In this document: piece by piece, positions 1 to 64,000 of the stretch | Layout: each line of letters opens with the position of its first letter | Numbering within the stretch: position 1 is the stretch's first letter | Source of the DNA: Defluviitaleaceae bacterium | Lineage (GTDB): Bacteria; Bacillota; Clostridia; Lachnospirales; WQUN01 | NCBI GenBank assembly: GCA_009786925.1 | Contig: WRGY01000124.1 | Span: 1 to 64,000 of the forward strand | DNA: 64,000 nucleotides | Direction: 5' to 3' | Program-made: the position numbers and the translations under genes | The notes under the pieces: generated by a model | Seen by the model: only the letters and a program-made list of their open reading frames with translations | Told to the model about the DNA's origin: nothing | Database searches by the model: none

Positions 1-1113
1 CAAGGCCGAGCCGCTGTATACATGTGCCAAGATTGCCGCGTCGTTATTTTGTATGCCGAGTACGGGTAAACGCACGGGCTGTACCACCTGTGGCCTTATG
101 ATATTCATTAGCGAATCTATTCCATAAACAGGGCCGATAAACTGCTCCTCGCGCTCCTTGCCATTATTAAACATAATAATGCCGCCTGCGCCACTCGGCA
201 CAAGCATAAAACCCTCGTCATCCAATCCGCCCGCACCAAAAAATTTCATGAAATCAAGATTAAACGGTTGTGCCTGTGCCTCTGTTGTAAACTCCGAAAG
301 CGGTAGATTTGCAATCAATCGGTCTCGGTCGAGTATAAACTCCAAGGTCATATTAAAATAATCAAAGTCAAGCTCAACATCCACACCCGCACGCTCGTTT
401 GCGGCAATTGTTTCTTCAAAGTCCCAGTCCACACTCTCAAAAATGCGCAACATATTAGACGCATGTATGGGTGTCCTTACACCCTCACTCATCTGATAAA
501 ATCCGGGTAAATCCTGTGATTGAAACCAAAACTGTGTGAGTATACGCTCATCTGAGCGTGTCTCCACATTAGCGAAGACACGCTCATAGAAAACCTCTGC
601 TTCCAAGAAAAACGGTAGAAAATCAATGCCAATATCCAAGTTTCCGACTACATATTCGATGCGTACACCATCGGGAATCGAAAATATTTCAAACTGCTCA
701 TGGTATATAGAATCAGGAAAAAGCCATCTAAACTGGCGCATACGTGCCTCGTTAAAAAATCTAAATCCAACATGCGAGCGCATCGTCCCGCGCTCAAATG
801 GGTTGGCTCTTACATCCTCGTCTACGCCCGGCGGCGACGAGTGCCAGATATGTCTGTTACGCAAATCTGCCACCGCAATATTTGTGGTTAGTTCGCAGAT
901 ATACAGCGCGATATAGTTGGTTTGCGCCGCACGCACCATGCCATCGACAAGATGACCCGAAATAGGCTCGAATGCACGAGATTCTCCAAAATCCTGAACC
1001 ACCGTCAAATGACTGAAATCATAAATTGTAAAACTGTGGATATAAATAACATACGCCAAAATTCCAAGCGCGACCACACTCACAAAAATCAACCTATTGC
1101 GCCACTTTTTCAT
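1..1113 (-). CDS. DUF5696-like secreted/anchored protein of sugar operon (partial, C-terminus off window)
   Basis: The reading frame is open from the ATG at 1113 down to the left edge, giving about 371 residues without a stop. It begins MKKWRNRLIFVSVVALGIL, a positively charged start plus a hydrophobic segment of about 18 residues, so the protein is probably an anchored or exported one. No catalytic motif is evident. The ATG overlaps the stop of the Yip1-family gene upstream (ATGA), so it is translationally coupled and the most distal visible gene of the sugar ABC operon. The order solute-binding protein, two permeases, NHL protein, Yip1 protein and this protein is one I recall from Paenibacillus-like genomes, where the last gene carries DUF5696. 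The family name rests on that context and is inference; the frame itself is clear. Confidence 0.6.
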   Translation of the reverse strand, partial: MKKWRNRLIFVSVVALGILAYVIYIHSFTIYDFSHLTVVQDFGESRAFEPISGHLVDGMVRAAQTNYIALYICELTTNIAVADLRNRHIWHSSPPGVDEDVRANPFERGTMRSHVGFRFFNEARMRQFRWLFPDSIYHEQFEIFSIPDGVRIEYVVGNLDIGIDFLPFFLEAEVFYERVFANVETRSDERILTQFWFQSQDLPGFYQMSEGVRTPIHASNMLRIFESVDWDFEETIAANERAGVDVELDFDYFNMTLEFILDRDRLIANLPLSEFTTEAQAQPFNLDFMKFFGAGGLDDEGFMLVPSGAGGIIMFNNGKEREEQFIGPVYGIDSLMNIIRPQVVQPVRLPVLGIQNNDAAILAHVYSGSAL

Positions 1114-1733
1114 CGGAACATCAACTCCGTATAGATACTATAAGCAAACACCCAAAGCTGTTGCCATAGAGAAAGCAACAATGTAAGCAGAAAAACAATA
1201 ACCAACAATGCAAAAAACGTAAGGAAAATAGTCAAAACTGCCTTGCCCGCGCCGTAGTTATGCACAGTGACAAGCCCCACAAACACAAGGAAAATAAAAT
1301 ACATCATCCCAACGGCCAAAATCATAAAATAAAATCCGGCTTCATCGGCAGAAAGGAAGTTGCTCAAAATCGTAGCAGGTACGATGGTAAGCACAAGCGG
1401 TGTCATTGCATAGCACATCGCCATAAAAATATCTTTGAGTCGTCCCTCTCCATCCGTGAGAGATGTCACCGACCAGTTGCTGACACAAAACAAAATAAGC
1501 GCGCCCACTATCATCACCGCATTGTTTAAACTGTTAAGTGTGAGTGGATTTTGCGGATTGACTACAAGTGATGCGTATTGGTCGTTAATTGCATAGGAAA
1601 TAAGCACAAGAAGGAGATTGATTACCGCAATTTTAAGAGTGCCTTCCCTTTGATACTTCATGGCATAAAATCCCTCAAAGGGTCTTGTCATTATACGCAG
1701 AGGCAGACTGTAAAACCCAAAAACCTTACTCAT
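1110..1733 (-). CDS. Yip1-family integral membrane protein
   Basis: 207 residues. The N-terminus reads FYSLPLRIMTRPFEGFYAMKY, the short amphipathic lead typical of bacterial Yip1-domain proteins, followed by about five hydrophobic segments (near residues 32-48, 70-88, 108-128, 132-155 and 165-195). Yip1 proteins are polytopic membrane proteins without a known enzymatic activity. The gene overlaps the NHL-repeat gene upstream by 8 bp and the next gene downstream by 4 bp, so it belongs to the sugar transport operon. Its role there is not known; a membrane scaffold for the transport or sensing complex is speculation. Confidence 0.75.
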   Translation of the reverse strand: MSKVFGFYSLPLRIMTRPFEGFYAMKYQREGTLKIAVINLLLVLISYAINDQYASLVVNPQNPLTLNSLNNAVMIVGALILFCVSNWSVTSLTDGEGRLKDIFMAMCYAMTPLVLTIVPATILSNFLSADEAGFYFMILAVGMMYFIFLVFVGLVTVHNYGAGKAVLTIFLTFFALLVIVFLLTLLLSLWQQLWVFAYSIYTELMFR

Positions 1734-3201
1734 CCTCGCTCGCCCCCTTACCCTTTATCCTGCGGTAGACTTTAAAGCTTATATATAGCCCAAACAAAAC
1801 CATGCCGCTGGTCAAAATATTAGGCAATGTCCCCTGCATGACATCCAAGCGATTCCGCTGAAACGCCACAGAAAAATGCCTCACATCCATCCCGCGTTGC
1901 AAATAGTACATTGCATTGTAATTGTCTCCCGCAGAAAGCAAAGACCGCCCAATCCCCGCCCATGCCAACGCAAAGTTTTCATCAAGGCGAACAAGCTCAC
2001 GCCAATAGGCGGTTGCATATCGTTCAAAACCATCGTAGCGCATGGCAATTGCGGTGTTTATCAGCCTCCCATATTCCGTGGGCTGATAATGGATAATCCT
2101 TCCTCGACCCTGTGCATCAAGTAACAAAATATCGTCACCCAACATTTCAATGGATACAGGGCGGCGGGTCATACCCTGCAAGCTTCCCGTTCCACCAAAA
2201 ACATATAGCAAATTGCCTTCGCTGTCATAAGTATAAACACGTCCGCGGTTAGAACATAGTGCAGAGTACATGCCATGCGGCCTCGCAATCACATCCGTAA
2301 AAACAGACGGCCCAGCCATCGCGCCGGCCTCGCGCCAGCCTTGGTCTCCGTTAATCACCACATTGGCATTAAAGTTAACAAGCACATCCTCACCACGAGG
2401 ATTGAGCCGCATAACCTGATTATTTAGATGCCAAGTCTCCACATGTGTAGTAAAAACAAAGCCGTATTCATCAATATCCATACTCTGGAACTCACGAGGA
2501 ATAAACCGCGTCTGCACAGCCCGCTGTTCTTCTGTCATGATAAATCGCCAAACCAAATCAATCGGACTGAATGCAACATCTATGGTGCCAAAATATCCAA
2601 GAAATTCTCCCTGTGCATTAAAAGACATAATCCCTTCAAACACACGTTGCACTATCACAAAAGTGCGTCCGCCCCTGTCCACAAGCACATACTGTGGCAG
2701 AAAAACAAAGTCATCCGCCAGCCCCTCCACTTGCGGTGCGGTTATCTCACGTATGAAATTTAAACCTTTGCCCAAAACGACAACGCGGTGATTCAAATTG
2801 TCCGCGATATAGATGTGCATATCGTCAGTGATAAAAATCCCATGAGGCCTGTTAAATGCGTTCTCTACCCAAACTCCATCACGATAATAACCATCAATCA
2901 CGCGCACAAGGTTTAGCTCAATATCAATAACGACAATCCGATTGTTTCCCCAGTCCACGATATAGATATTACCCTCGTTATCTACACGCATATCTGTAGG
3001 GTCGCTCAAATCACCCAGTGTCTCACAAATATCATGCAGTCCAAACGACCGTACAGGTATATAAGCCGCAGGAGAAGGCACAAGCCATCCCCAAAAATTA
3101 TAGGTATAGCCTTGGAATGGTGTGTCTGCCCACGCAGTAGTTGTCATAAGAAAAACACATGCTAAGGAAAGCAAAATCAATCGCTTTAACACGCTATTCA
3201 T
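1726..3201 (-). CDS. NHL/six-bladed beta-propeller protein with TPR-like region and C-terminal membrane anchor
   Basis: 491 residues. A signal peptide (MNSVLKRLILLSLACVFLM, cleavage near AWA) is followed by repeated NHL-type blades, for example DMRVDNEGNIYIVDWGNNRI near residues 75-95 and RPHGIFITDDMHIYIADNLNHR just after, suggesting an extracytoplasmic beta-propeller. A stretch around residues 395-450 (YWRELVRLDENFALAWAGIGRSL) looks like one or two TPR helices, and a hydrophobic segment near residue 470 (GMVLFGLYISF) followed by basic residues would anchor the C-terminus. It lies 22 bp downstream of the MalG-type permease and overlaps the Yip1 gene. It is probably an external ligand- or protein-binding partner of the transporter; the ligand cannot be read. 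Confidence 0.75.
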   Translation of the reverse strand: MNSVLKRLILLSLACVFLMTTTAWADTPFQGYTYNFWGWLVPSPAAYIPVRSFGLHDICETLGDLSDPTDMRVDNEGNIYIVDWGNNRIVVIDIELNLVRVIDGYYRDGVWVENAFNRPHGIFITDDMHIYIADNLNHRVVVLGKGLNFIREITAPQVEGLADDFVFLPQYVLVDRGGRTFVIVQRVFEGIMSFNAQGEFLGYFGTIDVAFSPIDLVWRFIMTEEQRAVQTRFIPREFQSMDIDEYGFVFTTHVETWHLNNQVMRLNPRGEDVLVNFNANVVINGDQGWREAGAMAGPSVFTDVIARPHGMYSALCSNRGRVYTYDSEGNLLYVFGGTGSLQGMTRRPVSIEMLGDDILLLDAQGRGRIIHYQPTEYGRLINTAIAMRYDGFERYATAYWRELVRLDENFALAWAGIGRSLLSAGDNYNAMYYLQRGMDVRHFSVAFQRNRLDVMQGTLPNILTSGMVLFGLYISFKVYRRIKGKGASEDE

Positions 3202-3223
3202 AAACTATCCCTCCCTATCAAGG

Positions 3224-4138
3224 TTAATCCTTCATTCCCGAAGTAGCCATTGTTTCGATAATTCTGCTTTGTGAGAATATGAAAAACGTAACAGGTACGG
3301 CCATCATAATAAATATAACTGCGGCATTTGCACCGGCGCGAGCTACGCCTCCAAGTGCGATTTGATTCATCGCAAAGGATAGTGGCTTTAGCTCTTCGCT
3401 ACGCAAGAAAACGCCACCGGTTGTTGCCCATAATGCTTGAAATTGTAGGATGATAAGTGTTAGCCACGCAGGTTTTACGTTTGGCATAACGATTTTGCGC
3501 CATATGAAAAATTCGCTCGCACCGTCAAGACGCGCAGATTCTATGAGTGAGTCAGGGATTTGTTCCATAAATTGCTTCATAAGATAAAGCCCAAGGGGTG
3601 CAGAAAATGCAGGCAGTATGACGGCCAGATAATTGTTATTGATGCCCAAGGCGGAGATAATCAAGAAGTTAGGTATTCCCGTAACATGCGCACCAAACAT
3701 CAGAGCCAGTACAACCGTAGCAAAGATTTGATTTTTATATGGGAAATCATTTTTTGCCAACGGATAGGCCGCCATAGATGCAAAAATCAAATGCCCAAGT
3801 GTGCCAAAACCCGTGATAATCACAGAGTTAAGGAAATAACGTGAAAACGGAACCCAGCTTTCCTGCATTATTATAAAGAGGTCGGCGAAGTTTGTGACGG
3901 TAGGATTGCGTACAAAAAAGCGCGGAGGGAATAAGAAAAGCTCATCCAACGGCATAAATGCACGGCTGATAGTAAGCACAATAGGCATACTCGTAAACAC
4001 ACCAAAAACAGCAAGAAACATAAAGAGTGCAACAGTTCCGCTTGTAGAGCGGCTAAGTCTCTTTGTACGTTTTGCCAGTTTGACTTCCTTTTTCTTAATG
4101 GGCGCGTCGAGCCGCCCATGAGGTCTGACTGCGGTCAT
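3224..4138 (-). CDS. Carbohydrate ABC transporter permease, MalG type
   Basis: 304 residues. A basic cytoplasmic N-terminus is followed by six hydrophobic segments. The permease EAA loop is clear near residues 205-230: DSLIESARLDGASEFFIWRK, then IVMPNVKPAW, which contacts the ATPase in this transporter class. The family imports oligosaccharides or sugar derivatives as a heterodimer with a MalF-type partner, encoded immediately upstream. The start ATG shares one base with the partner's TAA stop. No ATP-binding subunit is encoded in the visible operon, so a shared MsmX/MalK-type ATPase elsewhere is likely, as is common in Bacillota. Confidence 0.93.
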   Translation of the reverse strand: MTAVRPHGRLDAPIKKKEVKLAKRTKRLSRSTSGTVALFMFLAVFGVFTSMPIVLTISRAFMPLDELFLFPPRFFVRNPTVTNFADLFIIMQESWVPFSRYFLNSVIITGFGTLGHLIFASMAAYPLAKNDFPYKNQIFATVVLALMFGAHVTGIPNFLIISALGINNNYLAVILPAFSAPLGLYLMKQFMEQIPDSLIESARLDGASEFFIWRKIVMPNVKPAWLTLIILQFQALWATTGGVFLRSEELKPLSFAMNQIALGGVARAGANAAVIFIMMAVPVTFFIFSQSRIIETMATSGMKD

Positions 4139-5046
4139 TACGTCCCCACCTTCCGTAACATGCGCTGAACGCCCTTATTTGTGCCGACCATCAATAGGAA
4201 CAAAATCGTAGCGACAGCGGAGGCATATCCCATTTCAAAACGAATCCATCCGATGTCCTGTAGATGTGTAACGATGGTATCGCCTGCGTAGTTTACTGTG
4301 GGCATACCTGCGAGAGTTGTAACAACGTCGGCGATAGCAAACGATGTCGTAATCTGCATAACTGCCGCAAAAAGCAACTGCGGTTTCATACTGGGCAGTG
4401 TGATATACCAAAGCTCCTGCCAGCGATTGCGGATTCCGTCCACGGCACCCGCCTCATACAATGCCTTGTCAACCGTCTGCAATCCCGCAATAAAGGCAAG
4501 AAAGCCCACGCCGAGCGACATCCACAGCTGTACAACGATTAAAATCGGCATGATAAAACGTGCATCACGGAAAAAGTTTATCGGGTCATCCAAGATGCCT
4601 AAATTAATCAAAAATCCGTTAACAAGCCCCATTCTGTCGCCGCTGAAAAAATACTGCCACATAAAAAATACATTGCCCGAAATCGAAGGAGCGTAGAACA
4701 CAAGCGTCATAAAAGCGCGTATTTTGGGAGGCATATCGTTGATTATCCATGCAAAAATAAAGCAGAGTATAAAACTAAGCGGCCCTGTCACCACTGCAAA
4801 AATCAAGGTGTTTTGCAATGCGATGATAAATATTTCGTTTTCCAGAAACAAGCGTGTGTAGTTTGCCCATCCCACAAAGCGCGGGAGTTGTAACATATTA
4901 AAATTAGTAAAACTAAGCACAATTGCTATCATTACAGGCAAAATCGTAAACATAAAAAACAATATGAAATAAGGAGCCATTAGCCCATAACTCTGACAAT
5001 TTTTTTTGATTAAAGACCATGTGGATTCTTTGTGATTCACTGTCAT
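4138..5046 (-). CDS. Carbohydrate ABC transporter permease, MalF type
   Basis: About 302 residues from the ATG at 5046, chosen because an AAGGGGGG ribosome binding site lies just before it; the longer open frame to 5100 would run far into the solute-binding protein gene. Six hydrophobic segments are visible, starting with YGLMAPYFILFFMFTILPV. The EAA loop reads KALYEAGAVDGIRNRWQELW followed by YITLPSMKPQ. It pairs with the MalG-type permease encoded directly downstream and starts 7 bp after the solute-binding protein gene ends. Confidence 0.92.
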   Translation of the reverse strand: MTVNHKESTWSLIKKNCQSYGLMAPYFILFFMFTILPVMIAIVLSFTNFNMLQLPRFVGWANYTRLFLENEIFIIALQNTLIFAVVTGPLSFILCFIFAWIINDMPPKIRAFMTLVFYAPSISGNVFFMWQYFFSGDRMGLVNGFLINLGILDDPINFFRDARFIMPILIVVQLWMSLGVGFLAFIAGLQTVDKALYEAGAVDGIRNRWQELWYITLPSMKPQLLFAAVMQITTSFAIADVVTTLAGMPTVNYAGDTIVTHLQDIGWIRFEMGYASAVATILFLLMVGTNKGVQRMLRKVGT

Positions 5047-5053
5047 GCCCCCC

Positions 5054-7963
5054 TTAATAATCAAGCATAAACTCTCTCCGCTTTGCGCGTATTTCATCAT
5101 TTATAAATCGTGTAAAGTCTGTCAATGCCTCGCGAGGCCCCATTGTCTGCAATTCGGTTGTCGTAAAGAATGCATTGCGGATTTGGCGTGGGGTAAAATA
5201 CGCGCCCGGGATTTGCGGAACACCCTGTGCGTACTGCATCTGTGCGAGTAAGTTGTGATAATCGGCAACAGGCCAAGGCATACGCCCAAAAGCCTCGATG
5301 TTTGCGGTGGGATGACGTGCGGCAGACCCCATGAGGGATTCCATGCGCTGACCAAACATCGTTTGTGTTTCGGCAGATGTCCACCATTTCATAAACTCCC
5401 ACGATGCATAGCGGTCAGAGTTGTCATACATCATAACAACGGCGTTTCCACCGGTCGGGACAGCGCGGTTTATGCTGCCATCTTCCATAATCGTACCGGG
5501 TACGGGACGGAATCCCCATAGCCCATTAATCTCGGGTGCAAAAACCTGTAGCACATTAAAGTTTGTATAATCGGCAATCGCCAAAGGCATATCACCCATA
5601 CGGAAACGATTGATAAAGTCATATTCTACAGGCAGGTTATAATCGGTAAAAAATCTTGTAAAATCGCGGAAAGCGTTGAGCGATATATCTGTATCCAATG
5701 CCGACGCGGTGTTGGTTTCATTGTAAAGTGTACCGCCCCGCTGATATAAGAACATCATAAAAGTGGTATGCGCAACATCCACAGGTGCGACACCACCGGA
5801 CGGCAACGCTACAGGCAATCCAAACTCCATATGGAACTGGCTCAAATGTGCAATGGCACTGCGCACCTCATCCCATGTATCGGGTGGGGTCAGTCCAATC
5901 TCATGCAAAATATCCTTACGATAAAAGAGCATGTTAAAGCTCATGGTCTCGGGCAATGCAAACACACGCCCTTCAAAGTGAAACGGTGTCATAGCGGCGG
6001 GATGGAAACGTGCCGCTACTTCTTCAAACCCGGGCATATCAGAAATATCAGCAACAGCACCACGCAAACCATAATCCATCGGCAATGTATCCCATACAGA
6101 GAGTGTAACATCAGGTCCCTGCCGTGCAACCGTCGCAGGCAAAATAGTCGCAACATCCACCAACATCAGCTCTACGCCTATGCCTGTTTCTCGGGTAAAT
6201 GTCTCGTCTATCATGGATTTTATGATATTTGCCTGGTCGCGCCCTGTCCCTATCCACACTTCTATACTGCGCTCCACACCATCAGCATCAGGCATTGCTA
6301 TGGTGTTGTAATCAATTATAAATGAGAAAAACAGCGTCAAAATTTCGTGGATAATCTGCCTCCACCAGCTACGCCCATTTGTGGGTGTCGGTGAATCATG
6401 AGGCAAGATATATATCGCGTCTACAGCAAGCGACTGGCTGCGCACCATCATAATCCAAGTGCCGAGCGAGCCGATGTTTATACGGAAATCTCCAATACGT
6501 CTGGGTATGGTTTCTATATCACTGTACATCCGTGTGAGGATTCTGGATACAGACAATATCATAGCGTCACGTTGTCCGCGACCCACTGCCATCTCGGTTA
6601 GTCCCTCATGGATTCTGTCGAGGCGTTCACGTTCGTAGATTAGTGCGTCACGCAGATGCGGCAGGCGGCGATTTATTTCATAATCGCGGAATGGGTCAGG
6701 ATTTAGTCCTGTGAGCATTACGATTTGGCGATACAGCTCGTTGAGATTCATCACGCTTTCCTGCACTTCACGCAAAAAAGCCGCATAATCACCAAGCACT
6801 GTTTCCATACGTATGGTGTTTATGCCTTCTTCCAACCAAAACATATATGGGTCATTTTCGCTTGTACCCAGGGTGCGTACACGCCACCCACTCTGGAAAC
6901 CAAATGCAACGGCCTCCATCTCCGAAAACGGAACCTCGCCGTTTATGGTAATCCTGCGAAAAGAGTTTGCGCCACGGTGGAAATTCTGCCTTACATTCAT
7001 CGCAATCGAATACAACCCCGCCTGTGGCATATATACCTCCCACTCTATCCACGCGCCCGGTTCACTCCACGAGCCGCCGCCGATATGGTTGATTCTTATA
7101 TATCGCGCACTGTATGGATATACACCCGGGCCGCCTGTATCTGCGGCAGGGGCAAGCATCGGCGAAGATTTGCGTACAGCATCTTGGCCTTCGATGCGTA
7201 TGGTATCCACGCCACCCTGTCCGGCGGATGGACGCGGCAAATTGTCCCTTGCGGCGGCTCCATCGGCATATGGACGCACCTCAGGGGCATTATGAATCCT
7301 CAAATGATGTATTTTCATAGGTTCGCGCAGTGAGACAAAGGCGATTCTGTTATATCCTTCGTGGAAATAAAACAAAAATGGTTCATTGTACGTACCCATG
7401 GCATCGCGGATGAGTTCTTCGCTCCATCGATGCTGTTCCACTTGTGTAGGACGCATATCATTACCTAAGCTGTCGCGTATGATTGTGTCGAGTTGGTTAA
7501 CCCATGTACGCCTAAACTCTACGAGACTTGCTTCAAAAAAAGGCAACTCCCCATTGACAAAAATAGCCCGCTGTATATCGGAGTTGCGCCCGAGGTAGGT
7601 ATAGTATTTTACAGATACATTATAAAGTCCCGCTTGCGGCACAAAAAATTTCCACTCAATGAGACCCTGTTCGTCTGTCCAAACGGAAGCACCCTCTGCA
7701 CCTTGCCAATCAATCTCATGGCGTACTTCAAAGCCTTCCGCAACTATGTAACTTGCGGCAGAGATTACGATGTCCTCGTCCAAGGCAGGGCGAGGCGTAT
7801 CCTCATGGTCACGCAAGAAATCTGTAAAATGATAACGCTCACCAAAAGTGGTAAGTATTTCTTCATATGTGTCCAGCAATCCCTCGGCTCGTACCGAAAA
7901 ACAGCCAAAAACTCCAACAAACATCGCTACTGCAAGTAATAAACAAACAACCCTTTTGCTCAT
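5054..7963 (-). CDS. Large extracellular solute-binding protein with N-terminal carbohydrate-binding-like modules
   Basis: 969 residues, more than twice a normal family-1 sugar-binding protein. A signal peptide (MSKRVVCLLLAVAMFVGVFG) leads into two similar beta-rich modules at roughly residues 60-215 and 275-390. Both contain an IEW-x-x-x-VPQAGLY / IEWEVYMPQAGLY segment and an FVNGELPF / ITINGEVPF segment, the pattern of CBM35/CBM6-like sandwiches. A helical linker (about 395-500) follows, then a membrane-proximal hydrophobic patch, and from about residue 570 a family-1 solute-binding domain (for example PDVTLSVWD, FYRKDILHEIGLTPPDTWDE, AVPTGGNAVVM, WEFMKWWTSAETQ). First gene of the operon, behind a consensus promoter. 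It probably captures a polysaccharide or oligosaccharide at the cell surface; the ligand is unknown. Confidence 0.9.
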   Translation of the reverse strand: MSKRVVCLLLAVAMFVGVFGCFSVRAEGLLDTYEEILTTFGERYHFTDFLRDHEDTPRPALDEDIVISAASYIVAEGFEVRHEIDWQGAEGASVWTDEQGLIEWKFFVPQAGLYNVSVKYYTYLGRNSDIQRAIFVNGELPFFEASLVEFRRTWVNQLDTIIRDSLGNDMRPTQVEQHRWSEELIRDAMGTYNEPFLFYFHEGYNRIAFVSLREPMKIHHLRIHNAPEVRPYADGAAARDNLPRPSAGQGGVDTIRIEGQDAVRKSSPMLAPAADTGGPGVYPYSARYIRINHIGGGSWSEPGAWIEWEVYMPQAGLYSIAMNVRQNFHRGANSFRRITINGEVPFSEMEAVAFGFQSGWRVRTLGTSENDPYMFWLEEGINTIRMETVLGDYAAFLREVQESVMNLNELYRQIVMLTGLNPDPFRDYEINRRLPHLRDALIYERERLDRIHEGLTEMAVGRGQRDAMILSVSRILTRMYSDIETIPRRIGDFRINIGSLGTWIMMVRSQSLAVDAIYILPHDSPTPTNGRSWWRQIIHEILTLFFSFIIDYNTIAMPDADGVERSIEVWIGTGRDQANIIKSMIDETFTRETGIGVELMLVDVATILPATVARQGPDVTLSVWDTLPMDYGLRGAVADISDMPGFEEVAARFHPAAMTPFHFEGRVFALPETMSFNMLFYRKDILHEIGLTPPDTWDEVRSAIAHLSQFHMEFGLPVALPSGGVAPVDVAHTTFMMFLYQRGGTLYNETNTASALDTDISLNAFRDFTRFFTDYNLPVEYDFINRFRMGDMPLAIADYTNFNVLQVFAPEINGLWGFRPVPGTIMEDGSINRAVPTGGNAVVMMYDNSDRYASWEFMKWWTSAETQTMFGQRMESLMGSAARHPTANIEAFGRMPWPVADYHNLLAQMQYAQGVPQIPGAYFTPRQIRNAFFTTTELQTMGPREALTDFTRFINDEIRAKRREFMLDY

Positions 7964-8043
7964 TTACAGGCGACCCCCAAAGCGCGTTTTTCTGCGCGCC
8001 ATTTGATATTTACATGGTACAAAATTTTATGCAAATTTATAGA

Positions 8044-8072
8044 ATTATAGTGCCACCCTACAAAGATGTCAA
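8044..8072 (-). promoter_or_regulatory. Consensus sigma-A promoter of the sugar ABC operon
   Basis: On the minus strand TTGACA (8072-8067) and TATAAT (8049-8044) are separated by exactly 17 bp, a perfect vegetative promoter. It lies about 80 bp upstream of the solute-binding protein start at 7963 and reads into that operon. Confidence 0.85.
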
Positions 8073-8081
8073 CGGTTTTAT

Positions 8082-8097
8082 ACGAAAACGCTTTCGT
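8082..8097. promoter_or_regulatory. LacI-family/CcpA-like operator
   Basis: The 16-bp stretch ACGAAAACGCTTTCGT is a near-palindrome with a central CG, the hallmark of LacI/CcpA-family operators, and is close to the cre consensus. It sits 9 bp upstream of the -35 box of the sugar operon promoter. That position fits an activator, or a repressor using a second site, better than simple promoter blockage. Which regulator binds is not determined. Confidence 0.55.
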
Positions 8098-8168
8098 TTT
8101 ATGTGCCTATTGCATAAAAGGGGGAGGAGTGCATTCCATTAGGCTTTGTGAAAATTTACAAGGAGTGG

Positions 8169-9443
8169 TTAAAGAATATCTTTTAGGTTTAACGACTGAG
8201 GCATCCCGCTTGCGATAGATTTGTTGGCGCAGATGCCCGTCATTATAGACATTACTCCATCTTTTAACCCTGCCGCACGCTTAAATCTATCATCAAAGGG
8301 TTTGCCAAAAATTTCGTCCAGCATCACCCTATCACCCCCGCCATGGCCACCTTTTTTCATTTCGACCTTTACGCTATATGGTGCATCAAACATCGGGAAC
8401 ACTGTGATTTCCTTGTTTTTTACAGCTCCTTCATCATCTCGGTCTCCTCCTGCGTTTACGTAGGAGGCTTCTACTACCTTGTATTCGATTCTGCCTTTTG
8501 AGCCGTTAAAATTGACATTAAAGCCTTCCCATGGCATATAGCTGTTTAGCGAATATGTCAAAATTGCATTTGTGTTGTATTTTACAATAACGCCCATGGT
8601 ATCCTCTATGCTGATGTCGTCAGCAAAAACGCTTCTGTCGCGGATATATCCGCTATCTGCTTCTGCGTCAAGGTATAATGATTTTAATGTTTCGTTTCCT
8701 TCCAAATCAAGTGCAAAATGGTCATTTTTTATTGGACTCTGGTGAGAACGCGGGGTAAACTCTGTCATGCCGCGTCTTTCTGCATTATGCCGTCCATAAA
8801 AATTAAGCTCCCCGAAGGCAAATACATTCTCAGGCTCCGCTCCCAGCCAAAAATTAACTAAATCAAAGTGATGGGTAGATTTGTGTACCAAGAGTCCACC
8901 ACTGTTATGTTTGTTTCTGTGCCAGCGACGATAATAGTCCGCTCCATGTTTTGTATCCAACAGCCACTCAAAATGAACGCTAAACACATCACCTATCGCA
9001 CCATCCATAATTAGCTCACGGATTTTTGTGTTATTCGGTGCGTAACGATAATTGAATGTAACTCGCAAATCTCGACCTGTGCGCTTTTGCGCATCTACGA
9101 TTTGCCTTGCCTTTTTTTCGTCGATGGTAAGTGGTTTTTCCGTAATAACATCACAGCCCTTATCCATCGCACGCACGATATAGTCGTGATGAGTACGGTC
9201 TGTAGATACAACTATTACCGTATCGGGCTTTGTCTCATCAATCATTTTTTCAAAATCCAGATACCCATACATAGACACATGCGGATGTCCATTTTCTTCT
9301 ATCCGTTTGTTTGTAAATTTCATGCGGGTTTCACTTTGGTCGCACAGTCCTACTATACGGTGGGTATCCTTGCGATTTTTTGTGATTTCTTCATAGAACA
9401 TTTCGGCACGCGACCCCGTACCAACGATTGCAATTTTTTTCAT
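8169..9443 (-). CDS. Gfo/Idh/MocA-family oxidoreductase
   Basis: 424 residues. The N-terminal Rossmann motif KKIAIVGTGSRAEMFY binds NAD(P), and VITEKPLTIDEKKARQIVDA near residues 95-115 is the family EKP motif carrying the catalytic-region lysine. The C-terminal alpha/beta domain holds GGLLVHKSTHHFDLVNFWLG, where the histidines of HHFD are the usual substrate-site residues. The family oxidises or reduces sugars, inositols and related compounds. The gene starts 15 bp after topB and ends before the sugar operon promoter, so it is probably last in a lipoprotein-topB-oxidoreductase unit although its likely job is in sugar metabolism. The substrate cannot be named. Confidence 0.92.
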   Translation of the reverse strand: MKKIAIVGTGSRAEMFYEEITKNRKDTHRIVGLCDQSETRMKFTNKRIEENGHPHVSMYGYLDFEKMIDETKPDTVIVVSTDRTHHDYIVRAMDKGCDVITEKPLTIDEKKARQIVDAQKRTGRDLRVTFNYRYAPNNTKIRELIMDGAIGDVFSVHFEWLLDTKHGADYYRRWHRNKHNSGGLLVHKSTHHFDLVNFWLGAEPENVFAFGELNFYGRHNAERRGMTEFTPRSHQSPIKNDHFALDLEGNETLKSLYLDAEADSGYIRDRSVFADDISIEDTMGVIVKYNTNAILTYSLNSYMPWEGFNVNFNGSKGRIEYKVVEASYVNAGGDRDDEGAVKNKEITVFPMFDAPYSVKVEMKKGGHGGGDRVMLDEIFGKPFDDRFKRAAGLKDGVMSIMTGICANKSIASGMPQSLNLKDIL

Positions 9444-9458
9444 TTTGTTTGCTCCTTT

Positions 9459-11606
9459 TTAGCTAAACTTAATGCCCTTTAATGCGGCGAATGGGCTGTT
9501 TTTCACATCGGGTTTATTCTTTTTGTTTGCGTCGTCTAAGTAAGCTTGTACATCTCGCTTAGACATTGAATTTTTCTCGTCTTTTTTGCGCTTTTCAAAG
9601 TTCTCGTATTTTTCCTTATGACCGCATGGGCAAATCACTTGTCTCTTGTCCCCTACCCCCACGATTTTCATAAACTTGTGGCACTGCGGGCATTTTGAGC
9701 GTATTTCCTGGGAAACAGAAACGCGAGAGTTGCATTCACGGTCTTGGCAAACCAGCATTTCGCCTTTTTTGCCGGATACTTGCAACATAAAAAGGCCGCA
9801 TTTTTCGCATTTTGTTGTGCTTATATTGTCGTGCTTGAAGGTTGCCGTGCTGTTTTTGATTTCTGTGATGATTTTGCGTGTATATTTGCGTATGTTTTTT
9901 ATGAAATCGGTTTTTTTCATTTTGTCAGCGGCTATTGCTGATAGATTTTGCTCCCATATACCTGTAAGCTCGGGTGATTTTAGGTCGCTTGGAACTATGG
10001 TAAGCAGTTGGCGAGCCTTAGAAGTTGTAAATATGTCTTTGCCCTTTTTTTCTATCAAAAAGCTGTCGAAGAGCTTTTCTATGATGTCTGCACGAGTGGC
10101 AACAGTGCCGAGCCCACCTGTTTTTGACAATGTCTCTGCGAGTTTTTTGTCATCTGTATATTTTGCAGGGTTTTCCATTGCAGAGAGTAGCGTTGCTTCA
10201 TTAAACGGTGCAGGGGGTGTTGTTTTGCCTTCGGTGAGTTTTATGCCTTTTATGGGCAATTTGTCACCCTTTTTCATGGCGGGCAGGGTTCCTTTTTCTT
10301 CATCATCTTCATCATCTTCGCTGTTATACACAGCCTGATACCCTTGCGAAATCACAACCCGCCCGCCTGATTTAAAAGTCTCGCCGTCGATTTTAAAAAT
10401 CGCGGACACTTGTTCGTACTCAAACGGCGGAAAAAAAACACAAAGAAAGCGAGTAATCACGAGGTCGTAGACCTTACGCTCCCTATCATTAAAATTGCCA
10501 AGATTTACATAGGCCTCTGTTGGTATAATAGCGTGGTGGTCACTTACCTTTGTGTCATCCACAAAGTTTTTATTTGGTTTAATCGGGGATTTTAGTACCT
10601 GCGCACATATTTTTGTATAGGGCTGTACAGAACATGCCTTTAATCTCTCTACGAGTGTAGGCACTATGTCCTCAGAAATATAACGGGAGTCGGTGCGAGG
10701 ATATGTTAGCACCTTATGCTCTTCATAGAGTTTTTGCATGATGGACAATGTTTCTTTTGGCGAAAAACCATATTTTTTGCTTGCATCGCGCTGTAGCTCT
10801 GTTAAGTCATAAAGCCGCGGTGGGTGTTTCAGTTTTATTTTTTTGTCTATTTCGGCGACGACCGCATCTTTTTTTGACTTGATTTTTCCCATGATACCCT
10901 CGACTTTTGCCTTGTCAAAGTCGCGCCCCCACGTTAGTTTGAAATTCCCCATATCTACAGAAATCCCAAAAAAAGGTGTCGGCATAAATTTACGAATTTC
11001 TTCCTCGCGTTTTGATATTATGGCGACTGTGGGCGTTTGCACGCGCCCACAAGACAGTGGGCTATTGAATTTTGTTGTAAGGCAGCGTGTAGCATTTATG
11101 CCTACGAGCCAGTCGGCCTCGGCGCGTGCTTTTGCAGAGTCGCAAAGTGCTTCGTATTGTTTGCCATCCTTTAGATTTGCAAAGCCTTCTTTTATGGCCT
11201 TATCCGTGACGGAAGAAATCCAAAGTCGCTTTATGGGCTTTTTGCATTTTGCCATTTCGATTATCCAGCGCGCAACAAGCTCCCCTTCGCGTCCGGCATC
11301 AGTGGCGATTACAATATCGCCCACATCCTTGCGAAGGAGTTGCTCCTTTACTGTTCTAAACTGTTTTGATGTCTGCGGAATCACCACAAGCTTTAATTTT
11401 TCCGGAATAATGGGGAGGTGATTAATATCCCATCTTTTAAAATTTTTATCATATCCTTCGGGGTCAGCGAGGGTGACAAGATGCCCTAACGCCCATGTTA
11501 CGATATGCTTAGGCCCCTCCATAAAGCCACTGGCAGGCCGACAACCCAGCACCCGAGCAATATCCTTTCCTACGGATGGTTTTTCTGCAAGCACCAGTGT
11601 TTTCAT
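9459..11606 (-). CDS. topB: DNA topoisomerase III (type IA)
   Basis: 715 residues. TOPRIM domain at the N-terminus (MKTLVLAEKPSVGKDIARVL; acidic DAGREGELVARWI motif near residue 105). The active-site tyrosine lies in VLTYPRTDSRYISE near residue 310. The C-terminus carries two four-cysteine zinc-ribbon-like modules (CEKCGLFML ... CQDREC and CPQCHKFM ... CPCG). Type IA topoisomerases relax and decatenate DNA through a single-strand break. Length and the TPPAPFNEATLLSAMENPAKY segment match Bacillota TopB, including those found in mobile elements. It lies 12 bp downstream of the lipoprotein gene. Confidence 0.95.
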   Translation of the reverse strand: MKTLVLAEKPSVGKDIARVLGCRPASGFMEGPKHIVTWALGHLVTLADPEGYDKNFKRWDINHLPIIPEKLKLVVIPQTSKQFRTVKEQLLRKDVGDIVIATDAGREGELVARWIIEMAKCKKPIKRLWISSVTDKAIKEGFANLKDGKQYEALCDSAKARAEADWLVGINATRCLTTKFNSPLSCGRVQTPTVAIISKREEEIRKFMPTPFFGISVDMGNFKLTWGRDFDKAKVEGIMGKIKSKKDAVVAEIDKKIKLKHPPRLYDLTELQRDASKKYGFSPKETLSIMQKLYEEHKVLTYPRTDSRYISEDIVPTLVERLKACSVQPYTKICAQVLKSPIKPNKNFVDDTKVSDHHAIIPTEAYVNLGNFNDRERKVYDLVITRFLCVFFPPFEYEQVSAIFKIDGETFKSGGRVVISQGYQAVYNSEDDEDDEEKGTLPAMKKGDKLPIKGIKLTEGKTTPPAPFNEATLLSAMENPAKYTDDKKLAETLSKTGGLGTVATRADIIEKLFDSFLIEKKGKDIFTTSKARQLLTIVPSDLKSPELTGIWEQNLSAIAADKMKKTDFIKNIRKYTRKIITEIKNSTATFKHDNISTTKCEKCGLFMLQVSGKKGEMLVCQDRECNSRVSVSQEIRSKCPQCHKFMKIVGVGDKRQVICPCGHKEKYENFEKRKKDEKNSMSKRDVQAYLDDANKKNKPDVKNSPFAALKGIKFS

Positions 11607-11618
11607 TTGAAATTCTCC

Positions 11619-12596
11619 TTACGGCAACTCTATGACTACCTCGTCGCCTATACTATTAAAATCTACGCGAATTACCGCAAAAAATTCGTTTATCGTATCG
11701 CCCACAGGCATTTTCCAATAAATTTCTATTATGGCCCGATGGGGTGCGTTATCCGCATACATACTTAAAAAAACCAATGCTTCACCAATCTCCACATCCT
11801 GCGTATCTATCGGTAGCATCGCAAGTGCGAACTCAAGCTCGGCCTCTTCGCCCCATATCAAGACAGACCAATAGGAGCAGTAGTCGCTATAGGGTAGCTC
11901 TACTATGATTTCGAGTTCTTCCAGTGCTTCATGAGAAATAGTAAGGTTTTGACGTAGCATTTCGAGGATAATTTCTTCTATATTAAAGCCACCAAGGGTA
12001 AATAAATCATAGACCCCTAAAGTATTGATTGTTTCCTGCGAAAGCTCCATCCCGCTAACGATAAGACGCGAGTCCAAGACTTCGCCGCACACCGTCATAA
12101 GAGAATATGTACCCACACTAAGCTCTGTCCCACGGAAAAATCCACCCATCACATCACCTAGGTCCAGCTCTGTAGAGGTCAGCATTTCTACTAACCCTCC
12201 GTCAGAAATTTTCTTCATATTTATGTCCATTGAAATATTTATATGTTGGTTTGTTCCGCCGCCCATGCCTGTTTCGAGATTTATACTAATGTCAAATGCT
12301 CCGCTTTCTCCCTCTGCTATGTTTATACTCGAAAGAATCTTTTTCAGTGTACTCATAGCAATAGCTACCTCCGACTCCGCCTTTGTTTCATACATTGGCA
12401 TTGGCGAAGGGGATGGTGTCGGCACAGGGGTTGGAGAGGGTGTCAGTGAAGGCGTTGGAGTGGGCGTAAATTCAGGTGCCGGCTCGGGCGTAGTGATAGG
12501 CAGGGGTGCAGTTGTTGGCTCTGGCAGGTATTCTGTATCCGTCGCAATACATGCCGAGAAGACCGCAAACAAAATCAAAAAAACGAATTTTTTCAA
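11619..12596 (-). CDS. Putative lipoprotein with Pro/Thr/Ser-rich linker
   Basis: 325 residues. MKKFVFLILFAVFSACIA is a short signal sequence ending in a lipobox-like FSAC, so lipidation on the cysteine is likely though the -3 residue is Phe. Residues 27-68 are a Pro/Thr/Ser repeat (TPTPSLTPSPTP type), a typical extended stalk away from the membrane. The rest (about 75-325) is an unrecognised soluble domain with many acidic residues and a repeated INxE/MDIN pattern, possibly the LppX/LolA-like or DUF-type fold of other Clostridial lipoproteins. First gene of the leftward unit with topB; divergent from sigK across 116 bp. Confidence 0.7.
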   Translation of the reverse strand: MKKFVFLILFAVFSACIATDTEYLPEPTTAPLPITTPEPAPEFTPTPTPSLTPSPTPVPTPSPSPMPMYETKAESEVAIAMSTLKKILSSINIAEGESGAFDISINLETGMGGGTNQHINISMDINMKKISDGGLVEMLTSTELDLGDVMGGFFRGTELSVGTYSLMTVCGEVLDSRLIVSGMELSQETINTLGVYDLFTLGGFNIEEIILEMLRQNLTISHEALEELEIIVELPYSDYCSYWSVLIWGEEAELEFALAMLPIDTQDVEIGEALVFLSMYADNAPHRAIIEIYWKMPVGDTINEFFAVIRVDFNSIGDEVVIELP

Positions 12597-12628
12597 TCGC
12601 TTTCTCCACCTTTCTATTCATGTCCAGT

Positions 12629-12658
12629 GTAACATATATCCCCCTTCTTGCATAATAT
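12629..12658 (+). promoter_or_regulatory. Tentative sigma-E-type promoter of sigK
   Basis: GTAACATAT at 12629-12637 and CATAATAT at 12651-12658 are separated by 13 bp. They resemble the -35 (ATA-containing) and -10 (CATACAxT) boxes used by sporulation sigma-E, which drives sigK in Bacillus. The elements are degenerate in this AT-rich spacer, so this is a suggestion. Confidence 0.35.
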
Positions 12659-12712
12659 ATAAGCGTCATAATGCCACGCAAAAAGCGCGTGTCATTATCG
12701 GGAGGTGCTAAA

Positions 12713-13114
12713 ATGTTTTTTGGGCTTCAATTTTTACAAGGCTTTTTTTTGTTTGGCCACTTGGCAGGCGGAAATTCCTTCCCGAAACCGCTTTCCGCAG
12801 AAGAGGAAAGAAAATACCTTCACGAGTACGTCCAAGGCAATGAGGACGCACGAAACATACTAATTGAACGCAATCTACGACTGGTAGCTTTTGTCGCAAA
12901 AAAGTACAACAACCACGCAAAAGACGCAGAAGACCTTATATCAATAGGAACCATAGGCTTGATAAAAGGCGTAGCCTCATTTAAACCCGATAAGGGCGTG
13001 AGGCTTTCTACGTATGCGATACGTTGTATTGAGAATGCTAAGTTCTTCTGTGTGACACACATCACTCCTTTCTTGTCCCTTCACGAAAAAAGGACTGTTT
13101 TCCATTCCTTTTAA
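12713..13114 (+). CDS. sigK: RNA polymerase sporulation sigma factor pro-sigma-K, N-terminal half (split by skin-type element)
   Basis: The ATG at 12713 follows a GGGAGGTG ribosome binding site; an earlier in-frame ATG at 12671 lacks one. The product starts with a hydrophobic leader (MFFGLQFLQGFFLFGHLAGG) then NSFPKPLSAEEERKY, closely matching the pro-sequence and start of Bacillus sigma-K. Sigma region 2 follows (ARNILIERNLRLVAFVAKKY, DLISIGTIGLIKG, LSTYAIRCIEN). Homology stops at Asn108 (13034), where the mobile element begins. The remaining 26 codons to the stop at 13114 are element DNA. As it stands the gene makes only a 133-residue fragment lacking region 4. Excision fuses it in frame to 22028-22402. 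The leader implies membrane-bound pro-sigma-K that also needs proteolysis, presumably by a SpoIVFB-type protease. Confidence 0.95.
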   Translation: MFFGLQFLQGFFLFGHLAGGNSFPKPLSAEEERKYLHEYVQGNEDARNILIERNLRLVAFVAKKYNNHAKDAEDLISIGTIGLIKGVASFKPDKGVRLSTYAIRCIENAKFFCVTHITPFLSLHEKRTVFHSF

Positions 13115-14803
13115 GAAAATGTGTACCTTGTCACCCTTCACAAGTACACACTCTAAAATAAGACGTAGAAGTTGCAACTTCCCCTCATAATCTACCACAG
13201 GCAAGATGTTGGGGAGTTCCTTTATAACCTTACTCATTTTTGCTATCTCAGCAATTTGATTTTCTTGCGAGTCTCGAATACTTATGGCTACATCAAGTCG
13301 AGATTGTTTTTCATCTCGCTCTTGGTTTAGTATGCCAACATCAGCGTATATGTTTTGTTTCAAGTTTTCTGGCGCTGTTCTTAGATTGCTTATCTGACTT
13401 TGAATATCTTGCTCAATTTGAGACAATCGTTTACGAAGGCTAATGATTTCTTTTTCCGTTGTCTTCATGGTCAGTTGCAATGCATCCTCCGCATTAAATA
13501 ACTGGTCATGCAAAAGATTGTGGTCTCTGCTTATATTGCTAAGCTGTTCCACTACAAATGTATCTAAGTCATAACCCTTTACATTTGGAGAATTTTCGCA
13601 AGTACCTTTTTTACGATACTTCACATCACATACATAGCGGAAACGCACAGAACCATCGGGGTTATATCGTCCTCCTTCTGCTCTTACAAACATACGACTT
13701 CCGCAATCTATACAGCGGACAAGCCCTGATAAGAGAGCCTTTGACGTTTCCTTTGGGCGTGCAGCATTATCCTTGGAAATATCAGCCATCAGTGTTTGCA
13801 CACGAATCCAATCTTCCCCTGATATTATCCCCTCATGCTTTCCAACAGAAACAATCCAATCTTTAATATCACGTCGTAGGGACTTTTGCGTATACTTAGG
13901 GTCTAGCGCCCTCGAGTCTTGGTCAATTTCTTTTGTCTGTTCCGTTTTATTGTACGCCATCATGCCCTGCTTGCCGTCGAAGGCACTTTCATCTGCCCAG
14001 ATTGTTACGTCAAAAGATGTGAAGTATGATTTCATTTCCTTATCAGCAATGGCATAAACAGGATTTTGCAGAATGTTTTTTACAGCTATACTGGTAAAGT
14101 CTCTGCCTTTTTTTGTGCGAAAGCCCTCGTTATTTAGTGCTGTGAATGTAGCATTATATGAACCTTTTTGTAAAAACAATTTATAAAGACGTTTCACTAT
14201 AAGTTGTTCATCCGACACAGGCTCTAGGTGATTTATGGTAGACTTGCGACCATTTATAGTAAGCTTTTCTTTTTTTGAAGAATACCCAAGGGGACATTCG
14301 CCACCTAGCCATCGCCCCTCTTTGGCAAGTTCGTACATATTGTCGGTTATGCGCTCGGCGATTATATCTCGCTCAAACTCTGCAATTGCACTCAAAAGTG
14401 CAATCATGATTTTGCCTGTTCGAGAGCTTGTATCCAATTCCCTATCGCTTACAGACACAAAGGCAATTCCCTTTTGATCCATTTGCTGAATGAGATTTAA
14501 TAGGTCAATAGTCCGCCTTGAAATGCGATCTATCTTATAGCAGACTACTGCTCGTACTTTGTTGTTTTCAATATCACGTAGCATTTGCTTATACTGGGGT
14601 CTATCGGCATAAAAACCACTTTTGCCCTCGTCCTCATATATAGATATCTCTGTTTCCGTAACATCAAATTGGGCACAAGCAAGGGCGATGCACTTTTCTT
14701 TTTGAATTTCTATGCTCTTGCCCGATTCCGTAATTTTTGATTTGCGTACATAGACGGCAACACGTCGTGTGTCTGCGGTGTTAATTTTTTTTGCTCGTGC
14801 CAT
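12977..14803 (-). CDS. Large serine recombinase of the skin-type element (SpoIVCA-like)
   Basis: 608 residues. Resolvase domain with catalytic serine in VAVYVRKS (Ser22) and the CYKIDRISRRT arginine motif, and GKIMIALLSAIAEFERDIIAERI at the domain end. Then a recombinase domain with NNEGFRTKKGRDFT and VKNILQNPVYAI, a zinc ribbon (LVRCIDCGSRM ... YVCDVKYRKKGTC) and a coiled-coil (about residues 440-520). It should cut and rejoin attL and attR to restore sigK. A GGTGAG ribosome binding site precedes the ATG, 18 bp after mcrC, so it appears to be last in the HTH-mcrB-mcrC transcription unit. Oddity: the frame runs through attL, so the last 18 or so residues (from NTTYRIRRK on) are antisense sigK sequence and would change after excision. 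Confidence 0.95.
   Translation of the reverse strand: MARAKKINTADTRRVAVYVRKSKITESGKSIEIQKEKCIALACAQFDVTETEISIYEDEGKSGFYADRPQYKQMLRDIENNKVRAVVCYKIDRISRRTIDLLNLIQQMDQKGIAFVSVSDRELDTSSRTGKIMIALLSAIAEFERDIIAERITDNMYELAKEGRWLGGECPLGYSSKKEKLTINGRKSTINHLEPVSDEQLIVKRLYKLFLQKGSYNATFTALNNEGFRTKKGRDFTSIAVKNILQNPVYAIADKEMKSYFTSFDVTIWADESAFDGKQGMMAYNKTEQTKEIDQDSRALDPKYTQKSLRRDIKDWIVSVGKHEGIISGEDWIRVQTLMADISKDNAARPKETSKALLSGLVRCIDCGSRMFVRAEGGRYNPDGSVRFRYVCDVKYRKKGTCENSPNVKGYDLDTFVVEQLSNISRDHNLLHDQLFNAEDALQLTMKTTEKEIISLRKRLSQIEQDIQSQISNLRTAPENLKQNIYADVGILNQERDEKQSRLDVAISIRDSQENQIAEIAKMSKVIKELPNILPVVDYEGKLQLLRLILECVLVKGDKVHIFLKGMENSPFFVKGQERSDVCHTEELSILNTTYRIRRKPHALIGFK
13018..13063 (+). other. attL of the skin-type element
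   Basis: The host side is sigK codons ending in GAG-AAT. The crossover dinucleotide is inferred to be AA at 13034-13035, because it is the centre of the palindrome TAGCA-AA-TGCTA in the rebuilt circle junction. The element-side arm carries GTGTGAC at 13050-13056, starting 15 bp from the dinucleotide, followed by ACACATC. Confidence 0.8.
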
Positions 14804-14821
14804 ACTCTCACCTTCCTTGAT

Positions 14822-15874
14822 TTATTTGAATTTCAACGTATTTTCTGCGCCTGTATAAATGTCAAACAATTCTTGTTTTATTTTGTTAAATTCTTGGTCA
14901 AGATTGACTGTTTTCACAAAAATATGGCAGTCATCTATGATATAGGTACGCTTTAAAGGTTCGTCTACTTGAGGGTATAGGAGCATACCTCCGACTGATT
15001 TTTTCGCTGCTTTTTCAGCTAACCATGAAGCCTCATTTTTGACATAAGCAAATATTTGGTATAGGTTGCTTGATATAATCGTCTGGTTGTCACTAAAGCG
15101 ATTGGATTGCAGTGTTTTTGAGTAGAATTTGGTGTCGATAATTAACCTTATCTCATCAGATGAGATGGTGGTGTCAGCGTTCATCCTTGGCAGCAACTCC
15201 GAATTTTCAGTTTTCCACTTTATCTGTTGCTGGAAGGAAACAGAATGGGGCAAATGCTTTTTATAGAACGCAAAAATAAACTTCTCGAATAGAGATGGTA
15301 GCAGATTATCTTCGAGTGTTCTAAACTCTTTGCTTCCTTTATTTTGGTTGGCTATTGCATCTTCACATATCAATCTACAAAAATAGAGCAACGTGTCATA
15401 ATGAGCATTATTTCGGTTAAACACAAAAACATCCCATTTCACGGCACTGATATTTATAGCATCAATTTCATTAAAATAAAGTAGTACCCTTGATACATCT
15501 CGCTTAATATTCGCTTTCAAAGGCAGTCTGGTCAAATGCAGAAAAGTAGCTTTCAACACTTGGTTGAATAGAATATTTCCATTAAATTCATCAAAGTTGC
15601 ACACAGCTTTCGCATTATGAAATGACAATCGCCGGATAGAGTTTCCAATATCAACTCTTCCGCGAATAGATGTCAGCTCCTCTGCTTGGTTCACATAATT
15701 TTTGAGAAAACCCCGTTTAATCAGCGTTTGAGTTCCGCACAAAAGCAAGGAGGCAAGCAAGTCATAAATATTCTCGCAATCCTCTCTGTTAAGTCGCTCG
15801 TACTCTTTTGATTTCAAAACCTCAAAGGCATAAACGAGCATATTGTACACGTTTTTTATCGGCACATTGCTCAT
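14822..15874 (-). CDS. mcrC: McrC-type restriction endonuclease subunit
   Basis: 350 residues. The N-terminus (IKNVYNMLVYAFEVLKSKEY) and the following helical region match the McrC family. The PD-(D/E)xK nuclease core is visible near residues 232-258: LPRMNADTTISSDEIRLIID followed by TKFYS, where Asp and the DTK motif supply metal ligands and the catalytic lysine. McrC is the nuclease recruited by the McrB GTPase motor to cut DNA carrying modified bases. Its start overlaps the end of mcrB by 4 bp (ATGA), so the two are translationally coupled. It lies inside the skin-type element. Confidence 0.93.
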   Translation of the reverse strand: MSNVPIKNVYNMLVYAFEVLKSKEYERLNREDCENIYDLLASLLLCGTQTLIKRGFLKNYVNQAEELTSIRGRVDIGNSIRRLSFHNAKAVCNFDEFNGNILFNQVLKATFLHLTRLPLKANIKRDVSRVLLYFNEIDAINISAVKWDVFVFNRNNAHYDTLLYFCRLICEDAIANQNKGSKEFRTLEDNLLPSLFEKFIFAFYKKHLPHSVSFQQQIKWKTENSELLPRMNADTTISSDEIRLIIDTKFYSKTLQSNRFSDNQTIISSNLYQIFAYVKNEASWLAEKAAKKSVGGMLLYPQVDEPLKRTYIIDDCHIFVKTVNLDQEFNKIKQELFDIYTGAENTLKFK

Positions 15875-18807
15875 AATAGTCTCAGCACCTCTTCGAGTTT
15901 GCTAGTATTATCAAAGAAATATTCACGCAGAAGTTCCTCTATTTCATACTTGAAAATACCCTCTATGTCTTTGTCGCTAAGTGGCTCATTGGAACAGAAA
16001 TAGCTGTGACCGATTTGATGACCGCTATCGAGTTCCTCCTCAATCAGCTTGTTTAGCTTGTTCATTTTGTCAATAACAACGTCAGCGCCGGAATACTTCA
16101 TCTTAAAATCGGCAATAAACCCATCATCATCAAATGCAGGCTTAATGGGTATAAAGCTAAATCTACGGCGCAGAGCGTAGTCAATCATTGCAAGGCTACG
16201 GTCTGCGGTGTTCATCATGCCGATAACATGAATATTATCAGGAACATATAACTTTTCGCCCGAGTATGTCAGCTTCATGGCAAATTCTTCGCCACGCTTG
16301 TCATGTTCAAGCAGCAGCATTAGTTCGCCCATAACCTTTGAAAGATTTCCGCGATTGATTTCGTCAATGATAAAGAAGTAATTGTTTTCTTTATCTTCTT
16401 GTGCCTTTATGCAAAAGTCATAGAATATACCTTTTCTTAAATCAAAGCACCCACTCTCGCTCGGTCTGAATCCTTCGATAAAATCCTCGTATGAATAGTT
16501 TTGATGAAACTGTATTATTTCAATTCTGCTATCATCTTTCGCACCTATAATTGAATATGCAAGCCTCTTTGCCATGTAACTCTTACCAACACCGGGCGCA
16601 CCTTGCAAAATGATATTCTTTTTGCGGGTAAGTAAGGCAACAATATCATCGTATTTTTCGCTGTCAAAATAGACTTCGGTGAGAAAGTCTGCTTTATTAT
16701 ATTTTATTAGCTCGACAGGCTGTAATGGTACAATGCCTTTATCAATTAAGGCTTCGTGAAGTTCATGACGAATAGACCACTCGAAATGTTCGCCACTATT
16801 CACATATCTTCCTGTAAACGGAATGTTCCACCATGCAATGTCGCCTTTTGTATCTAACCGAGCCTTGCAATTTGTATACTCGTGTACACGCCTCGCCATT
16901 GATACGGCAGGCTTGATATAGGCAGACGGATGGGCGTTAAATGTCTTGCCGACAAGTGTGCATGTGGCTTGCCCATCAAAGTAAAGCCATTTCCGCAACA
17001 GTTCAATATCGTTTTGATTGAGAATAGCGTTGTTCAACATTTCCAACCATTGCAGCTTGGTTATGCCGGCATCATAATCGAAACCATCTATACCGCTTAT
17101 CACAAACTTACGCCTTTGTTCTGAGTCAATAATTCTTATTCGCTTGTCTGGATTTGGGCTGCCATCCTTGTAATTACTGAGAATGGCGTAAATAGATTGC
17201 CACGGCGTTTTCCCAACAGAGCTTAACTGTGCATCCCAACCTTTGTCTACACCATACTCCCATATTTCAATATCTGTCATGGGCTTTTGAGTGTCCTCTA
17301 AGACTTTTATGGCAAGTTCTTTAAGAGAGATAATTGTAGTTGATATATCATTTGGCGAATTTGGCACAGTGTCAGACAAGTCGTTTTGAAAATGTCCGGC
17401 TTTACGTGCAGACAAAAATTCTTCATATTTGTTCATCGCCGCTGCAAACGCTTGGTTATTGTATTTCTTGTTTACTTCGTCATAATATGCAGAACTTTCG
17501 ATTGTTTTACGCAATGTTCTAAAGTTTTCATTACTTGTTTGATAAAATAGATTGGGTTGCGCCAAGTCCACATCAATCAAATCTTTACAAGCTGATTTGA
17601 GCGCTCTAATATAGTTGATTCTTGTAGAATCAGAATAAGGTTTTCCTTGCGAATATGTTTGATTTGAAAACCAGCTTGTAAACTCTAATTCCAAATTTTT
17701 GACTTTGCCATGAAAAATTGCATCAATATCAGTTTGTTTTGTAACTTGATGCACTGTACTCCTATACGTGCCGAGTTCATAGTCAATATACGGCTCAACC
17801 GGTTGCCATTCAACAGGGATGGTGTGTCCTAATTCATTATCATAAATGCAGTCGCTTTCCATATCGCCTAATATTGTGCCAATAGCTTTAATCCTCAACA
17901 GAGAGTCTTTTCCCTTTGCAAAAGATGATTTCAAGGCAATCTTATCCCCTGCTTTCATTTGCGAAAACAGTTCAAACGCTGTCCGTGTCGCTGCATCTGA
18001 TATGTTTGCAATATGTGCTTTCAGTTCTTGCGGATTGCTAACTAAACTCGTCATGTCTTTTTGGTTGAAGCGTATTCCAAAAACCCCTGTTTCAATAAAT
18101 TTTTCAGTTAGTTCTCCGGCACTTCCTGAGCCACCAAGCCAATAAGAAGTTTTCTCTGTTTGCGTATGCCAAAGATTCTTGATTGGGGTGCTGTGCAGAA
18201 TTGCAGAATAAATAAGCCCGTTATTAAGAGGATTGTTTGCCGATATGCCTATCTTTTGCATCTCACCAAACAAATTTCCATTGCCACCGACAAAGAGAGC
18301 ATCTAAAATAATCTGTCGGCGATTTCTCGACACAATACTGATATTGTTTGCAGGGTCTTGGATATACAAAATCGTACCTTGCACATTTTCAGGCAGTGTA
18401 TTTATATCTGCACCTTCCTTGAATCGCAACAATGATTCAACCCAATAATTTTGTCGGACAAAAGATTTGGCAATGACACGCTTGTCTTCATATTCATTCA
18501 GTGACTGTTTCATCGCCGCATTTGTGTCGAAATAGCTAATCAATTGACCAATCAATAATAACAACTTGTATTCGTTGGAATTTTTGTCATATGAATTGAG
18601 CCACTTCTCAAAAGAAAATGGCCTTTGTTTTGTTACTTCAATTAAAGCGGGCAAAGAAATGTCAGCAACATCAAAAACTAAAAACTCATCAAACTTGTCT
18701 TTGGCTTTTTGATAGTAAAACTCTTCTTGCTCAGCGATTTGTTTTATACTCGGCAATTCAAGCGCCTTGTGCAGTTCGGTGTTGTAATTGTTAAAGAAGA
18801 AAAACAT
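15871..18807 (-). CDS. mcrB: McrB-type AAA+ GTPase with EVE-like and HARE-HTH domains
   Basis: 978 residues, about twice Escherichia coli McrB. Residues 1-210 are an unrecognised helical region. Residues 217-365 (SYWLGGSG, KAGDKIALKSSF, GHTIPVEW) look like an EVE-type modified-base reader. Residues 494-572 (SLKELAIKVLEDTQKPMTDI, WEYGVDKGW, GKTPWQSIYAIL) match the HARE-HTH domain predicted to sense modified DNA. The AAA+ motor has Walker A GAPGVGKS at 736-743, Walker B FFIIDEIN at 811-818 and MMNTADRS at 864-871, the McrB signature. A GGAGGG ribosome binding site precedes the start. Together with McrC it should restrict foreign DNA with modified bases. Confidence 0.92.
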   Translation of the reverse strand: MFFFFNNYNTELHKALELPSIKQIAEQEEFYYQKAKDKFDEFLVFDVADISLPALIEVTKQRPFSFEKWLNSYDKNSNEYKLLLLIGQLISYFDTNAAMKQSLNEYEDKRVIAKSFVRQNYWVESLLRFKEGADINTLPENVQGTILYIQDPANNISIVSRNRRQIILDALFVGGNGNLFGEMQKIGISANNPLNNGLIYSAILHSTPIKNLWHTQTEKTSYWLGGSGSAGELTEKFIETGVFGIRFNQKDMTSLVSNPQELKAHIANISDAATRTAFELFSQMKAGDKIALKSSFAKGKDSLLRIKAIGTILGDMESDCIYDNELGHTIPVEWQPVEPYIDYELGTYRSTVHQVTKQTDIDAIFHGKVKNLELEFTSWFSNQTYSQGKPYSDSTRINYIRALKSACKDLIDVDLAQPNLFYQTSNENFRTLRKTIESSAYYDEVNKKYNNQAFAAAMNKYEEFLSARKAGHFQNDLSDTVPNSPNDISTTIISLKELAIKVLEDTQKPMTDIEIWEYGVDKGWDAQLSSVGKTPWQSIYAILSNYKDGSPNPDKRIRIIDSEQRRKFVISGIDGFDYDAGITKLQWLEMLNNAILNQNDIELLRKWLYFDGQATCTLVGKTFNAHPSAYIKPAVSMARRVHEYTNCKARLDTKGDIAWWNIPFTGRYVNSGEHFEWSIRHELHEALIDKGIVPLQPVELIKYNKADFLTEVYFDSEKYDDIVALLTRKKNIILQGAPGVGKSYMAKRLAYSIIGAKDDSRIEIIQFHQNYSYEDFIEGFRPSESGCFDLRKGIFYDFCIKAQEDKENNYFFIIDEINRGNLSKVMGELMLLLEHDKRGEEFAMKLTYSGEKLYVPDNIHVIGMMNTADRSLAMIDYALRRRFSFIPIKPAFDDDGFIADFKMKYSGADVVIDKMNKLNKLIEEELDSGHQIGHSYFCSNEPLSDKDIEGIFKYEIEELLREYFFDNTSKLEEVLRLL

Positions 18808-18823
18808 GGTGTCCCTCCAATGG

Positions 18824-19027
18824 TTAATTGTTTTTTGACCTTCGCCCTGGTTTCAGATTGATTGTGCGTGTAGGCTTTGACGCATTGCTTGGAATAGCCC
18901 AAGATCTTCCAAACTGCACTACACCTTCAATTCTGCCTTCACTACACCAAAATTGCACTTGGCGAACTGATACATCCCAACGCTGTGCCATTTCTTTTGC
19001 AGTCACATATCCATTCAATGTTGACAT
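18824..19027 (-). CDS. Small HTH (MerR/excisionase-like) DNA-binding protein
   Basis: 67 residues: NGYVTAKEMAQRWDVSVRQV then QFWCSEGRIEGVVQFGRSWAI, a winged-helix of the HTH_17/MerR type as in excisionases and small regulators, with a basic tail. A TAGGAGGC ribosome binding site precedes the ATG and mcrB starts 16 bp downstream. It is the first gene after a clear promoter, so it may autoregulate the mcrBC-recombinase operon or act as a recombination directionality factor for excision. Both roles are inference. Confidence 0.8.
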   Translation of the reverse strand: MSTLNGYVTAKEMAQRWDVSVRQVQFWCSEGRIEGVVQFGRSWAIPSNASKPTRTINLKPGRRSKNN

Positions 19028-19083
19028 TTAAGCCTCCTATAAGAATAGCAACATCTGGAGTGATAGTTATATTGCCTAAAAAT

Positions 19084-19112
19084 ATTATATTCGTTTTCGT
19101 GAAGAAAATCAA
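19084..19112 (-). promoter_or_regulatory. Sigma-A-type promoter of the HTH-mcrB-mcrC-recombinase unit
   Basis: Minus strand TTGATT (19112-19107) and TATAAT (19089-19084) with a 17-bp spacer, about 57 bp upstream of the HTH gene. It suggests vegetative expression of the restriction genes. No other promoter is obvious before the recombinase. Confidence 0.65.
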
Positions 19113-19188
19113 GAATAAAATGCAGTAGCAAGCAATGTATTTGTTGCACAAATACGCTTGTTGAGGTAAATCCCTCAAACTCCCTTTC

Positions 19189-19216
19189 GCAAAAATCGCC
19201 GTGAGGCGACTTTTGC
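19189..19216. repeat. Hairpin in the element intergenic region
   Basis: GCAAAAATCGCC and GGCGACTTTTGC form a near-perfect 12-bp stem around a GTGA loop. It lies in the 302-bp gap (19028-19329) between the HTH and ATPase genes, which otherwise holds the promoter and a second hairpin and no ORF I can support. Confidence 0.6.
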
Positions 19217-19268
19217 TTTAAGCCGCTTATGCGTCTGCTGACACTCGTTCCGAGTGAGTAAAACCATG

Positions 19269-19297
19269 AAAGGGGGTGGCGTTTCGCCACCCCCTTT
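19269..19297. terminator. Repeated GC-rich hairpin, copy 1 (probable terminator of the ATPase gene)
   Basis: The stem AAAGGGGGTGGCG pairs perfectly with CGCCACCCCCTTT around a TTT loop. It sits 33 bp past the stop of the DUF4143 ATPase gene. The 23-bp core (19272-19294) recurs exactly at 20660-20682 on the other side of the same gene. Confidence 0.65.
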
Positions 19298-19329
19298 GCA
19301 TACATTAACCCTCATCCTAAATTAAAATT

Positions 19330-20559
19330 CTAAATCATTTGCACAGGCAAAATCCAAACATCATTCGTTAGCGGTAAACGCTCTTTCGCAAGGCAAATAA
19401 CAGCTCCAGTCCCCACTTTCTTAGTGGGGATTTTTTCTAGTTGACGAAAAGCTTTAACCATAGACTTTGTAGGGTCACTTGAGGTTTTTATTTCTATGGG
19501 GTACAAACAATCCCCATCAGCAATCACCAAGTCAATTTCATTTTTGTCTGTGTCACGATAATAGTAAATTGGCGGCTTTACAATACCGTCATTGTAGTAA
19601 CTTTTCAAAACTTCAGCAAAGACAAAACTTTCAAAAATATGTCCCCACATAGCCCCGTTTGTTAATTGCTCTGGCGTGTTCCACCCCATTAGCCAACAGG
19701 CAAGACCGGTGTCAAGAAAATATAACTTTGGTGCTTTTATCATTCGTTTAGTGAGGTTGTTGTGGTATGGTTCTAGCAAATAAACTAAGCCACTTGATTC
19801 TAAAACAGACAGCCATGATTTAACGGTCTTTACATCTTTACCGCAGATTTCTGCAATGGTGGATAAGTTAAGAACTTCCCCTGTAAGTGAGGCAGTGGCT
19901 TTTACGAATTTGATAAATGCAGACTCATCCTGAATGTTCAAAACGTCCTTTATGTCCTTTTCGATATAGGTTTGGAAGTAAGAGCTGTAATAGTCCGCCC
20001 AATCGTGAAGGTCGCTTTCCGCTTCGTATAGCTCTGGGAAAAATCCTTTATGGATAATGGACACTATTTTTGAATAATCAAAGGTTGCACTTTCTTTTTC
20101 ACGCTCTTCTATTTGCGTAGTGGACGGCAAAAAAGGCTCTCTATAAGACACATGGTTTAACTCACGCATAGATAACCCTAGCATTTTGATAATTCCTGCA
20201 CGTCCAGCGAGACTTTCGCTTATATTTTTCATCAGCTTTATACTTTGCGAACCAGTGAGATAGAATTGCCCCTTTGTTTTATCTTCATCTACAATGTCCT
20301 TGATATAGTCAAATAACTCTGCCGCCTTTTGCACTTCGTCTACAATAATTGGCGGCTTATTTATATCAAAAAATAGGGAAGGATTTTCTTTTGCACTCTC
20401 CCGCACAAGTGGGCGGTTTAGCGTTGTGTAGTTTATGTCTTTGCGAATTTCTTTTAGCATGGTTGTTTTGCCTACTTGGCGCGCGCCGGTTAAAACAAGC
20501 ACCGGCTTGCGTTTAGAAATACGTGTCACAACCGCCTCTATGTGTCTCGGGTAATACAT
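19330..20559 (-). CDS. AAA_14/DUF4143 ATPase
   Basis: 409 residues. Walker A is in PVLVLTGARQVGKTT (residues 19-33), Walker B in PPIIVDEVQK near residue 90, and QFYLTGSQS is the sensor-like motif. The C-terminal DUF4143 half ends with YPIEIKTSSDPTKSMVKAFRQL, which resembles a PD-(D/E)xK fold. The family is common, often single-copy cargo, and has no firm function; roles in conflict or as solo NTPases have been proposed. A GGAGG site precedes the start. The gene sits between two identical hairpins, which makes it look like a discrete cassette inside the skin-type element. Confidence 0.88.
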   Translation of the reverse strand: MYYPRHIEAVVTRISKRKPVLVLTGARQVGKTTMLKEIRKDINYTTLNRPLVRESAKENPSLFFDINKPPIIVDEVQKAAELFDYIKDIVDEDKTKGQFYLTGSQSIKLMKNISESLAGRAGIIKMLGLSMRELNHVSYREPFLPSTTQIEEREKESATFDYSKIVSIIHKGFFPELYEAESDLHDWADYYSSYFQTYIEKDIKDVLNIQDESAFIKFVKATASLTGEVLNLSTIAEICGKDVKTVKSWLSVLESSGLVYLLEPYHNNLTKRMIKAPKLYFLDTGLACWLMGWNTPEQLTNGAMWGHIFESFVFAEVLKSYYNDGIVKPPIYYYRDTDKNEIDLVIADGDCLYPIEIKTSSDPTKSMVKAFRQLEKIPTKKVGTGAVICLAKERLPLTNDVWILPVQMI

Positions 20560-20656
20560 GCTATGTCCTCCTATTTATTTCTGCGATTATTTTGGAATTG
20601 AAATCCATTATACACGAAAACTTTGGAGGTTTCAATAATAAGTTTGCGACAAAATC

Positions 20657-20685
20657 TGAGGGGGTGGCGTTTCGCCACCCCCTCA
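20657..20685. repeat. Repeated GC-rich hairpin, copy 2
   Basis: TGAGGGGGTGGCG pairs with CGCCACCCCCTCA around a TTT loop, 97 bp upstream of the ATPase start. The 23-bp core is identical to copy 1, but the outer stem pairs differ and are compensated. The rest of the 237-bp gap 20560-20796 holds an inverted repeat ACGACACA/TGTGTCGT (20721-20728, 20754-20761) just ahead of the small-ORF cluster, a possible operator. Confidence 0.6.
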
Positions 20686-20796
20686 AACAGTAAAACTTTT
20701 CACGCTATATAGAAGGGCATACGACACAGTTTACACATCTAACAGAACAACAGTGTGTCGTGTTATCCTTCAAATCAACTCAGAGAGGATGTTGCA

Positions 20797-20916
20797 ATGC
20801 TAAAAAAATCCTATCCCTCAGAATACAGACAAACTGTTGAAGAATATATTGTGTCAACACTGTTAAAGGGGGTGCGGCTTGTTTACGCAGGCTATAATTC
20901 ACTACCCAAAAGATGA
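20797..20916 (+). CDS. Small hypothetical protein of the element
   Basis: 39 residues from an ATG with an AGAGAGGA site 8 bp upstream: MLKKSYPSEYRQTVEEYIVS then a short hydrophobic/basic tail. It overlaps the next small ORF in another frame, as coupled leader peptides do. No family recognised; coding status rests on the ribosome binding site and position. Confidence 0.45.
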   Translation: MLKKSYPSEYRQTVEEYIVSTLLKGVRLVYAGYNSLPKR

Positions 20917-21088
20917 AAAAATTCGCAGACAAATCGAAAAAGATATCGCCGTATTCCATTGTAACGCAGCCTTAAAATATATGGACAGCCTAAACTTAAA
21001 CAACTATCAAAAATCAGCTGTACTTAAAGAGGCACTTAAAAGTATAAGGCAAAGCACTCCTATTGATACCACCACTGAAAAAGGCTAA
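20879..21088 (+). CDS. Small hypothetical protein with IHYPK motif (paralogue 1)
   Basis: 69 residues from a TTG start preceded by AAAGGGGGTG. The sequence QAIIHYPKDEKIRRQIEKDI is followed by a helical basic segment (YMDSLNLNNYQKSAVLKEAL). It resembles the product of 21268-21456 over its whole length (xVIxHYPK, then I-A-x-x-H, RYI/KYM, L-N/P-YxQK). I recall similar short proteins near serine recombinases in Clostridia, but function is unknown. Confidence 0.65.
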   Translation: MFTQAIIHYPKDEKIRRQIEKDIAVFHCNAALKYMDSLNLNNYQKSAVLKEALKSIRQSTPIDTTTEKG

Positions 21089-21267
21089 GTTTACTGACCG
21101 CCCACATCGTACAGGTGTGGGCGGTTGCATATTCAAAGAAGTCACTATTGACGCTAATATGCAACAATTAAAACATTCATTTGATGCTATTGAGCTTGCT
21201 CAAGATAAACTATATACTCGAAGTGCTACCTAACAAGGAACAACAAACTTAGAAGGAGGAATTCCCT

Positions 21268-21456
21268 GTGAATGTAATAGTTCATTACCCAAAAAGTAAA
21301 ACCAGTATAGATATATTGAAAAAAAGAGTTGCTGAAATCCATGCACGAGTAGTAGTACGATATATTCGAGAGTTGGCTTGCCCCTATAACCAAAAAGTTA
21401 AGCTCCTCAAAAAAATCTATACGCATGGAAAATCATCTAATACTAACGAAACATAA
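21268..21456 (+). CDS. Small hypothetical protein with VHYPK motif (paralogue 2)
   Basis: 62 residues from a GTG with a strong AAGGAGG site. VNVIVHYPKSKTSIDILKKR is followed by VAEIHARVVVRYIRELACPY, paralogous to the preceding small ORF. It is the last gene before a terminator in this rightward cluster. It may be a DNA-binding or recombination accessory factor judging only from size, charge and neighbourhood. Confidence 0.7.
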   Translation: MNVIVHYPKSKTSIDILKKRVAEIHARVVVRYIRELACPYNQKVKLLKKIYTHGKSSNTNET

Positions 21457-21471
21457 TATTACTTGTAATGC

Positions 21472-21520
21472 AAGTGTGTAGCTGACAACAATTTAATTGG
21501 CAGTAGCTACGCACTTTTTT
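21472..21520 (+). terminator. Rho-independent terminator of the small-ORF cluster
   Basis: AAGTGTGTAGCT (21472-21483) pairs with AGCTACGCACTT (21505-21516), one G-U pair, followed by a T run to 21520. It lies 16 bp after the last small ORF. Confidence 0.75.
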
Positions 21521-21550
21521 ATACAGTGACATAGTTTTTCGCATATCCAA

Positions 21551-21952
21551 TCAAAGTAGCCCAAGCTCTCTGAATTTTTCCCAAGTTTTACGCTTAATAA
21601 CGCCACGCCCATTCTCCCATCGTTCGATAGTTCGGCGGTCAGAACCAAGCATGGCCGCAAGTTCACGTTGGTATAAGCCTCGCTCCTTGCGAAGTTCTTT
21701 GATTTTTTGACAGCAAGGATAGTCTAGGAATTTATAATAGTCATCATAAAGCTTGTCCACATCAACATTGAGGGCAATAGCAATCTTTCTCAAATCCTCA
21801 AGTACTGGCTCTGTACGACCGTTCTCGTAATCCATAATTGCATGCCGACTCAAGCCTACAAGGTCTGCAAGGTCGTGACCATATATATCCTTTTTATTTC
21901 TATAAAACCGTATTCTTTCGCCAACCATTGCATCTTTGGGAAGAGTCCTCAT
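21551..21952 (-). CDS. Protein with two tandem XRE-type HTH motifs
   Basis: About 133 residues from ATG 21952; an alternative ATG lies at 21928. The first HTH reads GERIRFYRNKKDIYGHDLAD then LVGLSRHAIMDYENG, the second KIKELRKERGLYQRELAAML then GSDRRTIERWENG. Neither start has a convincing ribosome binding site, and the frame stays open upstream through attR into antisense sigK (to 22087). In the excised circle the same frame joins the end of the recombinase gene. It could be a regulator of the element. Expression in the integrated state is uncertain. Confidence 0.75.
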   Translation of the reverse strand: MRTLPKDAMVGERIRFYRNKKDIYGHDLADLVGLSRHAIMDYENGRTEPVLEDLRKIAIALNVDVDKLYDDYYKFLDYPCCQKIKELRKERGLYQRELAAMLGSDRRTIERWENGRGVIKRKTWEKFRELGLL

Positions 21953-22000
21953 ATCGCAAGTTAGGTGATACAGTAGTTTGCCTTGCTGAAAAGATACCAG

Positions 22001-22046
22001 AGGTGCGTCACACCATTTTGCATAGCAAATGAAATCCTGATGCACA
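22001..22046 (+). other. attR of the skin-type element
   Basis: The element-side arm carries GTCACAC at 22007-22013, the exact inverse of the attL arm motif and at the same distance (15 bp) from the AA dinucleotide at 22028-22029. The host side continues as sigK (AATGAAATCCTGATG). The matched inverted arms are what a zinc-ribbon serine recombinase would bind on attP. Confidence 0.8.
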
Positions 22047-22402
22047 TAAGAGCCATAAAAAAAACCACAGGCGATATATACTTGCAAGACATAATCGGTG
22101 TAGACCGAGAAGGGAACGAGGTACGTGTAGAAGACAAATTAGCTGACGAAAAGGAAGACATTCCCGACCAAGTGAGTGTAAAAATACAGCTAAAGAGGCT
22201 GAGAGAAGCGGTATACAAAATCCTCTACGGGCGAGAAAAAACGGTAATAACTATGCGATATGGGTTAGGACCTGAAATGGAAGAAATGACGCAACGAGAA
22301 ATCGCAGGGGTTTTGGATATTAGCCGCAGTTATGTATCCCGCATAGAAAAGAAAGCTCTCGGAAAACTTCGAAAAGAGCTTGCGGAGAGCGTATCTCATT
22401 GA
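22028..22402 (+). CDS. sigK: Sigma-K, C-terminal half (split by skin-type element)
   Basis: 124 residues after the junction: NEILMHIRAIKKTTGDIYLQ, DIIGVDREGNEVRVEDKLAD, then region 4 with ILYGREKTVITMRYGLGPEM and the HTH TQREIAGVLDISRSYVSRIE. This is the SpoIIIC equivalent. It has no ribosome binding site or proper start of its own in the integrated state. After excision it continues codon 108 of the N-terminal half. The stop overlaps the end of the convergent lipid kinase gene by 7 bp. Confidence 0.95.
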   Translation, partial: NEILMHIRAIKKTTGDIYLQDIIGVDREGNEVRVEDKLADEKEDIPDQVSVKIQLKRLREAVYKILYGREKTVITMRYGLGPEMEEMTQREIAGVLDISRSYVSRIEKKALGKLRKELAESVSH

Positions 22403-23292
22403 TTTTTGTGGCGCGGTATTATTAAATTTATCGCGCCTTTTTCGCATGTAATTTTAAGTGGCATTTTCGGGCCGGGTTCTCCATCTACGTCGGTGTTTAT
22501 TTTTTTCTTGCCCAGGTAGTTTATTTCTATGGAGGATTCGTGCAAAAAGAGTACCCTCGGGTCGTCAAGATGCTCTCCTGCTAAGATTTTAATTAGTATT
22601 CCTGCTATGTCTTTGATAGACATGGAGCGGAATGCTACAAGGTCTAGCAGTCCGTCGTTTATGGACGCGATGGGGGAAATTTTGTTGAATCCGCCGCAAC
22701 ATCCGCTGTTAAGCACTAAAAACAACGAAAATTCACCCTCATAGATTGCGGATGGGGTTGAAATATTTAATTTTAATGGCGTTACATTTGGGAGCTGGCC
22801 AAGCCCCTTTACGTAGTAAGCTAATTTTCCGAATATGCTTTTTGTTAAATTATCAATGGAGTGTGAGACGTTTATAAAAAGGCCGCCTCCGCATACATTA
22901 TTAAAATATTGGCCGTTTGCACATCCTAGGTCAGCGGATATTATTTTGCCTTCGGCGATGACCTCTGCGGCGGCGCGAGGGTCTTTAGGGATTTCCAAAA
23001 ATGTGGCAAAATCATTTGCAGTGCCTGCCGGGATGATTCCGAGTGGAGTATTTTTGTTGTAGTTTTTCATTTTATTTATTGCCATGTTTACCGTGCCGTC
23101 CCCTCCCGAGACTACAAGTGCATGTTCGTCTGACAGCGATTGTATTGCCACATCCATTGCCTTCTCTGTGGTTACACGGATGATGGCTGTTAAGTATCCT
23201 GCATTAAAAAAAATTTCTGCACAAGAATCTAATACATCCTTAAAACGTCTATCGCCGGAATACGGATTATATATCAAGCGCAGTGTTTTCAT
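22396..23292 (-). CDS. Diacylglycerol/lipid kinase family protein (DagK/YegS type)
   Basis: About 298 residues from the ATG at 23292, which has AAAAGGGA about 10 bp upstream; a GTG at 23301 is too close to that site. TLRLIYNPYSGDRRFKD and VVSGGDGTVNMAINKM (GGDGT nucleotide motif) with LGIIPAGTANDFA define the diacylglycerol kinase catalytic domain. The C-terminal beta domain contains NDGLLDLVAFRSMS and VDGEPG. The family phosphorylates diacylglycerol or related lipids with ATP. It is convergent with sigK and divergent from mgtE. Confidence 0.93.
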   Translation of the reverse strand: MKTLRLIYNPYSGDRRFKDVLDSCAEIFFNAGYLTAIIRVTTEKAMDVAIQSLSDEHALVVSGGDGTVNMAINKMKNYNKNTPLGIIPAGTANDFATFLEIPKDPRAAAEVIAEGKIISADLGCANGQYFNNVCGGGLFINVSHSIDNLTKSIFGKLAYYVKGLGQLPNVTPLKLNISTPSAIYEGEFSLFLVLNSGCCGGFNKISPIASINDGLLDLVAFRSMSIKDIAGILIKILAGEHLDDPRVLFLHESSIEINYLGKKKINTDVDGEPGPKMPLKITCEKGAINLIIPRHKNQ

Positions 23293-23367
23293 TGCGAACA
23301 CGTCCCTTTTGCAAGTTTTTCTTTATTATATTACATTTTTGTGGCATACTTATCAAGGTGATGTAAT

Positions 23368-24708
23368 ATGAACGAAGTTATAATGGGAATAATAAATTCG
23401 CCGCCTATAAATGCAGGAAATCTCCGCAAAGAACTTTCTCGCATGAATATGGTGGACATCGGTGATATATTTGGAGAGTTGACAAAGGAGCAGACTATCC
23501 AGTTTTTTCGTCTATTGCCCAAGGATATTGCTGCAAATGTTTTTGCGTATATCGAGACGGACAAGCAGCAGATTATTGTAGAAGCCCTTACAGACAATGA
23601 GGTAGGCAAAATTGTCGGAGGGCTTTTTGCCGATGATGCGGTTGATTTTATAGAAGAGATGCCCGCGAATGTAGTAAATCGAGTATTGCGTAGCATTCCT
23701 GCGGAAAAACGTAAAATTATTAACCAGTTGTTGCAATACCCTGACGACTCAGTGGGCAGTATGATGACAACAGAATATATGACCCTACGAGAAGATTTTA
23801 ATATTATCGAGACATTTTCCGAAATCCGTAACAAAAAAATCAAAGGTTTGCACACCTGCTATGTAGTGCGCAGGGACAAGCTGCTTGTGGGTACGGTATC
23901 ACTAAAAACCCTCCTGCTTGCAAAGGAACATGAGAGAATCGCGGATATAATGCATCCAAACGTGATAAGCGCGAACACAACTGATGACCAAGAACATGCC
24001 GCACGACTGTTTCGCAAATATGGTCTGCTATCCCTGCCCGTAGTAGACAAGGAAGGTCGCATGGTAGGCATTATCACCGTAGACGATGCCGTAGAAATTG
24101 TAGAGGAAGAAACAACAGAGGACTTCGAAAAAATGGCAGCGATTCTTCCGTCAGAGGACCCATATCTAAAAACGGGCGTTTTTAAGCACACATACAAGCG
24201 GGTGGGTTGGCTTTTGGTGCTTATGCTTGCTGCAATTTTGACAGAAATGATAATTGCAGATGTTGAGGATTTGCTTGCAGTTTTGCCTGCGTTGTCGGCG
24301 TTTATTCCCATGTTGATGGACTCAGGGGGTAATGCAGGGGCGCAGACTTCTATGCTGGTCATACGGAGTATGGCACTGGATGAGATTAAGTTTAAGGATA
24401 TTTTAAAAGTTTGGTGGCTCGAAATCAGAGTTGCAGTGATTTGTGGGCTTGTCCTAGGGGTGGTAAATGCTGCGCGTGTGCTTATTTTTAATCCAGAGAG
24501 GGCATTGCTTACGCTTGTTGTCGCGATTACTCTGCTTGCTGTTATGGTGCTTTCTAAAAGCCTGGGATGCTTGCTCCCTTTGACTGCCAAGAAAATCAAT
24601 TTAGACCCTGCCGCCTTAGCTATGCCGATTGTAAAAACACTGGCTGACGTTGTCGCATTGCTTGTTTATTTTGCAGTTGCGGCTGCGCTGTTACCGGAGT
24701 TGAGGTGA
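23368..24708 (+). CDS. mgtE: Magnesium transporter MgtE, copy 1
   Basis: 446 residues in the normal MgtE order: N domain (about 1-125, helical, with the ADDAVDFIEEMP repeat), two CBS domains (about 130-250; SVGSMMTTEYMTL, LPVVDKEGRMVGIITVDD), a plug helix, and five membrane helices. AFIPMLMDSGGNAGAQTSML is the conserved pore-side motif. MgtE forms a homodimeric Mg2+ channel gated by Mg2+ binding to the N and CBS domains. AAGGTGA precedes the start. It is followed 4 bp later by a second mgtE. Confidence 0.95.
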   Translation: MNEVIMGIINSPPINAGNLRKELSRMNMVDIGDIFGELTKEQTIQFFRLLPKDIAANVFAYIETDKQQIIVEALTDNEVGKIVGGLFADDAVDFIEEMPANVVNRVLRSIPAEKRKIINQLLQYPDDSVGSMMTTEYMTLREDFNIIETFSEIRNKKIKGLHTCYVVRRDKLLVGTVSLKTLLLAKEHERIADIMHPNVISANTTDDQEHAARLFRKYGLLSLPVVDKEGRMVGIITVDDAVEIVEEETTEDFEKMAAILPSEDPYLKTGVFKHTYKRVGWLLVLMLAAILTEMIIADVEDLLAVLPALSAFIPMLMDSGGNAGAQTSMLVIRSMALDEIKFKDILKVWWLEIRVAVICGLVLGVVNAARVLIFNPERALLTLVVAITLLAVMVLSKSLGCLLPLTAKKINLDPAALAMPIVKTLADVVALLVYFAVAAALLPELR

Positions 24709-24712
24709 AATT

Positions 24713-26050
24713 ATGGATAAAAATATTCTACAAATCATAAACGAAAAGCAATATGATGATTTAGCGGTGCTTTTTGCACATATGAACGCCGTAGACATCT
24801 CAGACATCTTAGAGTATGTTGAAGAAGAACAGGCTGTTGAGGTGTTTCGGCTTTTGGATGATGACGAAAAACTTTCTGCCGATGTTTTTTCATATCTCTC
24901 ATCGGAGCGACAGCGTCTCTTTGTGGAAGAGTTAACCGATACCGAGGTCGTAGAAATCATGGAAGACTTGTCGGTAGACGATATTGTTGACCTTATTGAG
25001 GATATACCTGATGACGTGGGTACCCGCGTACTGGAGAGTATTAGTACGGAAAAGGGGGAAATCGTAGACCGTATTCTTGATTATCCTGAGGACTCAGCAG
25101 GAAGTATCATGACTACCGAAATCGTTGAGCTTACCGCAGATACTACGGTAAAAGAGGCATTGCACACTATCCGCACATCGGGTGTAGATAAGGAGACAAT
25201 TTATACTTGTTATGTGGTAGATGATGAGAGAAAGCTAATCGGTGTGATTACGGCAGATACACTTCTATATTCTAAACTTTCTGATAAAGTCGAAAATTTA
25301 ATGGAAACAAATGTGATTTTTGCAACGGCAAGCGACGACCGTGAGGTATTGGCCACTAACTTTTCAAAATACGACCTGCTTGCGATGCCTGTTGTGAGCA
25401 GAAGCGGTAATCTGGTGGGAATCGTTACAGTAGACGATATTCTGCGTGTTATTACAGAAGAGGACACGGAGGATTTTACAAACATCGTAGGTGTAAGTTC
25501 TGCTGATGTGCCATATATGAAAACGGGCGTTTTGGGACATGCAAAAAATCGTATTATATGGCTGCTTACGCTTATGCTGACGGCGGCTGTTGCGGGGGCT
25601 GTGTTTTCTGTATTTGAGGATGCGCTGGAGCAGATGGCGATACTTGTGGCGTTTACGCCTATGCTCATGGGTACAGGCGGAAATGCTGGAGCGCAAGCTT
25701 CTACTGTAATAATCCGCGGTATGGCCTTGGGCGAAATCGTAAAAACGGATATGCTCAAATTGGTGTGGCGGGAGACCCGAATCGCATTTGCCTGTAGCCT
25801 TGTTCTTGGCGTGGTTAACTTTGGTAGGATTGTTTTAATGCATCAAAATTTTACATTAGCTTGGGTTGTAACGCTTTGTTTGGTGATTACATTGGTTGTG
25901 TCTAACATGATTGGATGTGTATTGCCGATTCTTGCAAAGACATTAAAAATGGACCCGGCAATAATGGCCGCGCCACTGATTACAGCGATTGTGGATGGTA
26001 CCGCACTTGTTGTGTTTTTTATGGTTGCAAGCCTAGCATTTGGATTGTAA
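24713..26050 (+). CDS. mgtE: Magnesium transporter MgtE, copy 2
   Basis: 445 residues with the same architecture: N domain with VDDIVDLIEDIPDD, CBS pair (SAGSIMTTEIVEL; MPVVSRSGNLVGIVTVDD) and membrane domain with AFTPMLMGTGGNAGAQAST. It is clearly paralogous to the preceding gene and starts 4 bp after it, pointing to an old tandem duplication. The two differ in the last membrane helix (MDPAIMAAPLITAIVDGTAL against LDPAALAMPIVKTLADVVAL), so they may differ in ion preference or form a heterodimer. The downstream repair gene begins 15 bp later. Confidence 0.95.
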   Translation: MDKNILQIINEKQYDDLAVLFAHMNAVDISDILEYVEEEQAVEVFRLLDDDEKLSADVFSYLSSERQRLFVEELTDTEVVEIMEDLSVDDIVDLIEDIPDDVGTRVLESISTEKGEIVDRILDYPEDSAGSIMTTEIVELTADTTVKEALHTIRTSGVDKETIYTCYVVDDERKLIGVITADTLLYSKLSDKVENLMETNVIFATASDDREVLATNFSKYDLLAMPVVSRSGNLVGIVTVDDILRVITEEDTEDFTNIVGVSSADVPYMKTGVLGHAKNRIIWLLTLMLTAAVAGAVFSVFEDALEQMAILVAFTPMLMGTGGNAGAQASTVIIRGMALGEIVKTDMLKLVWRETRIAFACSLVLGVVNFGRIVLMHQNFTLAWVVTLCLVITLVVSNMIGCVLPILAKTLKMDPAIMAAPLITAIVDGTALVVFFMVASLAFGL

Positions 26051-26065
26051 TTGGGGAGGTATAGA

Positions 26066-27145
26066 ATGGCAGACTTATTGAAGGATTGGTACAATCGTGA
26101 GACGCTCACGGAATTTGCAAAAGCTGTAAAAAATGTAAATTTGCCGTTTTTATCAGAAAATTTTGTTGATGATGTTTTGGCAGAGCCATGGAGTGATATG
26201 GAGTTTATGGCACGCGGACGCAAAATCTCTACTACGCTTGGAAAATATTTGCCTGATAATTACCCCGATGCTATAGACGTTGTAAAAAAAATCGTCACAA
26301 ATTATGATGGTGCTATTATTTTTTGTCTTATTGATTTTGTAGAGGTATATGGTTTGGATGTAGCTTATTGGGATATTACGATTGATGCGATGGAATTTTT
26401 GACACAATATGCTTCCGCAGAATTTGCCGTGCGCCCTTGGATAATTAATTACGAAGAGCGGATGATGGCACAGATGCAAAAATGGGCTGAAAGTGAAAAT
26501 GAACATGTAAGGCGACTTTCCAGTGAGGGTTGTCGTCCTGCATTGCCATGGGGAGTCGCGCTAAAAAAATATAAGCAAGACCCCTCCCCTATCCTGCCGA
26601 TTTTGGAAAAACTAAAGGCAGACCCTTCTGCCTATGTAAGAAAGAGCGTGGCAAACAATCTAAATGACATCTCAAAAACACACCCTGAGCTGGTAGCAAA
26701 AATTGCAAAGGAATGGTATGGCAAAAATGAGTTGACCAATAAGGTAGTAAAACATGGCTGTCGCACACTTTTGAAAAAGGCCAACCGTGAGGTGCTTGCC
26801 ATATTCGGGTTTGGCGATGCAGATGGTGTGGATGTGTCAGGTTTTTCTATTAACACAGATACCGTAAATATCGGTGATGAGTTTAGTTTTAATTTTAAAG
26901 TATCGGTAGAGGATGAGTGCAAGGTACGATTGGAATATGCCATAGATTTTGTAAAGGCTAACGGAAAACGCAGTCGCAAGATTTTCCAAATTTCTGAGAG
27001 TGTGATGAAGGGTAAAAAGTCATATGAAAAGAAACATAGCTTTGCTGATTTAAGCACAAGAAAACATTATCCCGGCCTGCACTCGGTTACACTTATCGCA
27101 AATGGTGCAGAGTGCGGAACTTTAGACTTTACTGTGAATAAGTAA
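26066..27145 (+). CDS. DNA alkylation repair protein, AlkC/AlkD HEAT-repeat family
   Basis: 359 residues from the ATG at 26066, which has GGGGAGG upstream; the frame opens earlier at a TTG that lies on that site. HEAT-like helical repeats run to about residue 250, with the family stretch EFAVRPWIINYEERMMAQMQ, HVRRLSSEGCRPALPWGVAL and DPSAYVRKSVANNLNDIS. The last 100 residues (GDEFSFNFKVSVEDECKVRL on) look like an Ig-type beta domain, as in the AlkC beta subgroup. Such proteins excise alkylated bases such as N3-methyladenine. It may be co-transcribed with the mgtE pair. Its end overlaps the convergent VWA gene by 17 bp. Confidence 0.9.
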   Translation: MADLLKDWYNRETLTEFAKAVKNVNLPFLSENFVDDVLAEPWSDMEFMARGRKISTTLGKYLPDNYPDAIDVVKKIVTNYDGAIIFCLIDFVEVYGLDVAYWDITIDAMEFLTQYASAEFAVRPWIINYEERMMAQMQKWAESENEHVRRLSSEGCRPALPWGVALKKYKQDPSPILPILEKLKADPSAYVRKSVANNLNDISKTHPELVAKIAKEWYGKNELTNKVVKHGCRTLLKKANREVLAIFGFGDADGVDVSGFSINTDTVNIGDEFSFNFKVSVEDECKVRLEYAIDFVKANGKRSRKIFQISESVMKGKKSYEKKHSFADLSTRKHYPGLHSVTLIANGAECGTLDFTVNK

Positions 27146-28238
27146 AACGTATTTGCTCGTCTTCTGTCTCGATTGTAACTTCGGTACCAAGGCTGATGGA
27201 GACACCTTTGAATAAATCCTGCTCAATAAAACCCTTCGTTAATTTTATACGAGGGTTTTTGCATTTTATTAATAACTGTGGCAAATGAGAAGGTGCAGTA
27301 GGAGAAGGTGTAAGAATTACAGAGCCAAATGGGGTGCCTGCACCGAGCAGTTTTGACAGAGTTGTATAGCTACCATATTCGATTAGGTTTTTTGTTGTTT
27401 TTTCAAAAACCAGTCTGCCTGTAAAAACGCGCTTTTTGCCGGTTAGAGTTTTGACCAAAAACACGGCGAGTATGGTGAGTATTGCCGCCGCGCCTATGAC
27501 AGGGATATTTCTATTTTCGTCAAAAAAGTCGTTTTTGGTAAAGGTTCGAAATTGCATCGGTGGTTTTTGAACATTTTCAACTACATATTGTGGAATGGAT
27601 ACCATTTCAACAAAGAAAGATTCGATTATGTAAGGTATGTCTTCCGCGGCGGCGGTTTCGAATGAAAAGCCGCCTGTTGCTTGTGCGATATTGTCGATGT
27701 ATGCCAATGCAAGATTGCCATCAAAATTTAATCCTATTGTATGGATTGGGATATTATACTCGTAGGCGGTCTGCATAGCGATGTAGACTTCTTGTTGGGC
27801 GATTTCGTTTGTACGCGTGCTTGCAGGGTTTACATTCATATTGCCGTCTGTCAAAAATATTATTATTCCTTGACGGGTATTGTCGATAGGGATAGTTAGC
27901 ATTTCTATTGCCTTTGTGAGACCTACGCCATGGTCTGTCCATGAGGCGTAAGGTAGATTGTTTATAAAATATTTTTTTTCTTCGCGGTTGATTTCTGAGA
28001 GTTCTATGTATTTTTCCACATTACCTGCGTATGCAATGATAGCCACCCTATCACGGCCTTCTGTTAACATATCTATAAATAAATTCATAGCATCGCGGGA
28101 GATTCTGTTAGGGTCTGCGGTACGCATACTGCGGCTTACATCCAGTACAAGTACAGCATCTATAGGGCGCAACTCCTCCGCATATGCAGTAAGTGTCGTT
28201 AGAAATAACAAAAAAAGCATAAAAAATATTTTTTTCAT
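27129..28238 (-). CDS. Secreted/anchored von Willebrand factor A domain protein
   Basis: 369 residues. A signal peptide (MKKIFFMLFLLFLTTLTAYA) precedes a VWA domain, about residues 27-205, with a complete MIDAS motif: DAVLVLDVSRSMRTAD, then a threonine-containing loop and IIFLTDGNMN. A hydrophobic segment near residue 245 (VIGAAAILTILAVFLV) anchors the protein with a cytoplasmic tail of about 110 residues of unknown fold. VWA domains bind protein ligands through a metal ion. It lies 15 bp after the methyltransferase gene in the unit that starts with the SASP gene, so a spore or envelope function is possible. Confidence 0.85.
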   Translation of the reverse strand: MKKIFFMLFLLFLTTLTAYAEELRPIDAVLVLDVSRSMRTADPNRISRDAMNLFIDMLTEGRDRVAIIAYAGNVEKYIELSEINREEKKYFINNLPYASWTDHGVGLTKAIEMLTIPIDNTRQGIIIFLTDGNMNVNPASTRTNEIAQQEVYIAMQTAYEYNIPIHTIGLNFDGNLALAYIDNIAQATGGFSFETAAAEDIPYIIESFFVEMVSIPQYVVENVQKPPMQFRTFTKNDFFDENRNIPVIGAAAILTILAVFLVKTLTGKKRVFTGRLVFEKTTKNLIEYGSYTTLSKLLGAGTPFGSVILTPSPTAPSHLPQLLIKCKNPRIKLTKGFIEQDLFKGVSISLGTEVTIETEDEQIRFTYSQ

Positions 28239-28253
28239 ATATGTAGTCCTTTC

Positions 28254-28976
28254 CTATCTTGCTATATACACCACCCTCTCGCTTTCTGGTGTGAGGGGGT
28301 CATTACTGTATCCATTGCAGATTTTGACAGACGAAAATCCTACTTCCATCAGAAGGTTTGTTATAGTGATGGGCGAGTAGGCGCGCTGGCGATGTAACTC
28401 CTCAAATGGCTCGTGGTTTTCGGAAAAAAATGTTACACGGTATTCATTGATTTTTGTTTTTTTATCAAATTTATTTTGCCATTCGTAGCCTTCGCCATTC
28501 GAGCCGCTTCCTTCTAAAACTTGATTGCTAAACAGCTCCTTAAATTTATATTCAGTGTTCATGTCAAAAATGAAAATTCCGTCGGGGTTTAAAAAAAGCC
28601 GAACACGTCTGAACGCCTCCAGCAAATCTTTTTCTTCTAGTACATAGTTGAAGCCGTCGCACACACATATGGCTGCATCAACAGTGCCGTATAGGTTTAG
28701 CTCACGCATATCCTGCGCAAGAAAAAGGATTTTTGCACCCGCTTCATATGCCTTGCGGTTTGCTTCGGCAAGCATGTCCTCGGAAGAATCCACTCCGATA
28801 AGGTCATAGCCAATTTCGGCCAGGCGAAGGGTGACATTTCCTGTACCACATGCAAGGTCGAGTACAATGATTTCTTCTCGGGGTCTGCCAAGCATCCCAT
28901 CTATGTACGCAACCCACTCATCGTAGGGCGCGTCATGCATTAATGCATCATACAAACTTGCAAATCCTTGGTACAT
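28254..28976 (-). CDS. Class I SAM-dependent methyltransferase
   Basis: 240 residues. Motif I is VLDLACGTGNVTLRLAE near residue 39, and LIGVDSSEDMLAEA and ILFLAQDMRELNL follow as the SAM ribose and adenine contacts. The start FASLYDALMHDAPYDEWVAY is typical of the small-molecule methyltransferase group with a central insertion of beta strands. The substrate is not indicated. It begins 2 bp after the stop of the spore protein gene, so it is translationally coupled with it. Confidence 0.92.
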   Translation of the reverse strand: MYQGFASLYDALMHDAPYDEWVAYIDGMLGRPREEIIVLDLACGTGNVTLRLAEIGYDLIGVDSSEDMLAEANRKAYEAGAKILFLAQDMRELNLYGTVDAAICVCDGFNYVLEEKDLLEAFRRVRLFLNPDGIFIFDMNTEYKFKELFSNQVLEGSGSNGEGYEWQNKFDKKTKINEYRVTFFSENHEPFEELHRQRAYSPITITNLLMEVGFSSVKICNGYSNDPLTPESERVVYIAR

Positions 28977-28978
28977 TG

Positions 28979-29125
28979 TCAGCTCGCTCCTTTTTTCTTT
29001 CGGCGTGCCAAAATGCCGCCGATTCTGCCGCTTTCTTTTGCAGTTAGGCTTTTCCAGCCCGACTTATTTACTTTTTCAAGCAAACCCAGTTCTTCTGCTA
29101 TTTCCAATTTCATTTTATCATTCAT
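28979..29125 (-). CDS. Small acid-soluble spore protein, short alpha/beta type
   Basis: 48 residues from an ATG with a GAGGTG site: MNDKMKLEIAEELGLLEKVN then GWKSLTAKESGRIGGILARR. The KLEIAEELGLLEKV helix and the LTAKESGRIGG turn match the conserved halves of alpha/beta SASPs, which coat DNA in the dormant spore and protect it from UV and heat. The protein is at the short end of the family. It supports the organism being a spore former, consistent with sigK. First gene of a leftward unit with the methyltransferase and VWA genes. Confidence 0.85.
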   Translation of the reverse strand: MNDKMKLEIAEELGLLEKVNKSGWKSLTAKESGRIGGILARRKKKGAS

Positions 29126-29196
29126 ATGCTTCACCTCGCTAGTAGTATTTCCATAAATGTGTGATAATATATACTTAATGAAGAGGAGTGTTTTGC

Positions 29197-30072
29197 ATGA
29201 GAATAAAATCAGAAAATTTTACGGTGGAAATAAATCCTATAGGTGCGGAGCTGTCGAGTTTTCGTTCCAACAATGCAGAGTATATATGGCAAGGCGACCC
29301 AAAATGGTGGGCGGGGCGTGCGCCTATTTTATTTCCTGTGCTATGTTCGCTAAAAGGCGGAAAGTATTCTTATAGCGGAAAAGAATACAACATGACAAAA
29401 CATGGTTTTGTGCGTGACGCAGAGTTTACCGTCGCCGAAGCCTATGATAAAAAAGCTGTATTAGAATACCGCGATAACGAAGCTACTTATAAAATGTATC
29501 CGTTTAAGTTTTTGTTACAAGTGATTTTTGAGCTTATTGACAACACCTTGCACACTACGTATAGAGTGAAAAATCATAATTGTAATACCATGTATTTTTC
29601 CATTGGAGCGCATGAGGCGTATCGCTGTCCGCGCAATGACAGCGAAAAATTTGAGGATTATTATATCGAGTTTGACAAAGCTGACAACTACCATAGTGAA
29701 ACGCTCTCACCGGATATGTTAATCAATGGGGAAACATATCCGGTCATAAAAAACGGACATATCCTCCCATTGGAATATAAATGGTTTGAAAAAGACACTT
29801 TGATATTTAAAAACATACAATGTCGCAGTGTCTTATTAAAATCAAAAAAATCTCCTGCCGTGGTAGATATCGCTTTTGGTGGCGCACCATATTTGGGAAT
29901 ATGGACAAAAATCGGCGCACCATATGTCTGCATAGAGCCTTGGTATGGGATGCCGGACGAAGAAAATCATAATGGCAAAATAGAAAACAAATTGGGCATA
30001 GTGGCATTGGATGCAGACAAAGAATTTTCTTGGACGCATAGCATAACTATCCACGAGAATATTAATATATGA
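29197..30072 (+). CDS. Aldose 1-epimerase (mutarotase) family protein
   Basis: 291 residues from the ATG at 29197 with AAGAGGAG 8 bp upstream; a GTG at 29188 overlaps that site. It begins RIKSENFTVEINPIGAELSS, with WQGDPKWWAGRAPILFPVL and KHGFVRDAEF, the pattern of the LacX/YeaD-like branch of the family. The catalytic pair is probably the histidine in FSIGAHEAYRCP and the glutamate of CIEPWYGMPD. The family interconverts sugar anomers. It is coupled by ATGA overlap to the SGNH lipoprotein downstream. Confidence 0.9.
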   Translation: MRIKSENFTVEINPIGAELSSFRSNNAEYIWQGDPKWWAGRAPILFPVLCSLKGGKYSYSGKEYNMTKHGFVRDAEFTVAEAYDKKAVLEYRDNEATYKMYPFKFLLQVIFELIDNTLHTTYRVKNHNCNTMYFSIGAHEAYRCPRNDSEKFEDYYIEFDKADNYHSETLSPDMLINGETYPVIKNGHILPLEYKWFEKDTLIFKNIQCRSVLLKSKKSPAVVDIAFGGAPYLGIWTKIGAPYVCIEPWYGMPDEENHNGKIENKLGIVALDADKEFSWTHSITIHENINI

Positions 30073-31208
30073 AAAAATTCATATGGATAATTATATTAAT
30101 CCTTGTTTCTTCAGCATCATGCTCATCGCGACGGGATAATCAAAACGAGCATGGTGATAATGTTGAACATGTAGAAATCATCATAGAAGCCCCAATACCT
30201 GTAGAGCGTCCTGTAGAGCGAAAGATTTATATCGCGTTGGGAGACTCTGTGTCAGAGGGCTTTGGCATATGGTCAGAGGCAGACAGGCATACCTCTGTTT
30301 TTTTTGAAATGTTGCGGGAACAAGGTTTTGTAAACGAATATGTAAACATGGCGGTGAGTGGGCATACCACCGCCGATTTGCTTGCGATTTTGCATGGCTT
30401 ATCATCTCAGGAGTATGAAAATTTTAGGTGCGCCCATGTTATAACGCTAAACATCGGTGGCAATAACATCCTCGCGCCACTTTGGGAGTATTTGCCCGAT
30501 ACAGACGCACTCGCATCTATCATAAGTGAGACGACTGATTTTGCAAGAGAGGCATTCTTGCTTATGCAGGAAATGATGGATTTTGTTAACGAATCGCAAG
30601 AACCCATTGCGGATGTTTTAGAATTTGCTAATGAAGTCGTTTATTTTGCCGAAAATTTTGGCATACGTGATGTTTTTCGGCTAAATGAAATGGTTGCGGC
30701 TGTGCCCCCTGTGATTGATGGTGCTATGGTAGTTTTTGCGGGGGCGGAAGCAATGGAGTCTGATGTTACTGAAATGTTTAATCGCATGTCATCGCTCGCG
30801 ATACTGGATTTATTCGCGCTTTTTTCAGGCGAAATCCCACCTATGCTGGAAAGAGACTTATATGCCGGCATACGAACTTTTACAGGCGAATTTATCGAAA
30901 TCCTCACATGGTTGGAAGATAATGCGCCAAACGCCATCGTTATTGTAAACACAGTCTACAACCCTTTGCCATCAAATTTAATGGGGTTGCCGTTTGGTTT
31001 TGCGGACGAGGCGGAGCGTTTTATCCAAAACCTAAATCATATTATACTTATGGAAAGCCAGTCGCGGGGTTTGATTGTTTCAGATATTTACGGTAGTTTG
31101 TCCAACAGACCCGACATGATGAACATAAACCTTGACTTAATCCACCCAAACCCGCAAGGCCACTATGAAATTGCAAAAATTAATTTTTATGATTTTATGA
31201 AAAATTGA
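30069..31208 (+). CDS. SGNH/GDSL-family hydrolase, putative lipoprotein
   Basis: 379 residues. MKKFIWIIILILVSSASCSS is a lipoprotein-like signal with SASC as lipobox. The SGNH blocks are present in order: YIALGDSVSEGFG (block I, catalytic Ser), the glycine in the VSGHTT segment (block II), LNIGGNN (block III, Asn) and DLIHPNPQGH (block V, catalytic Asp and His). These enzymes are esterases or lipases acting on acyl or acetyl esters, often on cell-wall or polysaccharide substrates. An insertion of about 130 mainly helical residues lies between blocks III and V. The end overlaps the convergent GH4 gene by 22 bp. Confidence 0.9.
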   Translation: MKKFIWIIILILVSSASCSSRRDNQNEHGDNVEHVEIIIEAPIPVERPVERKIYIALGDSVSEGFGIWSEADRHTSVFFEMLREQGFVNEYVNMAVSGHTTADLLAILHGLSSQEYENFRCAHVITLNIGGNNILAPLWEYLPDTDALASIISETTDFAREAFLLMQEMMDFVNESQEPIADVLEFANEVVYFAENFGIRDVFRLNEMVAAVPPVIDGAMVVFAGAEAMESDVTEMFNRMSSLAILDLFALFSGEIPPMLERDLYAGIRTFTGEFIEILTWLEDNAPNAIVIVNTVYNPLPSNLMGLPFGFADEAERFIQNLNHIILMESQSRGLIVSDIYGSLSNRPDMMNINLDLIHPNPQGHYEIAKINFYDFMKN

Positions 31209-32467
31209 GGCAAATAGACCTTGTGTGCTTCCAACATTTCATTAAAACATGCCACCGCTGTGTCATAATCGCTAATTAGCGGATTTGCCATCAATGCGGT
31301 GATGGCGGCATGACGGTCTCCGCTAATGGCGGCGGTTACAGTCAGGCGTTCGTAGGCTTTTATTGTCTGCATTATGCCTTTTACATACTCGTTGCCAAGT
31401 GCTTTGGGTGAAATCATTTTTACGCCGTTTTTGCCTACATGTGCGCGGGTTTCTACTACGTCTTTGTCTGCCATAAAGGAGATTGCTCCATCATTGTATG
31501 CGTTTACCACATGGATTTTATTATCATCGGTGTAAATGGACTCGGCCAGAGAACATGCCGCCTCAGAATACATTGCGCCGCCACGTTTTGATAAAGCTTC
31601 GGGCTTTACGTTCAGAGTTTCGCTTTGATACATTTTCAGGAGTTCTTCTTCTATTTCCATGCACTCTTCGCCGCGGGATTTTTCTGCAGTTTTTAGCTTT
31701 TTAAGAGATTTGCGTTCATGCATAAAGTATTGCATGTAGTAGCTGGGTACACCGCCCACTTTACGGATGACATCTGTCTCAAACTCTGTTACACCATCGA
31801 GTTTTTTTAACAATTCGTCATTGCCTTTTATCGCCTCTTGCAAAACATCTCTTCCTTCTATGCGAATGCTTGTAAGGAAGCTCAAATGGTTTAGTCCCAG
31901 ATAATCCACCTCGGCATTGCCGTCCGTAAACGCCTCTACAGGCTTTCCTATAATACGGATAGGTGCGTTGCATAGTCCTATCATCTTTACATTTGTATGG
32001 TCAAGCAGTGCTTGGGCGCATATGCCGGCGGGGTTAGTAAAGTTTAACATCCATGCATCAGGGCATAGTTTTTCCATGCGGCGCGTGATGTCCATAAGTA
32101 CGGGTATAGTGCGCAGGGCTTTGAAAAAGCCGCCTATGCCTGTTGTTTCTTGTCCGATTAAATCATATTTTAGTGGGATTTTTTCGTCTAGGACACGAGC
32201 AGGGAGCTTGCCTATTCTCATCTGCACAAAAACAAAGTTTGAGTCTTTGAGTGCTGTGTCATAGTCCTCGGAAAGTATGACTTCGCAGGGCATATTGGCA
32301 TGTGACACCATACGCTTTATTAGATTGCCCACGATATTTAGCTTGTTTGTGTCGATGTCCATCAAGACAATTTGTCTCACGGGCATTATGTCTTTTCGGT
32401 TTATAATACCCTCCATCAACTCAGGGGTATAGGTGCTTCCTGCTCCGATGATTGCCAATTTTAACAT
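31187..32467 (-). CDS. Glycoside hydrolase family 4, 6-phospho-glucosidase type
   Basis: 426 residues. NAD-binding LAIIGAGSTYTPELMEGII at the N-terminus, DAWMLNFTNPAG near residue 140, the metal-site cysteine in MIGLCNAPIRIIG and the histidine in GLNHLSFLT are the GH4 signature. GH4 enzymes cleave 6-phospho-glycosides by an NAD- and Mn-dependent redox mechanism; the CNAPI form suggests the LicH/CelF 6-phospho-beta-glucosidase branch. No PTS genes are adjacent in the window. It starts 277 bp from ruvA, divergently. Confidence 0.92.
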   Translation of the reverse strand: MLKLAIIGAGSTYTPELMEGIINRKDIMPVRQIVLMDIDTNKLNIVGNLIKRMVSHANMPCEVILSEDYDTALKDSNFVFVQMRIGKLPARVLDEKIPLKYDLIGQETTGIGGFFKALRTIPVLMDITRRMEKLCPDAWMLNFTNPAGICAQALLDHTNVKMIGLCNAPIRIIGKPVEAFTDGNAEVDYLGLNHLSFLTSIRIEGRDVLQEAIKGNDELLKKLDGVTEFETDVIRKVGGVPSYYMQYFMHERKSLKKLKTAEKSRGEECMEIEEELLKMYQSETLNVKPEALSKRGGAMYSEAACSLAESIYTDDNKIHVVNAYNDGAISFMADKDVVETRAHVGKNGVKMISPKALGNEYVKGIMQTIKAYERLTVTAAISGDRHAAITALMANPLISDYDTAVACFNEMLEAHKVYLPQFFIKS

Positions 32468-32677
32468 TTTGCACGCTCCTTTGTTTTTTTATAAGTTTAA
32501 CATGTATAGCGAAATAATTCAAAGCGGGGGAAACTGCTTATTGCTTGCAGTAGACATACCCCTTATGGTATATATTACAATGATATTTCAACCGCCTACG
32601 AGTCAATTCTACGTAGTTGTACTCCCCCGATTTGTAGATGTTTTGGTCAAAACCGCTCAACCCCCCTTGCAAAAGGG

Positions 32678-32691
32678 CTTCACCGGTGAAG
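32678..32691. promoter_or_regulatory. 14-bp perfect palindrome upstream of ruvA
   Basis: CTTCACCGGTGAAG is fully self-complementary and lies 54 bp before the ruvA start, in the 277-bp divergent region 32468-32744 that otherwise holds no gene I can support. It does not match the Bacillus LexA box. Possible operator or mRNA hairpin. Confidence 0.3.
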
Positions 32692-32744
32692 GCTGTTTAG
32701 ATTTTTCCGTAAAAGTTGAATGTACAAAAATAGGACGTGAGACA

Positions 32745-33359
32745 TTGATTGCTTATGTAAAAGGTGAGTTGGCATTTGTAGATGACCGCAGTGTTGTCGT
32801 AGATGTCGGCGGTGTGGGATATTTAGTAAATGTTTCGCCCGCTACGGTGAGCAGGTTGCCGTCGCGCGGCAGCGATGTGCAGATTTTTACTTATTTTCAA
32901 TCAGGAGAAAGCGGACAGGCACTGCATGGATTCCTTACACAGGAAGAAGTGCGGCTTTTTACGTTGCTTATTTCTGTTTCAGGGATTGGCCCAAAGGTGG
33001 CATCTGCGATTTTGGGTGCCATGTCCCCACAGCAGATTATTTTGGCGATCGTGGCGGAGGATGCGGTTGCTTTAAGCAAAGCCCCGGGCGTCGGAAAAAA
33101 AACGGCACAGCGCGTTATGCTGGAACTTAAAGATAAAATAAAATCTGCCACGGGTGAAGAATCGTCCTATAGCAGTACAAGTATAGTCAACACATCATCA
33201 GGTGCAAAACAGGACGCAATAGATGCATTGCTTGCACTGGGTTATGGGCGAGCAGAGTCTGTGCAGGCGGTATTAGAAGTAGCTGTAGATGACGAAATGT
33301 CAGCCGATGTTATCATAAAGCTCGCACTTAAAAAACTGGCCGAGGCAGGTGCATTTTGA
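32745..33359 (+). CDS. ruvA: Holliday junction branch migration protein RuvA
   Basis: 204 residues from a TTG at 32745, chosen because the family always begins MIAYxKGEL and this frame reads [20 protein letters not shown] there; AGGACGTGAG lies upstream. The open frame continues back to 32433 but that part overlaps the GH4 gene and has no homology. The OB-fold, the two HhH motifs ([13 protein letters not shown] and [16 protein letters not shown]) and the C-terminal RuvB-binding domain are present. RuvA tetramers bind Holliday junctions and load RuvB. Confidence 0.95.
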
Positions 33360-34360
33360 TGGAAGGCAGATTAAATACTACTGGCTATAGCCAAGAAATG
33401 GATGAAGAAATTGAAATAAAACTTCGACCATCCAGCTTTGACCAGTACATTGGACAAGACAAGGTAAAGGAAAACATGCAGGTGTTTGTACAAGCCGCTC
33501 TGGGACGTGGCGAGACTCTTGACCATGTTCTTTTGTACGGCCAGCCCGGGCTGGGGAAGACTACACTTTCTTCCATAATAGCGGGTGCGATGGGTGCGCA
33601 GTTAAAGATAACAACAGGTCCTGCCATAGAACGTCCGGGTGATATAGCCGCTACTTTAAACGACCTGAATGAGGGCGATTTCTTGTTTATAGACGAAATC
33701 CACAGGCTGAATCGCACGGTAGAAGAAATGCTCTACTCTGCTATGGAGGACTTTGTTTTTGACATAATAATAGGCAAAGGCCCGGGTGCTAAGAGTATTC
33801 GATTGGAGTTGCCGCGCTTTACACTGATAGGTGCGACCACTCGGATTGGCCTGTTGACCGCGCCTCTTCGTGACCGTTTTGGCGTAGTGCATCATCTGGA
33901 GCCATACAGTGTCTCGGATTTGCAAAAAATAATAATCCGTTCTGCGGCGGTTTTGGATGTGGAAATCGAGCCTAGCGGTGCCGAAGAAATCGCACGCCGC
34001 GCACGCGGTACGCCGCGTATAGTAAACCGCTTGCTAAAGCGTGTGCGTGATTTTGCACAAGTGCAATACGACGGTATTATCACAGAAAACGTAGCAAGAG
34101 CTTCCCTTGATAAACTGGAAATAGACCGCCTAGGACTGGATACCGTTGACAAAAAAATTCTGCTTGCCATCATAGAAAAATTCGGCGGTGGACCTGTTGG
34201 GTTGGATACATTGGCCGCAAGCATCGACGAAGAAGCAGGGACACTGGAGGATGTTGCCGAGCCGTACTTGTTGCAACTGGGATTTATACAGCGTACCCCT
34301 AGAGGGCGTACCGCAACACGGTTAGCGTATACACATTTAGGGGTTCCATGCCTACAATAA
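33359..34360 (+). CDS. ruvB: Holliday junction branch migration helicase RuvB
   Basis: 333 residues from ATG 33359, overlapping the ruvA stop by one base (TGATG). [20 protein letters not shown], Walker [13 protein letters not shown], Walker [13 protein letters not shown], sensor [20 protein letters not shown] and the C-terminal winged helix with [12 protein letters not shown] are all present. It is the AAA+ motor that drives branch migration with RuvA. Downstream genes follow on the same strand within 16 bp. Confidence 0.97.
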
Positions 34361-34375
34361 CGTTAGGAGATTGCT

Positions 34376-34972
34376 GTGATTGTGTCCATAAAAAATCTAA
34401 AAAAATCATACTCGGGCAGGGTGGTTTTCCAAAATCTAAACATAGAAATTTCGAGGCATGAGCTTTTTGTGATTATGGGGGAGAATGGCTGTGGCAAAAG
34501 CACGCTCCTAAAGGCTGTTGCGGGAATGATTTCTTATAGTGGAGAAATATCATATAGCCCAAACATAAAAATTGCATATGTCCCCGACCGCTTCCCAAAA
34601 CTACCGTTTACGGCAGAGGACTATCTTATGCATATGGGTAAAATCCAAGGATTGGCAGATGATAATATTAACGCCTTTATAGACAAATATTTTGCTTTAT
34701 TAAAAATGCCGCAATCTTTCAGAAAAACAAAAATACCAAAATGCTCTAAAGGCACAATACAAAAAATCAATATTTTGCAAGCATTACTTACGACACCCGA
34801 TTTGCTCATTTTAGACGAGCCATTTTCGGGATTGGACGAAATTTCGGAGACAAACTTTATGGAGCTGTTACAAAAGCTGGCTACCGAAGGCATGGCAATA
34901 TTTATGGCGTGTCACGAAAAAAACCTTGCACAAAAATTAGCCACCACAATATATACGATGGAGGCGTGTTAA
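34376..34972 (+). CDS. Small ABC transporter ATP-binding protein
   Basis: 198 residues from a GTG with TAGGAGA upstream. Walker A is GENGCGKST near residue 38 and Walker B LLILDEPFSGLDE near residue 143. The signature motif normally LSGGQ is replaced by CSKGTIQKINIL, keeping only Ser and Gly, as in several short Bacillota exporters. It should power the membrane protein encoded by the next gene, whose ATG directly follows its stop. Substrate unknown. Confidence 0.9.
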   Translation: MIVSIKNLKKSYSGRVVFQNLNIEISRHELFVIMGENGCGKSTLLKAVAGMISYSGEISYSPNIKIAYVPDRFPKLPFTAEDYLMHMGKIQGLADDNINAFIDKYFALLKMPQSFRKTKIPKCSKGTIQKINILQALLTTPDLLILDEPFSGLDEISETNFMELLQKLATEGMAIFMACHEKNLAQKLATTIYTMEAC

Positions 34973-35659
34973 ATGCTGTCACTGATTAAGTACAACCTTA
35001 AATACTACGAAAAATCCTTTAAATATATAGTTCCATGCCTGTTTTATATGGTTTTTCTTGGAATCAATTATCAAATTACTTCACCTATATGGAGTACTTA
35101 TTTTATCGCAGCTGTGGGTACATTTGTGTTTGCTGTTTTTATTGCGACGAGTCTGATGACATGTGAGGATGCAACGCAGCAATGGATTACACGATTACAT
35201 CTGCGTAACGACAAAAAATTTTATTTCACAAAAATTATTTCGATACAGACGATTATGATTCCCATTTGTATAATTGTGGTTGCTTATCCGTTGGCAATAG
35301 GCTTTTTTGTGCGGAGCCTAACCATTACAGAGATTATCGTCGCTTTTATTTTTCATTTAATGCTTAGTCTGCTTGGGACAGCTGTTGGGATTTTCTTTAC
35401 AACGGATTCGTTTTTGCAACAGGCTCTGGTTGTACTCTTTTCTGTACTGCCTCTGGCGGCGATGTTCGATAATGTTTTGATTATTGTTGCATCTTATCTC
35501 CTTCCGCCCATTAATTTTTTAGCAGAAAAAATGCACTATTTTAGTGACGAAATTTTTGTGCCGAGCTTTGATTTTTTATTATTTATACTATACGCATTGG
35601 GATATTCGTTTTTGTTGATGTCCCTATTTATTATAATAAAAACATGGAGGGCAAAATAA
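34973..35659 (+). CDS. ABC-2 type membrane protein
   Basis: 228 residues with six hydrophobic segments in ABC-2 exporter spacing (near 20-40, 45-65, 98-118, 122-150, 155-180 and 200-222) and few charged loops. The stretch EDATQQWITRLHLRNDKKFY followed by FTKII between segments 2 and 3 resembles the coupling helix of such permeases. It is the membrane partner of the preceding ATPase. No family more specific than this is recognised. Confidence 0.75.
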   Translation: MLSLIKYNLKYYEKSFKYIVPCLFYMVFLGINYQITSPIWSTYFIAAVGTFVFAVFIATSLMTCEDATQQWITRLHLRNDKKFYFTKIISIQTIMIPICIIVVAYPLAIGFFVRSLTITEIIVAFIFHLMLSLLGTAVGIFFTTDSFLQQALVVLFSVLPLAAMFDNVLIIVASYLLPPINFLAEKMHYFSDEIFVPSFDFLLFILYALGYSFLLMSLFIIIKTWRAK

Positions 35660-35660
35660 A

Positions 35661-36407
35661 ATGTATACAAAAAAATCTCTTCTTGCTGACCTAAAAGCCG
35701 CAGGAATCAATCCTCGCGGAACATTGCATGTCCATTCATCAGTAAAAAGTGTGGGAGAATGTGAAAACGGCGCAGATACAATCCTCGACGCATTGATAGA
35801 GTACATGCGTGACGGATTGCTGACTTTGCCTACCCACACATGGGACTATGTAACAGGGGGCAAAAAAAACATCTTCGACCATAGTAATATGCCCTCATGT
35901 GTAGGTGTACTTACAAATTTGTTTATGAAGCGCGAAGGTGTAGTGCGTTCACTCCATCCAACCCATTCTGTTGCCGCCATCGGCAAGGATGCCACCGCAT
36001 TCATCGCAGGAGAAGAGTTATCAAAAACCCCATGCCCACGTGACGGGTGTTATGGAAAGCTATACGACCGTGATGCGCAGATTTTATTTCTTGGCTGTCC
36101 GCTTTCAAAAAACACATACATTCATGGCGTAGAAGAATGGAATACTATCCCAAACCGCCTGACAAAAAAGCAACAGAGTCTTTTTATAAAATACGGCGAC
36201 GAGCTAATCCCCTGCCCCCAGTATCGCCACCATTTTGCAGGTGGCGATATATCAGAAAACTACGTAAGAGCCGAGCCGATTTTTGTTGAACGTGGTGCGG
36301 CGGTTTATTGCAAAATAGGAGACTCTCACAGCGTATTATGTAGTGCAATAAAAATGGCGGATATTACAAGCGAAGTTTTGCAAAACGAGCCTGATTTTTT
36401 CGCATGA
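35661..36407 (+). CDS. AAC(3)-family aminoglycoside N-acetyltransferase-like protein
   Basis: 248 residues. The family motifs are clear: GTLHVHSSVKSVGECENGAD near residue 20, LLTLPTHTWDYVTGG near 55 and VRSLHPTHSVAAIG near 97, containing the conserved histidines of the acetyl-CoA site. AAC(3) enzymes acetylate N-3 of aminoglycosides, but many chromosomal relatives act on other substrates. A GGAGGG site precedes the start in the end of the permease gene, so it is co-transcribed. Resistance cannot be assumed. Confidence 0.88.
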   Translation: MYTKKSLLADLKAAGINPRGTLHVHSSVKSVGECENGADTILDALIEYMRDGLLTLPTHTWDYVTGGKKNIFDHSNMPSCVGVLTNLFMKREGVVRSLHPTHSVAAIGKDATAFIAGEELSKTPCPRDGCYGKLYDRDAQILFLGCPLSKNTYIHGVEEWNTIPNRLTKKQQSLFIKYGDELIPCPQYRHHFAGGDISENYVRAEPIFVERGAAVYCKIGDSHSVLCSAIKMADITSEVLQNEPDFFA

Positions 36408-37024
36408 TAAACGAACTGCTAAAAGCACTGGATGCTTTATATCCTTATGATGGTAAATGTTTCCTAAATTACTCGACTCCATGGCAACTCCTCTTTGCTA
36501 CTATCCTTAGTGCTCAGTGTACGGATGACCGCGTTAACATTGTTACGGCACAGCTTTTTAAGGATTTTCCATCTTTGGAATCATATGTCACGGCTAATCT
36601 TTCCGACCTTGAGGACGCGGTAAAACAAACAGGCTTTTTTCGTAACAAGGCTCGACATTTGCAGACCACAGCGCGACTCCTCCTTTCCCAATATAACGGC
36701 CAAGTCCCTTCCGACATCACCGAGCTCACATCATTAAGTGGTGTCGGCAGAAAAACAGCAAATGTTGTGCGTGGACATATTTATGGGATTTCCAGCATAG
36801 TAGTAGATACGCACGTAAAGCGCGTGTCTCGCAGGTTGGGACTTACACAGCATAACTGCCCCATAAAAATAGAGTACGAACTCATGGAAAAACTGCCAAA
36901 AGCTCACTGGATACGTTACAACCAGCAGGTAATCACACATGGCAGGCAAATATGTAAAGCACAACGCCCACTCTGCACAGAATGTACATTGAAAAAGTTT
37001 TGCAAAAAATTACAAGAGTGTTAA
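36404..37024 (+). CDS. nth: Endonuclease III
   Basis: 206 residues. The helix-hairpin-helix LSGVGRKTANVVRGHIYG contains the catalytic lysine, VDTHVKRVSRRLGL the catalytic aspartate, and the C-terminus carries the 4Fe-4S motif C-x6-C-x2-C-x5-C (CKAQRPLCTECTLKKFC). The enzyme removes oxidised pyrimidines and nicks the AP site. ATGA overlap with the acetyltransferase gene makes it the last gene of the ruvAB-led unit. Confidence 0.97.
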   Translation: MINELLKALDALYPYDGKCFLNYSTPWQLLFATILSAQCTDDRVNIVTAQLFKDFPSLESYVTANLSDLEDAVKQTGFFRNKARHLQTTARLLLSQYNGQVPSDITELTSLSGVGRKTANVVRGHIYGISSIVVDTHVKRVSRRLGLTQHNCPIKIEYELMEKLPKAHWIRYNQQVITHGRQICKAQRPLCTECTLKKFCKKLQEC

Positions 37025-37034
37025 ATTTCTATAA

Positions 37035-37063
37035 TTGACTACTCTGTCGAAACATGAGATATT
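37035..37063 (+). promoter_or_regulatory. Possible promoter of the phosphatidyltransferase gene
   Basis: TTGACT (37035-37040) and GATATT (37058-37063) with a 17-bp spacer, 36 bp before the start at 37099 and just past nth. Confidence 0.4.
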
Positions 37064-37098
37064 ACGATTGGCATTGTAAAATCAGAAGGGGGTTACTT

Positions 37099-37701
37099 AT
37101 GAAAATTATTAAATATGTGCCTAATACGCTGTCCATCATGCGTATGGTACTCGCGTCGTCACTGCTTGTGCTGTGGTTTTTGTTGCCCGCAGGTTTTGTT
37201 CTCTCGCCTCTTTTTCTTACGATTTATATATTCGCGGGGATTACAGATATGGTCGACGGGCCGATTGCACGCAAGTTTAACGTTGCTTCTCCACTTGGAG
37301 CCAACCTTGATGGCGTAGCAGATTATTTTTTTGTAGTTATTTCGATTTTTCTTATTGTGCCGGAGCTTGTTTACAGGGGACTTAGCCCCATGATAGTCAC
37401 AGTCATAGTAGCCAGCATCATCATATTAAAAGGTTTTGGTATGTTGGTGGGTTATATGCGCTATGGACAGCTTATGATGATGCACACTTATGCGTCAAAG
37501 ACCGGTGCAATGCTGGCGTTCTTATTACCGCTCTTCCTTTATCTTACAGGGTTTAACGAAAATCTTATCGTTAGTGTATTTGGCGTATATGTATTCTTTT
37601 TCCTGCTGGAAGAGCTTTGCATCATTGCAATGTTACCTGAACCCAGACGCGACATCAGTGGAATAATGCAAGCATGGCGTATCCGACGCGAGAGCAAATG
37701 A
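37099..37701 (+). CDS. CDP-alcohol phosphatidyltransferase family protein
   Basis: 200 residues from the ATG at 37099 with AAGGGGG upstream. The CDP-alcohol motif is complete: TDMVDGPIARKF then SPLGANLDGVADY, giving D-x2-D-G-x2-A-R-x8-G-x3-D-x3-D, which binds two metals and the CDP headgroup. About six membrane helices. The family makes phospholipids such as phosphatidylglycerol phosphate or cardiolipin; the alcohol acceptor is not readable here. Its stop overlaps the start of the ATP-grasp gene. Confidence 0.9.
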   Translation: MKIIKYVPNTLSIMRMVLASSLLVLWFLLPAGFVLSPLFLTIYIFAGITDMVDGPIARKFNVASPLGANLDGVADYFFVVISIFLIVPELVYRGLSPMIVTVIVASIIILKGFGMLVGYMRYGQLMMMHTYASKTGAMLAFLLPLFLYLTGFNENLIVSVFGVYVFFFLLEELCIIAMLPEPRRDISGIMQAWRIRRESK

Positions 37702-38540
37702 AAACGTTTATTAATGAAATATGCAAGGAAGAAGGGATTCTGATGGAATCCTTTTCTTATGGCGATTATGTGCTTCGTCTCACCAAAAATGGGGTATCGC
37801 ATAATATCTACGGTGCCTTTTGGGATATAAACAGTGCGGCGAGCGACCGCATAGCTTGTGACAAAACAGCATGTTATATTTTATTAGAAAACAATAAAAT
37901 ACCGGCCATAGTCCACGAAATTCTTTTTAACCCCCTGCGCAGAATCGGATGGGCAGGTGAAAACGGCGCGTGGGCGCTTGCCTCCGCGTTTTTAAAACAG
38001 CATAAAAAAGTAGTGCTAAAACCAAACCAAGGGACGATGGGACAAGACATCCATCTATGCAATTCCATCCCCGAGCTAGAGGCCGCCGCTCATGCAATTT
38101 TTCTAAACTATCCCGACGCGGCACTTAGCCCATACAAAGAAATTACAAATGAATATCGAGTGTTTTTTCTAAATGGAAAATGCCATTTTGTATATGGAAA
38201 AGAAAAATGCTCTTCATGGCAACATAATCTTTCGCAAGGAGCAAAGGCATTCGAAATTAACGACCAAGAAAAAACAACAAAAATAAAATCCCTTGCTACC
38301 CGCGCTGCGGACTGCATAGGGATTACCTTTGCAACAATAGATATAGCAGAATCGCCTAGCGGCGAACTCACCATCATGGAAATAAACTCCGGTGTGCAGG
38401 CACGTCAGCTTTTGGAGCAATTGCCTCATCTGCGACCGATAATAAAAAATATTTTTTTAGAAGCTATCAAGCTTCTATTTTGTCCGCAAATAAAATCCCA
38501 TCAAGATGGTCAATCTCATGGCAAAACGTGGCTGCCATAA
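37698..38540 (+). CDS. ATP-grasp domain protein
   Basis: 280 residues from the ATG at 37698, which overlaps the preceding stop as ATGA; an ATG at 37674 would add eight residues but overlaps more. The ATP-grasp features are HKKVVLKPNQGTMGQDIHLC (lysine and glycine loop), ITNEYRVFFLNGKCHFVYGK, FATIDIAESPSGELTIMEIN (acidic metal ligands ending in MEINSG). This resembles the RimK/YheC type ligases that join a carboxylate to an amine or thiol. The last 25 residues overlap the convergent deformylase-like gene by 74 bp. Pairing with the CDP-alcohol enzyme suggests envelope chemistry, which is inference. Confidence 0.8.
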   Translation: MKTFINEICKEEGILMESFSYGDYVLRLTKNGVSHNIYGAFWDINSAASDRIACDKTACYILLENNKIPAIVHEILFNPLRRIGWAGENGAWALASAFLKQHKKVVLKPNQGTMGQDIHLCNSIPELEAAAHAIFLNYPDAALSPYKEITNEYRVFFLNGKCHFVYGKEKCSSWQHNLSQGAKAFEINDQEKTTKIKSLATRAADCIGITFATIDIAESPSGELTIMEINSGVQARQLLEQLPHLRPIIKNIFLEAIKLLFCPQIKSHQDGQSHGKTWLP

Positions 38541-38910
38541 AGCCTTCGCCGCTTACACTGATAGGCTTTCCGTGGCGGCTCACGCCTGTAACTGTAACCT
38601 TTAACGGGCGCATTACATAACCACTGGGTGAATTGGGCGCGATAGACCCCTCCATGACGAGCTGCCTCTCTTCACTTTCCTGCGCAATACAAGGGTTTGC
38701 TACCTCAATGACCCCATCCTTGTCCACTACCACAAAAACACGCCGCAGTACACCTACATGTACTGCGGCGCAACCATATCCCTTTACATGCCGCAAGGTA
38801 TCCGCCATATCGTCAAGAAGAGTCCACAATCGCTCGTCAAACTTTATGACGAGTTTGCTTTTTTTGCGGAACAAGGGGTCACTAAAATTTATTAGACTTC
38901 TGGTAGCCAT
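38467..38910 (-). CDS. Peptide-deformylase-like protein with altered active site
   Basis: 147 residues, overall deformylase pattern. Motif 3 is kept (CHEIDHLDGILF; His131, Glu132, His135). Motif 1, normally GxGLAAxQ, reads GYGCAAVHVG with His51 in place of Gln. Motif 2, normally EGCxS, reads MEGSIA with Ser89 in place of the metal-binding cysteine. A cysteine (Cys130) sits next to the HExxH motif. True deformylases remove formyl from nascent protein N-termini using Fe or Zn held by Cys and two His; this protein lacks one usual ligand, so activity is doubtful. It lies 14 bp downstream of the hydrogenase large subunit gene and may be co-transcribed. Confidence 0.85.
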   Translation of the reverse strand: MATRSLINFSDPLFRKKSKLVIKFDERLWTLLDDMADTLRHVKGYGCAAVHVGVLRRVFVVVDKDGVIEVANPCIAQESEERQLVMEGSIAPNSPSGYVMRPLKVTVTGVSRHGKPISVSGEGFMAATFCHEIDHLDGILFADKIEA

Positions 38911-38924
38911 GTTTGCAAAGTGGC

Positions 38925-40664
38925 CTACATGGGATAGGCTTCTTTTGCCTCATATTTTGTATGGAGAAGTTTATGCGCTTTATGGCTGTTTGGTTTTTCG
39001 AGATAGTCATCGTAGAGTTTTTTGATTTGTGGATTTTTGTGTGATTTACGTATAGCTTTTGCAGAATCTTCTTCATAGAGAGCAGTGGCGCGAGCAGCAC
39101 GAATGTCCGTAGTAGAACGTACCGTGGCCGAAATTTTTGGCTGTCCACCACCGTTTACACAGCCGCCGCTACATGCCATAACTTCTATAAAATCGTATTT
39201 TGCTTCACCCGCGTTGATTTTATCCAAAAGTTTTGCGGCGTTTGCTGTACCGTGGACTACAGCCACTTTTATTTTTTTGTCTCCGAGTGCTACATCGGCT
39301 TCTTTTATGCCTTCAAGTCCGCGGATGTTTTTAAATTCTACATCGGTGTCTTTGCCGGCTACTACTTCAGAGACAGTACGAACAGCTGCCTCCATTACGC
39401 CGCCTGTCGCTCCAAATATTACACCTGCACCTGTGTATTCCCCAAGCAGGTCTTGGTCAAAAGTGCTATCCTCAAGTGCATTAAACTTAATGCTTGCTTG
39501 TTTTATCATTTTTGCAAGCTCGCGAGTGGTCAGCACTGCATCTACGTCTCGCAAGCCGTTTACTTCCATTTCTGCGCGAGCAGCCTCTGATTTTTTAGAG
39601 ATACATGGTGCGATTGCTACCGAGAAAATTTTCTTAGCGTCTACACCTGATTTTTCTGCATAGTAAGACTTTACGATGGCACCAAACATTTGGATAGGCG
39701 ATTTGCAAGAAGACAAATTTGGGATAAATTCCGGATAATTGAACTCGCAAAAACGAATCCATCCGGGGGAGCAAGAGGTAATCATGGGTAATTTGCCGCC
39801 ATTATTTACACGGTCAAGGAGTTCATGACCTTCTTCCATAATGGTGAGGTCTGCACCAAAGTTGGTATCAAAAACTTTATTGAAACCGAGTCGTTTTAGT
39901 GCAGAAACCATCTTGCCTGTCACAAGTGTTCCTGCGGCCAGCCCAAATTCCTCGCCGAGTGCGGCACGTACCGCTGGTGCTGCCTGCACCACCACATGGG
40001 TATCTTTGCACTCAAGAGCCGCCCATACTGCATCAATGTCATCTTTTTCACGCAGTGCCGCTGTTGGGCATACGTTTACGCATTGGCCGCAATAGATACA
40101 GGGTACCTCAGTCATACTCTTATTGAAAAGAGGAGAAATTTTTGTGCTAATTCCGCGTTCTGTGAAGTCAAGGATTGCGGAGCCTTGTTCTTTTTTACAC
40201 ACATTTACGCAGCGACCGCATAGTATGCACTTGCTTTGATCGCGCACAATGGACGGAGAAGCGTCATCTAAGATGCCAAAATCATTTTCTCCCTCGAATG
40301 GGATTTCGCGTATTCCCATTTCTTCTGCTACCGTTTGCAATTCGCAGTTTTTGTTAGAAGGACACGCAAGGCAGTCACGGTTATGCGATGATAGGATTAG
40401 CTCAACAGTCGCTTTGCGTGCATCGCGTACTTTTTTGCTTGTTGTACTTATCACCATACCATCAAAAACAGGCATTACACATGCGGCAGCTAAAGCTCTT
40501 GCGCCCTGCACCTCTACTTGGCATACACGGCACGCGCCTATTTCATTTTTTTCTTTCAGGTAGCATAGCGTAGGAATATCTATCCCCACCTTACGCGCTG
40601 CATCCAAAATTGTACTATTGTTTTCTACTTCCACGGAGATGTTATCTATAGTTACCTTAACCAT
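38925..40664 (-). CDS. hydA: [FeFe]-hydrogenase catalytic subunit, HydA of NAD-linked trimeric enzyme
   Basis: 579 residues from the ATG at 40664, preceded by GGAGG; the frame extends further upstream into hydB but without homology. N-terminal 2Fe-2S domain (CYLKEKNEIGACRVC), His-containing Cys cluster (HNRDCLACPSNKNCEL), two 4Fe-4S motifs (CILCGRCVNVC, CIYCGQCVNVCP), then the H-cluster domain: L1 ITSCSPGW, L2 APCISKKSE, L3 MACSGGCVNGGGQ. L2 has APC where most monomeric enzymes have MPC. Subunits B and C are upstream. The complex oxidises or makes H2 with NAD and probably ferredoxin by electron bifurcation. Confidence 0.95.
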   Translation of the reverse strand: MVKVTIDNISVEVENNSTILDAARKVGIDIPTLCYLKEKNEIGACRVCQVEVQGARALAAACVMPVFDGMVISTTSKKVRDARKATVELILSSHNRDCLACPSNKNCELQTVAEEMGIREIPFEGENDFGILDDASPSIVRDQSKCILCGRCVNVCKKEQGSAILDFTERGISTKISPLFNKSMTEVPCIYCGQCVNVCPTAALREKDDIDAVWAALECKDTHVVVQAAPAVRAALGEEFGLAAGTLVTGKMVSALKRLGFNKVFDTNFGADLTIMEEGHELLDRVNNGGKLPMITSCSPGWIRFCEFNYPEFIPNLSSCKSPIQMFGAIVKSYYAEKSGVDAKKIFSVAIAPCISKKSEAARAEMEVNGLRDVDAVLTTRELAKMIKQASIKFNALEDSTFDQDLLGEYTGAGVIFGATGGVMEAAVRTVSEVVAGKDTDVEFKNIRGLEGIKEADVALGDKKIKVAVVHGTANAAKLLDKINAGEAKYDFIEVMACSGGCVNGGGQPKISATVRSTTDIRAARATALYEEDSAKAIRKSHKNPQIKKLYDDYLEKPNSHKAHKLLHTKYEAKEAYPM

Positions 40665-40677
40665 TATAATTTTCCTC

Positions 40678-42546
40678 CTACCCTTTTTTAATTGACTTGA
40701 ACGGACACACAGGAATGCAAGCACCGCATTTTATGCATTTTTCTGTATCAATTACATGGAGAGTTTTGACATCGCCCATAATTGCATCTACCGGACAAGC
40801 TTTTTTACATTTGGTGCATCCCTTGCATGTCTCATCAATGAAGAACTCAAGTAGTTCAACGCAGGTACCAGCAGGACATTTTTTGTCTTTTACATGGGCT
40901 TCATACTCTTCACGGAAGTAGCGCATGGTGGAGAGTACAGGGTTTGGTGCCGTTTGACCCAATCCACAGAGCGAAGATGCTTTAATATTTTGGGCAAGTT
41001 CGTATAAGCGGTCAAGGTCATCCATTTCGCCTTTGCCTTCGGTAATGCGCACGAGTGTTTCCAGCATACGCTTTGTACCCACACGACATGGCGGACATTT
41101 TCCACAAGACTCATCCACTGTAAAATCAAGGAAGAAGCGTGCGATGTCTACCATGCAGTTGTCCTCATCTATGACAACAAGACCACCAGAACCCATCATA
41201 GCTCCCAGTTCAAGCAAGCTGTCATAGTCTATTGGTGTATCAAGTTGTGTTTCTGTCAAACAGCCGCCTGATGGCCCGCCAATTTGTACAGCCTTAAACT
41301 TTTTGCCGTTAGGGATACCCCCGCCGATTTCGAATATGATTTCACGTATTGTTGTACCCATCGGTACTTCAATAAGTCCTGCGTTTTCGATTTTACCACC
41401 GAGGGCAAATACTTTTGTGCCTTTGGACTTTTCCGTGCCAATAGCGGTCAAAAAGCTCGCACCGTTTAGAATAATTTGCGGAATATTTGCAAATGTTTCT
41501 ACGTTATTGATAATTGTGGGCTTGCCCCATAGCCCTTTCACTGCAGGGAATGGCGGGCGTGGATTCGGCATTCCCCTTTTACCTTCAATGGAGTTTAGTA
41601 GTGCCGTTTCTTCGCCGCACACAAACGCACCTGCTCCAAGACGAATTTCCAAGTCAAAGTTGAAGTCTGATTCAAAAATATTATTACCAAGCGCACCAAA
41701 ATCTTTTGCTTGGTTAATTGCAAGTTGCAAGCGATTTACTGCAATCGGATATTCCGCACGTACATACACGAAGCCTTTGTTTGCACCGATTGCGTATCCT
41801 GCGATTGCCATTGCTTCTATTATAGAATGCGGGTCGCCTTCGAGAATCGAACGATCCATGAATGCACCTGGGTCGCCTTCGTCGGCGTTACATACGACGT
41901 ATTTTTGGTCGCTTTGGGATTTGTAGCCAAACTCCCACTTCATGCCTGTGGAAAATCCGCCTCCTCCTCGACCACGCAGTCCGCTGTCTTTTATTTCTTT
42001 TATGACATCCTCTTGTTTCATTTCAAATATAGCTTTGCCCAACGCCTTGTAACCATCAAATGCGATATACTCCGTGATGTTTTCGGGGTTAACGAGCCCA
42101 CAGAGGCGAAGAGCGATTCTTTTTTGGATTTTATAGAAAGGAACATGCTGGAAATCATCAATCGTGCCATCAGCTTCGATTGACTCTGGTAGAAGAAACT
42201 CCTTAACAGGCGCACCATCGACCAGATGTCCCTGTGTAATCGCAGGTATATCTTTTAGCTCTATACGGCTGTAGAATGAGCCTTCCGGATAAATAATAAC
42301 AATAGGTCCTACTTGGCAATACCCAAAGCAACCTGTGCGTACTATATCTACTTTGTCGGTGAGGTTATGGTTTCTTAGTTCCTCTGCAAAAGCTGCTTCT
42401 ATTTTTTCTGCATCAGCTGATAAGCAGCCTGTACCTTGGCAGATGAGTACGTGGCGTTTGCCTTCATATTCCTTTCCGCCGAGACGTAGTTCCAAATTCT
42501 TTATGGTTTGTTGTCTTATGTTTTCGAATTTTTCCAATGCTTTCAT
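40678..42546 (-). CDS. hydB: NADH-binding subunit of hydrogenase, HydB (NuoF-like)
   Basis: 622 residues. The N-terminus carries a thioredoxin-like 2Fe-2S domain (CQGTGCLSADA ... RTGCFGYCQVGP), the middle the FMN/NADH fold (GLRGRGGGGFSTGMKWEF, CNADEGDPGAFMDRS), the 4Fe-4S site SCGKCPPCRVGTKR, and the C-terminus two ferredoxin motifs (CKGCTKCKKACP, CIKCGACIPVCP). It oxidises NADH and passes electrons to HydA. It lies 13 bp upstream of hydA and 15 bp downstream of hydC. Confidence 0.95.
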   Translation of the reverse strand: MKALEKFENIRQQTIKNLELRLGGKEYEGKRHVLICQGTGCLSADAEKIEAAFAEELRNHNLTDKVDIVRTGCFGYCQVGPIVIIYPEGSFYSRIELKDIPAITQGHLVDGAPVKEFLLPESIEADGTIDDFQHVPFYKIQKRIALRLCGLVNPENITEYIAFDGYKALGKAIFEMKQEDVIKEIKDSGLRGRGGGGFSTGMKWEFGYKSQSDQKYVVCNADEGDPGAFMDRSILEGDPHSIIEAMAIAGYAIGANKGFVYVRAEYPIAVNRLQLAINQAKDFGALGNNIFESDFNFDLEIRLGAGAFVCGEETALLNSIEGKRGMPNPRPPFPAVKGLWGKPTIINNVETFANIPQIILNGASFLTAIGTEKSKGTKVFALGGKIENAGLIEVPMGTTIREIIFEIGGGIPNGKKFKAVQIGGPSGGCLTETQLDTPIDYDSLLELGAMMGSGGLVVIDEDNCMVDIARFFLDFTVDESCGKCPPCRVGTKRMLETLVRITEGKGEMDDLDRLYELAQNIKASSLCGLGQTAPNPVLSTMRYFREEYEAHVKDKKCPAGTCVELLEFFIDETCKGCTKCKKACPVDAIMGDVKTLHVIDTEKCIKCGACIPVCPFKSIKKG

Positions 42547-42561
42547 ATATAAGCCCCCTAC

Positions 42562-43047
42562 TTAGTATTTTGCAATAATTTCTTTCATTTCGCCACCCTT
42601 TACAGTTAGGCGACCGTATACATCCTCGTTTACAAGAACAACGGGAGCCAATCCGCAAGCACCTACACAGCGAGTCGCCATTAAGGTAAACTTATAATCT
42701 GCGGTTGTTTCTCCCGATTTTATACCAAGTTCTGTTGTTACTTCGTCAACCAGTTTTTGCGCGTCTTTCACGTAGCACGCAGTCCCCATGCACACACTAA
42801 TGATGTAGTCACCTTTAGGCTCAATGGAAAATTGATGATAAAAGGTAATCACCCCGTAAATTTCTGCGATAGGGATATTTAGCTCCTTAGCAATAATCTT
42901 TTGCACCTCGGCAGGGATACAGCCAAAGATTTTTTGGCTTTCATTTAATACAGGCATAAGCCCGCCCTTTTTTTCCTTGTTGACTGCCAAACATGCTTCG
43001 AGTCTTTTAAGGCGTTCGGGCGTTACTACTTCTTTTTTTACAGACAT
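42562..43047 (-). CDS. hydC: 2Fe-2S subunit of hydrogenase, HydC (NuoE-like)
   Basis: 161 residues from the ATG at 43047 with AGAGAGG upstream. The thioredoxin-like 2Fe-2S domain has cysteines in SVCMGTACYVK and ATRCVGACGLAP, matching the C-x4-C ... C-x3-C pattern of NuoE. ITFYHQFSIEPKGDYIISVC is the conserved strand before the cluster. First gene of the hydCBA operon behind a strong promoter. Confidence 0.95.
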   Translation of the reverse strand: MSVKKEVVTPERLKRLEACLAVNKEKKGGLMPVLNESQKIFGCIPAEVQKIIAKELNIPIAEIYGVITFYHQFSIEPKGDYIISVCMGTACYVKDAQKLVDEVTTELGIKSGETTADYKFTLMATRCVGACGLAPVVLVNEDVYGRLTVKGGEMKEIIAKY

Positions 43048-43089
43048 ATTATGTATCCTCTCGTTATGCCATGCGGCATTTTTGTGCAT

Positions 43090-43117
43090 ATTATAGCATG
43101 GATTAAAAAAAAGTCAA
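43090..43117 (-). promoter_or_regulatory. Promoter of hydCBA
   Basis: Minus strand TTGACT (43117-43112) and TATAAT (43095-43090), 16-bp spacer, 42 bp upstream of hydC. Confidence 0.7.
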
Positions 43118-43126
43118 AATTCATTG

Positions 43127-43155
43127 TTGAAAAATGGCAGTGTGTATGCTATGTT
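43127..43155 (+). promoter_or_regulatory. Promoter of the hybrid histidine kinase gene
   Basis: TTGAAA (43127-43132) and TATGTT (43150-43155) with a 17-bp spacer, 41 bp before the kinase start and back to back with the hydCBA promoter. Confidence 0.55.
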
Positions 43156-43196
43156 ACAGGCATATAAAGGTATATTTGAAATGAGGACAACCTGAC

Positions 43197-45620
43197 ATGA
43201 GCAAATCTAAAAAAATAGTTGAAGTGAGCAACAATTTAGAAGAGTTGCAAAATGAAGTTCGTTTACTTAGGGCAAAATTAACTCTCGCAGAAGCCGATAC
43301 ATATGCGGCGCAGATGCAAGCGTCCGTAGGCAACAGAGATACCACAGGTCTAAGCAAAGACGATGAGTTAAAAATAAAGTATTTTGACTTTATTTTAGAA
43401 AAGACTGAGAATATTATTTTCTTCTTGGATGTTGACAAAAAGTTCACTTACGCTTCTCGTTCTTTTTTGAATAAGGTGAAAAAAGAAAATTACGATTTGA
43501 TAAATGGGAAATACTACAGAGATGTCCTAAAACCTTATATAACTAAGACAAATTTCAATAGGCTTTCAGGTGCGGTAAACAATGCAAAAACAACTAACGT
43601 AGTAATCCCTTTCGATGAGGAAACAGATGAAGAGGGCGTGAAGTCTATGTATCTCACGCATGTTTTTCCTATGATAGAAAATCTTGGTGCATTTAAAGGG
43701 ACAATGGTTTTGATTAAAGACGTAACAGCTATCAAAAATGCAAAAGAGGTCGCGGAGCAAGAGCAATTCCTGAAATCCAAATTTTTATCAAATATGAATC
43801 ATGAAATCAGGACTCCATTGAATGCAATTATCGGACTTTCTACCATAGAGTTGGATAAAAAATCTCATCGCCCGAAAACATTAGAAGCATTTGAAAAAAT
43901 CAACCTCTCTGGCAGAAATCTCATGGATGTGCTAAACGACATCATCGACCTATCTACGATGGAAGCCGGGAAACTGGAGATTAACAACAATGTGTATGAC
44001 ACAGCTGCATTGATAAATGATGTCATATGGCTTAACGTAATGCGCATAGGTGATAAACCTATTAACTTTGAAGTAAAACTTTCAGAGAAAATACCAGCAT
44101 ATCTGGTAGGTGACGAGCAACGCATAAAGCAGGCCATAAACAATCTGCTATCCAACGCAATAAAATACACAGACCATGGTAGTGTTATTTTTGAAGTAGG
44201 ATGTAAAAACACTAAGGGTGACTGTAAGCTTATTGTGACGATACGGGACACCGGACAAGGAATTTCTAAGTCTCAACTTGAACTGATTTTTGATAAAGCG
44301 TCTCTTGCCGCACATGATTTTAATCGTGAAACAGAAGGTGCGGGGTTTGGCCTGTTTATAGCAAAAAATCTTGCTACGCTTATGAAAGGTGACATCTCAG
44401 CAGAAAGTGCGCTTGGCGCAGGCTCGGCGTTTACCATGAGCTTTATACAAAAAATCAGTAAAAATACATCAAACATCGGTATAAAAACTGCCGAGCGTTT
44501 ACAAAATTTCAAGTTCTCTGGTATGCAAAAACCAAAACTCGTGCGAGATTACATGCCGTACGGTAAAATTTTAATCGTAGACGACATGAACACAAATCTA
44601 TTTGTCGCAAAAGGGCTGATGAAGCCATATGGGTTAGACATAGATACCGCATTAAGCGGCTATGAGGCATTGGAGAAAGTGAGCGAAGGAAAAGTTTACG
44701 ATATTATTTTCATGGACCACATGATGCCCGGTATGGATGGCATGGAAACCACAAAAAAAATGCGTGAGGAGGGTTATAAACACCCCATAATTGCACTCAC
44801 CGCAAACGTAACTGCCGGTGTATCCTCATTTACGGATAATGGATTTGACGACTTTATCGCAAAACCGATAGATACTATGCAACTCAATGTATGTTTAAAT
44901 GCATTCGTGCGTGACAAGCAAACAGCGGAAACTCTGGAGGCTGCAAATAAGCAAAAAGAAGCCGATGATGCCGCCGCTGAAGAAGCCGCAAAAATCCCCG
45001 TTTCACCGACGGATTTCGAAGATGCAAACGACCCGCTAACTCTTCTTAAAAAGATACAAGACCTTGATGTAGATACTGCTGTAGATGCAATGAGTGGTTT
45101 GCCCGACCTCTACATTGACACCGTAAAACTTACACTAAAGCTACTGCCTGAAAGGATAACGAAACTCGACGACTATTTGGAAAGTGACTTAAAATCCTTT
45201 ACAATTGAAGTTCATGGCTTAAAAAGTGCAATGAAAAATATAGGTGCGGCAAAACTCGGTAATAGCGCGTCACAGCTTGAGCGTGCCGGCATCGAAGAAA
45301 ACTTGCAATACTGTAAAGAGCATTATCCGCCATTCAAAGATGAGCTTCTTAGGCTAAAAGAAAAACTTGATGAGGCATTGCCATCTGATACAGAAGTAAA
45401 AGAAATTGCCAACAAATCTGACCTGCTTCCTGCTATTGCAGAAGCAAAAGCAAAGGCAGAGGATTATAACCGCGACGCGGCATTGGAAATCATCCAAGAA
45501 AAAGCCAAGTTTTCTTATGATGAAAAAACTGATGAACAATTGCAAAAGGTCATATCTGCACTGGAGGCTTTTGATTGTGAAGGTGCTAAAAATATATTAA
45601 TTGAACTGGAGGAAATATAA
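43197..45620 (+). CDS. Hybrid sensor histidine kinase with PAS, receiver and HPt domains
   Basis: 807 residues, no membrane segment, so a cytoplasmic sensor. Order: short coiled-coil (1-50), PAS (about 60-175), HisKA with phospho-accepting His in FLSNMNHEIRTPLNAIIGLS (about 200), HATPase (NNLLSNAIKYTDHGSV; DTGQGIS; GAGFGLFIAKNLA), receiver (about 455-575; KILIVDDMNTN, IIFMDHMMPGMDG with phospho-Asp, ALTAN), then HPt near 660-720 (EVHGLKSAMKNIGA with His) and an extra helical tail. It should relay phosphate His-Asp-His to a partner, most simply the response regulator encoded 1 bp downstream. Confidence 0.93.
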   Translation: MSKSKKIVEVSNNLEELQNEVRLLRAKLTLAEADTYAAQMQASVGNRDTTGLSKDDELKIKYFDFILEKTENIIFFLDVDKKFTYASRSFLNKVKKENYDLINGKYYRDVLKPYITKTNFNRLSGAVNNAKTTNVVIPFDEETDEEGVKSMYLTHVFPMIENLGAFKGTMVLIKDVTAIKNAKEVAEQEQFLKSKFLSNMNHEIRTPLNAIIGLSTIELDKKSHRPKTLEAFEKINLSGRNLMDVLNDIIDLSTMEAGKLEINNNVYDTAALINDVIWLNVMRIGDKPINFEVKLSEKIPAYLVGDEQRIKQAINNLLSNAIKYTDHGSVIFEVGCKNTKGDCKLIVTIRDTGQGISKSQLELIFDKASLAAHDFNRETEGAGFGLFIAKNLATLMKGDISAESALGAGSAFTMSFIQKISKNTSNIGIKTAERLQNFKFSGMQKPKLVRDYMPYGKILIVDDMNTNLFVAKGLMKPYGLDIDTALSGYEALEKVSEGKVYDIIFMDHMMPGMDGMETTKKMREEGYKHPIIALTANVTAGVSSFTDNGFDDFIAKPIDTMQLNVCLNAFVRDKQTAETLEAANKQKEADDAAAEEAAKIPVSPTDFEDANDPLTLLKKIQDLDVDTAVDAMSGLPDLYIDTVKLTLKLLPERITKLDDYLESDLKSFTIEVHGLKSAMKNIGAAKLGNSASQLERAGIEENLQYCKEHYPPFKDELLRLKEKLDEALPSDTEVKEIANKSDLLPAIAEAKAKAEDYNRDAALEIIQEKAKFSYDEKTDEQLQKVISALEAFDCEGAKNILIELEEI

Positions 45621-45621
45621 T

Positions 45622-46629
45622 ATGCAGGTTTATGACGGAGGACGATATTATCACAGCATACCAGGTCTGCTTGTTCCAAGGTCTGTAACAAACGACGATG
45701 TGCATTTTGCAATAAACAGCTTTATTGATACAATCCCAGGGCTTACAGAACGGCTGGAGAACACCCTGCTAAACCAAGGCGTGGGTACTCTTGAGTTTTT
45801 TTCTGAAACAATGGAAACTGTCATAAAGCTACTTAAAAGCATTTATGCTCGCGGTTTGGAGACGCAGGCCATGCGCTTGTTGCGTTGTGCAAAAGAAGAA
45901 TCAATGCTGACTACCGCAAAAAAAAATCTGAAGCCCTTTGTCACAGACGCACTTTCTCTCTCCGTAGCAATGCAAAAAGCTCAATCTCTCCGTGAAGAAA
46001 AAAAGCCGCCAAGCAAAATAGAAATCTATGCAAATATAGCAAAATCAATTTCTGCGGTTAACACTTTGCTTGAGGATGGATTTTATGAGCCTGCAAAGAT
46101 TCTTATAAAAGAGCTGTCTGACCATAACCCAGAGGCTTCTGTTTTTATAAGCCTACTAAATTTAATTAATGCCGAAAAATACGAGGATGCAAAAAACCAA
46201 ATATCCACTCTTAATGCAAAGTTTAACGAAACAATAAACAAACTCGCCGGCACAGACCTCTCCAAGAAAATTTTGGCAGTTGATGATATGCCTGAAATCC
46301 TATCATTTGTAAACAGCGCGCTGAAAAATAATTATCGAGTATTGGCCGCTCCGGGGGGTCAAGCTGCGCTTAAAATCATGGAGAGCCAAAAACCCGACCT
46401 GTTTATCCTGGACATCGATATGCCTGGTATGGACGGTTTTGAGTTGGCTGTACGTATACGGCAAATGCCCGACCACGCAGAAACGCCTATAATATTCCTC
46501 ACGGGCAACTCATCTCGTGAATATATCAATAATGCTACACAATGCGGCGGCAATGAGTTTATAGTAAAACCTGCTACACATGATTATCTGTTAACTAAGG
46601 TTGGTAATTTTTTAAGTGCTAAAGAATAA
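45622..46629 (+). CDS. Response regulator with novel N-terminal region and C-terminal receiver
   Basis: 335 residues from the ATG at 45622 (GGAGG upstream). The first 210 or so residues are helical and unrecognised, starting YDGGRYYHSIPGLLVPRSVT. The receiver is at the C-terminus: KILAVDDMPEILSFVNSALK, LFILDIDMPGMDGFELAVRI (phospho-Asp), IIFLTGNSS, and FIVKPATHDYL. No DNA-binding output is present, so the N-terminal half may be the effector or an HPt-like dock. Likely partner of the preceding hybrid kinase. Confidence 0.88.
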   Translation: MQVYDGGRYYHSIPGLLVPRSVTNDDVHFAINSFIDTIPGLTERLENTLLNQGVGTLEFFSETMETVIKLLKSIYARGLETQAMRLLRCAKEESMLTTAKKNLKPFVTDALSLSVAMQKAQSLREEKKPPSKIEIYANIAKSISAVNTLLEDGFYEPAKILIKELSDHNPEASVFISLLNLINAEKYEDAKNQISTLNAKFNETINKLAGTDLSKKILAVDDMPEILSFVNSALKNNYRVLAAPGGQAALKIMESQKPDLFILDIDMPGMDGFELAVRIRQMPDHAETPIIFLTGNSSREYINNATQCGGNEFIVKPATHDYLLTKVGNFLSAKE

Positions 46630-46643
46630 AACACTTGCATAAT

Positions 46644-46674
46644 AAAAATGCCGCGCAATTAGCGCGGCATTTTT
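46644..46674. terminator. Bidirectional rho-independent terminator
   Basis: AAAAATGCCGCGC pairs perfectly with GCGCGGCATTTTT around AATTA. It serves the response regulator on one side and DUF378 on the other. Confidence 0.9.
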
Positions 46675-46680
46675 ATTGTT

Positions 46681-46923
46681 TTAAAGTCTATCGGTTGTTG
46701 TTACGTTAACGCGGTCACGGTTGTGGACTTCCCTTCCGAAGAAACTTAGGCAGTAGAGGCCGGCGAGCGCGATTAGGGTATATATGATACGGCTCAGGAT
46801 TCCTTCCATGCCACCAAAGATGGTGGCTACGAGGTCGAAGCGAAATAAGCCGATAAGTCCCCAGTTGATGGCACCGAGTATTACCAATGATAAGCAAATG
46901 TAGTCCCATGTTCTGTTACGCAT
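46681..46923 (-). CDS. DUF378 family small membrane protein
   Basis: 80 residues. WDYICLSLVILGAINWGLIG then LFRFDLVATIFGG and IIYTLIALAGLYCLSFF form the two membrane helices and the conserved INWGL motif of DUF378 (Bacillus YuzA type). A GGAGGAG site precedes the start. Single gene ending at a terminator. Function unknown. Confidence 0.9.
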   Translation of the reverse strand: MRNRTWDYICLSLVILGAINWGLIGLFRFDLVATIFGGMEGILSRIIYTLIALAGLYCLSFFGREVHNRDRVNVTTTDRL

Positions 46924-47001
46924 ATTGATTCTCCTCCTTTCATTTTTTTTATTATTTCTAACTGTGGGAGAAAATATGCGTTTTATTTTTTAAATTTGGG
47001 A

Positions 47002-47030
47002 TTGAAATTTTAAGAGCCACGCGGTATGCT
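47002..47030 (+). promoter_or_regulatory. Promoter of the Sia-like operon
   Basis: TTGAAA (47002-47007) and TATGCT (47025-47030) with a 17-bp spacer. The -10 box covers the ATG at 47026, so that codon would be upstream of the transcript start. This argues for the GTG at 47077 as translation start. Confidence 0.6.
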
Positions 47031-47076
47031 ACACTTTAGAAAAAAATTACATATAAAAAAGTTAGGTGGGTTCATA

Positions 47077-47808
47077 GTGGAGGATATTTATGGGAACGAG
47101 CAACGCATACTCGATGAGGCACAATTGCGCATAAAGGCGGTCAAGAGTGGTGCAGAGTATGACTTTGGCGATTATATTTTTATTGTTAAGGAATACAGGA
47201 AAATCCTGAGGCATTTGCGTCGTACGACAAAAATCGCTGACAGTATTTCTAACAAACTCCATGTGGACAACCTTGAACTAAACGAAAAAGTACATCTTGA
47301 CGCTCTTACCGGAATTTATAACAGGCGATATATGGAAGAAAGCTTGAGCCGTATTAAAAAATCACTATCACGTTCCAGTGATGTATTAAGCATATTGATG
47401 TTGGATATAGATTTTTTCAAGGGCTACAATGACACCTATGGTCACGCCGCCGGGGATGTTTGTTTGAAAACAATTGCAGAAGCAATTGATAACAGTCTTT
47501 TTCGTCCTGATGATTTTGTGGCTCGATATGGCGGAGAAGAATTTATCATTGTTCTGCCAAACACATGCAAAAACGGCGCGTGTCATATGGCCAAAAAAAT
47601 TATAAAAAACATAGGACACTTGAAAATACCGCACGAAAAAAGTGAAATAGCTACTCATGTTACCGTTTCTATAGGTGCGGCTACGGGACATGTGGAACGT
47701 CATGGAAAAATTGATGAATACGTAGAATGTGCGGATACCGCACTATATACGGCAAAAAATAGTGGGCGCAACAGGTATATCCACAAAAACTTTAATGAAA
47801 GAGGTTAG
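47077..47808 (+). CDS. GGDEF diguanylate cyclase, SiaD-like
   Basis: 243 residues from a GTG at 47077 with AGGTGGG 6 bp upstream; the frame opens earlier at 47026 but that ATG lies in the promoter. The N-terminal 80 residues are helical, then the GGDEF domain: LDALTGIYNRRYMEESL, LMLDIDFFKGYNDTYGHAAG, and the active site GGEEF in VARYGGEEFIIVLP. RPDD five residues before it is an intact inhibitory I-site. It makes c-di-GMP from GTP. It is 2 bp from the SiaA-like gene. In Pseudomonas SiaD is activated by the phosphoprotein SiaC; the four-gene set here suggests the same logic. Confidence 0.9.
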   Translation: MEDIYGNEQRILDEAQLRIKAVKSGAEYDFGDYIFIVKEYRKILRHLRRTTKIADSISNKLHVDNLELNEKVHLDALTGIYNRRYMEESLSRIKKSLSRSSDVLSILMLDIDFFKGYNDTYGHAAGDVCLKTIAEAIDNSLFRPDDFVARYGGEEFIIVLPNTCKNGACHMAKKIIKNIGHLKIPHEKSEIATHVTVSIGAATGHVERHGKIDEYVECADTALYTAKNSGRNRYIHKNFNERG

Positions 47809-47810
47809 AT

Positions 47811-49802
47811 ATGAAGCTATCAACGAGATTAGTCATGAGCATCATTGCAACATCTGTTATCGGGTTGTTGGTAGCCTTTATTGTTGTTAACTCGTTTGTG
47901 CGTAATGCAGTGCTTGATAATATACTGGAATCTGTACAAAACAATATGACCGTGTATGCAAGTGAGCTTGACTCTTGGTTTGTTAATAATTTGATTGTAA
48001 CCGACACTATGGCAATTACTATGTCCGCGCTTGACCGAGAGCATGTTCACTATATCGCGCTAAATGTGTACGAACAATTTGATTTTGTTGCTATGGCCTA
48101 TGTGGGGTTTGGTGTAGACGATACGTTTGACTCTTGCTCTATCAGGTATGTCTATGATTGGGTTTTGCAAGAACGGCCTTGGTTTATACAAGGGAGAGCC
48201 GCCGGTGGAGAAACTGTTTTTACCAATGCATATGTTAACTGGCTGTACCCCTTCGATTTGGTCATTTCTGTTGTGCGGCATATGCCGGATTGGTATGATG
48301 CAGTTGTGGCTGTAGACTTTATTCTTTCTGACATCGCTGACGTTTTGGCGGATGTCGAAGTACCCGGTGATGGATATGTTTTCATTTTAGATAACCGAGG
48401 ATATATTGCAAATCACCCAAATCCCGATTTTGCACCCACTGCAACATATTTGCGCAACTTTAGAGATTTTCCTATTTACGCACCGCTTGCTCATATTATT
48501 GATACATCGTGCGGAATCACGACGTTTATTAATTACAATGGCATTTATTCGTATATGATGACATTTGCAATGAGTGCCGCCGACTGGACATTGGTTAGCA
48601 TTATGCCGACCACTGTCACATCCGAACCGGTTTTTCAAATCCTAAGTATCATCATGATAACGTTTTTTCTGATTTTATTTGTATCATTTGCATTTATATT
48701 ATTATATATCCCAAATATTATTGGAAATACCTCTGCAAGGATAAATAACCGTATCCGTGACTTTAAAGACTATACCACCGCCGTGGCAAAGGGTCTGGAA
48801 ACAGACAAAAATCTTGATATTGAAAATATTGACACCTCATTTGGTCTCGACAAAATATCTACAGCTTTTGACGAAAATATGCGCGAAATACTCGCATTGA
48901 TTAAAGATATGACACAAATGCATCGCGAGCGCAATAAAGGCAACTACACTGCATTATTGGACCCAAACAACTATGCCGGCGCATATGAAGAACTGGCTCG
49001 CAACCACAATAACATGGTGGAAGAGTTGGCAGAGAGACTCCTGATTATCAATGAAAGCATAGAATACGCAAGTGTAATCCAACAAAATCTTCTTCCCGAT
49101 GCCGACCTGTTTAAGCAAGTCTTTTCGGATTATGCAATAAAATGGGAGCCACGAGATGTGGTGGGTGGTGATATGTATTGGATTAAAACTTTTGAGGCGG
49201 GTACAGTCCTTTGTGTTGCCGACTGTACGGGGCATGGGACAGCGGGTGCGTTGCTTACTATGCTTGTGGGTTCTGCTTTTGAAGATTTAATAAATGAAGA
49301 AAACTGTAGCGACACGGCACAGTTGATTTGGAATTTGGAAAAACGACTGTTGGATATTTTTGGGACAAGGACAAATAGTTCTGACTACACAATGAAGGAC
49401 GGCTGCGATATGGTCGCACTGTTTATTGCAAAAGATAAGAGCATATCCCTGTCTGCTTGCAACACAAATTTTTTCATATGCAATGGAAAAAAAGTAGAGC
49501 GGGTAAAAGGTCAATACGCCTTTATAGGCGAAGGTAAATTGCAAAGCAAGGACGATATAAATACAATCCAAATACCGTTTGATGCAAGCAATAAATTTTA
49601 TATATCCTCGGATGGTTTATTTGAACAACCGGGGGGGGCAAAGGAACAGAAATACGGCTACAGGGAATTTGAACAAATCATACTGGAAAATCACAACGAA
49701 AGCCAGTCCGTCATCACTGACAAGGTATGGGAAGCCTTTGAAGAATACAGAGGCGAATACAGGCGAGTAGACGATTTTGAGCTGATTGCGTTCACATTAT
49801 AG
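47811..49802 (+). CDS. SiaA-like PP2C/SpoIIE phosphatase with extracellular Cache-type sensor
   Basis: 663 residues. First membrane helix at 9-30 (IATSVIGLLVAFIVV), an extracytoplasmic Cache-like domain to about 275 (RPWFIQGRAAGGETVFTNAY, VVAVDFILSDIA, GYVFILDNRGYIANHPNPDF), a second helix at about 280-305, a HAMP-like linker, and a PP2C/SpoIIE domain from about 430 (PRDVVGGDMYWIKTFEAG, CVADCTGHGTAGALLTML, DGCDMVALFI, ISSDGLFEQPGG). Metal-binding aspartates are intact. It should dephosphorylate the SiaC-like protein in response to an external ligand. Confidence 0.92.
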   Translation: MKLSTRLVMSIIATSVIGLLVAFIVVNSFVRNAVLDNILESVQNNMTVYASELDSWFVNNLIVTDTMAITMSALDREHVHYIALNVYEQFDFVAMAYVGFGVDDTFDSCSIRYVYDWVLQERPWFIQGRAAGGETVFTNAYVNWLYPFDLVISVVRHMPDWYDAVVAVDFILSDIADVLADVEVPGDGYVFILDNRGYIANHPNPDFAPTATYLRNFRDFPIYAPLAHIIDTSCGITTFINYNGIYSYMMTFAMSAADWTLVSIMPTTVTSEPVFQILSIIMITFFLILFVSFAFILLYIPNIIGNTSARINNRIRDFKDYTTAVAKGLETDKNLDIENIDTSFGLDKISTAFDENMREILALIKDMTQMHRERNKGNYTALLDPNNYAGAYEELARNHNNMVEELAERLLIINESIEYASVIQQNLLPDADLFKQVFSDYAIKWEPRDVVGGDMYWIKTFEAGTVLCVADCTGHGTAGALLTMLVGSAFEDLINEENCSDTAQLIWNLEKRLLDIFGTRTNSSDYTMKDGCDMVALFIAKDKSISLSACNTNFFICNGKKVERVKGQYAFIGEGKLQSKDDINTIQIPFDASNKFYISSDGLFEQPGGAKEQKYGYREFEQIILENHNESQSVITDKVWEAFEEYRGEYRRVDDFELIAFTL

Positions 49803-49816
49803 AGAAGGAGAGTGGC

Positions 49817-50377
49817 ATGATGGATTTTGATGTTTTAGAGTTTAGCAAAATGCTGTCAGAGAAGAAAATAACCGTGATTTACAGCGGCCCGATATGGGCA
49901 GATGGCGTGGAAGGCATGGCAGAGTTTCTACAGAGGAAGCTGGATGTTGATAATTTGTCACGCACTGTTTCCAAGTCGATTTTCTCGGTGTTTGTAGAGC
50001 AGATGCATAATATGCTTATGTATTCGGCAGAAAAGGAAATATTTACAGCTGAAGATGATGATGATGCCGTTCTCTCTAAAGGGATGTTTGTTATGGGCAA
50101 AGAGGGAGACACCTATTTTATCAAAACCGGGAATGTAGTAACCGATTACAGTGCAGGTGTTTTGAAAGAGCGTATAGACTATCTCAACACGCTGGATAAG
50201 CAGGGCCTAAGGCAGTATTTTAAAGAAAAACAGAGAAGTGATGATGACAACCCCGAGAGCAAGGGCGCGGGCATGGGGCTAATCGAAATTGCAAGGCGGT
50301 CATCATCCAAAATTAATTACAAATTTACACCGCAGGGCGAAGGCTTTAAGTACTTCTCCATGTCTGTAGAAATTTAA
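49817..50377 (+). CDS. SiaB-family protein kinase (DUF6272)
   Basis: 186 residues. KSIFSVFVEQMHNMLMYSAE looks like the N-box helix and SKGAGMGLIEIARRSSSKIN the G-box of a compact GHKL-type kinase, as in SiaB. SiaB phosphorylates SiaC. GAAGGAGAG precedes the start, 14 bp after the phosphatase gene. Confidence 0.88.
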   Translation: MMDFDVLEFSKMLSEKKITVIYSGPIWADGVEGMAEFLQRKLDVDNLSRTVSKSIFSVFVEQMHNMLMYSAEKEIFTAEDDDDAVLSKGMFVMGKEGDTYFIKTGNVVTDYSAGVLKERIDYLNTLDKQGLRQYFKEKQRSDDDNPESKGAGMGLIEIARRSSSKINYKFTPQGEGFKYFSMSVEI

Positions 50378-50392
50378 GAAGGAGGTAGCGAT

Positions 50393-50779
50393 ATGTCTTT
50401 TTATATGGAAAAACAAAAAACAGGCTCTACGCCATATATTTTGATTGATGAATCAAAGGGTTATATGAAAATGAGCGGCAAGAGTTTTCCGGAAAAAGCA
50501 CTTGATTTTTTTGGAGAAGTTATTACCTGGCTGGACGGCTACCTTGCTACAGACTTTGGTGAGTTTTTGTTTGACTTTGCAATGGAATATCATAATAGCT
50601 CTACGCTAAAGGTCATAACAAATATGCTGATGAAGATGGACGAATGCGCCGTCAGCGGCAATAAAATCACCGTAAACTGGATTGTTGCCGAGGATGACGA
50701 AATCATGATAGAAAGTGGCGAAGATATACAAGAGGATGTCCATAATCTAACGTTTAATGTGGTAGTGGTGGACGAATAA
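50393..50779 (+). CDS. SiaC-family regulatory phosphoprotein (DUF1987)
   Basis: 128 residues. ILIDESKGYMKMSGKSFPEK, FFGEVITWLDGYLAT and MEYHNSSTLKVITNMLMKMD match the SiaC/DUF1987 pattern. By alignment with Pseudomonas SiaC from memory, Thr68 there corresponds to Ser69 here (HNSST), so phosphorylation would be on serine. The unphosphorylated form is known to bind and activate the diguanylate cyclase. An AAGGAGG site lies 15 bp past siaB. Last gene of the operon. Confidence 0.88.
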   Translation: MSFYMEKQKTGSTPYILIDESKGYMKMSGKSFPEKALDFFGEVITWLDGYLATDFGEFLFDFAMEYHNSSTLKVITNMLMKMDECAVSGNKITVNWIVAEDDEIMIESGEDIQEDVHNLTFNVVVVDE

Positions 50780-50781
50780 TC

Positions 50782-51387
50782 TTATAAATTCCCATAGTAC
50801 TCCAGACCTAGCTGTGTACGGTTTTTTACATTTAATTTTTCCATGATGACTACTATGTTGTTGCGTACTGTTCCTTCGCTTAGGAATAGAGATGCGGCGA
50901 TTTCTTTGTTTGTTTGACCCCGGGTGATTAGGCGAGCTATGTCCTTTTCTCGTGGGGTCAGGGTAGCAAGGGCGGGGTTTTCTTGGGGGGAAAGATTGCG
51001 CAGGACTTCTGCATCAAGGATGCTTGTTCCGCTGACTAACAGTCGGAGCTTGTCTGCGATTTGAGCAATTTTATCTGTCTTTAAGAGATAGCCGTCCGCT
51101 CCTGCGGCAAGGGCTTGTAATATATTTTGGCGGTCGTCAAAGGTAGTCAGCATCAGGATTTTAATCTGAGGATGACGTTGTTTTATCAGTCGAGTGGCGG
51201 CTATTCCGTCTGTGACGGGCATTCTTATGTCCATTAATATAATGTCGGGTGGGTCAGCAGAGCAGATGTCTACTGCTTCTGCTCCATTGGAAGCTGTGGA
51301 TAGCACATCTATATCACTCTGCTGCTCCAGCTTTATTTTTAAGCTTTTGATAATTAATGGGTCGTCGTCTACTATCAATACACGCAT
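50782..51387 (-). CDS. NarL/LuxR-family response regulator
   Basis: 201 residues from the ATG at 51387 with AAAGGAAA upstream, 2 bp after the kinase stop. Receiver: MRVLIVDDDPLIIKSLKIKL, PDIILMDIRMPVTDGIAATR (phospho-Asp), MLTTFDD, GYLLKTD. LuxR HTH at the C-terminus: LTPREKDIARLITRGQTNKE and LFLSEGTVRNNIVVIMEKLN. It probably controls the ABC exporter genes encoded upstream in the same unit. Confidence 0.95.
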   Translation of the reverse strand: MRVLIVDDDPLIIKSLKIKLEQQSDIDVLSTASNGAEAVDICSADPPDIILMDIRMPVTDGIAATRLIKQRHPQIKILMLTTFDDRQNILQALAAGADGYLLKTDKIAQIADKLRLLVSGTSILDAEVLRNLSPQENPALATLTPREKDIARLITRGQTNKEIAASLFLSEGTVRNNIVVIMEKLNVKNRTQLGLEYYGNL

Positions 51388-51389
51388 AG

Positions 51390-52442
51390 TTATTTTCCTT
51401 TCATGGGAATTACGCACACGAGGCGGAAGATTTTGGAATGCTCGTCTGTACTTGCTGATACATTGCCACCTACTGCCGTCATGCGGCGACGTAGATTTTT
51501 TATACCATTGCCTGTTATTTTTTTTGTCTTGTGCGCTCCGTCATTTTCTACTAAAAGGCGAACAAGCTTTGGTGTAGCATCTATTGTGACTTTTATAAAT
51601 GTCGGGGAAGCGTGACGGGTAGTGTTTGTCAGAGCCTCGTTTAGACAAGCCTCCAGTACACCCCATATATGCACGGGTACATATGATGTGTCGCCATACA
51701 CATCGAAAATGGGCTGTATGCCATAAAATTTTTTGCAAATAATGTGGAGGTTTTCTATTCCCAGGGATTCTATGGTGTTTAGATTGTGTACGGCTTCGCG
51801 GATTTTTACGGCTCCTGTATCGAGGCGTTCCAGCGCGGCATCGTAAAGTGAAAGCGCGTCGGCTGTTTCTTCGTTTTCCGGCAACAAATCCCTTGCCGTT
51901 TGCAGTGATATATATGCAGCTACGATTTCATGCCCTGCGTTGTCGTGGATTTCGCGAGAAATCCTTGCTCGCTCGCTTATCACTGTCATCTGTTCGATTT
52001 TGATTGTGGCGTTCATTAGCTCACTTTGCAGTGCTTCCATTTCGTAGTAGCCGCTTTGATAGTTGTACATGTTTTCCAGATACCGGTCATGGTCTTTTTT
52101 CCAAAGCCTAAGAAAAACCCCTGCAAGTGCCGCAAGCACACATGCGGCGACCAATTGCAAATTTTCAAAAAACACGACGGCAAAAATAATTATGGGGAAA
52201 ACTCCGTAATACATACCCATAAAAATGGCAAATGGTAATACAATCGGAAGAAAAAACACACAGAGCAATCCATCTATAATGGTAGTAAGTCCCATGCGCT
52301 GGAAACGCAATCTAAATAAAATCAAACATGCAAGACTCAGCATGAGGAAAAAGCCTGCTGTCTGCCCACTGACAGTCCAGTAAACAAACAACAGGCAAAC
52401 CCCAAAAACTGTACATGCATGGAACCATTTTTTTTGACTCAA
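51390..52442 (-). CDS. NarL-type sensor histidine kinase
   Basis: 350 residues. About five hydrophobic segments in the first 115 residues with little external sequence, so an intramembrane-sensing type. HisKA_3 has SERARISREIHDNAGHEIVA (phospho-His), and the HATPase has ACLNEALTNTTRHA and GNGIKNLRRRM. Start overlaps the permease gene by 4 bp. Partner of the response regulator that follows. Confidence 0.93.
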   Translation of the reverse strand: MSQKKWFHACTVFGVCLLFVYWTVSGQTAGFFLMLSLACLILFRLRFQRMGLTTIIDGLLCVFFLPIVLPFAIFMGMYYGVFPIIIFAVVFFENLQLVAACVLAALAGVFLRLWKKDHDRYLENMYNYQSGYYEMEALQSELMNATIKIEQMTVISERARISREIHDNAGHEIVAAYISLQTARDLLPENEETADALSLYDAALERLDTGAVKIREAVHNLNTIESLGIENLHIICKKFYGIQPIFDVYGDTSYVPVHIWGVLEACLNEALTNTTRHASPTFIKVTIDATPKLVRLLVENDGAHKTKKITGNGIKNLRRRMTAVGGNVSASTDEHSKIFRLVCVIPMKGK

Positions 52443-53128
52443 ACCAATCTCCGCTTTCCGCCATAAAGCAAAAACATAATTGTGAACAAAGCCATGGCGA
52501 GTATCGCAAGCCAGTACGTACCGGTCGCACCATGGGCAATAAGCTCATTGATGCTGCGTACAGCCCACTGACCCGGCAAAATTGCACCCAGATAATAAAG
52601 TATGTCAGGCAATGATGACAAGCCGATTAAAAATCCACCGAGGAAAGTCGCAAAAGTAAGAAGCGCAATAAATGCCGCGCTCGATGACTCTTTGTTCTTA
52701 AAAACACAGCTCCATGCAAATGACATCCCTATGGTAGAAGCCGACAACATACTATAGCTGAGCGCAAGCAATGCCGCAAATTCGATTTGCCAGCCATGTA
52801 TAATCACACCAAGCACACAGACTATAATAGCCTGTAGCATAGCAGGAATCATAGAGGCAAAGAAATTTTGTACCAGATAACTGCGCATGGAAACAGGGCC
52901 GCATAAAATCCTCATGAGTACACCGGTCATTTTATCTTCCTGTATGCTCTTTGCCATATAAAATGAGCCTACCATAATCATCAATGCGATGAGCAAAAAC
53001 CCCAAGGATGCATCATCAAAAATCCCTCTGGCAAACAATATAAGCACAATCGGTAAGCCTAAGTTTGCAACAAGTGACACAATGTTTAGCCCTCGGCGGA
53101 AGGCATATTTAAAAACAGTCAGATTCAT
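52439..53128 (-). CDS. ABC-2 type permease 2
   Basis: 229 residues, six hydrophobic segments, with MAKSIQEDKMTGVLMRILCG then PVSMRSYLVQNFFASMIPAM, the coupling segment of YhgE/ABC-2 exporters. It overlaps the first permease gene and the kinase gene by 4 bp each. It probably forms a heterodimer with the 269-residue permease. Confidence 0.9.
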   Translation of the reverse strand: MNLTVFKYAFRRGLNIVSLVANLGLPIVLILFARGIFDDASLGFLLIALMIMVGSFYMAKSIQEDKMTGVLMRILCGPVSMRSYLVQNFFASMIPAMLQAIIVCVLGVIIHGWQIEFAALLALSYSMLSASTIGMSFAWSCVFKNKESSSAAFIALLTFATFLGGFLIGLSSLPDILYYLGAILPGQWAVRSINELIAHGATGTYWLAILAMALFTIMFLLYGGKRRLV

Positions 53129-53934
53129 AGAGGCCGCCTCCTTTGTACCATATATACTGCGGCTGTGAGAATCACGCTAATAGCAACGAGTATGCCGATA
53201 TTTATGAACGCCCTGCCCATGTCGAGATTAACAAGTCCAATGTCTGTCAAAATCTGAAAAGTTTCAGACCCCGGCTCTGCGGCAAAGGTACCCGAGTAAA
53301 AAATCGCGTTAAGCCCAAGGGTATAGGGTGTGTAGTGTTGGAAAAACCTGTCAACTGACTCACCGAGGCTAAAACCCATAATCAACCTACCCGCAAAAAT
53401 CTGCATAGCAAAACCTGATACCATGATAATGGCCTCTGTCGTGGATTTTTTCTTGAAGAATATAAACAGCAAGATGCCAAACATCTGTGCCATAAACGAC
53501 AGTATTAGCATGACAATGAAAACAACACCAAGGTTAAACATATAAACGTTGAACAGGAAATAGCTAACCACCAACAGCACCGCGCCGCTAACCATAGAAA
53601 ATATAACCGCCGCTATGGTGGCCGCAAAAATATAGTGGAAGAAGCTCCTGGGTGCTGCCATCAAACGCCAACGCCTCCCACCCATGACATCCGCGTGGAG
53701 GTAATCAATGATAGTGGAGCTACTAAAAATCTGAAACAGAATCAAAATAGACATAACAATGCTGGATGCGATGACATTATAGCCATTTAACATATGGGCA
53801 TCACCCTGGGTATTTGCCGAAAATATCATATAGTTTAGTCCACTAATCGCAAGCGGCAAAAGCCCATATACAAAGAGCATAATTTTGTCACGCAGTACAC
53901 GATTTAGATAATGTTTAATCATAATCAGGAACAT
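53125..53934 (-). CDS. ABC-2 type permease 1
   Basis: 269 residues. First helix at about 18-38, a larger loop, then five more hydrophobic segments; DYLHADVMGGRRWRLMAAPR precedes the second membrane block as in ABC-2 permeases. It starts 12 bp after the ATPase gene. Substrate unknown; similar sets with a NarL-type pair often respond to peptides or membrane-active compounds. Confidence 0.9.
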   Translation of the reverse strand: MFLIMIKHYLNRVLRDKIMLFVYGLLPLAISGLNYMIFSANTQGDAHMLNGYNVIASSIVMSILILFQIFSSSTIIDYLHADVMGGRRWRLMAAPRSFFHYIFAATIAAVIFSMVSGAVLLVVSYFLFNVYMFNLGVVFIVMLILSFMAQMFGILLFIFFKKKSTTEAIIMVSGFAMQIFAGRLIMGFSLGESVDRFFQHYTPYTLGLNAIFYSGTFAAEPGSETFQILTDIGLVNLDMGRAFINIGILVAISVILTAAVYMVQRRRPL

Positions 53935-53946
53935 ATCCCCTACCCC

Positions 53947-54885
53947 CTATTCTTCGTCACGGAGTTTTTTGCCCGTTAAGGTCAAAAAAACATCTTCGAG
54001 GGTTGGTTTTTCGTCGGTGATGGATTTTACGCCACCATGACGCATTGCTATTTCCATTACTCTGTTGAGATTGCCACTATCGGCAGTAGAAACAATAACA
54101 TAGTCATTGCCATTTACTTTTACGTCTTTTACACCTGATACGGCCTTTATTTCTTCGGTCAGTCCAGTGCTTGCAGTTGCGGCAGTCATACGGATTGTAT
54201 CCTCATGTTGCATACCGCCTACGAGTTCTTCGAGTGTGCCGCCGGCTATAATCCGACCGGAGTCCATGATTTGGATTTGGTTGCAGATGGCTTGCACTTC
54301 TTCCATGTAATGTGTCGTGTAAAGTACTGTTGCACCCTCTGACGCGATTTGCTTTACAGATTCCAAGATATGATTGCGCGATTGTGGGTCTATGCCCACT
54401 GTAGGCTCATCCATGATAATAAACTCGGGGCGGTGAACAAGCGCGCAACCGATGTTTAAACGCCTCTGCATACCACCGCTAAACTTGCCCGGCTTCTTTT
54501 TTGCATGTTCTTTTAGGCCGATAAAATCAAGTACGCGGCTTACGTTTTGATTTAGCTCGTTTCCGCCAAGTCCGTAGAGTTGTCCAAAGTAGCGGAGATT
54601 TTCTTCTGCTGACAGGTCTGTAAAAACTGTGATTTCTTGCGTGACAATACCCATGCGGCGGCGTATTTCCAGATTTTTTGTCGTCTGTTTTTTTCCGAAA
54701 ATCGTGATTTCGCCGTGGTCTATGTCAAGCAGTCCACTAAGGGCTCGTATGGATGTTGTCTTGCCCGCGCCGTTCGGCCCGAGCAGTCCAAGGATGTCAC
54801 CCTGTTTTATCTCCAAGTCCAGATGGTCTACCGCGGTAAAATCCCCGTAACGTTTTACTACTTTTTTCATGCTTGCAATACTCAT
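53947..54885 (-). CDS. ABC transporter ATP-binding protein, ABC-2 exporter type
   Basis: 312 residues. Walker A LLGLLGPNGAGKTTSIRALS near 38, signature FSGGMQRRLNIGCALV near 138, Walker B FIIMDEPTVGIDPQSRN near 158 and a C-terminal extension (about 220-310) as in drug or bacteriocin exporters of the CcmA/NatA type. AAGGAGTG precedes the start and lies inside a hairpin (54888-54927). Confidence 0.95.
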   Translation of the reverse strand: MSIASMKKVVKRYGDFTAVDHLDLEIKQGDILGLLGPNGAGKTTSIRALSGLLDIDHGEITIFGKKQTTKNLEIRRRMGIVTQEITVFTDLSAEENLRYFGQLYGLGGNELNQNVSRVLDFIGLKEHAKKKPGKFSGGMQRRLNIGCALVHRPEFIIMDEPTVGIDPQSRNHILESVKQIASEGATVLYTTHYMEEVQAICNQIQIMDSGRIIAGGTLEELVGGMQHEDTIRMTAATASTGLTEEIKAVSGVKDVKVNGNDYVIVSTADSGNLNRVMEIAMRHGGVKSITDEKPTLEDVFLTLTGKKLRDEE

Positions 54886-54887
54886 AA

Positions 54888-54927
54888 AAAATCACTCCTT
54901 TAATTTATTATGCCACGGAGTGATTTT
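54888..54927 (-). promoter_or_regulatory. Hairpin that pairs with the ribosome binding site of the ABC ATPase gene
   Basis: On the minus strand AAAATCACTCC (54927-54917) and GGAGTGATTTT (54898-54888) form a perfect 11-bp stem with an 18-nt loop. The downstream arm contains the GGAG of the Shine-Dalgarno and is followed by further Ts, so it can also act as a terminator for the upstream histidine kinase operon. Confidence 0.6.
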
Positions 54928-54945
54928 GTATAGTAGTTACATTTG

Positions 54946-56595
54946 TCACTTTTTTAAAACGTTGGTGATTAGGTGGAATACTTCGTTGATGTTAATCGGT
55001 TTCCCTACATGGCCGTCCATTCCGAGCTTTAGATAAAGCTCCACATCATCACGTAAAACATTCGCTGTCATCGCTATTATCGGTACATCTTTTGCCGATG
55101 GATGGGGCAATGAGCGGATTTCTACAGTTGCTTCGCAACCGCTTTTTTCAGGCATTTGTATATCCATAAATATGAGGTCGTATGCTTCGGGGTTTTCATT
55201 GTAGATTTTTACGACCTCTTCGCCATTTTCTGCACAAGTTATTCTTACCCCCGTAGGCTCCAGAAGGGTTAGAATAATTTCACGGTTTATTTCTATATCC
55301 TCGGCGATTAGGATATGATAGCCTTTTAGATTTGGAATTTCGTCAATTTCGACATCATCATCTTCTTGAAAGTATCCGCGTTGGATTTGTACGGTGAACG
55401 AAAACACCGAGCCTTTGCCCGGCTCTGACTCTATGCCTATTTTTCCGCCCATCATCTCTACGATTGTTTTTGTGATGGCGAGTCCAAGCCCGGTGCCACT
55501 GTAGCTCTTTGCAAGATTTACATTTGCTTTTCTAAAAGACTCAAAGAGGCTTTTTTGTTGCTCATGGCTTATGCCTATGCCTGTATCTTGCACAAGAATT
55601 TGCAATGTACAAACCTTGTCCTCTATTTTCAATAACTTTGCTTTTAGTGAGATACTGCCGTGACGTGGGGTAAATTTTACTGCATTACCAAGCAAATTTA
55701 TAATAGCCTGTGCAAGCCGCTGGTCATCGCCATACATAAATCTGGGGATATGCGGGTCAATAGTCGTGGTGAAGGTTTGCTCCTTGTCTCCCGAAGAAAA
55801 TGAAATCATATCTTGTACATGCTCCATCATTTTTTTGAAGCTAAATTTCTTTGGAGCAAGTTCGAATCTACCTGTGTCAATTTTGGACATATCCAATATA
55901 TCGTTTACTACACCAAGCAGATGTGTGGACGCACTCTCTATGCGCTTTAGTGTGTAGTGGGCTTTTTCGAGTTCTTCAGAAGTTTTTCCGATGGTGGTCA
56001 TGCCGATAATAGCATTGAGCGGTGTGCGTATTTCGTGGCTCATGCTCGACAAAAACATTGCTTTTGCCATCACGGCATTAGAATATTTTTTAGCAAAAAT
56101 ATAAAGCACCGCGTGCATACCTACCATAACAAAAAATCCTGTATACTCCTGCCCTGTAGTAAACCTTTCGCCCATCAGCGGCATACCTAATACAAAGAGC
56201 ATAAAGCACTGTACGGCGGCGACTGTAGAGATATAAATTACATATCCCCTTTTTTTCATATATGTAAGCGAAAGCATACCGCCGATTAATGTGTATGAAA
56301 ACACCAAAAAATCGCCGTCAAAATGTACTACACCCCACATCATCCAAAACATAAGTGAAATAGGCGTTAAGAAGGCGAGGGTATCAATTTTTAAACTACT
56401 CCGCTCCAAAATAACATAGGTGATAATCATACCAACACTAAGCACGGTACGGACAACAATATAGTCAATGTAAAAATTTAAAACGTAGTAGATAGTAGAG
56501 ACAATCAAAAACGCAATCAGCAGCAAAAAAATATGCGGCGCGGTGTTGTTTTTCTCCGCACCTTTAAAGATATATTTTTTTACAAAGTTAACCAT
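54946..56595 (-). CDS. Membrane-bound hybrid histidine kinase with receiver
   Basis: 549 residues. About six membrane segments in the first 175 residues with no large outer loop, then HisKA with FLSSMSHEIRTPLNAIIGMT (phospho-His near residue 188), HATPase (QAIINLLGNAVKFTPRHGSI; QDTGIGIS; GTGLGLAITKTIV) and a receiver near 430-545 (HILIAEDIEINREIILTLLE, DLIFMDIQMPEKSGCEATVE, AMTANVL). It begins 2 bp after the GTPase gene, so it is the last gene of the tubulin/GTPase operon and perhaps its sensor. No HPt domain or output is visible. Confidence 0.92.
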   Translation of the reverse strand: MVNFVKKYIFKGAEKNNTAPHIFLLLIAFLIVSTIYYVLNFYIDYIVVRTVLSVGMIITYVILERSSLKIDTLAFLTPISLMFWMMWGVVHFDGDFLVFSYTLIGGMLSLTYMKKRGYVIYISTVAAVQCFMLFVLGMPLMGERFTTGQEYTGFFVMVGMHAVLYIFAKKYSNAVMAKAMFLSSMSHEIRTPLNAIIGMTTIGKTSEELEKAHYTLKRIESASTHLLGVVNDILDMSKIDTGRFELAPKKFSFKKMMEHVQDMISFSSGDKEQTFTTTIDPHIPRFMYGDDQRLAQAIINLLGNAVKFTPRHGSISLKAKLLKIEDKVCTLQILVQDTGIGISHEQQKSLFESFRKANVNLAKSYSGTGLGLAITKTIVEMMGGKIGIESEPGKGSVFSFTVQIQRGYFQEDDDVEIDEIPNLKGYHILIAEDIEINREIILTLLEPTGVRITCAENGEEVVKIYNENPEAYDLIFMDIQMPEKSGCEATVEIRSLPHPSAKDVPIIAMTANVLRDDVELYLKLGMDGHVGKPININEVFHLITNVLKK

Positions 56596-56597
56596 GA

Positions 56598-57992
56598 CTA
56601 TCGCCCTGCAAAAAACGCAAATACGCGCTGGAGGAATGTTAATTTTTCTACAGTCTTTTGGGTGTATGGAGAGTATGTTCTGTTTTCGAATTTAAGCATA
56701 TGCCTGTGCCGCATGAGTATCCAGTAGAATGCTTCTTTTACGCGGAAAGGCTCCAACGGGCCGTCAACATAGCCTTTTTCTATTGTTTCGTTGGTATCGG
56801 GGTCAGAGATTTGTTCTACCATGGGCTTTTTGCCCAAGCTGGACACGGCAAAGCAACTTACCGTTTTAAAACATCCCAGTGCATTGTTTAAAATACGCTC
56901 TTCACCCAGATATGCCAAAAGTTCGCGAACTTCTTGGTTGAGTCCTTTTACACTGCGCATATTTACCGCACCTGCATGTTGCTCATCTGCGAAGAGATGC
57001 TGTATGCGATTTTCGGGCTTATTGTGAAAAAAGTCAAGATTAACAAAGCTCAACAAGTCTGCCTTAGAGAGCAGGAGTGCCATGGGGATGGAGCTTTTTT
57101 CGCGCTCAAGTCCAAGGAAATAATTGTATAGCGTATTAAAAATCTGCTGGTTAGAATTTTCTTCGGGGATTGCGTCAATAAGCGATGAATCAGAAAAGCG
57201 AAACAAATCAGATAGTTTATTAAAATTGGTGGGGTCAACCAAAAAGATTAGCCCTGACGAGTCCTTGATATTAAATCCATTTTGTCTGATGCCGGCATCA
57301 TCACGCAAGTCCTCGCCCGCAATATCATAAAAGATAATGTCAATCGTGTTTTCTTCCATCACGCCTTCTTCATTTTTGTGTCTGTACCAAAAGTTGAAGG
57401 CGTATGGCGGGATTTTTTTGCGCTTTGTAGAACTGACCAGCTCATGGTTTTTTAAAAGCGGCTTTTGATAGTTTTCATAGAAAGACTCGCGCACCTGCGT
57501 GTCACCGATAAATGTAAGCTTTGACGGAAAGTCCATATTGTTTTCCAGCTCAGAAATAAGCACAGTCAAAAACACCGATTTTCCTACGCGAGCGTCACCC
57601 AGTATAGAAATAAGCAGGGTTTCGCGTATGCCGTAGCCTATGGGCAGGTCATTGTGACAGTTTGGGCAGAGACGTTTTTCACAGATAATTTTTTTGCCAT
57701 CGGGTGATGTGTAGGTCACATGTTGTACAAATCCGTATTTTGCCAACTCTGTTTCATCATATTTTACTTCAGGATTGCTTATTTCTATTGCGGGTGGTTG
57801 CATTGCCTTTGATGTTGCTTCCTTTTCTGTGACTTGCAAAACATCTGTTTGGTAGTCGTAAAGCAACTCGTCAAGCTCCAGGCCGTCTTTTGTTTTCTTT
57901 TTGCCCTTTACCGCAGGCAGGCGAAAATCCGCCTCATTGGGGTGGAAGCGGTGACAGCAAAATGGGCATATTACGCTTTCGACTTTTTTCAT
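56598..57992 (-). CDS. Zinc-ribbon GTPase, double-GTPase (DO-GTPase2)-like
   Basis: 464 residues from the ATG at 57992; the ATG at 58001 is too close to the AAGGTGG site. Two CxxC pairs (CPFC at 9-12 and CPNC at 109-112) suggest a zinc ribbon. The P-loop is ILGDARVGKSVFLTVL at 130-145, the switch-II-like motif FYDIAGEDLRDD near 225 and LLLSKADLL near 300 stands for NKxD. The arrangement fits the TRAFAC-like double-GTPase family predicted in bacterial conflict systems. It is encoded 15 bp after the 207-residue protein in a tight operon with a tubulin-like gene. GTPase is well supported, the family name less so. Confidence 0.8.
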   Translation of the reverse strand: MKKVESVICPFCCHRFHPNEADFRLPAVKGKKKTKDGLELDELLYDYQTDVLQVTEKEATSKAMQPPAIEISNPEVKYDETELAKYGFVQHVTYTSPDGKKIICEKRLCPNCHNDLPIGYGIRETLLISILGDARVGKSVFLTVLISELENNMDFPSKLTFIGDTQVRESFYENYQKPLLKNHELVSSTKRKKIPPYAFNFWYRHKNEEGVMEENTIDIIFYDIAGEDLRDDAGIRQNGFNIKDSSGLIFLVDPTNFNKLSDLFRFSDSSLIDAIPEENSNQQIFNTLYNYFLGLEREKSSIPMALLLSKADLLSFVNLDFFHNKPENRIQHLFADEQHAGAVNMRSVKGLNQEVRELLAYLGEERILNNALGCFKTVSCFAVSSLGKKPMVEQISDPDTNETIEKGYVDGPLEPFRVKEAFYWILMRHRHMLKFENRTYSPYTQKTVEKLTFLQRVFAFFAGR

Positions 57993-58007
57993 AGCTAACA
58001 TACCACC

Positions 58008-58631
58008 TTATACTAAATTGAATAAATGCGAATAATTTTTGTCCAAAATGTATTTTACTATACGGTCTTTTTCCAAAATGATACTGCATGTGCCGCTCAT
58101 TACCATGTAGTCTAGCTCGTACTCCCCTATTTTGCGCCCTTGCTCGTAGATGGCGTATTTTAAAACTTGGCTGACAGGTATCTGCGACTCGTCGGATACG
58201 GTAACGCGCAATGTAGCCTTGTGATACTGCCCAAGTGTAATCGGCGTATATGAAACACTTGCATTGATTGTTACTTTCTTAAACAGCCATTCGGTGACAT
58301 ATGCCGGTTTTACAATCGTTATTCCCTTATCCTCATTAAAAAATGCTGGTATGATGATATGCTTTTTTTTACCACTGGTTATGGGTTTTGTATAGCTGTT
58401 TGCGAGGTCGCGGGTGACTACATCATGCTTTCGGTCGCTTTTTGCCAAAAGCTCCTCTATTTCCGGAGCATCCTCTGTCTCGTATTCAAATACCAGCATA
58501 AGCTTTAGGTCGCGATTTTTTGGCCAATCCCATGACAATATGGCATTGTTTTTGTTGTCGATTGTCCACTCAAAGCGACGAAGCTTCATCGTATCATCTG
58601 ATGATGTTATAAAATTGTGCTTTTTAGCCAT
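58008..58631 (-). CDS. Unknown 207-aa protein of the tubulin/GTPase operon
   Basis: 207 residues, no signal peptide or membrane segment. FEWTIDNKNNAILSWDWPKN, then KKHIIIPAFFNEDKGITIVK and VSYTPITLGQYHKATLRVTV suggest two beta-sandwich (fibronectin/Ig-like) units. The N-terminus is acidic and basic in turn. No family recognised. It lies 7 bp after the 590-residue gene and 15 bp before the GTPase gene. A structural or adaptor role within the system is a guess. Confidence 0.75.
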   Translation of the reverse strand: MAKKHNFITSSDDTMKLRRFEWTIDNKNNAILSWDWPKNRDLKLMLVFEYETEDAPEIEELLAKSDRKHDVVTRDLANSYTKPITSGKKKHIIIPAFFNEDKGITIVKPAYVTEWLFKKVTINASVSYTPITLGQYHKATLRVTVSDESQIPVSQVLKYAIYEQGRKIGEYELDYMVMSGTCSIILEKDRIVKYILDKNYSHLFNLV

Positions 58632-58638
58632 TGCCTCG

Positions 58639-60411
58639 TCACCAATACAATTCGTCCAGATTAAACGCGCCCGCGTGATATAGTGCAGATACGTGGCTTT
58701 CGCTCGCGTTTTCGATTGAGAAGAGATTCATCCTGCCTTGACCGCGCTGTTCATAGCATTTTTTTGTCTCGAAGGCCTGTGCCGACGGTACATATAGGTT
58801 AGCCTCCGTATGCAGTTTTGCATAGCCCGTCTTTAGTCGGATGCCGAGATGATTGTTTTGTGCCACCCACTCACTTAATGCCTCTGCCGGTGGCTCGTCA
58901 CCGATTAACTCTTGCAGGATTTCCATGATGGGACGGCTAAACTCTTGCGATGTAATAATGTTTTTTTCTATGAAATCCATTAGCCGTTTTTTAAAACCGG
59001 AAAAATCATTTTTGTCGAAGTACTCCATCATTTCTCTATGCAAATCCTCGATTTGCGTCTTATGTGACGTAGCGTATGAAATAAATTTTTCCTGGAAATA
59101 GGATAATGCATTATTGCAAAAACCTTCGAACATCTTGTTTATTTCTTCTGCCTTTTTTTCTTGCTCGGATATTGTTTTGTTGATTTCGGACTCGTAGCGG
59201 CAGAGTTTTTTATGATACACAGATATTTTGCGCCGTTGGCGTTCCATGATTTTTATTTTATCTTTTATATGCTTTATGTCGTTTTGCTTGCGTAGATACT
59301 CATGTGCAATATTGTAGGGCAACAGCTCTTGGCTCTTCAGCGGAGAAAGGCGGCGTGTGATGTACTCGTCTCTTTCAGGGGGCTTTGCAAGCCAGTTTTT
59401 GCATTTTTCCTCTTCGGAATGCAGGACTGCGATTGCATTTTCTGTGTTTTCCCTTGCTGTTTTTTCAAAAAAACCGCCCTCGGATGTACAACGCAATAAG
59501 TCATAAATGCTTGTTGCTTGTGGTGCTATATTCTCCTCTTTAAAATCGGCTTCGTCCCAGTCATTATCAAGGCTGTCAAGCTTTAGACCAAAACATCTTT
59601 TTATCCACTGCCCGCGTGTTAGTGGGTCAGCATAGTTTGCATCCGGGATGGCAATACCATACAGATACTCCATGGTTTTTGTTGGATGCTTGGGCGGGAA
59701 CTCCGGTGTCTTTAGCTGTGGTGGTTGGTTTTGTATGTCGTATTTTAGTATTTCTGCCATAAGCAGAGATTTTAATGCGTCTTGCGGTATATTTAATTTT
59801 ACACTACCTGCTGTGAGAAAATCCCCGTTTCTTGCCGCACAGTTCTTGAGAAAAAACATTTCGCTGTAACGAGACGCGTCTGCCTCTGCTACATTTAAAC
59901 TCTGTGATGAGTTTTTAAAAAGTGTGAGCATCGCCATAGTCTGGGCAATTGTCTCTTTTTGTATAAAAGATGCTGTGCTTGTGAGGTTTGAAAGCAGATA
60001 TATGTTTAGTCCCTCACCCTTTATTTCGTCAAGCATTGCTATTGCAGATTTTCTTGTTTCGTCCGTCAGATTAGAATCATCAAACAGACAATACACATCC
60101 CCTAGTATGCCCGCGGGATATAGTGGCGAAAAAAATTTTTCTGCTGCGACAATCAAGTCAGGCAAGTTGAGTGCGGTGTCATCAGCGTTGATTAAAAAAT
60201 TAGCACGTAGTATGTCTGCTTTGTACACTCCTAAAAACTCTTGCCAAATACGTTTTACTTCTTTTTTAATGAAATCTTCGTCAAAATCCTGCGGAACTTT
60301 TATAAAACCAACGCCACTCATATAGTCAGAAATTGCGTCGGATAAAAACGGCAAAAACTCATGGCAACTGCCAAGACCCAACAAAACCACGGGATTATTT
60401 AGTGTTTTCAT
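58639..60411 (-). CDS. Unknown 590-aa protein, possibly a degenerate tubulin-like companion
   Basis: 590 residues from the ATG at 60411, which overlaps the stop of the tubulin-like gene (ATGA). The N-terminus NNPVVLLGLGSCHEFLPFLS mirrors the first strand and loop of the tubulin-like protein (DKPILILGLGGTGAEALIRV). NIYLLSNLTSTASFIQKETI at 136-155 occupies the place of the tubulin glycine-rich loop but lacks the glycines, so GTP binding is unlikely. Residues 370-430 are a strongly charged coiled-coil. The C-terminal 150 residues are unrecognised. It may be a nonfunctional-GTPase partner of the tubulin-like protein; this is inference from two short stretches. Confidence 0.75.
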   Translation of the reverse strand: MKTLNNPVVLLGLGSCHEFLPFLSDAISDYMSGVGFIKVPQDFDEDFIKKEVKRIWQEFLGVYKADILRANFLINADDTALNLPDLIVAAEKFFSPLYPAGILGDVYCLFDDSNLTDETRKSAIAMLDEIKGEGLNIYLLSNLTSTASFIQKETIAQTMAMLTLFKNSSQSLNVAEADASRYSEMFFLKNCAARNGDFLTAGSVKLNIPQDALKSLLMAEILKYDIQNQPPQLKTPEFPPKHPTKTMEYLYGIAIPDANYADPLTRGQWIKRCFGLKLDSLDNDWDEADFKEENIAPQATSIYDLLRCTSEGGFFEKTARENTENAIAVLHSEEEKCKNWLAKPPERDEYITRRLSPLKSQELLPYNIAHEYLRKQNDIKHIKDKIKIMERQRRKISVYHKKLCRYESEINKTISEQEKKAEEINKMFEGFCNNALSYFQEKFISYATSHKTQIEDLHREMMEYFDKNDFSGFKKRLMDFIEKNIITSQEFSRPIMEILQELIGDEPPAEALSEWVAQNNHLGIRLKTGYAKLHTEANLYVPSAQAFETKKCYEQRGQGRMNLFSIENASESHVSALYHAGAFNLDELYW

Positions 60412-63400
60412 GCAAGTACTTTCTTTTGCTGTGCAAACACCTCGCACATAGTACGATAGAATACACGCTTTAGGCTACCCTCTCGTTCGTCTGAGTAGGA
60501 TTTTTCCAGCTGTTCCAATTTTTCTCTATAATCATTGAGGATGTCATCTATATATGCAACTATTTTGACAAAATGTGCATCCTCTAGCTGATTTTCGTGT
60601 TCCTGGGCATTTTTTTGGAGATAGTCTGTGATGTCGTCGTCCAAGTCGATATATGCTTTGAAAACATCGTAGTCCACATATCTGTCAGAAATATTTTGCA
60701 TCGTATAAAGGATTTGTGTCTCTCCATCTATGATGTAGCGATAGTTTTTGCGGTTTTTTGTAATCACCTTCATATACAGCATCTGTGCAAAATGGCTGTA
60801 TTTTACCTCACTCAAGTCTATTTTTGTAAGCTCGTCGCGCAGGGCGGCGATATGCTCACGGATTTTAACTTCTTGTTTTACACGCTCATATAATGCGGGC
60901 ATATAGATAAATACACCCTTTGCGTAGTCGATGTCAGGGTCGTCGCTCTCTTGCAGGTATTCTGTGTCAAACAATGGACGAAAATATTTTTCTCTATCGG
61001 GAGATGCGAGAAACTCGTTTAGTTCTGTGATGGCGGCACGAGCTTGTGTTGCATTTAGGGTTTTCTCTGTTATTCCGCTTTCGATATGTGCAAAACGCTC
61101 ACCAAGGTCTATATGGTCGCCATAGAAACCAAAATAACAGCGGGTGCGTTCTTCCAGTCGGATTATTTTATATTCCAATGCCAAGTCAAAAAGCTCACGC
61201 AGTCGATTGTTTTTTAGACGTTCGCGGTTGTTTTCATAGTCGGTTGTCCATAGCTGGTCATAGTTTGGCGAAGGCAGTTCTTTCCAGTTGCGCTCCGGGC
61301 ATTCATATAGATGCAGACCAGCGATTTTGTTAAAGGATGTCTCGTACACAGCCTCATACTCGTTTAATTCTGTATAACAATATAGAGGAACTGCAATTTT
61401 TAGATTTAACATATAAAGGCGGTTGTTCATTTTGCTTGACTTCATGTTAGAAACACGACCTGATGTGTTTAGTTGGCGCACTACGCTTTTGATTTGCGGA
61501 GCATTATAGGGCACGGAAAGATATGCATACGGCGGGAAAACAATATGCAAGCCACTCGGCACATGATTTATAGGGAACATGACCTTAGCACTGTCATGCA
61601 GGTCATTGATTTTGACCGATACATATTCTTCCAGACCGATTTCGGCAGTTGCTGCCATCATATTGCAGTAGTAGTCAAGCGATTTGTGTACAACATTTTG
61701 GAATTGTTGCGTTATGAAATCATTGAGATTATCAACTATTTGTGTCCCGTTTGCGTCATGCCATTCGGGATTTGCAATCATGTCTTTTAAAAGTCGATTA
61801 AGCGATTGTTTGTAATCTAGTGTTTTTGTAGAGTCATCATCTTTTTCGAATGCATCACAAAATTCCTTTGTCCCTGACAAATCCTTTGCAAAGCTGTCAT
61901 CAGAAAAAGCAGAGTTTTGTGCATTTTTAAATTTGTCGAATAATTCTTTAAATGAGTTAAGCACTTCACAGAGGGTATCTACGGTTTGTTCGTTTAACTC
62001 GTTTAACTTTGCCAGCACAGAGTCATATATATGGTCGATTGCGTCGTACATGAGATTTTTTCCACATGCACGGAGATAGCTTTCGTTTGCTTCTACGATA
62101 TTAAGCGCGAGGCTTTTTTTGCCAAAACCAAAAATTGATTTTTTAAGTAGTTTGGCCATAACCGCTTGGCGACCTATGTCCATGGCGGCTATACTGTCGC
62201 GATGCTCACGTTTTTGTTGGATGTCGCGTTTGCGGATTGTGTCAATCTCGCGGTTTAGTGAAGCCTCATGCAGGTCAGAAAGTAGGCGCAATGTATAGTA
62301 CGGACCACGCTCCAGGTCAGAAAAATTTTGATGTATTATATTGTTTTTGTCAGTGATTGCTTCGTTAAAGGCGGAGATGACTGCCTCTGCGGCATTGCTG
62401 TAATGGTCTTTCATTTTGTTTAGCTCATTTTTAACCGCATCTTCGATGATTTCCGGGCGTTGTTGCAATACTATATGGTCGTATTTTTTGAAATTACGCT
62501 GTTTTGGTTTGTCGGTAGAAAGAGTCCTTTCCAGAGTGGGCAAGTCTATTTTGAAGCTTTCAAGCGCGATTTTAGAATCCTCAATTGTGGGATTTTTTTC
62601 TGAAAGTGGCTCAAGCTCTGCAAACATTTTTGATGTGAGATAGTTTAACAAATATTCTATTGGCAAGGACGCACTGGATGCACCCACCGTGTTATAGATG
62701 TAGTTGACAGGTTGTTTTTGACTATGCGTCATCAAGAATGCAGCTTTGTTGTTTTCTATATTAGAAAGGTAGGAGCTTATTGTATAGCTTTGGCCATCGG
62801 TTACTTCTTCGCTTGCGATAAAGTTAATGATTGTCTCGGCTGCGACGTTCATACAATAGTTTTTTGCAGAAGGCACAAGCTTACCATGCTCATCCTTAGC
62901 ACTTACGAGATGGCACAAGTCATATGGTGGCTCATTGGATTTAATTTCGAGGTCAGCAAATGTCTGTTCAAAAATATCACCGTTACGCTCTATATTCATT
63001 AGATAATCAAGCTCTTTTAATGCGGCAAACCCATTTGCTTTGATGTTGAGCGCGGCAGAGCCGTCTATCATACTGTCGGAGAGTGTAACATCGGGCAAAA
63101 ACACCATGCCGATATTTTCTGTCTCAAAACCTTTTTGCTCCGCGATTTTGCGTACAATATATGGGACATCAATAAAAACACCGCTTCCTGTGCCACCTGC
63201 GCAGCCCGCTAAAATAAAAACGTATAGCAGGTCATTAGATTTCCTGTTAACGGTGAGTCGATTTATTTTTTCTGTAAGTAGACTGATTACACGATTGCTG
63301 TTTATGGTGAGCAACAAACGACCGGCTTGGCGGATGCCGCCCGCACCATGTTTCACCTGTTGTAGACGCAAATTCCCTGCAATCCAGCTCTGGGTAGAAT

Positions 63401-63770
63401 TTTTAAACACGGTTTCGCGATTTTTGTAAATAGAAGTAAGGTTTGCATTATCTAACAGCAAAAATTCATCCTCAGAAAAGGATGTGCCCGCATAATTTAG
63501 ATTTAGCATATTGTCATCCGAGTCAAGTGCCATATATTCAATCTGAGAAGGCTTGTCCAGTCTGCGCCCACTCGCCGATGTACCCAGTTTAAAATGTTTG
63601 TTTACCGCTTTTTTTACACGAATAAGAGCCTCTGCGCCTGTGCCGCCGAGGCCTAGTATTAATATAGGCTTGTCTATTGCATCTGTGCGTGTACCTTGGG
63701 TGGATATGCCGCCGCCGTATTCCGTATCCAGTGCTTGCAGTTCTGCTTTTGTTTCTGCCGAGAGTTTCAT
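60408..63770 (-). CDS. Tubulin-like (Tubulin_2) large GTPase
   Basis: 1120 residues from ATG 63770 (a TTG at 63773 abuts it). Strand and loop PILILGLGGTGAEALIRVKK near 36-55 and the tubulin signature LAGCAGGTGSGVFIDVPYIV near 187-206 (core GGTGSG) define a tubulin/FtsZ-type nucleotide site; YMALDSDDN near 80 lies in the expected third loop. The length is about three times FtsZ: the extra 700 residues are mainly helical with coiled-coil stretches. This is the pattern of the bacterial Tubulin_2 family. It is encoded with a GTPase, a possible degenerate paralogue and a hybrid kinase in one operon. Polymerisation is plausible but not shown by the sequence. Confidence 0.88.
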   Translation of the reverse strand: MKLSAETKAELQALDTEYGGGISTQGTRTDAIDKPILILGLGGTGAEALIRVKKAVNKHFKLGTSASGRRLDKPSQIEYMALDSDDNMLNLNYAGTSFSEDEFLLLDNANLTSIYKNRETVFKNSTQSWIAGNLRLQQVKHGAGGIRQAGRLLLTINSNRVISLLTEKINRLTVNRKSNDLLYVFILAGCAGGTGSGVFIDVPYIVRKIAEQKGFETENIGMVFLPDVTLSDSMIDGSAALNIKANGFAALKELDYLMNIERNGDIFEQTFADLEIKSNEPPYDLCHLVSAKDEHGKLVPSAKNYCMNVAAETIINFIASEEVTDGQSYTISSYLSNIENNKAAFLMTHSQKQPVNYIYNTVGASSASLPIEYLLNYLTSKMFAELEPLSEKNPTIEDSKIALESFKIDLPTLERTLSTDKPKQRNFKKYDHIVLQQRPEIIEDAVKNELNKMKDHYSNAAEAVISAFNEAITDKNNIIHQNFSDLERGPYYTLRLLSDLHEASLNREIDTIRKRDIQQKREHRDSIAAMDIGRQAVMAKLLKKSIFGFGKKSLALNIVEANESYLRACGKNLMYDAIDHIYDSVLAKLNELNEQTVDTLCEVLNSFKELFDKFKNAQNSAFSDDSFAKDLSGTKEFCDAFEKDDDSTKTLDYKQSLNRLLKDMIANPEWHDANGTQIVDNLNDFITQQFQNVVHKSLDYYCNMMAATAEIGLEEYVSVKINDLHDSAKVMFPINHVPSGLHIVFPPYAYLSVPYNAPQIKSVVRQLNTSGRVSNMKSSKMNNRLYMLNLKIAVPLYCYTELNEYEAVYETSFNKIAGLHLYECPERNWKELPSPNYDQLWTTDYENNRERLKNNRLRELFDLALEYKIIRLEERTRCYFGFYGDHIDLGERFAHIESGITEKTLNATQARAAITELNEFLASPDREKYFRPLFDTEYLQESDDPDIDYAKGVFIYMPALYERVKQEVKIREHIAALRDELTKIDLSEVKYSHFAQMLYMKVITKNRKNYRYIIDGETQILYTMQNISDRYVDYDVFKAYIDLDDDITDYLQKNAQEHENQLEDAHFVKIVAYIDDILNDYREKLEQLEKSYSDEREGSLKRVFYRTMCEVFAQQKKVLA

Positions 63771-63780
63771 CAACTAACCC

Positions 63781-64000
63781 CTAATCTTCAAATGCTCTGT
63801 ATGTCATTTCCAGTTTCGGCGATTCGCCCGGGAGAGAGAATATTAGTTGTTTCCCATCCTCCCATATGATTTTTTTCTTATAAATTGCGACTCCATCGCC
63901 GTCAGTGATATGACAGCTTTCGCCTTTTTTGGTGAGGTTAACCACAGGCATAGCACCTTGCATTCCGGGGGAAAGTTGTATGTCCCATATAGGGATGCCC
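63781..64000 (-). CDS. C-terminal end of an unknown protein (partial)
   Basis: The frame is open from the right edge to a TAG at 63781, at least 72 residues: GIPIWDIQLSPGMQGAMPVV ... GDGVAIYKKKIIWEDGKQLI ... LEMTYRAFED. It ends 10 bp before the tubulin-like gene and so belongs to the same operon. The beta-rich tail gives no family. The start lies outside the window. Confidence 0.65.
   Translation of the reverse strand, partial: GIPIWDIQLSPGMQGAMPVVNLTKKGESCHITDGDGVAIYKKKIIWEDGKQLIFSLPGESPKLEMTYRAFED

Follow-up and report, generated by a model that had tools for sequence, protein, structure and literature searches.

The closest described system is SiaABCD of Pseudomonas aeruginosa (structures 6k4e, 6k4f, 6kko and 7e6g), in which SiaA and SiaB set the phosphorylation of SiaC, and SiaC controls the diguanylate cyclase SiaD. 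In the available portions of PMC8457831, SiaD is described as a small N-terminal domain, a stalk and a GGDEF domain, a membrane domain goes unmentioned, and two SiaC-binding motifs are placed on the stalk, S50/Q54 and S82/Q86. The same portions name the STAS partner switches HsbA-HsbD and BgrV-BgrR, which resemble SiaABCD in that a cyclase is controlled by a small protein whose state a partner switch sets; SiaC forms a separate family (PF09345) that is called structurally related to STAS. Cyclases such as WspR, PleD and DgcB also combine the GGDEF fold with a helical stalk. In WspR and PleD, control comes from a receiver domain within the protein and not from a separate phosphoprotein.

The window (the whole stretch of DNA analysed, 64,000 nucleotides from a Defluviitaleaceae bacterium) contains four adjoining, intact plus-strand genes in the order D-A-B-C, spanning 47077-50779 and separated, in gene order, by gaps of 2, 14 and 15 nt. 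The host, earlier described as Clostridium-like, belongs to the class Clostridia. The features of the operon are as follows.

47002..47030, plus strand: promoter-like TTGAAA-17-TATGCT, a consensus match only
47064..47069, plus strand: probable ribosome-binding site AGGTGG, 7 nt upstream of the GTG, by sequence reading
47077..47808, plus strand: siaD-like diguanylate cyclase of 243 aa with a GTG start, helical stalk plus GGDEF; the reading frame is open from the ATG at 47026
47191..47259, plus strand: stalk segment, residues 39-61 of D, with a probable SiaC-docking motif around the invariant Asp55 (alignment; P. aeruginosa contacts from the available portions of PMC8457831)
47811..49802, plus strand: siaA-like membrane phosphatase of 663 aa, arranged as TM, extracellular sensor (weak dCache), TM, helical linker and PP2C/SpoIIE
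49817..50377, plus strand: siaB-like kinase (DUF6272, SiaB family) of 186 aa, Glu61/Asn65 retained
50393..50779, plus strand: siaC-like phosphoprotein (PF09345) of 128 aa with Ser69 as probable phosphosite (family match and alignment)

A sequence-only reading of this locus had proposed a complete D-A-B-C operon, and the GGDEF cyclase, the PP2C phosphatase, the DUF6272/SiaB-family kinase and the SiaC/DUF1987 protein are indeed all found. D matches GGDEF (PF00990, E 7.9e-50), and the RPDD I-site, reported there as intact, and the GGEEF A-site are both intact. A matches SpoIIE/PP2C (PF07228, E 3.3e-12), and its PP2C part aligns with that of SiaA (6k4e, E 2.3e-31) with the catalytic motifs kept. 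B matches DUF6272 (PF19788, E 1.9e-38), scores 163 bits on the SiaB family model NF038262 against a cut-off of 85, and aligns with SiaB itself (6kko_A, E 1.2e-14); its Glu61 falls on the Glu for which the available part of PMC7647112 predicts a catalytic role in P. aeruginosa SiaB. C matches SiaC both as a family (PF09345, E 3.4e-34) and in the solved structures (6kko/6k4f, E 2e-13), with Ser69 in register with Thr68 of Pseudomonas SiaC. Against the NCBIfam equivalog models for Pseudomonas SiaA/B/C/D, however, all four proteins score below the cut-offs (D 167.7/290, A 154.1/700, B 96/225 and C 78/150 bits), so the operon is SiaABCD-type and not the same module. A SiaABCD-type phospho-switch is well supported by the family assignments, by relatives of solved structure and by the arrangement of the operon.

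The operon of the window and that of Pseudomonas share the same four protein families, a phosphorylatable residue at the SiaC Thr68 position, the PP2C and SiaB catalytic motifs, and a GGDEF domain with an I-site behind a helical stalk. They differ in gene order, in Ser for Thr, in the sensor on A and in the stalk, where D has one recognisable dock instead of two. Among the differences listed by the earlier reading, only gene order holds up. Ser69 does align with Thr68, but it is nothing unusual, since Ser occupies the phosphosite in 42/42 relatives (a count that includes the window) as well as in two Clostridia that are further removed. A cytosolic cyclase is no difference either, because the available description of P. 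aeruginosa SiaD names no membrane domain (PMC8457831). The Cache-HAMP-PP2C architecture assigned to A stands for PP2C, is weak for Cache (dCache_1, E 8.4e-6, 25.9 of 45 bits, under the Pfam cut-off) and has no HAMP match in the domain search at E<=0.01. The sensor part of A gives weak matches to the PctA/B/C sensors (E 1e-5 to 5e-4) and is poorly modelled, with pLDDT <50 across residues 50-173; the membrane topology of A given above is a reading of sequence and model.

Transcription from one promoter had also been claimed. TTGAAA-17-TATGCT is present, but the claim is not established, because such matches (19, against 12.9 +/- 3.4 in shuffles) are not clearly above chance. Should this promoter be real, its -10 box would contain the ATG at 47026. 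The GTG at 47077, behind AGGTGG, is the likelier start of D, and similarity to relatives begins at that GTG. A c-di-GMP riboswitch or other RNA element was sought in the window and set aside, with no Rfam match at gathering scores. The host had further been taken for a spore former; it has a Spo0A gene, and this makes spore formation possible without going further than that.

Beyond the sequence-only reading, what is new is a 3.8-kb insertion, a second operon, a cross-phylum distribution in termite guts, putative outputs through histidine kinases and a variety of inputs on SiaA. Two further features are needed here.

46991..50803, plus strand: inserted segment carrying the whole operon, from blastn of the flanks against G023:C60
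43197..46629, plus strand: gene pair on the upstream side of the insert, a stalkless hybrid histidine kinase with PAS and a response regulator

A genome of the same genus (G023) has both flanks, with 11 bp in place of the 3.8-kb segment, and by blastn breakpoints 46990 and 50804 correspond to 2607 and 2619 of L124. No direct or inverted repeats bracket the insert at its ends, and GC does not mark it off (40.4%, against 42.4% for the window). The upstream kinase/regulator locus is present in G023 without SiaC, and close homologues of the pair lie directly 3' of siaC in L059/L174, the kinase there carrying a stalk. The host also has a second full operon, in the order D-B-C-A, together with an orphan stalk cyclase. 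Its two operons are 56% identical in SiaC and 53% in SiaD, and both keep the stalk motif. For the second operon, G023 keeps the right flank but not the operon itself, and the left flank did not turn up on the same G023 contig. Since the host genome is 89.97% complete, further operons may be missing.

SiaC occurs in 0/9 other genomes of the host genus and in 2/390 other Clostridia. Termite-gut MAGs of Bacillota, Spirochaetota and Fibrobacterota supply 34 of the 36 related loci in named genomes, a result that shows a subclade and not all SiaC: the scan was defined by two short peptide patterns, drawn from eight sequences of the family, and at least one SiaC (in L181) escaped it. The identifiable members of the host's family are themselves termite-gut MAGs, several of them named Defluviitaleaceae. 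Gene trees reject a single clade for Clostridia and for Spirochaetota; the D+B+C tree kept 29 rows, 28 of them different, after exclusion of L052 for its runs of N, of L028 for its truncated SiaC, and of the loci lacking D. The close relatives, mostly in unrelated termite-gut bacteria, have apparently spread by gene transfer.

The helical stalk predicted at residues 1-73 of D, with the GGDEF domain behind it, is where SiaC would act. The structure model of D aligns with P. aeruginosa SiaD (7e6g) across the model's full length, and other helical-stalk cyclases, WspR for one, fit the model as well as SiaD or better; WspR, PleD and DgcB are among its best Foldseek matches. By sequence the stalk profile matches 7e6g at E 0.4, which is not significant; 7e6g is absent at E<=10 from PDB searches with a trimmed stalk profile and with a stalk taken from a cyclase of less closely related Clostridia, and the stalk alone found no useful relative in PDB. 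The profile's top PDB match, the prolyl isomerase 8zht (E 0.0014), covers only 38 residues and was judged chance. A Ser/Ala/Thr-Asp stalk motif is found in 26/26 operon cyclases and 5/5 stalk kinases, against 1/10 orphan cyclases, by a regular expression written after the sequences had been viewed; the stalk alignment (A3) omits L031 and L069. The D of the window has one such dock visible and no second, and it lacks the Gln86 found in Pseudomonas. The stalk is the probable SiaC dock. That orphan stalk cyclases bind SiaC the same way was rejected on the altered motif in 9/10; the one keeping it is L082, from an 80% complete genome (G019).

The SiaD-type stalk is also found N-terminally on five histidine kinases, four of them in SiaC operons and two of these four without a cyclase. 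Their cores are those of ordinary hybrid HisKA (PF00512) and LytS-type (PF06580) kinases, from which they differ in the stalk and in this operon setting (4/5). A weak stalk match in G378 (L179, E 2e-4) yielded no convincing gene. The phosphatases vary as well, the SiaA input domains among the relatives including Cache, 4HB, PAS, [FeFe]-hydrogenase and EAL.

Could the stalk be a mere dimerising coiled coil, with C targeting something else, such as the adjacent kinase/regulator pair? The insignificant similarity to the SiaD stalk would fit, as would the homologues of that pair in a SiaC operon elsewhere; moreover, 11/36 loci show no cyclase in the stretch examined (some stretches end early) and 6/30 genomes wholly lack a stalk match, and in such cases C must act through other partners. 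Yet the Asp motif marks 31/31 operon stalks as against a single orphan, the kinase beside the insert is stalkless, and G023 carries the locus of that kinase without SiaC, all of which makes this alternative quite improbable. The patchy distribution, for its part, might reflect old paralogy and many losses, if a number of Sia operons were already present in the ancestors of several phyla and most descendants lost them. At least two SiaC copies do occur in several genomes, copies within one genome differ (the window and L022), and a tree holding the host's two operons together is not rejected (p-AU 0.335). Against this stand the clean empty site in G023, the absence of SiaC from the nine congeners and its rarity in other Clostridia, and the concentration of matches in one habitat across phyla, for which loss must recur many times; we consider it rather unlikely.

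A further possibility is compatible with the reading we prefer, namely that the host's two operons are not insulated, either SiaC docking on either cyclase so that two signals feed one c-di-GMP pool. Both operons are complete, and their identities and shared motif would allow it, although each comes with a B, C and A of its own; we entertain it tentatively.

The preferred reading, which we hold to be probable, is of a SiaABCD-type partner switch with exchangeable inputs and outputs that passes from phylum to phylum in termite guts; the copy in the window would have come in as the 3.8-kb insertion next to a two-component gene pair. Pseudomonas is the model for the chemistry of phosphorylation, for the direction of control, for docking and for the c-di-GMP output. 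The membrane phosphatase A would sense something extracellular and strip phosphate from Ser69 of C, and kinase B would restore it. Unphosphorylated C would dock on the N-terminal stalk of D and join two D, turning c-di-GMP synthesis on, phosphorylated C would release D, and the product would inhibit D through the I-site. More widely, A-B-C would be a portable cassette, the sensor on A and the stalk enzymes (cyclase, hybrid kinase, LytS-type kinase) being exchanged as input and output.

The broader view that SiaABC is a general, horizontally shared termite-gut cassette, with SiaC as a phospho-controlled dimeriser of a portable stalk serving at least three outputs (cyclase, hybrid histidine kinase, LytS-type kinase) and many inputs, [FeFe]-hydrogenase and EAL included, we put at even chances. 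If it is true, Ser phosphorylation would control His-Asp signalling through docking, a link for which the literature searched held no example. If the stalk is the SiaC dock, a Ser/Thr partner switch could drive histidine kinases as well as cyclases, and a single small adaptor would connect two worlds of signalling. The spread across phyla within one habitat suggests a sensing need common to gut symbionts. Hydrogen is a central gut intermediate, and with two of the phosphatases carrying [FeFe]-hydrogenase domains it becomes a testable signal.

An operon of the SiaABCD type lies in the window, as the sequence-only reading had proposed: its four genes are complete, all on the + strand in the order D-A-B-C, and Pfam and NCBIfam assign each to the family claimed.

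47077-47808, +, D, siaD-like GGDEF cyclase
47811-49802, +, A, PP2C (SpoIIE) phosphatase
49817-50377, +, B, DUF6272/SiaB-family kinase
50393-50779, +, C, SiaC

The NCBI equivalog models SiaD, SiaA, SiaB and SiaC each match the corresponding window protein below cut-off, and the NCBI SiaB family model matches B above it. The nearest solved relatives are from Pseudomonas aeruginosa: the SiaA PP2C domain (6k4e) for the PP2C part of A, SiaB (6kko chain A) for B, and SiaC (6kko, 6k4f) for C. D is closest by sequence to WspR-type GGDEF domains, with SiaD 7e6g matched at E 1e-26, and the RPDD I-site and GGEEF motif read in it are both intact. Its frame stays open as far upstream as ATG 47026, a codon that overlaps the -10 box of the sole promoter-like match just upstream of D; GTG 47077, with AGGTGG 7 bases upstream, is where similarity to relatives begins, and D is taken to start there (243 aa).

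The operon probably works by the SiaABCD mechanism, with chemistry, direction of control and docking carried over from P. aeruginosa as described in the available parts of PMC8457831 and PMC7647112. A would dephosphorylate C, which would then dock on the N-terminal stalk of D (residues 1-73) and raise c-di-GMP; B would reverse the action of A, and the I-site would limit the rise. The genes with their motifs and order, the insertion and the distribution are, by contrast, observed directly. The predicted phosphosite of C, Ser69, aligns with Pseudomonas Thr68, and it is no oddity of the window: counting the window's own, all 42 SiaC compared have Ser there, as do those of G161 and G418, two Clostridia that are more distant. 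Within the compared set the Pseudomonas Thr is the exception.

A model of D based on 26 relatives (mean pLDDT 87.7) predicts helices at 4-23 and 30-73, then the GGDEF domain. Structural alignment with SiaD 7e6g covers the full model (Foldseek E 4e-19, eighth in rank; by VIA the Z score is 24.1 and the rmsd large, at 22.9), and WspR scores above SiaD. Sequence search alone leaves homology of the stalk to SiaD unproven (E 0.4; 7e6g absent from two further searches). According to the part of PMC8457831 available, two motifs of the P. aeruginosa stalk dock SiaC, the GGDEF-proximal one through R74, K77, R80, I81, S82, D83, R84, Y85 and Q86, whereas the relatives show a single motif of this kind, its Asp invariant. 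When the motif was tested as R-x(3,5)-[KRHTSNQG]-x-[SAT]-D-[RKSMN], [SAT]-D was in register in 26/26 operon cyclases, 5/5 stalk kinases and 1/10 orphan cyclases; three extra residues are inserted in each of the remaining nine. These orphans, in the window's own and same-genus genomes, sit mostly where no SiaC was found, and at the probable dock most show S-E-R rather than S-D-R.

Across genomes of the SiaC relatives the stalk profile gave 36 matches in 24 of 30 genomes. Five are on histidine kinases; the remaining 31 were domain-checked in part.

Histidine kinases with a SiaD-type stalk
L048/L173: hybrid kinase-A-B-C, an operon without a cyclase
L055/L175: kinase-A-D-B-C
L059/L174: A-D-B-C-kinase-regulator
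L176: stalk on a hybrid kinase, SiaC not nearby
L181:3183-7530 (Treponema, G432:C29): LytS-type kinase with the stalk first, a 295-aa gene, A, C, B; no cyclase

The kinase and regulator that follow siaC in L059/L174 are close homologues (E 2e-192, 2e-100) of the window pair just upstream of the operon. That pair (43197-46629) has its counterpart at L174:532-3676, where the kinase bears the stalk; in the window, the kinase matches PAS weakly and lacks the stalk. The stalk kinases fit a suggestion, in the part of PMC8457831 available, that DUF1987 proteins are general controllers of adjacent proteins. The titles and abstract openings listed on SiaC/SiaD, DUF1987, SiaABCD and termite c-di-GMP describe neither SiaC-controlled histidine kinases nor a termite-gut SiaC clade; PMC9239204, as far as available, has a single mention of SiaABCD, presented as a point where PP2C/STAS and c-di-GMP systems meet. 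Could this be a mobile Sia cassette with exchangeable outputs, histidine kinases included? We give that reading an even chance.

Inputs vary too. Scored by the best domain besides PP2C and HAMP, 37 SiaA (the window's and 36 others) carry dCache (14, some, like the window's, below Pfam's own cut-off), 4HB_MCP (4), PAS (3), an [FeFe]-hydrogenase domain (2), EAL with CBS (1, L070), SBP_bac_3 (1, L040), HAMP only (7) or none (5). In L051:2333-4426 and L066:5391-7466, PP2C is joined to ferredoxin and [FeFe]-hydrogenase domains, a fusion that may sense hydrogen and drive a c-di-GMP switch; in L070:1611-3695, EAL and CBS precede PP2C, a possible c-di-GMP feedback into it. Loci L073 and L074 (G035, G036) have a SiaA without recognised sensor, with B and C present and no stalk match in the genome.

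The operon occupies a 3.8-kb insert (46991-50803). In G023, of the same genus, homologues of the flanking kinase, regulator, DUF378, LuxR-type regulator, second kinase and ABC genes keep their order on a single contig (protein identity 77, 83, 91, 77, 45 and 32-74%); DNA similarity ends at window 46990 and restarts at 50804, with 11 bp between in G023. In congener G022, DUF378 adjoins the LuxR-type regulator and second kinase, and the operon is absent. SiaC was found in none of the nine other genomes of the genus, 7/38 family genomes and 3/391 sampled Clostridia (own included in both), and the simplest reading is gain in the window lineage. No repeats bracketing the insert were found. Paralogy plus loss is a possible source of the patchy distribution, but patchiness together with the empty site points to transfer. 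In a D+B+C tree of 29 operons, Clostridia needs six changes and Spirochaetota four, and Fibrobacterota forms one clade; AU tests reject monophyly of Clostridia (p 2.2e-51), of Clostridia with Negativicutes (1.6e-9) and of Spirochaetota (1.1e-4). The two operons of the window genome are non-sisters in the tree, with a sister pair not rejected (p 0.335).

Scanning GTDB r220 with the family SiaC alignment yielded 36 loci in 31 genomes, from Clostridia, Negativicutes, Treponema, Fibrobacterota and the Smac51 lineage. Twenty-seven bear sample codes of a higher-termite study (PMC7024585, as far as available), Candidatus Fibrimonas termitidis is termite by name, and two lack a habitat label (L053, 'Deltaproteobacteria' Smac51; L066, Negativicutes). 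Because the termite-gut records available fit 5/7 SiaC-bearing family genomes (G012, G013, G016, G035, G036), the window genome is very probably a termite-gut MAG as well.

That assembly (2.28 Mb, 127 contigs, 89.97% complete), in which the window is on contig C124, contains a Spo0A gene, two SiaC, two SiaB-family kinases and ten GGDEF matches. The second SiaC is on contig C36 in a full D-B-C-A operon whose A differs from the window's; a third stalk cyclase, on C62 (L031:871-1611), has no adjoining SiaC. The stalk profile matches 14/38 family genomes, nine of which lack a SiaC match and have one orphan stalk protein apiece. In the 391-genome Clostridia sample it matches the window genome, G161 (a GGDEF protein following its SiaA) and, weakly, G378; in G418 a stalk cyclase adjoins SiaC.

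Elsewhere in the window, all on the - strand, are a large serine recombinase adjoining McrC-like and AAA_5 (possibly McrB-like) genes, a possible mobile restriction island (12980-18807); [FeFe] hydrogenase genes with NuoF- and NuoE-like subunits (38928-43089); and a protein of 1121 aa that contains a tubulin-like domain (Tubulin_2), with more genes without assigned role after it (60411-63773).

What the first reader, a model, noticed from the sequence alone, without database searches (positions are those of the whole stretch)
54946..64000. Operon joining a giant tubulin-like protein, a possible degenerate tubulin paralogue, a zinc-ribbon GTPase and a hybrid histidine kinase
Seen: five complete genes with gaps of -4, 7, 15 and 2 bp plus an upstream partial gene. 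The first complete gene has the tubulin GGTGSG loop in a 1120-residue chain, the fourth a P-loop GTPase with two CxxC pairs, the last a membrane hybrid kinase. Known: Tubulin_2 and double-GTPase families have been predicted in prokaryotic conflict-type systems. Inferred: a membrane sensor controlling a two-GTPase assembly; no such set with a histidine kinase is known to me.
Basis: partly seen in the sequence, partly recalled or inferred. Interest (0 to 1): 0.85.

Follow-up and report, generated by a model that had tools for sequence, protein, structure and literature searches.

The report
Pared-down bacterial tubulin–GTPase membrane operon
A termite-gut bacterium carries a compact gene set that probably builds a GTP-controlled, tubulin-like structure at the cell membrane; it is a stripped-down variant of gene sets described in 2010 and 2020, and the signalling kinase attached to it is a local add-on rather than a core part.

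Summary
In detail: five complete genes, all on the minus strand, spaced -4, 7, 15 and 2 bp. The upstream partial gene, completed beyond the window, encodes a membrane vWA protein. The window is in a Defluviitaleaceae-type termite-gut MAG. The core is vWA / Tubulin_2 (1120 aa) / degenerate tubulin-like protein (590 aa) / 207-aa FNIII-component homologue / zinc-ribbon DO-GTPase2. It is intact in 13 genomes; in 2 more the GTPase has moved away. This is the FtsZl1–vWA–GTPase operon type of Makarova & Koonin (2010) and resembles the Firmicutes 'tubulin theme' of Kaur et al. (2020). It lacks two parts found in complete operons (G011, G263): the second vWA protein and GAP1. All 14 carriers in the 61-genome survey encode GAP1 elsewhere, beside a paralogous GTPase. 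The histidine kinase is not core. An orthologue sits there in one sister genome only; two other genomes have a non-orthologous hybrid kinase in the same slot; nine have none. Most likely it is a membrane-tied, GTPase-switched tubulin-like assembly, probably borrowing GAP1 in trans, with the kinase as optional input. Function (envelope remodelling or defence) is untested. New variant of a known kind.

The parts
63781..64000 (-). C-terminal end of membrane vWA protein (637 aa in all; the rest lies at contig positions 64001-65694 = L002:1-1694): N-terminal signal/TM segment, vWA with DxSxS metal site, TM at about 483-501, cytoplasmic tail
   Evidence: a close orthologue (L038) matches PF13519/PF00092 at 6.9e-15/6.7e-14
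60408..63770 (-). Tubulin_2 / FtsZl1 protein, 1120 aa
   Evidence: PF13809 3.4e-62; 59-92% identical to 11 orthologues; dN/dS 0.015 against G006
58639..60411 (-). 590-aa degenerate tubulin-like protein with a long central coiled coil; no GGTGSG-type loop
   Evidence: alignment A1; AF2 model pLDDT 77.7; CetZ/FtsZ structural matches Z 10-12 tied with other Rossmann folds; profile link to the second gene of canonical operons E 5.5e-6 and of those to Tubulin_2
58008..58631 (-). 207-aa protein homologous to the roughly 200-aa component that precedes the GTPase in canonical operons (the FNIII-type component's place)
   Evidence: profile comparison A2 vs A5 E=2.9e-6, prob 88; no Pfam match
56598..57992 (-). 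zinc-ribbon P-loop GTPase, DO-GTPase2-like (two CxxC pairs, GxxxxGKS, DxAGE, SKxD)
   Evidence: PF19993 7.9e-6; invariant motifs across 15 homologues including GAP1-linked DO-GTPases
54946..56595 (-). accessory hybrid histidine kinase (4 hydrophobic segments, HisKA, HATPase_c, receiver); not part of the conserved core
   Evidence: orthologue in the same position only in G006; dN/dS 0.12
54888..54927 (-). 11-bp hairpin followed by a U run: likely intrinsic terminator ending the operon after the kinase
   Evidence: -13.6 kcal/mol, z -3.84, 0 of 200 shuffles as stable

Best explanation
The locus is a reduced, paralogous variant of the bacterial FtsZl1 (Tubulin_2)-vWA-GTPase operons. SHOWN: the conserved unit is membrane vWA protein, Tubulin_2 protein, degenerate tubulin-like protein, FNIII-component homologue, zinc-ribbon DO-GTPase2. 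It lacks the second vWA protein and the GAP1 protein of complete operons, and every surveyed genome with it carries GAP1 at a second, paralogous locus. INFERRED: the vWA protein anchors the system in the membrane and senses or grips something outside through its metal-binding vWA domain. The zinc-ribbon GTPase is the switch that sets when the Tubulin_2 protein assembles on the inner face of the membrane. The pseudo-tubulin, which has lost the T4 nucleotide loop, copolymerises with or caps it as a non-hydrolysing partner. The fast-evolving 207-aa protein is the adaptor. GAP1 acts in trans from the paralogous locus. The hybrid kinase, kept under purifying selection in two sister species, is an optional regulatory input at the end of the operon. 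The biological output is more likely envelope or membrane remodelling, or stress response, than a classical hypervariable defence module, but this is not settled.
For: Domain identities. Conserved order across intact operons. Correlated divergence of the five proteins, r = 0.84-0.94 over 36 pairs, as expected of co-inherited parts though also of shared phylogeny. Complete operons vWA-TUB-second protein-vWA2-FN-GTPase-GAP1 in G011 (L056) and G263 (L103) show what is missing. GAP1-N2 is found in 14 of 14 genomes with the window-type GTPase and 6 of 47 without (Fisher p 1.7e-9 for 61 genomes, 6e-6 within the family, not corrected for relatedness). The 207-aa protein is homologous to the FN-position protein. 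The second protein is a degenerate tubulin. The kinase is non-core. A normal FtsZ is present elsewhere, so cell division is not the obvious job. Literature: PMC2875224, PMC7159879.
Against: The tubulin and GTPase have no solved relative by sequence, and the Tubulin_2 model was too poor to interpret (pLDDT 53), so polymerisation is not tested. In the FtsZl1 family the T6-H7 elements used for FtsZ filaments could not be identified (PMC2875224), so polymers may not form in the known way. Co-occurrence with GAP1 may be shared ancestry rather than function. The FNIII fold of the 207-aa protein was not tested. The coverage of genomes is MAG-based and incomplete.
Confidence: 0.6

Rival explanations
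1. Conflict (anti-phage) system: the GTPase and FNIII-like adaptor sense an invader and trigger a tubulin-like assembly that blocks the invader or kills the cell, as Kaur et al. proposed for GAP1-N2 systems.
For: Components match the predicted conflict class. The 207-aa and 590-aa proteins diverge fast (mean pairwise identity 38-39% against 66% for tubulin and GTPase), a possible arms-race sign. Flanking genes differ among genera.
Against: No PADLOC model matches a core protein. Across intact operons there is no swapped effector module. Upstream neighbours read as ribosomal-protein genes (recognised by eye). The tubulin is under very strong purifying selection (dN/dS 0.015). The Kaur function is itself a prediction.
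Confidence: 0.25
2. The hybrid histidine kinase is an integral sensor of the system and its phosphorelay directly controls assembly of the two-tubulin structure.
For: 2-bp spacing to the GTPase and a terminator right after the kinase. Position kept in G006 although synonymous sites are near saturation, dN/dS 0.12. A second, non-orthologous hybrid kinase follows the GTPase by 1-3 bp in G031 and G036. Two independent kinases among roughly 8-10 independent downstream slots is slightly more than chance (P about 0.01-0.06 for an assumed 2-4% kinase frequency).
Against: Absent from 9 of 13 intact copies, and no kinase-domain hit in the 8 comparison loci and 20 further tubulin neighbourhoods scanned. 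The G031/G036 kinases do not share the window kinase's N-terminal region. Full-length homologues of the window kinase (44-50%) lie at other loci in G003, G005, G015 and G021.
Confidence: 0.15
3. The kinase is a mere passenger that landed downstream and is transcribed with the operon without functional connection.
For: Patchy presence and an independent kinase family of its own. These genomes are rich in hybrid kinases.
Against: Maintained at the same 2-bp spacing in two species with saturated synonymous divergence, and a parallel kinase in another genus.
Confidence: 0.4

Closest known systems
FtsZl1 (Tubulin_2) / vWA / GTPase operons, Makarova & Koonin 2010 (PMC2875224)
   Same: FtsZl1 protein with long helical C-terminal part, membrane vWA protein with intact metal site, diverged P-loop GTPase with cysteine-rich region, lineage-specific extra genes
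   Different: No OmpA protein or Ser/Thr kinase here; in two species a hybrid histidine kinase follows the operon; a degenerate second tubulin and FNIII-component homologue are assigned here
GAP1-N2-type DO-GTPase system, Firmicutes tubulin theme, Kaur et al. 2020 (PMC7159879)
   Same: DO-GTPase2 with two zinc ribbons, two tubulin-related proteins with coiled coil, TM vWA protein, FNIII-position protein
   Different: No GAP1 and no second vWA protein in any of the 13 intact operons; GAP1 is at a separate paralogous locus of the same genome
Complete operons in G011 (L056) and G263 (L103), found here
   Same: Same order vWA, tubulin, second protein, FN-position protein, GTPase
   Different: They contain vWA2 and GAP1; in G011 the tubulin and GTPase belong to the paralogous (B) branch (29% identical GTPase, 28% tubulin)

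Membership tests
FtsZl1-vWA-GTPase operons (Makarova & Koonin 2010) | FtsZl1/Tubulin_2 protein with N-terminal FtsZ-like domain and long helical/coiled-coil C-terminal part | tested here: met
   PF13809 E=3.4e-62 over residues 38-386; the low-confidence model shows mostly helices after residue 350
FtsZl1-vWA-GTPase operons (Makarova & Koonin 2010) | vWA-domain protein with metal site in the operon | tested here: met
   vWA gene ends 10 bp upstream of the tubulin gene, DTSGS motif; PF13519/PF00092 in orthologue
FtsZl1-vWA-GTPase operons (Makarova & Koonin 2010) | diverged P-loop GTPase with Walker A, Walker B and T/SxKD motif | tested here: met
   invariant GKS, D-A-G-E, K-D-L columns
GAP1-N2-type DO-GTPase system (Kaur et al. 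2020) | DO-GTPase with Walker B glutamate and N-terminal zinc ribbons | tested here: met
   DO-GTPase2 7.9e-6, 0.9 bit below Pfam's cut-off; DxAGE and two CxxC pairs invariant
GAP1-N2-type DO-GTPase system (Kaur et al. 2020) | GAP1 protein in the operon | tested here: not met
   No GAP1-N2 match near the window-type GTPase in any of 14 genomes; the single GAP1 of this genome is on contig C112
GAP1-N2-type DO-GTPase system (Kaur et al. 2020) | FNIII-repeat component | tested here: inconclusive
   207-aa protein is homologous to the protein at that place in canonical operons, but no FNIII Pfam match and its fold was not modelled
GAP1-N2-type DO-GTPase system (Kaur et al. 2020) | Firmicutes theme: second tubulin-domain protein with coiled coil | tested here: inconclusive
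   leans to met: indirect profile chain and FtsZ/CetZ-like fold tied with TIR and dehydrogenase folds; long helix 364-427
GAP1-N2-type DO-GTPase system (Kaur et al. 2020) | Firmicutes theme: two vWA proteins | tested here: not met
   only one vWA protein per intact operon; two in L056, L060, L103
Anti-phage defence system | protects cells against phage | not testable with these tools
   no PADLOC match to the core; needs phage challenge

The most novel reading that the evidence does not exclude
Two paralogous tubulin-GTPase systems in one cell share a single GAP1 in trans, and hybrid histidine kinases have been recruited at least twice to the end of the operon to gate assembly of a tubulin / pseudo-tubulin structure at the membrane: a phosphorelay controlling a bacterial tubulin-like cytoskeleton.
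Probability: 0.12. Interest if true: 0.75.

Novelty: new variant of a known kind. Interest (0 to 1): 0.42.

Why it matters
The FtsZl1/Tubulin_2–vWA–GTPase operons have been predicted from sequence since 2010; no experimental study and no solved relative came up in the searches made here. This clade separates an apparently minimal five-gene core from dispensable parts (second vWA protein, GAP1 in cis, kinases). That gives a small reconstitution set and a clear prediction: GAP1 acts in trans. It also shows the kinase should not be taken as part of the machine.

Tried and rejected
Kinase as core member: rejected from neighbourhoods in 13 intact operons plus other tubulin loci. Orthology of the G031/G036 kinases to the window kinase: rejected; the N-terminal 172 residues give no match there at E<0.01, and many other kinases of G036 are closer. 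Direct profile link of the 590-aa protein to Tubulin_2: not significant; only the indirect chain via G011/G263 worked, with reversed-profile controls at E 0.06-0.4. Tubulin_2 structure: AF2 with 12 sequences gave pLDDT 53, so it was not searched. Solved relatives by sequence: none credible for the tubulin or GTPase. PADLOC: nothing for the core; the kinase's weak hits are most likely generic kinase domains. The Tubulin_2 survey of the class gave 10 of 293 genomes over the cut-off, so outside this family the type is rare.

Full report
What was checked. The window is positions 1-64000 of contig C124 (67,314 bases) of a 2.28-Mb draft genome. Named relatives of the tubulin gene (59-92% identical) are all Defluviitaleaceae MAGs; a paper on 589 termite-gut MAGs is the only one held with these terms (PMC7024585), and I infer from the bin names that this is a termite-gut bacterium. 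The cut gene at the window end is a 637-residue protein with an N-terminal hydrophobic segment, a vWA domain with a DTSGS metal motif, a second hydrophobic segment near residue 490 and a cytoplasmic tail. A strong hairpin with a U run lies directly after the kinase gene (z -3.84), so the operon very probably ends there and the ABC-transporter genes beyond it are separate.

Identity of the parts. The 1120-residue protein is Tubulin_2 (E=3.4e-62), the family first described as FtsZl1 (PMC2875224). The GTPase is closest to DO-GTPase2 (E=7.9e-6, just under Pfam's cut-off); aligned with GTPases that sit beside GAP1 it shares the P-loop, the DxAGE Walker B with glutamate, the KxDL motif and both zinc-ribbon cysteine pairs. 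The 207-residue protein has no Pfam match, but its family profile matches that of the roughly 200-residue protein preceding the GTPase in canonical operons (E=2.9e-6). The 590-residue protein has no direct match. Its predicted structure (pLDDT 77.7) is an alpha/beta Rossmann-like domain, then a long coiled-coil helix and a small C-terminal alpha/beta part. CetZ2 and many FtsZ chains match it at Z 10-12, but a TIR domain and dehydrogenases tie with them, so fold alone does not decide. The stronger argument is indirect: its N-terminal profile matches the second protein of the G011 and G263 operons (E=5.5e-6 over 162 columns), and that protein matches Tubulin_2 (Pfam E=7e-4, below the cut-off; hhalign E=3e-4; reversed-profile controls 0.06-0.4). 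The segment where Tubulin_2 has the GGTGSG loop carries no such motif in any of 12 orthologues (placement of the segment is by eye). I conclude, with about 75% confidence, that it is a degenerate tubulin.

Conservation. In 61 genomes (own genus, family, order) 14 carry a close orthologue of the GTPase (61-100%), and a second, roughly 30% identical GTPase is widespread. In 12 of the 14 the order vWA, tubulin, 590-aa, 207-aa, GTPase is intact as far as the contigs reach; in L048 the 207-aa gene was not called by my simple ORF caller and the gap there has the right size. A thirteenth intact copy is L086. In G002 and G009 the first four genes are together and the GTPase is elsewhere. Tubulin and GTPase are highly conserved (mean identity 66%), the 590- and 207-aa proteins diverge fast (38-39%), and divergence is correlated across the five (r 0.84-0.94).

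The missing parts. Complete operons in G011 (L056) and G263 (L103) read vWA, tubulin, second protein, vWA2, FN-position protein, GTPase, GAP1, which fits the Firmicutes tubulin theme of Kaur et al. (PMC7159879). The window-type operon has neither vWA2 nor GAP1. The same genome has a second locus with FN-position protein, GTPase and GAP1-N2 (C112; GAP1-N2 E=5.3e-23) and a second Tubulin_2 gene on C122. All 14 genomes with the window-type GTPase have GAP1 at such a second place, against 6 of the other 47; relatedness inflates this test. The reading is that two paralogous systems coexist and GAP1 may serve both.

The kinase. It is a hybrid histidine kinase with a mostly membrane-embedded N-terminus. 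An orthologue in the same position is found only in G006 (68% identical, dN/dS 0.12 with near-saturated synonymous sites). In G031 and G036 a different hybrid kinase (1012-1044 aa, with two receivers and an Hpt domain) follows the GTPase. It lacks the window kinase's N-terminal region, and many other kinases of G036 resemble the window kinase more. Nine intact copies have no kinase next to the GTPase. Full-length homologues of the window kinase stand at other loci in G003, G005, G015 and G021. So the kinase is accessory; two separate recruitments are slightly more than chance would give (with an assumed kinase frequency), which leaves room for a real regulatory link.

How it most likely works. 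Shown: the gene set, its membrane protein, its motifs, the absence of the nucleotide loop in the second tubulin, and purifying selection on all parts. Inferred from established family knowledge: a membrane vWA protein senses or grips something outside; the zinc-ribbon GTPase acts as a switch; the Tubulin_2 protein assembles on the membrane with the pseudo-tubulin as partner or cap; the fast-evolving 207-aa protein gives specificity; GAP1 regulates the GTPase from another locus. Normal FtsZ is present, so ordinary division is not the likely role. I favour envelope or membrane remodelling (as Makarova & Koonin proposed) over a hypervariable defence system, because the operons show no swapped effectors and the tubulin is so strongly conserved, but the evidence is indirect.

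Novelty and verdict. The class is known (2010, 2020). What is new here is a reduced paralogous variant, found in the searches only in this family, with GAP1 only in trans, and the demonstration that the histidine kinase is an optional, probably twice-recruited add-on. New variant of a known kind.

Noticed in passing
L002:1723-2103 (contig 65723-66103); L042:4463-4837; L043:7117-7500: A small regulator (126 aa, looks DtxR/MntR-like by eye) lies just upstream of the vWA gene here, while 71-74% identical homologues lie directly downstream of the GTPase in G029 and G015: the same regulator at opposite ends of the operon.
   Followed up: partly
window 50782-54885: ABC transporter (ATPase, two membrane proteins) with its own two-component pair is also found just beyond the operon in G006 and G029, so the neighbourhood is partly syntenic although separated by a likely terminator.
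   Followed up: partly
window 49817-50779: DUF6272 protein followed by SiaC (E=1.9e-38 and 3.4e-34), a SiaB/SiaC-like signalling pair.
   Followed up: no
G000 contigs C112 (L049:1362-4165) and C122 (L005:314-3388): Second paralogous system in the same genome, split: FN-position protein, GTPase and GAP1 on one contig, Tubulin_2 (1024 aa) on another; in G015, G021 and G029 the paralogous tubulin gene also stands alone.
   Followed up: partly
L069 (G003:C107) and L070 (G007:C8): A third type of vWA-Tubulin_2 operon in the same genus, about 26% identical tubulin; in L070 followed by a second protein, 207-aa protein, GTPase and one more gene at the GAP1 place.
   Followed up: partly
L062 (G021:C2): tubulin 7195-10506, kinase 14839-16572: The closest kinase homologue outside G006 (50% over full length) lies 4.3 kb from the orphan paralogous tubulin gene, on the opposite strand; may be chance.
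   Followed up: no
(61 relatives; 293 genomes of the class): Tubulin_2 is present in 29 of 37 genomes of this bacterial family but over the cut-off in only 10 of 293 sampled genomes of the class.
   Followed up: no
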